A stretch of DNA of 20,068 bases, from the IMG/VR virus record IMGVR_UViG_3300043449_001377, positions 1-20,068 of that record; one strand, written 5' to 3'. Positions within the stretch are counted from its first letter, which is position 1, and every line of letters begins with the position of its first letter. Under the pieces are notes generated by a model. It made no database searches. It was not told where the DNA came from and saw only the letters and a program-made list of their open reading frames with translations. This DNA is from a virus. A program made the translations under genes and the position numbers. Below are positions 1 through 20,068 of the stretch, in pieces.

Positions 1-958
1 ACTGACCGGAGAATACCGGGGTTGGGAAGATTTTGATGTTCTGAGCAGAACCGGTACCGGTGTAGGTCTCAGCAACTACAAAATTCATCAATGAACCAGT
101 AGACTGACGATTTTGTGGGTTGACTGCGTAAACACCCGGAATGGTAAATACAGTACCTCTGGTAACTGTATAACTACTGGTGGTCGTAGCCGACAAGGTG
201 AAGGTGCTCTGGGCATTGTTCTGAACACTACCACCAGCCTGTGCAGCGGGAGTAATGGAGTCAGTGCCAACACGGAACGTACCAGCAGTGTAGTTGCCCA
301 CATTCTGGTCCATTGCAAAGTTGAAGCCCAAGGTACTGTCGCCAAGTGCACCCTTTTTGAAGATTTCAGAAATCGTACCCTGCGGATTAAACAGGTTAGT
401 CAGACCAGAAACGATTCCAACTTCAACAGTCGGGTCAACGACCATATGACGCTGATCATCTACCGGGGCAGCCATCTGGTTCAGTCGAGCACGTGCAGCC
501 AAAATAGCAGCAGTGGCCTCAGCCTGGGTCGTAGCACCATCAGTCAGCTGACCGGGAGTACCAACAAGGTTGAACACGTTGTAGAACTGCTGCAAACCGT
601 CATAATCGATTTTGTTAGCAATTGCTGCAACTGCAGGTTTAATGAACCGATCCGAAAAATCGGAAATGTTCAAGGTCAAATCCTGCGTGGTGAAAGCCAT
701 GTCCACACCAAACTGGGTATCCAGAGTCAGTGGTACATAGGTTTCAACAGAGGATTCAATCTGGAGTGCAGCACCGGTACGACCTACATAACGCGGGGGT
801 TTACGCAGATTGATGGTGGTGCCAATTTTGGCTCCTTCAATCGCGAATTTGTTGTCATACTGGCGGGAAATAGCACGAGTAAACACCAACTGGTTCTGCA
901 AAACTCGCAGAGCCTCGTTAGTGATCATGCTAATGGTAAGCAAGTTGTTGTTAGCCAT
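1..958 (-). CDS. Major capsid (coat) protein, P22-like, C-terminus cut by window edge
   Basis: The minus strand is open from an ATG at 958 to the left edge, giving 319 codons with no stop, so the C-terminus is missing. The N-terminus (MANNNLLTISMITNEALRVL), a following segment rich in GAKIG, NLRKPPRY and FTTQDL, and the ISDFSDRFIKPA stretch near residues 97-108 match the pattern I know from phage coat proteins of the P22 gp5 family. These form the icosahedral shell around a scaffold. The region beyond about residue 225 is Ser/Thr/Gly-rich, as expected of a beta-rich inserted or surface domain. A GAGG ribosome binding site lies about 8 nt before the ATG. The gene follows scaffold, the usual order portal-scaffold-coat, and has its own promoter at 1083-1111, fitting the large amounts of coat needed. 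The family call is from remembered sequence patterns, not a search. Confidence 0.85.
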   Translation of the reverse strand, partial: MANNNLLTISMITNEALRVLQNQLVFTRAISRQYDNKFAIEGAKIGTTINLRKPPRYVGRTGAALQIESSVETYVPLTLDTQFGVDMAFTTQDLTLNISDFSDRFIKPAVAAIANKIDYDGLQQFYNVFNLVGTPGQLTDGATTQAEATAAILAARARLNQMAAPVDDQRHMVVDPTVEVGIVSGLTNLFNPQGTISEIFKKGALGDSTLGFNFAMDQNVGNYTAGTFRVGTDSITPAAQAGGSVQNNAQSTFTLSATTTSSYTVTRGTVFTIPGVYAVNPQNRQSTGSLMNFVVAETYTGTGSAQNIKIFPTPVFSGQ

Positions 959-1045
959 CACTAAGCCTCGAAAGAAATGAAAAGATGTTAGCCTTAACTT
1001 TTCCCTCGGATGCTGCTAGGCTCGCACTTATCCTTGGTTGCCTGA

Positions 1046-1072
1046 AATAGAAACCCGGCCAGCGTTTCTATT
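1046..1072 (-). promoter_or_regulatory. Hairpin in the coat mRNA leader
   Basis: A perfect 9-bp inverted repeat (AATAGAAAC at 1046-1054, GTTTCTATT at 1064-1072) encloses a 9-nt loop. It lies just downstream of the coat promoter and about 90 nt before the coat start, so it would sit at the very 5' end of the coat mRNA. There is no U-run after it on either strand, so it is not an intrinsic terminator. A 5' stem that protects the mRNA from decay is a reasonable inference. Confidence 0.5.
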
Positions 1073-1082
1073 ACGTACGTGG

Positions 1083-1111
1083 ATTTTAACACGTGTCAAA
1101 ATCCACGTCAA
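1083..1111 (-). promoter_or_regulatory. Sigma-70 promoter for the coat gene
   Basis: Read on the minus strand, TTGACG (1111-1106), a 17-nt spacer, then TAAAAT (1088-1083). It sits in the 156-base gap between scaffold and coat and points at coat. The promoter is overlaid by a perfect 11-bp inverted repeat (ACGTGGATTTT at 1077-1087, AAAATCCACGT at 1098-1108), which could be an operator or a hairpin in any read-through transcript from the upstream operon. Confidence 0.65.
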
Positions 1112-1114
1112 CGT

Positions 1115-1975
1115 TCATCTCATTCTGGCCTGTTTACGTGCCAATTCTTCGGCATTACGAGCGGCAATGTACTCTGCTGTACTCATTTCAGAATAATCCT
1201 TGGCATTGCCGGGAGTGCTACCAACAGCCGAGATTGGCTTGATCGGGGTAGGAGCATTACTGGTGCGCCTTGGAGCACGATTAATAATTTCAGCTAAACG
1301 CATTCCGGCTTGAATCGGATTCATATTGGCTATTTCATAAGCCACATCCAGATTCTTGCCCAAAGTGTAGGCGATTTCTGGCCCATTATCAAGACCAAGT
1401 AACGCCTGACGGATGGTTGGATTTTGCGCAAGACGAGGATCAGATGTAATCTGTTCAATTACGCCATCGTAATCAGAATATTTAGCACGGGCTGCTGCCT
1501 CAGCTGTTTCCAATTTCTTCTGCTGGGTTATTTGTTGCTCATACTGCTGGCGCTGCTCGTATTCCTGTTTAACCGCTTGAACCGCTTCCATTTTGGCCGA
1601 TTCCCGCGTGTAGGTCATCATGTCCTGCAAGTAGCGGGGGTCAAACTGCCCACCTACATAATCCTCGGCATTAGGAGCCTCAAGAGTGGGCTGTTGTGCC
1701 GTTTCCTTTGGCGAGAGTCGCTGGAGAAGCTCTTCCTGTTGCTTTAGTACCTGTTCTAGTCTCTCCGCCTGACGACGGGCTTCGTGTTTGTCACGAGTCA
1801 ATTCATTGATTCGGCGTTGATACCACGGTTCCTTCTTTTCTGATCCCTCATCCTCACCAACAGCCTCGGTTTCCTCATGTTCCTGAGATTCCTCAGTCCC
1901 CAACTCAAGCGGAGTATCTGCCTTTGGTGCTTCCGGTTGGACCACTTCCAACTGTTGAATGTTATCTTCATTCAT
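1115..1975 (-). CDS. Capsid scaffolding protein
   Basis: This 286-residue protein fits a scaffold by composition and position. It has a very acidic N-terminal third (Glu-rich, residues 1-48), a long charged helical segment rich in Gln/Glu/Lys/Arg (about 50-165, likely coiled coil), and a basic C-terminus ending AEELARKQARMR. A basic helix-turn-helix tail binds the coat in P22-type scaffolds. It lies between portal and coat, the canonical place. The start ATG at 1975 shares one base with the portal stop (TAATG) and has a GAGGAGA ribosome binding site 7-8 nt upstream. The scaffold role is inferred mainly from composition and synteny, since scaffolds diverge quickly in sequence. Confidence 0.8.
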   Translation of the reverse strand: MNEDNIQQLEVVQPEAPKADTPLELGTEESQEHEETEAVGEDEGSEKKEPWYQRRINELTRDKHEARRQAERLEQVLKQQEELLQRLSPKETAQQPTLEAPNAEDYVGGQFDPRYLQDMMTYTRESAKMEAVQAVKQEYEQRQQYEQQITQQKKLETAEAAARAKYSDYDGVIEQITSDPRLAQNPTIRQALLGLDNGPEIAYTLGKNLDVAYEIANMNPIQAGMRLAEIINRAPRRTSNAPTPIKPISAVGSTPGNAKDYSEMSTAEYIAARNAEELARKQARMR

Positions 1976-4149
1976 TATTCTTTCTCCTCTGGTTTATTTT
2001 CACCGGTTAACGCACCTACATCGGGCTTGCGAGTCATTGCACCGGGACCACGTGATGACCTACCTCCGCTAGCGGGTGCAGCTGGTTGGACTGGTGGCTG
2101 CATAGCGTTTTGTATTGCCATTTGTTCCATTTGGTCAAATTCCACGTCCTGTTCACCAAATGCCGGAACAGTCTGACCTAACATTTTGATGATATTCTCT
2201 TGGATCATGGTTTCAAGACCTTCAGTCTTCTCAATCAGTCCGGCCTCGACTTCCATGCGCTTGGTCTGACTATCAAACCATTCGCGCTCCTTGTCCTGAA
2301 TAGTCATGATTCGTTGGTCACGCAGATATTGAAGCTCCTGACTCATTTGCTCCATCTGACTAGCCATCTGATCCATCATACGCTGAGCTTGGATGACCTG
2401 CGGATCAACCTTCTCACCTTGAGCGGTAGGCTGTAATTCGGGTGGCAACAGCATCTGCAAACGCTTGCTGATCTCTTCGGCACCCGGCCAATCCATATTC
2501 TTCATCATCAGATCACCAATGGTCTGGAATAGGGTCGGATTAGCTTGGGTCAGTGCCAACATCATATTAGCCGCTTCATCACGCTTAGTTGCATAACTAG
2601 GGCCAGAATCACAAACGACGTCGTATTGACCAATTCCAATATTGTAAATGGAGTCGATGGCCGGATTATCAGTGTTCGCAGACGCCTGAGGGAGATTTGG
2701 GTCAATATTAACTTCGCGCGGTGAACCATCTTCACCCAAAATCCGAATGACACGAGCATGATCATAAATTTTTGGAATCATATCAACGACAATGCGACCA
2801 ATCTGACGAATCGACCGGTTTAAATTGTCTTGATAGTGGAAATTACCGGTTTCGGCCTGTTTCTGTCGTAATAGCAGAGCACGACCAGACGTCTCATTGG
2901 ACTGATCACCAAGACTGGGCTGATAAATGCCCATACTCTGCATAATGTCATTTTCAGCTAGCTGGATCGCTTGCATGATTGCCGGCGAAGCTTGCGGAGG
3001 CATAGCGCGTTGAGGTGCGCCAACGGGTGTACCAGCAATGCTAACGGGATCATACTCAAGATAAGCAAGAGATTCTTTGTTTGCACGTCCCCAGTTAGGA
3101 TCACTCTCGAATTGTCCTGATACGCCAATAAAAGGGGCCTTTGGAGCCAGTGCAACATTCTCTGCGTTTGCCGAAAGGTAATAATTGTAAAGCCGTTGAG
3201 CATCTTTTGCATTTCTCACCAGTCCCGAACGATAACACTTACCCTGTAACCAAACTTCGTGACCTACAACGGGTACGATCGGAATATATTTAGTAGGTAC
3301 CTCGGTACGCTCAAGGACTTTATCGCCTATACACTTGGCCCACATACAGCGACGGAGGAACGTGTCGCGGATTTCGCCAGTCTCTGGGTTTTGAATCTGG
3401 GAAGGTTCGTGCTCAATCCAATAATATTCGGCAATGCGTACACTGTCCTTGGTGTACCAACCCTGCATGTCGCCATTGCCAGCGGCATCAAAATTAGTCT
3501 CATCTACTCCGGGATAAAGTCGCTTGAACTCATCCTTGGGAATCTCCTCAGCTAGGATTGCCCATTCTGCGTCGGAACCGTCTGGAGACTTACTATGTGG
3601 ATCATAATAGACCTTGAAGGGATCAGGGATACGGTCAATGTAAATCTCTTGGTCAAAAGAGGTATCGCTAGCCCAGTCATTTCTGACTCTGACGTACCCC
3701 AAGCCAGTGTCAACCTGCCATTCAACAGCCGTATCGTACGCGATTGATGCATTCGAATTATCCTGGATGTGGTGGACTAGCCCCATCAATACTTCAGCTG
3801 TCTCTTGATCTGCACCGTCCGTAGCGGGACGGATACGTATTGACGGAGTATTTTGTCGTATTTCATTGACCACACGGTCACGGAACTGTAGGAGTCTGTT
3901 GACAACGAGCATGGGGCGCTCCTTGCCCGGACGATTTCGGTCATATTTGGCATATTCTGGCCACTGGTCCCCCAAACGCGCAAATCTAACGTCATCTAAC
4001 CGCTCCTGTCTATTTACAGATTCAAATTCAACTGCTTGGTTGAATCGTTCACGAATCGTTTTGAGCAATTCCTTGTCAGGATCACCTTCGGTGGCATCGT
4101 TACCAAGTGCTGCCAATACACCATCTGAATCTTGAATCATTGCATCCAA
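1975..4149 (-). CDS. Portal protein, P22-like
   Basis: This 724-residue protein forms the dodecameric DNA-entry ring at one vertex of the head. Its length matches P22-type portals (about 700 residues). Diagnostic stretches are the N-terminal region with ARLGDQWP and RPMLVVNRL, and the SGRALLLRQKQAETGNF stem/crown region near the middle. The C-terminal part (about 583-665) is Met/Gln/Glu-rich coiled coil, which could be the extended barrel. Its start overlaps the terL end: ATG at 4149 is used here, but a second in-frame ATG at 4140 forms an exact ATGA overlap with the terL stop and could be the real start. Its stop overlaps the scaffold start by one base, so terL, portal and scaffold are probably translationally coupled. 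Confidence 0.88.
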   Translation of the reverse strand: MDAMIQDSDGVLAALGNDATEGDPDKELLKTIRERFNQAVEFESVNRQERLDDVRFARLGDQWPEYAKYDRNRPGKERPMLVVNRLLQFRDRVVNEIRQNTPSIRIRPATDGADQETAEVLMGLVHHIQDNSNASIAYDTAVEWQVDTGLGYVRVRNDWASDTSFDQEIYIDRIPDPFKVYYDPHSKSPDGSDAEWAILAEEIPKDEFKRLYPGVDETNFDAAGNGDMQGWYTKDSVRIAEYYWIEHEPSQIQNPETGEIRDTFLRRCMWAKCIGDKVLERTEVPTKYIPIVPVVGHEVWLQGKCYRSGLVRNAKDAQRLYNYYLSANAENVALAPKAPFIGVSGQFESDPNWGRANKESLAYLEYDPVSIAGTPVGAPQRAMPPQASPAIMQAIQLAENDIMQSMGIYQPSLGDQSNETSGRALLLRQKQAETGNFHYQDNLNRSIRQIGRIVVDMIPKIYDHARVIRILGEDGSPREVNIDPNLPQASANTDNPAIDSIYNIGIGQYDVVCDSGPSYATKRDEAANMMLALTQANPTLFQTIGDLMMKNMDWPGAEEISKRLQMLLPPELQPTAQGEKVDPQVIQAQRMMDQMASQMEQMSQELQYLRDQRIMTIQDKEREWFDSQTKRMEVEAGLIEKTEGLETMIQENIIKMLGQTVPAFGEQDVEFDQMEQMAIQNAMQPPVQPAAPASGGRSSRGPGAMTRKPDVGALTGENKPEEKE

Positions 4150-5399
4150 CCGCCGTTAAATTCATCCACATGACGACGCTTACTTACGTTGTCATTCCTA
4201 AATCCGTCTGCACATAGTGCCAAATATCTGAACGCATCTGCGCCATGACTCCACTCATCATGAAGTGGTCCTTGTGGCTCCATCGTCTTCTGATGAACAG
4301 ACCTACGATAACGCTTGAGGCACTCCTGCAGCTTCTCGGTCTTCTCCTTGTCCATCCAAATACGAGGAAAGGCTAACCTAGCCATTCGAATCCCGTGTTC
4401 AACCTCGCCCACAGGGAGTACCTCGACGGTCCAACCCATTTGAGTCATAAGCTCCGCTGCACTTTTGCCCGTCTTGTAATCACGAGCAACGGCATCATGT
4501 GGGAGCCAGACTTTGCCCCAGTTGTAATTCTTGGCTTTCATCTGGTCACTGTACCAGTCCAAAGTCTTGTGAGTGTTCTCAATGTAGTCAATGATGCGCA
4601 ATTCGGACCCGGCACGTTGCGCAATGATAATTGACATGGCGTCATTCCAGCCCAAGTCAAACACTGCATGTGCTTTCAACAATGGATCGTGCCTAATTAA
4701 TCCAATCCGACCATCCTCGATCATCTGCTGATATTCATCGGCGTAAATTGCGCCTTCGGCCACAGTCATCGGGATGCCTTCCCAGATATTTTGATATCCT
4801 TTAGGATCGACTATTTCCGAGTGCAAGCGCTCCTGCTCCAGTACAGACGGGAACCAAGGGTTATCGCGCCAGTTGATTTTAACTAGGAACGTGTTAGGGG
4901 GCGGCGAATTGATGAATCGTTTATAAGTGTCATCTGTATCGAGATAAGGGTTGAGTGTCACCCATATTTCTGATCCGTCGCGGCGTATCGTGGGTATGAG
5001 AATGTCCCACGATTTCTTGGAGACGGTCTGTCCTTCCTCCACCCATACCAAGTCACAACCTTCGAAGGACTTGATTGATTCGACTGTGTGGGAAGCAAGA
5101 CCTGCAAAACTAAACGTAGATCCGTTTGCGCCACGTATCTCAGACTCAGTGACAGTATAAAATCCACCAAGACCTAACTCCTGGATTTGGTCAGTTAATA
5201 GAGTATGAACGGAATTTTTAATTGATTTCTGCACTTCACGTGCACAAAGAATGCGGAGGGGGCGTTCCGCTGCCTTGATTAATGCTGCACGAGCAAAGGC
5301 CCAAGACTTGCCACTACCACGTCCCCCATAAGCGACTTTATATCGATATGGGTCGAATAAACCCTTAAGAATCGGCGGGAATTTCGCTATCGTCGTCAT
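4137..5399 (-). CDS. terL: Terminase large subunit (packaging ATPase-nuclease)
   Basis: This 420-residue protein cuts concatemeric DNA and pumps it into the prohead through the portal. The Walker A motif GGRGSGKS is at 25-32, the Walker B with catalytic Glu (CDLVWVEE) at about 115-122, and the coupling motif TLNP at 148-151. The RNase H-like nuclease begins with FDLGWND (Asp248), with a second acidic site in HDAVARD (about 299-305) and a third in GADAFRY near 393. This order matches the PBSX/Terminase_3 family at about its normal length. It overlaps terS by 35 nt upstream and portal downstream. All catalytic residues are present. Confidence 0.95.
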   Translation of the reverse strand: MTTIAKFPPILKGLFDPYRYKVAYGGRGSGKSWAFARAALIKAAERPLRILCAREVQKSIKNSVHTLLTDQIQELGLGGFYTVTESEIRGANGSTFSFAGLASHTVESIKSFEGCDLVWVEEGQTVSKKSWDILIPTIRRDGSEIWVTLNPYLDTDDTYKRFINSPPPNTFLVKINWRDNPWFPSVLEQERLHSEIVDPKGYQNIWEGIPMTVAEGAIYADEYQQMIEDGRIGLIRHDPLLKAHAVFDLGWNDAMSIIIAQRAGSELRIIDYIENTHKTLDWYSDQMKAKNYNWGKVWLPHDAVARDYKTGKSAAELMTQMGWTVEVLPVGEVEHGIRMARLAFPRIWMDKEKTEKLQECLKRYRRSVHQKTMEPQGPLHDEWSHGADAFRYLALCADGFRNDNVSKRRHVDEFNGGWMQ

Positions 5400-5808
5400 C
5401 TTCTAATGGCTCATTACCAAATACTACGCGTATTGAATGGGTTATTGGCCCACCATCAGCACCGGTAATCTCCTTACGTTCTACGTAAATGCCACTAGCC
5501 TTGCCTCTATTGAGTTCTGCATTAATAGCCGCACTAAACTGCCCATTTTCCTGAGCACCACGACCTAATTCCTCTAGCCGCTTTAGGTGGTCCTCAAGGG
5601 TAACTCGTGCACGTCTATTAGACTCGTCGCGCAATTCCTTAAGTCTGTGTTGCACTTTGGGGTTGGCCAGCATCTTGGATGCACTTTCTCTAGCCGTCTT
5701 GCGTGTGCCAGTTTGGTGATCATATGCGGCTACCCAAGCATCGACGTTAGTCATGCCAGCATGAATGTTCAAGCAGAATAATTCCTGCTTGTCCGTTAGT
5801 TTTGTCAT
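5365..5808 (-). CDS. terS: Terminase small subunit
   Basis: This 147-residue protein recognises phage DNA and loads it onto the large terminase. The opening LTDKQELFCLNIHAGMTNVDAWVAAY-type segment, the ANPKVQHRLKELRDE helix and the LEDHLKRLEELGRGA oligomerisation helix are typical of the Terminase_2 family. The C-terminus is very acidic (EDDDDSE). I start it at ATG 5808, which has an AGGA site 5 nt upstream. A longer open frame begins at 5865, but its first codons lie upstream of the -10 element of the promoter at 5833-5861, so that start cannot be on the transcript. First gene of the late operon, overlapping terL by 35 nt. Confidence 0.88.
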   Translation of the reverse strand: MTKLTDKQELFCLNIHAGMTNVDAWVAAYDHQTGTRKTARESASKMLANPKVQHRLKELRDESNRRARVTLEDHLKRLEELGRGAQENGQFSAAINAELNRGKASGIYVERKEITGADGGPITHSIRVVFGNEPLEDDDDSEIPADS

Positions 5809-5832
5809 AGGTCCTAGTTCAGCCATGGCAAC

Positions 5833-5861
5833 ATTATAACCCATGCATTGGGTGTTGTCAA
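5833..5861 (-). promoter_or_regulatory. Consensus sigma-70 promoter for the head/packaging operon
   Basis: On the minus strand: TTGACA (5861-5856), a 17-nt spacer, TATAAT (5838-5833), both hexamers perfect. The spacer carries a short inverted repeat (ACCCA, 5 nt, TGGGT). Transcription would start near 5826, leaving a leader of about 18 nt before terS. A perfect host-type promoter at the head of a structural operon means no phage sigma factor is needed to read it. Confidence 0.85.
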
Positions 5862-5983
5862 ACATAACCTTAAATATGGTACCCCCTATACTTTTTTCTT
5901 TTTTTTCTAAAAAACATTTTAAAATTCTTTTTTTTAATCTCTCTCTCTCATGAAGTAAAAAAAAAGTCTAATAGTTACCCATA
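5862..5983. other. Pyrimidine/T-tract spacer between divergent promoters
   Basis: No gene here. From about 5884 to 5968 the plus strand is almost entirely T/C, then A: several runs of six to eight T, a CT repeat at about 5938-5949, and a run of nine A near 5957-5965. It separates the late promoter (minus) from the replication promoter (plus) and is untranscribed if both promoters are used as drawn. An origin or an upstream activating (UP-element-like) role is possible. Nothing in the sequence proves either. Confidence 0.5.
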
Positions 5984-6012
5984 TTGTCGAATTGGGGGAT
6001 TCGTGATACAAT
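5984..6012 (+). promoter_or_regulatory. Sigma-70 promoter for the replication operon
   Basis: TTGTCG (5984-5989), a 17-nt spacer, TACAAT (6007-6012). It is divergent from the terS promoter, with 122 nt between the two -35 boxes. A small inverted repeat (ACAAT 6008-6012, ATTGT 6017-6021) covers the -10 and start site. It drives the primase-helicase gene, whose leader would be about 43 nt. Confidence 0.7.
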
Positions 6013-6061
6013 TCGTATTGTGGACGACCTCCACACCCATTATTTTAATCAGGAGAAACTT

Positions 6062-8092
6062 ATGAATACAGAAGCCAAGCGCTTCTTGGATTTGCTGTCT
6101 GCGTCAGATAACCACTGGCATTTCCAGACGTTCAGTGATAACAAATCTGCTAAGGGTGGCTCCACGCCACAGGGTCCATTTAATGAAATGATGGCCGATC
6201 AATTGGCCGTATTTAATAAACACGGTGATGGAATCTTTGTTGCCATTAATCAGCATGCGCCCAATAAGCCGCGTCAGAAGAAGAACACCAGCGTTATTAA
6301 TGCTGTATTTGCTGATTTTGATAATCCTGAAACTGCTTTGGGTTCAGTGGAGCAAATGGCTAACCGGTTGATGCCAACCATTACTGTTGAATCCTCCCCT
6401 GAGAAATACCACGTTTATTATGCATTAGCGAGAACTAATGTAATTAGCTTAGCTGCGTTCCCAAAGTGGCAGCGTAAGTTGGCTAACGAGTTTGGCGCAG
6501 ACAAGTCCATTACCGACACCAGTCGTGTCATGCGTTTACCGGGTTACCTTCATCAAAAGAAGGAGCCTTTTATGGTCCGTATTGTGGACGAATTGTCTTC
6601 AGGCCAGCGTTATGGGTTAGATGACCTCGTTGCCGCATTTTATGGTGGGCGCAATAATTGGATGGCCAGCATCACCGGTTCGTTAAGACGTAATGGACTG
6701 TCAATTCCTGACATTGAGCATGAATTGTCTCGTTATAATCAGGAACTCGACAACCCACTGGACGAAGATGAATTGAGCCAAATAGCATCCGGTGGTGAAC
6801 GTTACGAAGCCGATCCGGATGCTGCAGCCAGTTTTGAACGGTCCAAATTAATTGACCAAATGGGTCTAGAGTTAGACAGAAATGGTGTGGCCAAAAGTTG
6901 TCTTAGTAACTTAATTAAGATAATGTCACATGAAAACCTAGTCCAGTATAATCGATTTGCTAATGCCATTGAATTGATTCAGCCATTTAACTTATGGGCC
7001 AGAAGTTCTGACTTGCCGTATTTTAGCGATGAAGATGAGAAATGTCTTAAATCTTACATCGCCATGAAGTATGGTAATGATTGGGGCAGGGAGTCATTTG
7101 GAGCGGCTGTCACTGGTGCGGCATTGGTCAACATGTATGATCCAGTGGCTGACTACCTCAATAATCTGACATGGGATGGCATCAAGAGGGTATCTACGAG
7201 CCTCTCCCGCTTCCTTGGAGCACCAGATAGTTATTATACTAGCTGTGCCGCCGAGTGTTTGTTCGTCGGAGCCGTGAAGAGAGCCTTCAACACCACTGGT
7301 GTCCGCCACGATGAAATGGTCGTGCTGGTGGGTCAGGAGGGCAGCGGCAAGTCCGCCTTCTGTCGCATCATTGCCAAACGTGATGAATGGTTCACTGATA
7401 ACATAGGCGACCTCAAGAGCAAGGACTCTAGTGAAGGACTTCAGGGAAAATGGATCGTCGAATTTGCCGAACTGAAGTCCATGCAAGGCGTGTCCAGCGA
7501 ACACACTAAGGCATTTCTCAGTCGAGACGTTGACAAATTCCGGATGCCGTACGGCACTCGTTCTTCCGCCTTCCCACGTCGTTGCATAATCGTCGGTACC
7601 ACCAACAATGAAAGATTCCTCACTGATGTGGGCGCTAATCGCCGTTTCGTGCCTGTTCTTACTTCCGGTGGTTATGATTCTAAGCATGAGTTGGATCGAG
7701 CAGCCCTCGCATGCGAGGTTGACCAACTCTGGGCCGAAGCTGTGCACATGTACCGAGAAGGACATGATGGGTGGATGCCCAAGGACGTCAGAGCCGAAGC
7801 TGCTACCGTGAAACAAGAATTCCTCGACACTGGCGACCTTGAACAAGCTATTGCTGCATACATTTTAGATGATTTGCAGGAACAGAAGACCGTCTTTATC
7901 CCACGTGATTTCTACTACACTCTTCCTAATGCCACTCCTGAGAAGTGGGATGGAGCATCAAAGATATTTCGCCAGATCATGAATGCCAGCATCAGGGTAT
8001 TTGGCAAATCCGAGTTTGCTGATTGGGAGGAGCACCATGGCAGAGTCAAGGGTTACCGCGTACGTCACTGGAGGAAGAACAATGCATCCTGA
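6062..8092 (+). CDS. Replicative primase-helicase (AEP/RepB-type primase with VapE-type ATPase)
   Basis: This 676-residue protein appears to combine RNA/DNA primer synthesis with a ring helicase. The N-terminal part carries a primase-like acidic pair in VFADFDN (Asp85, Asp87), a VESSPEKYHVYYAL strand and a TSRVMRLPGYLHQK motif near residue 160, as in RepB-type archaeo-eukaryotic primases. The C-terminal part is a virulence-associated-protein-E type P-loop domain with Walker A GQEGSGKS (about 424-431), a Walker B-like WIVEFAEL, and GTTNNERFL with the arginine-containing GANRRFVPV. An in-frame TTG at 5984 would add 26 residues, but it is the promoter -35 box. ATG 6062 has a perfect AGGAGA site, so I use it. 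First gene of the plus-strand operon. Confidence 0.85.
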   Translation: MNTEAKRFLDLLSASDNHWHFQTFSDNKSAKGGSTPQGPFNEMMADQLAVFNKHGDGIFVAINQHAPNKPRQKKNTSVINAVFADFDNPETALGSVEQMANRLMPTITVESSPEKYHVYYALARTNVISLAAFPKWQRKLANEFGADKSITDTSRVMRLPGYLHQKKEPFMVRIVDELSSGQRYGLDDLVAAFYGGRNNWMASITGSLRRNGLSIPDIEHELSRYNQELDNPLDEDELSQIASGGERYEADPDAAASFERSKLIDQMGLELDRNGVAKSCLSNLIKIMSHENLVQYNRFANAIELIQPFNLWARSSDLPYFSDEDEKCLKSYIAMKYGNDWGRESFGAAVTGAALVNMYDPVADYLNNLTWDGIKRVSTSLSRFLGAPDSYYTSCAAECLFVGAVKRAFNTTGVRHDEMVVLVGQEGSGKSAFCRIIAKRDEWFTDNIGDLKSKDSSEGLQGKWIVEFAELKSMQGVSSEHTKAFLSRDVDKFRMPYGTRSSAFPRRCIIVGTTNNERFLTDVGANRRFVPVLTSGGYDSKHELDRAALACEVDQLWAEAVHMYREGHDGWMPKDVRAEAATVKQEFLDTGDLEQAIAAYILDDLQEQKTVFIPRDFYYTLPNATPEKWDGASKIFRQIMNASIRVFGKSEFADWEEHHGRVKGYRVRHWRKNNAS

Positions 8093-8222
8093 AGCTGATG
8101 ACGATGATGATCGTGAAGAATATGACGGTAATGAGCCAGAGCGGTGGGAATACGAGGATTATTACGACAATCCCGCAGATGATTACATCATGACCGAGCC
8201 TGAGTTGCGAGGACACTTATAA
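8082..8222 (+). CDS. Very acidic 46-residue protein, function unknown
   Basis: I do not recognise this protein. By my count 19 of 46 residues are Asp or Glu against three Arg and no Lys, with a run of five Asp at 6-10 and several Trp/Tyr. The ATG at 8082 overlaps the primase stop by 11 nt and has GGAGG 7 nt upstream. Another in-frame ATG at 8037 also has a GGAGGAG site and would give 61 residues, so the start is uncertain. Small, highly acidic phage proteins are often DNA mimics or inhibitors of DNA-binding host proteins. That is inference from charge alone. Confidence 0.6.
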   Translation: MHPEADDDDDREEYDGNEPERWEYEDYYDNPADDYIMTEPELRGHL

Positions 8223-8232
8223 TCGCAATATA

Positions 8233-8261
8233 TTGACACGTGTTTCTGACCATGGTATAAT
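8233..8261 (+). promoter_or_regulatory. Consensus sigma-70 promoter with overlying palindrome
   Basis: TTGACA (8233-8238), a 17-nt spacer, TATAAT (8256-8261), both hexamers perfect. A perfect 8-bp inverted repeat (GACCATGG 8248-8255, CCATGGTC 8266-8273) brackets the -10 box and the start site, the position of a repressor operator. It would drive the two small genes and the SNF2-like helicase that follow. Confidence 0.8.
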
Positions 8262-8291
8262 AACTCCATGGTCGGATTTCACCGCCCACAT

Positions 8292-8306
8292 AACCAATAA
8301 CGGAGA
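8292..8306 (+). promoter_or_regulatory. Recurrent leader/RBS motif, copy 1
   Basis: AACCAATAACGGAGA, with GGAG placed 8 nt before ATG 8314. Near-identical blocks precede three other genes in the window (8486-8500, 10657-10671 and, diverged, 15482-15495). The upstream CCAATA part is conserved although it is not needed for ribosome binding. Confidence 0.6.
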
Positions 8307-8313
8307 CACGGAA

Positions 8314-8484
8314 ATGAAAGTAAAATTAAGAATGGTAGTTTTGCCCTACATGCCCGAATTCAAGGTGATGTTTGCATCAGCTAAGACCAAATTCCCAGGT
8401 GTCACTTTGACATACATTGGCACCGACAAGAATGGTAAGCATTACTTTCAGGAATTTGGCAACCCGATACCTTTCATTTTGTAA
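8314..8484 (+). CDS. Small protein, 56 residues, function unknown
   Basis: I do not recognise it. Residues 1-13 form a hydrophobic/basic strand (MKVKLRMVVLPYM), followed by FPGVTLTYIGTDKNGKHYFQEFG, which looks like two beta strands joined by a turn. It has no signal peptide or membrane span. An open frame extends upstream to 8233, but that part overlaps the promoter, so the ATG at 8314 with its GGAG site is the start. It is the first gene behind the promoter at 8233-8261, and 21 nt separate it from the next gene. Confidence 0.65.
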   Translation: MKVKLRMVVLPYMPEFKVMFASAKTKFPGVTLTYIGTDKNGKHYFQEFGNPIPFIL

Positions 8485-8485
8485 T

Positions 8486-8500
8486 AACCAATAGCGGAGA
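8486..8500 (+). promoter_or_regulatory. Recurrent leader/RBS motif, copy 2
   Basis: AACCAATAGCGGAGA, 14 of 15 bases identical to copy 1, in the 21-nt gap between the 56-residue gene and the next gene, with GGAG 6 nt before ATG 8506. Confidence 0.6.
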
Positions 8501-8505
8501 TAGTC

Positions 8506-8964
8506 ATGAAAGCAATCTATAGAGACAGCCAAGAAGTCACGATCATCGAAACCAAGGAGCGTGGGTGGACTTACGTGCAATTTGCTGATGGCATGGAACG
8601 GAACGTACGTAGCAATGAATTGGTATTGATCGAGGAAGAGAAAAAGGAGTATACTCTAGCCGAGGCAATTGCTGCCCAAGACCATTTCGAAATGACTCCC
8701 AGGTTGCGCACCTGCGGCAATACCCAGTATAACCCAAATCACTACGTTAAAACCAAGTCCATCAATGGTAATTACACGTTGAATAACGGCGACCTGATTG
8801 CCAGAGAGTGGGCAGCATTGACCCTTGAGGAAATATATGATGCATCCTCAATAGCACTTGGCGAGAGCGTTGAAATATTGAAAGCTAAATATAACCACCT
8901 AAATCCTGGCATGCAAAGAATGTGCCTCGGTAATCGTGTTCGCGCAGCAAGTAAAAAGAAATGA
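8506..8964 (+). CDS. Conserved-looking phage protein, 152 residues, function unknown
   Basis: No function is recognised. The N-terminal 45 residues (ERGWTYVQFADGMERNVRSNEL) look like a small beta-barrel of the SH3/KOW kind. The middle and C-terminal parts are charged, with a basic end (RVRAASKKK) and a NPGMQRMCLGNRVRA segment that could bind nucleic acid. The stop overlaps the helicase start (ATGA), so the two are likely translated together, suggesting a role beside the helicase. Confidence 0.7.
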   Translation: MKAIYRDSQEVTIIETKERGWTYVQFADGMERNVRSNELVLIEEEKKEYTLAEAIAAQDHFEMTPRLRTCGNTQYNPNHYVKTKSINGNYTLNNGDLIAREWAALTLEEIYDASSIALGESVEILKAKYNHLNPGMQRMCLGNRVRAASKKK

Positions 8965-10631
8965 TTAATATAACAGCAGAAAAGGGCAAGTTCATGGTAA
9001 CTTGCCCATACCATGAGGCAGCGGCTGTACGAGGTGTTCCCGGCAGTCGCTGGTCCAGCCACCGTAAGCAATGGGTGATACCCTTCAGCAGAAAAGCAGC
9101 GGAACGGCTGTCATCTTTGGGTGATGCAGTCGTGTTCGAACGGCCAGCGATGGAGTTAATGGCCCAAGCAGTCAGGAACAGTCGACCACCCAAGGACAAT
9201 TTCCCAGCGTGGTACAAATTCAAGACCAAACCAATGGCACACCAGAAACGGGCACTCGATTTCCTGTGGGAAAAGAAAGACGCTGCTTTATTCATGGCGA
9301 TGAGGACCGGCAAGACCAAGACCACCATTGATTGGTTTACCGCTCTGAAAATGGATGGTAAGATCGACCACGTTCTGGTGTTTTGCCCGTTGTCTGTTCG
9401 TGGATCATGGGAAGCCCAAATTGAGGAGCATTGTCCTATTCCGGTGGAAGTCGGGCGGTATGATCTATCCAAAGCAGCGGGACGAACGGCTCAAGGAGCT
9501 TTTTCCTTGGACGAAAGTCCATTCAAGGCTATGATAGTAGGGATCGAATCGATGGCGACAGGAGGAGCCTCGGAATGGGTCCGTCAGTATATAGCCGAGA
9601 ACAAGCGGATTTTGTGCGTCGTGGATGAGTCACACCTAATTAAGACTCATAATGCCAACAGGACCGAGAAGATAACCATCCTGGGTAAATTATGTGACTA
9701 CCGGATTATCCTTACTGGCACACCAATTGCCGCCAGCCCATTGGACTTATATTCTCAATTCCGATTCCTTGACCCAGATATTATAGGTTACAGTGACTTT
9801 TACTCGTTTAAGGCTCGATACGCCATCATGGGCGGTTACGAGAACAAACAAGTAATTGGGTACGACAATCTTGAGGAATTAATGCGGGAAGTGGCTCCGC
9901 ATACGTTCCAAGTGAATGCCGAGGAAGTAGCCGACCTGCCACCTAAAGTGTACATGACCAGAACCGTGCAGCTGTCGCAGACTTCGATGAAGTTATACAA
10001 CGACATTAAGAAGCACAAGATAATCGAACACAAAGGCAGTCAGTTAGTGCTGTCCAATGCTTTGGACCGATTAACCCGGTTATCATTGTTGGTGAACGGG
10101 GTAATGACCACTGGGGAATCAGGTGATTTCGAGTATGGTTGGGTGTCTAATGCCAAAATCAACGAGTTGATGGACTTGATTCAAGAAAATCCAGTGCCAA
10201 CAGTTATTTGGACCACTGGCCGAATGGAACTGCGTAAGATTGTTCAAACACTAAACGAGGCAGGTTATGATACAAGAGAAATTCATGGTGGAGTCAAAGA
10301 AAACGACCGAATTACAGCTGTCGACGACTTCCAATCAGGAAAGGTTAGATACCTTGTGGCGAATACAGCTGTTGGAGGAACTGGCATCAAGCTGGCCAGA
10401 GCCAGAATGCTCGTCTACATGTCGAACTCGTTCAAATATGTCGACCGCAAGCAGAGCGAGGAACGAGCAACAGATTTCCTTAACCCCGGTGAATCTGTTT
10501 GCGTGGTTGATATTGTTGCTGATGGGACAGTAGACACCCAAGTGATCCAACCAGCACTGCAAGCCAAATTGGACGTTGCCATGTACGTCAATAGCCACAT
10601 TAAAGAGCTAAAATTGACAGAAGGATTGTGA
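8961..10631 (+). CDS. SNF2-family helicase, SMARCAL1/HARP-like
   Basis: This 556-residue superfamily 2 translocase probably remodels or anneals forks during replication. An N-terminal segment (about 1-55, with PGSRWSSHRKQWVIP) resembles the HARP-type domain that precedes the motor in SMARCAL1-like proteins. The motor has Walker A in MRTGKTK (114-120), the DESH box at 222-225, motif III LTGTPIA at 251-257, and motif VI QSEERATDF at about 498-506. Both RecA-like lobes look complete. The start overlaps the previous stop by 4 nt. Its last codons contain the -35 box of the next promoter. Confidence 0.88.
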   Translation: MINITAEKGKFMVTCPYHEAAAVRGVPGSRWSSHRKQWVIPFSRKAAERLSSLGDAVVFERPAMELMAQAVRNSRPPKDNFPAWYKFKTKPMAHQKRALDFLWEKKDAALFMAMRTGKTKTTIDWFTALKMDGKIDHVLVFCPLSVRGSWEAQIEEHCPIPVEVGRYDLSKAAGRTAQGAFSLDESPFKAMIVGIESMATGGASEWVRQYIAENKRILCVVDESHLIKTHNANRTEKITILGKLCDYRIILTGTPIAASPLDLYSQFRFLDPDIIGYSDFYSFKARYAIMGGYENKQVIGYDNLEELMREVAPHTFQVNAEEVADLPPKVYMTRTVQLSQTSMKLYNDIKKHKIIEHKGSQLVLSNALDRLTRLSLLVNGVMTTGESGDFEYGWVSNAKINELMDLIQENPVPTVIWTTGRMELRKIVQTLNEAGYDTREIHGGVKENDRITAVDDFQSGKVRYLVANTAVGGTGIKLARARMLVYMSNSFKYVDRKQSEERATDFLNPGESVCVVDIVADGTVDTQVIQPALQAKLDVAMYVNSHIKELKLTEGL

Positions 10632-10642
10632 AGTGGTACAAT
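10614..10642 (+). promoter_or_regulatory. Sigma-70 promoter for the mini-gene/SSB operon
   Basis: TTGACA (10614-10619) lies inside the end of the helicase gene. A 17-nt spacer follows, then TACAAT (10637-10642). An imperfect inverted repeat (AAGG-ATTGT at 10621-10629, ACAAT at 10638-10642 and CCTT at 10647-10650) covers the -10. Confidence 0.75.
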
Positions 10643-10656
10643 AAAACCTTCGAGAT

Positions 10657-10671
10657 AACTGATAACGGAGA
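10657..10671 (+). promoter_or_regulatory. Recurrent leader/RBS motif, copy 3
   Basis: AACTGATAACGGAGA, 13 of 15 bases as in copy 1, just behind the -10 box, with GGAG 7 nt before ATG 10677. Confidence 0.6.
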
Positions 10672-10676
10672 TAACG

Positions 10677-10820
10677 ATGCACGACGATAAATACATATAC
10701 CAACTTCCCGATGGTACACTGTGCGGGATCGAGGAATTCCTACTTGCTGCAGAATCGGTGTTGGCTGATGCCGGATTCCATTTTGCAGAAGATATTGAAG
10801 ATTTGCCAGAGGTAAACTAA
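10677..10820 (+). CDS. Mini-protein, 47 residues, function unknown
   Basis: A short gene with strong support from signals. It is the first ATG behind a promoter, has GGAG 7 nt upstream, and its TAA shares one base with the next ATG (TAATG). The product is acidic, starting MHDDKYIYQLPDGTLCG and continuing as an alpha-helical stretch (EEFLLAAESVLADAG). I do not recognise a family. Confidence 0.65.
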   Translation: MHDDKYIYQLPDGTLCGIEEFLLAAESVLADAGFHFAEDIEDLPEVN

Positions 10821-11128
10821 TGGCCAGAGTATTTGTAACCCAAGAAAGTGGTAGTGTGGATTACCTGCCAGCTTGCCAATTTGGTGATTTGATGTTTGTA
10901 ACTGGGTCCAACCAGCGAATAAGCCACCTCCCCCAGTCAATTGACACCCAGTTGGTGCTGGAGCAGATTAACACAGTTTTGGCGGATTTTAACCCGGACG
11001 AGGATTACTTGCTGTGCACTGGGTCACCCACTATAATGGCCATTTGTGGTGCTACACTTGGTGAAGACCTACACAAAATTCTCAGCTGGGACAACCGCGC
11101 TCATAAATATTTTGAAGTGATAATATAA
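10820..11128 (+). CDS. Small conserved-type phage protein, 102 residues
   Basis: It resembles a family of uncharacterised phage proteins that read roughly V-[V/T]-Q-E near the N-terminus, then DYLLCTGSPTIMAI in the middle, and end with LSWDNRAHKYFEV. Function is unknown to me. The predicted pattern is alternating strands and helices without membrane spans. One-base overlaps with both neighbours (TAATG) tie its translation to them. Confidence 0.7.
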   Translation: MARVFVTQESGSVDYLPACQFGDLMFVTGSNQRISHLPQSIDTQLVLEQINTVLADFNPDEDYLLCTGSPTIMAICGATLGEDLHKILSWDNRAHKYFEVII

Positions 11129-11553
11129 TGAATAATTACTCAGACGACCTCAGGGAAATGACTGTAGTTCAGCTAGCTGGCGAACTTCGGAAGTTGAAAG
11201 AGCTTAAGGAGTCAATGGAAGAGGACCTTAAGGAAACGAACAAGTACATCGAAGAGATCACCAGGCAGATCCTCCCCGAGAAGATGGATGACCAAGGTAT
11301 CTCCAATATTAAGATTGATGGTGTTGGCAGGATCACGCTGCGTGGAGAAGTATACGCGTCGATCCTGGCCGCGAATCGCGACGCAGCTTATCAGTGGTTG
11401 CGTGACACCGGCAGAGCATCGCTTATCAGTAACACGGTCAACGCCAGTTCACTGAAAGCAGCATGCAAAGAGTGGCTGAAGAATGGTGAGGAAATCCCTG
11501 AAGACCTCATCAAAGTGACGCCAATTACCGTAGCTGTATTAACGAGGACCTAA
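11128..11553 (+). CDS. Coiled-coil protein, 141 residues, possibly Gp157-like
   Basis: Residues 8-50 form a strongly charged heptad-like helix (LAGELRKLKELKESMEEDLK). They are followed by a beta segment (NIKIDGVGRITLRG) and a helical C-terminal half with AYQWLRDTGRASL and EWLKNGEEIPEDL. This layout of coiled coil then beta hairpin recalls siphovirus Gp157-type proteins, but I cannot assign it. It lies directly before a candidate ssDNA-binding protein, suggesting a replication or recombination role. Confidence 0.7.
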   Translation: MNNYSDDLREMTVVQLAGELRKLKELKESMEEDLKETNKYIEEITRQILPEKMDDQGISNIKIDGVGRITLRGEVYASILAANRDAAYQWLRDTGRASLISNTVNASSLKAACKEWLKNGEEIPEDLIKVTPITVAVLTRT

Positions 11554-11555
11554 AA

Positions 11556-12251
11556 ATGGCTAAAGAAGTAGTTAAAACCCAAGAACAGATGCCAGCATAT
11601 TTGAACGCCGGAACTGTACGCGGAACGGAAAATGTAACCCAGTCTGATTTGATCATTCCTCGTCTGGAGTTGGTCCAGTCCCTCAGCCCCTGCCGGAAGA
11701 AGACTGACCCCAGCTACATCGAGGGTGCCGACGAGGGTATGTTGTACAACAATGTCACTCGGGAGCTTTATGGACCATCCGTCAAATTGGTGCCGGTATC
11801 GTACCGGAAGGAGTACCTGATATGGAAGGACCGTCAGAAGGGTGGCGGATTCCGTGGCTCATTCCCGACTATGGAGGCAGCCATCCAAGCGAAGAGGGAT
11901 TTGGAGGACGGGATCGACTGCGAGATAATGGACACAGCCCAACACTTCTGCCTGTTGTTGAACAACGGGAGTGTCGAGGAAATCGTTGTCTCGATGCAGC
12001 GCTCCAAGCTGAAGACCAGCCGCAAGTGGAACAGCCTGATCAGGATAGCGGGTGTTGATAGCTTCGCTAAATCCTACAACCTGTTTGCTGTCACCCAGAC
12101 CAATGCCATGAACCAGGATTACTGGGGCTATGACGTGTCAAATGATGCATTTGTTGCCGAGGACGTCTACCGCAAAGCGGAGATCCTCTGGTCACAAGTT
12201 AATGACGGACAAGTGAAGGTCAACGCAGACCACGACGAGTCCGAATACTGA
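11556..12251 (+). CDS. Candidate ssDNA-binding replication protein, 231 residues
   Basis: The family is not firmly recognised. The N-terminus has the DLIIPRLELVQ motif followed by GMLYNNVTRELYG and KLVPVSYRKEYLIW, a pattern I associate with phage DNA-binding proteins of the gp2.5/ssDNA-binding sort. The middle is basic (SMQRSKLKTSRKWNSL, about 147-162), and the C-terminus is an acidic tail ending in an aromatic residue (NADHDESEY), like the interaction tail of SSB or T7 gp2.5. It sits between helicase and polymerase genes and just before two SSB-like mini-genes. An intact start ATG lies 2 nt after the previous stop. Confidence 0.6.
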   Translation: MAKEVVKTQEQMPAYLNAGTVRGTENVTQSDLIIPRLELVQSLSPCRKKTDPSYIEGADEGMLYNNVTRELYGPSVKLVPVSYRKEYLIWKDRQKGGGFRGSFPTMEAAIQAKRDLEDGIDCEIMDTAQHFCLLLNNGSVEEIVVSMQRSKLKTSRKWNSLIRIAGVDSFAKSYNLFAVTQTNAMNQDYWGYDVSNDAFVAEDVYRKAEILWSQVNDGQVKVNADHDESEY

Positions 12252-12256
12252 GCAAA

Positions 12257-12322
12257 CGTCCGCGCTGGCGACGCTAAAGGCCAGCACCTCTCATCGATAC
12301 TAATGCCAAGGACGGCTTTTTT
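12257..12322 (+). promoter_or_regulatory. Possible structured leader or attenuator ahead of the duplicated genes
   Basis: A GCTGGC/GCCAGC hairpin (12264-12269, 12280-12285) is nested in an outer CGTCC/GGACG pairing (12257-12261, 12310-12314), followed directly by GC and six T (12317-12322). The U-run makes it terminator-like, but the outer stem is only 5 bp and the enclosed region is long. It lies in the 86-nt gap before the mini-gene pair. Confidence 0.35.
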
Positions 12323-12337
12323 ACAGGATAAACAATA

Positions 12338-12577
12338 ATGGTTTACGAAATTAAACCGAATATCGGCTCCCTTTTCAAGAACAGCTACAAAACAGCTGGC
12401 GATAAGAAGCCTGATTATACTGGCTTTTGTGTCATAGAAGGGAACGAATATAAAATGTATGCGTGGATCAACACAGCTAGGAATGGCACCAAGTATATGT
12501 ACCTGAATTTCCAGCTGATCGAGCCAATTAATCGTTCTGAATCTGTGGGCGTTGACTTTGAGGAGGATAAAGAATAA
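12338..12577 (+). CDS. SSB-like mini-protein, copy A (no VPF tip)
   Basis: This 79-residue protein is nearly the same as the next gene. The core (GSLFKN, KKPDYTG, EYKMYAWINTARNGTKYMYLNF) resembles small phage proteins with an OB-like beta fold related to DUF736-type proteins, plausibly ssDNA binding. It ends in FEEDKE, so the acidic tail is there but lacks the final hydrophobic Pro-Phe. AGGA lies upstream of ATG 12338, and the stop overlaps the start of copy B by one base. The function is inferred from the fold pattern and from the tail of copy B. Confidence 0.7.
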   Translation: MVYEIKPNIGSLFKNSYKTAGDKKPDYTGFCVIEGNEYKMYAWINTARNGTKYMYLNFQLIEPINRSESVGVDFEEDKE

Positions 12578-12819
12578 TGGCTTACGAAACAAAACCAAAT
12601 ACCGGCTCCCTTTTCAAGAACAGCTACAAAACAGCTGGCGATAAGAAGCCTGATTATACTGGCACTTGTGTTGTGGATGGTAACGAATATAGAATATCCG
12701 CGTGGATCAACACGGCCAGAAATGGCACTAAATATATGTCCCTGAATTTCCAGCTGATCGAGCCAATTAATCGTTCTGAATCGGTGGGCGCTGACTTTGA
12801 GGAGGATGTGCCATTCTGA
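12577..12819 (+). CDS. SSB-like mini-protein, copy B, with SSB-type C-terminal tip
   Basis: This 80-residue tandem copy of the preceding gene differs at about 16 positions, mostly in the middle and tail. It ends DFEEDVPF, which closely mimics the conserved tip of bacterial SSB (DFDDDIPF in E. coli). That tip docks host replication and repair proteins such as PriA, RecO, RecQ and exonuclease I. A protein of this size with a beta-rich core and this tip is a good candidate for a minimal phage SSB that plugs into the host SSB interactome. Last gene of the operon before the GC-rich noncoding island. Confidence 0.75.
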   Translation: MAYETKPNTGSLFKNSYKTAGDKKPDYTGTCVVDGNEYRISAWINTARNGTKYMSLNFQLIEPINRSESVGADFEEDVPF

Positions 12820-12826
12820 AGTTTAT

Positions 12827-13129
12827 GGGGCGCTGCGGTATTTAACCTTTTAACCGGTTCGATAAAACGAAACCGCAATGCCCCACCCTTTATGCCTCTC
12901 GGGACCATTACCACCTTGGGTGGGCGTGATCGATCAAAACCGGGAGGCACCCATTTACGACGCGCATCAGGATCAGCCGGGGCCGGCCCGGCGCATAGGC
13001 CAACGGCTGTTAACGGGAGTGCCGACCCCGCCCGCGTCACCCATTTTCTGTCGGCAAAACTCGGGCACGGCCCGCGAGAATCTTTAAGGGTTCCTATACC
13101 GATGGAAATGACAGCCGGGAAAGACCGGC
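12827..13129 (+). ncRNA. GC-rich structured noncoding region, candidate RNA
   Basis: There is no credible gene between 12820 and 13174. By hand count 12891-13080 is about 64% G+C, well above the flanks. Stems seen: 12827-12831+12834-12839 with 12872-12877+12880-12884 (11 bp around a 2x2 loop); 12894-12902 with 12940-12948 (9 bp, one G-U); nested 12907-12915 with 12919-12922+12926-12930; 12976-12981 with 12987-12992; 13020-13026 with 13050-13056; 13060-13066 with 13070-13078 (2-nt bulge); 13114-13118 with 13125-13129 (GAAAGA loop). Density and nesting point to a folded RNA or a structured DNA site such as an origin. The strand is assumed from flanking genes. I could not match it to a known class. 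Confidence 0.5.
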
Positions 13130-13174
13130 ACCTAATTTGTATCAGTTTGTATCAACTTTCGGAAGGAGTGATAA

Positions 13175-13438
13175 ATGGCCAGACACAAACACGCAGACGT
13201 GATCCACGCATGGGCAGATGGTGCTGAGATTCAGCAATTTTGTGGTGATGGGTGGTATGACGACTCTGACACGCCAAATTGGTTTGAGGACGCCGAATAC
13301 CGCATCAAGCCACGCACAGTGAAACATGAGGGAGCGTTTGGTGCTTTTCTGGTGAATGGCCTAAATGCTAACATATGCGCCGAATGCGTCAATAAAATGC
13401 GCCAGACGTTAAATCCGGAACCCGATGAGGCAGCATGA
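13175..13438 (+). CDS. Small phage protein, 87 residues, function unknown
   Basis: The N-terminal 47 residues (HADVIHAWADGAEIQ, then W..D..PNW, then EYRIKPRT) match a common family of small uncharacterised phage proteins, in which an Ala-rich helix is followed by a small beta unit ending in YRIKP. The C-terminal 40 residues include NICAECVNKM, with a CxxC pair that might hold a metal. AAGGAG lies 7 nt before the ATG. The stop overlaps the polymerase start by 4 nt (ATGA), so the two are co-translated. Confidence 0.75.
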   Translation: MARHKHADVIHAWADGAEIQQFCGDGWYDDSDTPNWFEDAEYRIKPRTVKHEGAFGAFLVNGLNANICAECVNKMRQTLNPEPDEAA

Positions 13439-15246
13439 ATTTTCCCAATTTAGATGGCCAGATAATAGCGTTTGATACTGAGACGACTGGCCTCAATATA
13501 ACTGATAAAGCTTTTGGCTTTTCCGTTGCCGTTGATGGATGGAGTGGCTACTTTGATATTCGTGAGACTCCCAAGGCTCTCCTTTGGCTTTCCGAATGCC
13601 TTCCTGAGCGCATCGTAGCCCATAATGCATCATTCGATTACCGGATGATCACCAGAGCAGGAGCCAAGCTGGATATCAATTTGCTTGATGATACCGTGAT
13701 TCGGGCCTGTTTAATTAACGAGCATCACTTGTCTTATGGCTTGGATGATTTATGCCGGAAGTATCTTGGTGACGCCAAGCAGGAGGAAATATACAAGGAG
13801 TTAGCCAAGCTGTACGGTGGGCTAGCCACCCGTAATGTGCAAATGAAGAACATTTCCAGAGCACCAGCTGAAATCGTAGCCCCATATGCCATCAAGGACG
13901 TTGAGCTAACGTTGAAGCTGTGGAACTGGCAGGAGGAGGAGATCAAGCGACAGGGGATCGAGCAAATAGTCGAATTTGAACGTGGCTTGATGCCAACGTT
14001 GATTCGTGCTGAAATGCGCGGGATACGGGTGGACTTGGATGCTGCCCACGAAGCCCAAAAAGCACTAACTTTGGAGTTAGATGAACAGCAAGCCCAAATT
14101 AACGAGATCAACAGTAAACCTTTTAACGTTAACAGTACCCCTCAAGTGCGTGGACTGTTTAAACCAACTAGGAATGGAGACAGTTGGATTTGTGATAATG
14201 GGACGATCCTTGACTCCACAGACAGTGGTGGACCATGTATCAATTCTGAGGCCCTACGACGAATGGAGGGAGACCCCAGAGCAGATCTTATTTTATCGAT
14301 CCGTTCATTAATTAAGACTCGTGACACTTTCCTTGGTAGCCATGTAATTAAATCTGAACATAATAGACGCGTATATCCTACAATCAACCAGAACAAAGGT
14401 GAATCTGGTGGAACTGCCACGGGCCGGTTATCTTATACCGGACCTGCAATGCAGCAAATTCCAAGTCGGAATAAGAAGGTTGCCGCCATCGTCAAACCCA
14501 TTTTTCTTCCCGATGAGGGTCATTGTTGGGTCGATGCTGACATGGCCTCTTTTGAGGTTAGGGTGTTTGCCCATTTTGCTAACGATCCTGTAATCAACCA
14601 GATGTATCTGGACGACCCAAATACCGACTTCCATCAGGCTGTCGCTGATCTGACCGGGTTACCCAGAAATGCTTCATACTCTGGCCAGCCAAACGCCAAA
14701 CAGCTAAACCTGTCGATGATCTTTAATGCTGGGAACGGTGCCATCGCAGATAAGATGGGTATGGAATGGTGGTGGGACGAATTTCTCGACAAAAGCGGGA
14801 AGCCCGTTCGATACAAGCAAGCTGGCCCCGATGCCCTCCGAGTGATCGACAAATACCACGCGACACTGCCTGGGGTTAAAACTCTGGTCAACGGAGCCAA
14901 GCAAGCGGTGATGGAACGTGGCTACGTCCGCACTAAATTGGGTAGACGGATTAGATTCCCGGACAAACGTTATGCATATAAGGCATCTGGGCTGCTGATC
15001 CAGTCCACTGCAGCCGACATTAACAAGCAGAATTGGATAGCCATTGAGGAAGTCACCAAGAAATACGGAGGCCATTTGATCCTAAACACTCATGACTCCT
15101 ATTCTATGAGCCTACCAAAAGATACATGGGAAGCCGCGTGGAGAGACGTGGAGAACAAAGTAGCTACATCGTATCCTTGGTTCCGTGTTCCGCTCGTCCT
15201 TGAGCTTTCCGGAGTTGGGTCGAACTGGTGGGAAGCGGTGAAATAA
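13435..15246 (+). CDS. PolA-family DNA polymerase with 3'-5' exonuclease (candidate DpoZ)
   Basis: This 603-residue protein is the phage replicase. The exonuclease has Exo I FDTETTG (Asp14, Glu16), Exo II AHNASFDYRM, and Exo III YAIKD (Tyr151, Asp155), so proofreading looks intact. The polymerase has motif A DADMASFEVR (Asp369, Glu374), motif B around Lys422 (NAKQLNLSMIF) and motif C HDS (His553, Asp554). Compared with E. coli Pol I, motif B has Gln for Arg754, Leu for Phe762 and Phe for Tyr766, and motif C has Ser for the Glu of HDE. It has no 5' nuclease domain. Given purZ, mazZ and datZ nearby, it probably belongs with the DpoZ group that copies with dZTP. That assignment is inferred from context. 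Confidence 0.9.
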   Translation: MNFPNLDGQIIAFDTETTGLNITDKAFGFSVAVDGWSGYFDIRETPKALLWLSECLPERIVAHNASFDYRMITRAGAKLDINLLDDTVIRACLINEHHLSYGLDDLCRKYLGDAKQEEIYKELAKLYGGLATRNVQMKNISRAPAEIVAPYAIKDVELTLKLWNWQEEEIKRQGIEQIVEFERGLMPTLIRAEMRGIRVDLDAAHEAQKALTLELDEQQAQINEINSKPFNVNSTPQVRGLFKPTRNGDSWICDNGTILDSTDSGGPCINSEALRRMEGDPRADLILSIRSLIKTRDTFLGSHVIKSEHNRRVYPTINQNKGESGGTATGRLSYTGPAMQQIPSRNKKVAAIVKPIFLPDEGHCWVDADMASFEVRVFAHFANDPVINQMYLDDPNTDFHQAVADLTGLPRNASYSGQPNAKQLNLSMIFNAGNGAIADKMGMEWWWDEFLDKSGKPVRYKQAGPDALRVIDKYHATLPGVKTLVNGAKQAVMERGYVRTKLGRRIRFPDKRYAYKASGLLIQSTAADINKQNWIAIEEVTKKYGGHLILNTHDSYSMSLPKDTWEAAWRDVENKVATSYPWFRVPLVLELSGVGSNWWEAVK

Positions 15247-15464
15247 TGTACCAGAATAAACCAATGTCGGAGGTCCAACCAACCTGCCGGTTAATTGAGG
15301 ACGAATTGCCACCTATGAGCAAGGACGTCTGGCTTATCACCAAATATGGCCATGGTTATCGTGGCCGTTACGACCGAAATGACGACACCATCGTGGCATG
15401 GTCCCCACTACCCAAATTAACGGAGGAACAACGCAAATACATTGACGACCTGTTCGGATTGTAG
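15246..15464 (+). CDS. DUF551-like mini-protein, 72 residues
   Basis: The pattern DELPPMSKDVWLITKYG, then GRYDR, then IVAWSPLPKL fits the small DUF551-type domain found in many phage proteins, whose function is unknown. I start it at ATG 15246, which overlaps the polymerase stop by one base (TAATG). An upstream in-frame start at 15228 lies inside polymerase. Its 3' end contains the promoter of the Z-genome operon. Confidence 0.75.
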   Translation: MYQNKPMSEVQPTCRLIEDELPPMSKDVWLITKYGHGYRGRYDRNDDTIVAWSPLPKLTEEQRKYIDDLFGL

Positions 15465-15470
15465 TAGAAT
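15442..15470 (+). promoter_or_regulatory. Sigma-70 promoter of the Z-genome operon
   Basis: TTGACG (15442-15447), a 17-nt spacer, TAGAAT (15465-15470), inside the end of the preceding gene and 28 nt before purZ. The downstream AATAAC..ACTCCAT stretch is shared with the promoter at 8233-8261. A diverged copy of the recurrent leader motif (15482-15495) supplies the purZ ribosome binding site (AGAGG). Confidence 0.7.
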
Positions 15471-15498
15471 AACGACTCCATAATCAATAGAGGCAAAA

Positions 15499-16539
15499 AT
15501 GAGAGAATTACACGTTATTATTGACGGTCAGTATGGTTCGACTGGCAAAGGATTACTTGCTGGTATTATCGCTCAGGAAAAGCAAATAGACACTATTTGT
15601 ACGGCATGGGGTCCCAACGCTGGGCATACTTTTATTGATCGTTTTGGGCGTAAATTCATCCATACGATGCTGGCCAATGGCATCGTTGGAGCCAGCGTCA
15701 AGCGAGTCCTAATTGGTCCGGGATCAGTAATCAATCCGGAGAATTTGGAGAAGGAGATAGCCGAAGCTGGTGCCGTACTAGGTAAGGTCCAAGTAATTAT
15801 TCATCCACACGCTGCCATCGTCACTGAGGAACATCGGGAGACGGAGGATAAGACGATGACTGCCATTGGCAGCACCAAGAAGGGTGTGGGTGAGGCAGTA
15901 ATTCAACGCATTCGACGTGATCCAAAGAATCTAAACGTGGCCATTAAATGCAAGCACGAGTTGATTCGTGATTTGGTGGTTGATGCTAGGACGTACGATT
16001 GGTTCTTAGATCGATCCGAGAAAGTGATGGTAGAAGGTGCTCAGGGATTCAGCCTGTCGATGTACCACGGGTTCTACCCGTACACTACCAGTCGCGACGT
16101 GTCGACACATCAAGTGCTGGCGGACTGTGGGATTCCATTTAACGCGGTCCCGACCAGTGTGTACGGATGTTTCCGGACTTATCCCATTCGAGTGGCTAAC
16201 CGGTACAATGAAAATGGTGAAATGGTAGGTACTTCTGGCCCCTGTTACCCAGACCAAATGGAAATGAGTTGGGCTGATCTGGACATGGAACCTGAATTAA
16301 CCACCGTCACCAAGCTGCCACGTAGAATTTTCACGTGGTCAGAGACTCAATATTTGGATGCCATTAGAATGTTGGGCGTGACTCACCCATTTATCAACTT
16401 CATGAACTATATAAAGGACGAGGATTACCAACACAAATTTATTGGCCGATTGAACGAGATTGGTCCGAGGGTCCGTTATTTGGGTTTTGGTCCCACGGAA
16501 ATGGAAGTAATCAACGCTGACAACGCATGGTATAAATAA
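15499..16539 (+). CDS. purZ: 2-aminoadenylosuccinate synthetase PurZ
   Basis: This 346-residue PurA homologue joins dGMP and aspartate into 2-amino-2'-deoxyadenylosuccinate, the committed step of dZTP synthesis. Host PurB and kinases finish the pathway. The N-terminal loop reads DGQYGSTGKG, where PurA has GQWGDEGKGK. The catalytic Asp13 of PurA is replaced by Ser14, the hallmark of PurZ that makes room for the guanine 2-amino group. GPNAGHT (His43) matches the PurA catalytic-histidine loop, and EGAQGFSL, HGFYPYTTS and SGPCYPDQ are the later substrate loops. It is shorter than bacterial PurA (about 430 residues), as phage PurZ proteins are. First gene after its promoter, overlapping mazZ by one base. 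Confidence 0.94.
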   Translation: MRELHVIIDGQYGSTGKGLLAGIIAQEKQIDTICTAWGPNAGHTFIDRFGRKFIHTMLANGIVGASVKRVLIGPGSVINPENLEKEIAEAGAVLGKVQVIIHPHAAIVTEEHRETEDKTMTAIGSTKKGVGEAVIQRIRRDPKNLNVAIKCKHELIRDLVVDARTYDWFLDRSEKVMVEGAQGFSLSMYHGFYPYTTSRDVSTHQVLADCGIPFNAVPTSVYGCFRTYPIRVANRYNENGEMVGTSGPCYPDQMEMSWADLDMEPELTTVTKLPRRIFTWSETQYLDAIRMLGVTHPFINFMNYIKDEDYQHKFIGRLNEIGPRVRYLGFGPTEMEVINADNAWYK

Positions 16540-16844
16540 TGGCACACGATATAGAAATGCTGCAGGAAGATATCGTCCAATGGCTTGACCGTGAGCACCC
16601 AAATAGAAAAGAGCAAGCGGTATGGGCGAAATTGTTCGAGGAACTGGCGGAGGTAATGGTTGATCCCACCGATATTGGTGAATGGGCTGATATCATCATC
16701 GTTCAGCTGGATCTGGCTATGAGATATGGTCATTATATGGACGATATTCTAATGATAGCTCGTCAGAAGCTGGAAATAAACAAAAGTCGGAAATGGGAAA
16801 TAAACAAGCACGGGGTAATGAAGCATGTTAAATCTACGACATAA
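16539..16844 (+). CDS. mazZ: MazG-like dGTP pyrophosphohydrolase MazZ
   Basis: This 101-residue all-helical protein has the MazG metal-binding signature: EELAE (Glu34, Glu35, Glu38) and EWADI (Glu48, Asp51). In Z-DNA phages the MazZ enzyme cleaves dGTP, and in some cases GTP or dATP, to the monophosphate, which feeds dGMP to PurZ. Position between purZ and datZ makes this role very likely here, though substrate choice cannot be read from the sequence. The start shares a base with the purZ stop, and the end overlaps datZ by 20 nt. Confidence 0.9.
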   Translation: MAHDIEMLQEDIVQWLDREHPNRKEQAVWAKLFEELAEVMVDPTDIGEWADIIIVQLDLAMRYGHYMDDILMIARQKLEINKSRKWEINKHGVMKHVKSTT

Positions 16845-17370
16845 ATTAAGAGCGTGTCACGTCAAACGGTGGCACATTGTCGAGTGTACCAAGGTCCAGA
16901 CGGTAGCCGAACATTCGTTTAACGTGGCTCTGCTAGCCGAGGAAATATGTAAATTGATTGGTGCCGATCAAGATTTTAAATTGATGGTTCAGCGTTATGC
17001 CATCCACCACGATATACCCGAAGTGGTATTAGGCGATCTTCCAACCAGCGTCAAATCGGTATTTGGTGATGACGCTTTAGAAGAAGTGGAAAAAATATCT
17101 GATATGTTGGACCCACTATCGGGAATGGATTCACCCGCTATTCACCGTGTGGTAAAATTAGCTGACCTGTTGGATTCGGTCATATTCTTGGCTCAACATG
17201 GTGTAGGAACTCACGCTAGAAAGGTGCGTGAGGTAATCATAAAGGATATCGGAATGCTCATGTTCTCATTTGACTACCAAGAGCGCATTAAATTGCAGGA
17301 ATTAGTCAATCAGATTAAAATATGGGATACCGATCAAGACCTAGGAGACGATGTATTATGGCCGAATTAA
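16825..17370 (+). CDS. datZ: HD-domain dATP triphosphohydrolase DatZ
   Basis: This 181-residue HD-superfamily enzyme resembles the YfbR 5'-deoxynucleotidases. The metal ligands are visible: His30 in TVAEHSF, His62-Asp63 in AIHHDIPEV, and Asp114 in KLADLLDS, with the GDLPTSVK substrate loop at 70-77. In Z-DNA phages DatZ strips dATP to deoxyadenosine and triphosphate, so the polymerase finds little dATP and adenine is kept out of the genome. It overlaps mazZ (20 nt) and the next gene (13 nt), so the cluster is one translational unit. The family could also hydrolyse monophosphates, but the cluster context favours DatZ. Confidence 0.92.
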   Translation: MLNLRHKLRACHVKRWHIVECTKVQTVAEHSFNVALLAEEICKLIGADQDFKLMVQRYAIHHDIPEVVLGDLPTSVKSVFGDDALEEVEKISDMLDPLSGMDSPAIHRVVKLADLLDSVIFLAQHGVGTHARKVREVIIKDIGMLMFSFDYQERIKLQELVNQIKIWDTDQDLGDDVLWPN

Positions 17371-17621
17371 AGGATATTTTGTCTGATCGTGGACAACAAT
17401 ATGGTGACTTTGCTGAACAGGCTTTATTATCCCAAACATTAAAATATTGGGCAATGCCAAAGTCAGTAGTTAGTGAATGGGAAGCCTACCAAAGAGAAGC
17501 AATGGAAATGATCATCCATAAAATATCCAGAATAACCAACGGCAATCCGGATAACGTGGACTCTTGGCGAGATATAGCCGGATATGCTACACTTGTAGCT
17601 GACCGATTAGAGTTTGAGTAA
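17358..17621 (+). CDS. DUF6378-like phage protein, 87 residues
   Basis: The pattern LSDRGQQYGDF, then EAMEMIIHKISRI, then DSWRDIAGYATLVADRLE matches a common uncharacterised phage family (DUF6378-type, from memory). The Glu-rich helix followed by a D..RDIAGYA helix is reminiscent of MazG-type pyrophosphohydrolases, so a nucleotide-related role beside datZ is conceivable but unproven. The start is ATG 17358, with GGAGA about 12 nt upstream inside datZ. A longer frame begins at 17322, but those codons are a shadow of datZ. Its 3' end overlaps the antisense nuclease gene by 35 nt. Confidence 0.8.
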   Translation: MAELKDILSDRGQQYGDFAEQALLSQTLKYWAMPKSVVSEWEAYQREAMEMIIHKISRITNGNPDNVDSWRDIAGYATLVADRLEFE

Positions 17622-18003
17622 ACTCATCCCAATCGGGACAATCTGATGCCCATAAAGCGACTTCTTTATGGGCATCAAACGACTGACCGTTGCCAACCAG
17701 ATAACCAGTGGTAGGCCCAAATAACAAATAATGTTTATTACAATACAGGAGCAAAAATGTATGATGAAGACGAATAAAATCCCGTTGATCTTGGGTGAAG
17801 TGTGGGATTACCACTCTCTGGCCCTTCCGAGGCTCGTAGGACTTCAGTTCGACCATACCAGCTACTCTAGTAGCCATTCCCGGTATAGCGATCGAAAAGA
17901 AGACGTCCGGAGTGCCTTCGTCAATACGGTTCTCGATTCGTTGAGCACGCCACCGGGAACCCATTCCCTTACGGACCTTTTGCCACAACAAGGATTCTAA
18001 CAT
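17587..18003 (-). CDS. PD-(D/E)XK nuclease, VRR-NUC/resolvase-like
   Basis: This 138-residue protein has the core of a small PD-(D/E)XK nuclease: an N-terminal Glu helix (LESLLWQKV), then IDEGTPDVFFSI (Asp at about 33) and MVELKSYEP (Glu-x-Lys at about 52-54), followed by FTQDQRDFIRL and a strand-rich end. These residues match VRR-NUC or Holliday-junction-type enzymes that cut branched DNA. It is the only minus-strand gene inside the plus-strand block and has its own extended -10 promoter. A later ATG (GMGSRW) exists, but it would lose the N-terminal Glu helix. Roles in resolving replication forks or in exclusion of competing DNA are both possible. Confidence 0.78.
   Translation of the reverse strand: MLESLLWQKVRKGMGSRWRAQRIENRIDEGTPDVFFSIAIPGMATRVAGMVELKSYEPRKGQRVVIPHFTQDQRDFIRLHHTFLLLYCNKHYLLFGPTTGYLVGNGQSFDAHKEVALWASDCPDWDEFTQTLIGQLQV
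17645..17676. repeat. Perfect 13-bp inverted repeat inside the nuclease gene, behind the Z operon
   Basis: GATGCCCATAAAG (17645-17657) and CTTTATGGGCATC (17664-17676) with a 6-nt loop. It lies 23 nt past the stop of the last plus-strand gene of the Z operon and within the antisense nuclease coding sequence. No U-run follows on either strand, so a classic terminator is not supported. It could protect the 3' end of the plus transcript or be a protein-binding site. Confidence 0.75.
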
Positions 18004-18126
18004 ATGAAATACTTAATATTTATATTGATTATTATATCATACGCTTGGGTTAGTGAGTCTGATTATCAATACCAACTAATGAGAGAAAACCATGTTTCTG
18101 GAAAAAGAACTGAGAGCGGACATTGA
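18004..18126 (+). CDS. Possible 40-residue membrane mini-protein
   Basis: The N-terminus KYLIFILIIISYAWV is a clear hydrophobic signal or membrane anchor, followed by a short hydrophilic tail. AAGGA lies about 9 nt before the ATG. The start codon abuts the nuclease start on the other strand (both inside one CATATG), and the end overlaps the next gene by 35 nt. The hydrophobic codons are also the AT-rich promoter of the nuclease, so the reading frame may be accidental. Confidence 0.35.
   Translation: MKYLIFILIIISYAWVSESDYQYQLMRENHVSGKRTESGH
18031..18039 (-). promoter_or_regulatory. Extended -10 promoter for the nuclease gene
   Basis: On the minus strand TGATATAAT (18039-18031), a perfect -10 with an upstream TGn. 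No good -35 lies 17 nt upstream, as is usual for extended -10 promoters. The start would be near 18024, some 20 nt before the nuclease ATG. Confidence 0.55.
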
Positions 18127-18463
18127 TGGTTCATCGTTCGAATGCCCCGAACGTAGACTAATGTGCCACGTCATCAATCGTGCTATCGTAGATGCATCTA
18201 TTCCCAATAGCAAAATGTTAGCATGGGAAGCCATTGATTTCTTATTTGGTGACCGGATTGATATATATCTTGAATTATTGGATATAGACCCAGAAGTATT
18301 TAAGGAACAGTTGCCTCGCCACATGAGTGCCTACCGGAGAAGGAAACACAACCACCCGGGAGACGTCAGCAAGAGAAATTTTATGGTTAATTATGAACGG
18401 TTCTATGGAAAACCGTTTAGGTCTGCCATACCACGTGAAGTATTATACGGAGACAGAGGATGA
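18092..18463 (+). CDS. Phage protein of a common uncharacterised family, 123 residues
   Basis: The middle (RRLMCHVINRAIVDA, AWEAIDFLFGD, YLELLDIDPEVFKEQL) follows a pattern seen in many small phage proteins: a helix with RRL, then a W/F-LFGD turn, then LDIDP and a last helix. Function is unknown to me. The C-terminal part is basic (SAYRRRKHNHPGDVSKRN). GAGAG lies 7 nt before the ATG. The stop overlaps the next start (ATGA). Confidence 0.72.
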   Translation: MFLEKELRADIDGSSFECPERRLMCHVINRAIVDASIPNSKMLAWEAIDFLFGDRIDIYLELLDIDPEVFKEQLPRHMSAYRRRKHNHPGDVSKRNFMVNYERFYGKPFRSAIPREVLYGDRG

Positions 18464-18744
18464 AACATTTATTCTTATTTTTGCTATCATTTCAAGCAGC
18501 TGCTAACGTCACCTGCTATACTTATGGCAACATTACTTCGTGCACTGATGGAACATCGGCTTACCAATATGGCAACATGACCCAAATCTTGCCGCCAAAT
18601 GGTAAGCCTCAAATTACGATGTATCGATATGGGAATCAAACCCAAATTATTTCGCCCATTGATTTTGCTCCAACCCCGTTGAACGACTTGGGACAGAACA
18701 CTCCCTTAGGGCTACCCTCGCCAAATCTACCTTCATTGCGTTAA
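18460..18744 (+). CDS. Secreted protein with YGNxT repeats, 94 residues
   Basis: A hydrophobic leader (MKHLFLFLLSFQAAA) looks like a cleavable signal peptide, probably cut after an Ala near residue 15, so the product would reach the periplasm. Three repeats of YGNxT follow (TYGNITS, QYGNMTQ, RYGNQTQ at about 21-60), spaced about 15-20 residues, then a Pro-rich tail. Two Cys in the mature part could form a disulfide. No proper lipobox is seen. Its last 98 nt are antisense to the minus-strand membrane-protein gene. It could be a lysis or exclusion factor acting in the periplasm, but no family is recognised. Confidence 0.6.
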   Translation: MKHLFLFLLSFQAAANVTCYTYGNITSCTDGTSAYQYGNMTQILPPNGKPQITMYRYGNQTQIISPIDFAPTPLNDLGQNTPLGLPSPNLPSLR

Positions 18745-18904
18745 CATCTTTGCGAATCTCAGAAAGATCATTATTGTGCAACTGGAGATGGTCATCAAAC
18801 TCCTTCTCCAGTGCACTCAAACGGTAGGATTGCTCCCGCTGGGTTGCGTACATGGTAATGGCTACGCCTGCCAACATAGCCACCATTTTTAACCAATCAC
18901 TCAT
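18647..18904 (-). CDS. Inner-membrane coiled-coil protein of the lysis cassette, 85 residues
   Basis: One transmembrane segment (about residues 5-20, LKMVAMLAGVAITMYA) is followed by a charged coiled coil (about 24-66, with LSALEKEFDDHLQLHNN). This is the layout of an i-spanin or of an accessory holin, although 85 residues is short for Rz. The start overlaps the holin stop by 4 nt (ATGA), so it is the distal gene of the lysis operon. Its C-terminal coding third overlaps the convergent YGNxT gene. Confidence 0.65.
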   Translation of the reverse strand: MSDWLKMVAMLAGVAITMYATQREQSYRLSALEKEFDDHLQLHNNDLSEIRKDVNAMKVDLARVALRECSVPSRSTGLEQNQWAK

Positions 18905-19074
18905 CCCTTAAACAGGACCCCTATTAGTCCTGCTACTGCTGTACCTGCCACTACGATTTGTTCCATTAATTGCGGATTGATTGCTATGCCCAAGGAAGTG
19001 GCAAGCATCGTGATACCCCTCCACGTGGATGGCTGTTTCAGCTGATCAATAATCCATTTTGCCGCTTTTTTCAT
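18901..19074 (-). CDS. Holin-like protein, 57 residues
   Basis: A very short gene with excellent signals: AGGAG 6 nt before the ATG, and a stop that overlaps the next start. The product has a basic N-terminus, the segment PSTWRGITMLATSLGIAI, then a short NPQ turn and IVVAGTAVAGLIGVLFKG. This gives two hydrophobic stretches with a turn between them, typical of small phage holins that permeabilise the inner membrane and time lysis. It sits right behind endolysin. Confidence 0.8.
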   Translation of the reverse strand: MKKAAKWIIDQLKQPSTWRGITMLATSLGIAINPQLMEQIVVAGTAVAGLIGVLFKG

Positions 19075-19083
19075 ATTGCACTC

Positions 19084-19467
19084 CTAGGGATAAAATTTAC
19101 GATTTAGTTCGATATGGGGCCCATCACGAAACGATTTCCAATCCCCACCCCAAATGATAAAAACCCCAACTTCGGCAGCTGCCTTCTTAAACGCCTGTGA
19201 AATCTGGGCGTATAACGGAAAATCCCAGCTAACTACTCCATTAGGTAAGGCTACAAAGTCAATTGCATGCCCAGTAATATGGCGGGAGCGCATAGTGCGT
19301 GTTGCACCTTTCTTCATCAAATAGGCTTGACGCTCTTTTGTCCTTAAGCCTTCGGTAATTCTGAAATCAACAGGAGTTAATTCAATTGCCCTCTTTACCA
19401 CCTTTACAAGATCAGGATGCACACCTTTTAACCGATCCAATGATTTCTGACTGAGCGTATAAACCAT
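19084..19467 (-). CDS. Endolysin, M15 (VanY-type) peptidase
   Basis: This 127-residue enzyme cuts the peptide stems of peptidoglycan at the end of infection. The zinc site is clear: His63 and Asp70 in SRHITGHAID and His118 in DGPHIEL, with the GGDW motif at 107-110, as in M15 L-Ala-D-Glu or D-Ala-D-Ala peptidases. I start it at ATG 19467, one base after the fibre gene stop, probably coupled to it. An in-frame ATG at 19521 would add 18 residues containing a hydrophobic stretch (LLLTLYILLWV), but it lies inside the fibre gene and lacks a ribosome site. Confidence 0.9.
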   Translation of the reverse strand: MVYTLSQKSLDRLKGVHPDLVKVVKRAIELTPVDFRITEGLRTKERQAYLMKKGATRTMRSRHITGHAIDFVALPNGVVSWDFPLYAQISQAFKKAAAEVGVFIIWGGDWKSFRDGPHIELNRKFYP

Positions 19468-19468
19468 A

Positions 19469-20068
19469 TTAGGAACCCATAGCAATATATATAACGTTAA
19501 TAGTAAGCGGTCCGGTGACATTGGTTACAAAGTTAACTATATAACCAAATCCAGATGTTGATTTGCTGGTAACGGCCAAAGATACAGTCCCTGCTCCTTG
19601 AGCACCATTACCAAAACATGCAACGGTTACAAAGTTATAATCACTAAACGCGGTGTCAAATGTGTGCGTTCCTGACTTATAGCCAACGGTTTCTCCGTTG
19701 GCTACAACAACATTAAAGCTTCCAGTGTAAAACTTTAAACCATTATTAAATGTAACAATGGTGTTGCCAGAACTTGCAACGACGGTATTATTAATATTAT
19801 TCCAATAACTTGCAGAAGAAACACTATTAATGCTCCCAATAAAAAGTCTATCAGCTGTAACGGCGTCTGATACGTCTATGTCATCGGTGGCTAGAGATGT
19901 AAATCTATCTGGCGATGACTCAGGGGTGATAAAGGAATATTGAACGGCCGATAATCCAGAATCAATTGTTCCTGTAATGTTGACTGTTGTCACGCCCGAC
20001 CCAAAAGCAGAACTAGTAACACTGTGCATGCTAGTACCACCAGAGTCTGTGCACAATATCTTCCGGTG
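19469..20068 (-). CDS. Tail fibre/spike protein, C-terminal part only
   Basis: The frame is open from the right edge, so the N-terminus is outside the window. The 199 codons seen are Ser/Thr/Gly/Asn/Val-rich beta structure without Cys-rich or enzymatic motifs. The last segment (TFDTAFSDYNFVTVACFG through PLTINVIYIAMGS) looks like the compact beta-sandwich domain at the tips of receptor-binding fibres. A TTG at 20056 is in frame but is not a believable start. Position just before endolysin and holin, at the end of a structural block, supports a tail-fibre role. Confidence 0.65.
   Translation of the reverse strand, partial: HRKILCTDSGGTSMHSVTSSAFGSGVTTVNITGTIDSGLSAVQYSFITPESSPDRFTSLATDDIDVSDAVTADRLFIGSINSVSSASYWNNINNTVVASSGNTIVTFNNGLKFYTGSFNVVVANGETVGYKSGTHTFDTAFSDYNFVTVACFGNGAQGAGTVSLAVTSKSTSGFGYIVNFVTNVTGPLTINVIYIAMGS

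Follow-up and report, generated by a model that had tools for sequence, protein, structure and literature searches.

An uncultured virus with a P22-type head and a predicted PurZ-class 2-aminoadenine DNA synthesis system that includes a DpoZ-type polymerase

Introduction

Does an uncultured virus with P22-type head genes encode a system for making DNA in which 2-aminoadenine (Z) takes the place of adenine, and what is the history of such a combination? This question is raised by IMG/VR record IMGVR_UViG_3300043449_001377, whose full length of 20,068 bases is the window analysed here. The record stops within the coat gene and is therefore a fragment of a virus genome; the phage is probably podoviral, uncultured, and equipped with a P22-type head. 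The features that we assigned are listed in Table 1. No tRNAs or known RNA families were detected in the window, and a host search via close PurZ relatives in bacterial and archaeal genomes returned none.

Table 1 Features assigned in the window (positions count from its first base).
Feature	Position	Strand	Evidence
P22-type head/packaging: coat, scaffold, portal, TerL, TerS	2..5865	-	PF11651, PF16510, PF04466, PF03592
RepB-primase/PriCT/VapE primase-helicase, 702 aa	5984..8092	+	PF16793, PF08708, PF05272
SNF2-type superfamily II helicase	8961..10631	+	synteny with Z phages
Pam3 gp34-like protein	11556..12251	+	PF23977 E 4e-63; synteny with Z loci
dpoZ, phiVC8-type Z-preferring family A DNA polymerase (predicted), 603 aa	13435..15246	+	NF038380, PDB 7pbk, insertions
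Small ORF separating dpoZ from purZ	15246..15464 (ORF opens 15228)	+	weak relatives only
Candidate promoter-like TTGACG-17-TAGAAT, 5' of purZ	15442..15470	+	10/12 match
purZ, 2-aminoadenylosuccinate synthetase (predicted), 346 aa	15499..16539	+	NF038379, PDB 7odx, kept residues
mazZ, MazZ-1 type (d)GTP pyrophosphohydrolase (predicted), stand-alone, 101 aa	16539..16844	+	PF04447, PDB 7ody, kept residues
datZ, HD-type dATP triphosphohydrolase (predicted), 181 aa	16825..17370	+	phrog_7076, PDB 6zpa, kept residues
DUF6378 protein	17358..17621	+	PF19905 E 3e-8
Small nuclease-like protein, phrog_2165 group	17587..18003	-	phrog_2165 E 7e-12

Results and discussion

A complete triad with conserved active sites

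A preliminary description of this DNA had reported a complete purZ-mazZ-datZ triad with overlapping ends, and our analysis bears this out: three intact reading frames lie on one strand where it had placed them, with purZ and mazZ overlapping by 1 nt (TAATG) and mazZ and datZ by 20 nt. PurZ scored 335 bits against the NCBIfam PurZ model NF038379 (cut-off 300) and far under the cut-off of every NCBIfam PurA model. It also matched the PHROG family "2-aminooxy adenylosuccinate synthetase" (E 1e-77) and PF00709 of the PurA superfamily, and its closest solved structure was S-2L PurZ (7odx; E 2e-80). The MazG-type pyrophosphohydrolase and HD-type dATPase were likewise correctly named, as judged by family models, solved-structure homologues and residue checks. 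MazZ matched the Pfam dATP/dGTP pyrophosphohydrolase family PF04447 (E 2e-11), with S-2L MazZ (7ody; E 1e-10) as its sole PDB match, and DatZ matched the PHROG dATP triphosphohydrolase family phrog_7076 (E 2e-26), with S-2L DatZ (6zpa; E 2e-15) as its best PDB match.

Residues were compared using published structural numbering (PMC8342488, PMC8065100, PMC8599892). The PurZ-specific serine that had been claimed is present, since S14 aligns with S23 of S-2L, a position held by Asp in PurA; V232, T268, T271, R275, N300 and F301 are also retained, and N303 corresponds to Q in S-2L and N in phiVC8. MazZ retains E34, E35, E38, E48, D51, D58, K77, N81 and W86, so that the S-2L MazG-HisE metal site (E34/E35/E38/E50/D53) and D60/K76/N80/W85 are all aligned and identical. 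DatZ retains R15, W16, I18, H30, H62, D63, K77, K111 and D114, covering the S-2L metal ligands (H34/H66/D67/D119), the phosphate residues (R19/K81/K116) and W20/I22. Two substitutions were seen: H20 of MazZ replaces the O6-contacting N20 of S-2L at a position that is variable among 84 relatives, and S75 of DatZ replaces P79 of S-2L at a position that is variable among 115 relatives. The triad is well preserved, with the S-2L substrate and metal residues kept bar these few variable positions.

A phiVC8-class polymerase beside the triad

The polymerase had been described as PolA-type, which is correct as to family A but understates the case, as it is a DpoZ of the phiVC8 class, with 854 bits against the NCBIfam model DpoZ_1 (NF038380; cut-off 500), the signature insertions and F430. 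It matched PDB 7pbk (E 7e-204) and was ~55% identical to DpoZ of phiVC8, an enzyme that prefers Z (PMC8599892, PMC8342488). A phiVC8-type DpoZ is recognised by three insertions, a steric-gate Phe, L455, G548 and the model cut-off. The three insertions of the window's polymerase align with those of phiVC8, F430 is the Phe at the steric gate, and L426 and G519 stand at the two other positions; R411 and S555 are also retained.

All four genes whose co-location marks a Z-genome phage (purZ, datZ, mazZ and a Z-capable polymerase) were found together at 13435-17370. The DpoZ assignment strengthens the claim of Z, since with DpoZ beside the triad the set becomes a four-enzyme Z system and Z-DNA a strong prediction. 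Judging from the sequence, we consider it highly probable that the window encodes a complete PurZ-class system for Z-DNA synthesis.

With regard to transcription, the triad had been placed under one promoter. A sigma-70-like match does precede purZ (Table 1), and its first base, 15442, is where the preliminary description began the triad. When the 100 bp preceding purZ were shuffled, 1.25% of the permutations contained a match that good, and the plus strand of the window holds 6 of them against an expectation of 2.3. This gives weak support to a single promoter. It is plausible that the element drives the triad, but the triad follows dpoZ almost without gaps, so that read-through is equally possible.

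Proposed pathway and extent of replacement

In the pathway that we propose, MazZ would convert (d)GTP to (d)GMP, and PurZ would join dGMP and aspartate, using ATP or dATP, to form dSMP. Conversion of dSMP to dZTP would fall to PurB and kinases, steps that are supplied by the host. DatZ would strip dATP of its phosphates, and DpoZ would copy the DNA with a preference for Z. Given a four-enzyme system, the phage genome should carry Z for most or all of its A, and this would protect it against many host nucleases. The sequence itself shows which enzymes are encoded, that their frames are intact and which active-site residues they keep, and we infer the reactions and their specificity from the studied homologues of S-2L, phiVC8 and SH-Ab 15497. 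Family models, homologues of solved structure and checks of individual residues support the predicted Z-DNA and this mechanism.

It is possible, though quite unlikely in our estimation, that the enzymes are active but that Z replaces only part of A, owing to a less selective enzyme or to a refill of dATP by the host. MazZ H20 and DatZ S75 are two base-contacting positions unlike those of S-2L, and the S-2L triad expressed in E. coli brought Z into DNA in place of only part of A (PMC8342488). Nonetheless, the variability of both positions across relatives argues against such a reading, as does the presence in the window of DpoZ, which S-2L lacks. Replacement of most or all A remains the preferred prediction.

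A P22-type head joined to a Z module

The P22-like head genes and the AEP-VapE primase that had been named are both present. The P22 coat (91 bits), P22 portal (561 bits) and Terminase_3 (128 bits) matches were all over cut-off, and the primase is a RepB-primase/PriCT/VapE primase-helicase. The combination with the triad had further been noted for this lineage; its uncommon part is the P22-like head, since the triad, PolA-type polymerase and primase are an ordinary set in Z phages (phiVC8, ZP6 and K300). A P22-type portal over cut-off was found in only 4 of 64 IMG/VR Z records and in none of the 10 Z isolates.

At ~70-94% identity, the head genes resemble those of P22-like contigs that yielded no purZ. 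The closest relatives come from environmental contigs, to which the portal is 84-86% identical, the coat as much as 94%, the scaffold 70-78% and TerL 70-72% (90% in contig L089); a search of 38 of these P22-like records, many of them fragments, found no PurZ. One such contig of 37.6 kb (G038, also L085) resembles the window in its portal (84% identical), coat (86%) and TerL (71%) but differs in its replication module, which consists of a primase-helicase, a Sak4-like protein and a Cas4-type exonuclease; neither PurZ nor a family A polymerase was found in it. By comparison, no relative that we found exceeds ~61% identity to dpoZ or the Z genes.

This drop in identity might suggest that an assembler joined a P22-type head from one virus to a Z module from another, which would leave the Z cluster real but place it in a different phage, and no other contig found spans both this head subgroup and a Z cluster. 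A single-sequence search for a contig running from this primase or dpoZ yielded none of use. We nevertheless judge a chimera to be improbable, by a wide measure, because L089, from another metagenome, repeats the primase-TerS-TerL-portal order (its primase is 76% identical over the part that L089 holds), because the gene order from 8506 onward is as in other Z loci, and because the G+C content is even (head 0.482, primase 0.473, dpoZ 0.480). P22-type heads in other Z records also argue against it.

A genuine mosaic is the reading that we adopt, with a head and a Z module that very likely differ in history. The portal tree placed the window inside a P22-like group that yielded no purZ, and a constraint uniting all five Z-linked P22 portals in one clade was rejected (p 0.0018, in a tree that contains long branches). 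The simplest reading of these sequences would be that Z modules and P22-type heads were joined more than once. The lineage, a P22-headed Z phage, looks new. We also considered a swap between purZ and dpoZ within the Z module. Placing the window in the environmental PurZ group is rejected by the DpoZ tree (p 6e-5), yet PurZ itself gives no grounds for rejecting the phiVC8-type grouping (p 0.53), and so no swap is claimed.

Z loci in environmental viruses

We surveyed 121 purZ loci, including a few redundant ones, drawn from two IMG/VR scans, ten isolates and the window. DatZ was present in 118 and DpoZ, whose relatives were recovered by an alignment search, in 112; the 9 in which DpoZ was not found comprise S-2L and loci truncated near purZ. 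MazZ-1 was detected in 92 ORFs and MazZ-2 in 17. As environmental viruses often carry the set and the chemistry of Z has been published (PMC8342488, PMC12884076), the triad itself is not new. That purZ instead encodes an ordinary PurA-type enzyme which supplies AMP for host takeover, with general nucleotide scavengers as its neighbours, is scarcely credible: although PurZ belongs to the PurA superfamily and phages without Z also have MazG-like and HD enzymes, it passes the PurZ cut-off, far misses those for PurA and carries the diagnostic Ser and PurZ residues, and DpoZ is present.

In 11 of the surveyed loci (L162, L171, L178, L184, L187, L188, L199, L201, L203, L206 and L207), DUF5664 lies 3' of datZ, and neither MazZ-1 nor MazZ-2 was detected. 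DUF5664 may be the sole dGTP-cleaving enzyme of these loci. The DUF5664 protein of Arthrobacter phage Wayne cleaves dATP and dGTP (PMC12884076).

Other genes around the triad are also shared with Z loci. The Pam3 gp34-like protein is 50-58% identical to the best of its Z-locus counterparts, and relatives of the phrog_2165 protein numbered 62 ORFs of Z loci after iteration. The latter, which follows the Z cluster on the minus strand, carries the PHROG label "DNA helicase", yet has the size and setting of a small nuclease. Two ORFs at 12338-12577 and 12577-12819 match each other's profile and form a tandem duplicate, with relatives directly 5' of dpoZ in many Z loci. For the small ORF between dpoZ and purZ, weak relatives (36-38% identity) occur only 5' of terL in P22-like contigs, and none were found in Z loci.

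DUF6378, a candidate accessory gene

At the end of datZ, the DUF6378 ORF opens at 17322, but the start at 17358 is preferred for its ribosome-binding context and its agreement with where the family begins; from there the gene overlaps datZ by 13 nt. DUF6378 was found in 73 of the 121 Z loci, including those of phiVC8, K300, ZP6, Bm1 and BUCT555, and in 1 of 37 P22-like records that gave no purZ match. DUF5664 was found in 20 Z loci, and the two never occurred together (0/121, with ~12 expected if independent). This exclusion was not accepted as proof of equivalent function, as a phylogeny-controlled sign test gave only p 0.125-0.5 and DUF6378 is also widespread in phages outside the Z group. 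Kinship of DUF6378 with DUF5664 or MazZ found no support either: the profiles were compared by hhalign, with a probability of 0.1-0.5% against MazZ-1 and DUF5664, and the predicted structure, which is all helical, had no convincing PDB match in a structure search.

We hypothesise a role for DUF6378 in nucleotide-pool control. The bolder proposal, that it is a further component of Z metabolism, a dNTP-pool enzyme standing in for the DUF5664 domain of other Z phages, and that the Z replication module moves as a cassette between phages whose heads are unrelated, appears doubtful to us. Judging by titles and abstracts, none of the three papers found to name DUF6378 is about Z-DNA. In phage ctXG1253 (L156, MW202665.1), the stretch at 9386-11435 contains a DUF6378 gene together with others that are annotated as a pyrimidine hydroxymethylase, an NTP-PPase and a dCMP deaminase, and it is probably another DNA-base modification cluster.

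Comparison with known Z phages

The window shares with S-2L the order purZ-mazZ-datZ, the overlapping gene ends and a stand-alone MazZ-1, and the two PurZ proteins are 44% identical. S-2L differs in having no DpoZ, its polymerase being a PrimPol (PMC8065100), and its head is not of the P22 type. The Vibrio and Alteromonas podoviruses phiVC8 and ZP6 are alike in DpoZ (~52-55% identical), PurZ, DatZ, the helicase, the phrog_2165 protein and DUF6378, in a similar order, but they have MazZ-2 where the window has MazZ-1, their primase sits between dpoZ and purZ, and P22-type portal and coat are absent. BUCT555 (Stenotrophomonas) and Bm1 (Burkholderia) share MazZ-1, DatZ, DpoZ (55%) and DUF6378 with the window; Bm1 differs in its tail-sheath (contractile) structure, and BUCT555 has only a sub-threshold match to the P22 portal. 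Acinetobacter phage SH-Ab 15497 has a PurZ that is 44% identical to ours, together with DatZ and a DpoZ-type polymerase, but its MazZ is fused to DUF5664 and a P22-type head is absent.

Against this background, what is new here is the DpoZ assignment, the P22-type mosaic and the association with DUF6378. An uncultured P22-headed lineage joins the Z phages; its Z replication module adjoins a head module whose close relatives seem to use different genes for replication. Heads with and without a Z module offer a natural comparison for the uptake of a non-standard base, and DUF6378 becomes a named candidate accessory gene, which could be examined in phiVC8 or another cultured phage.
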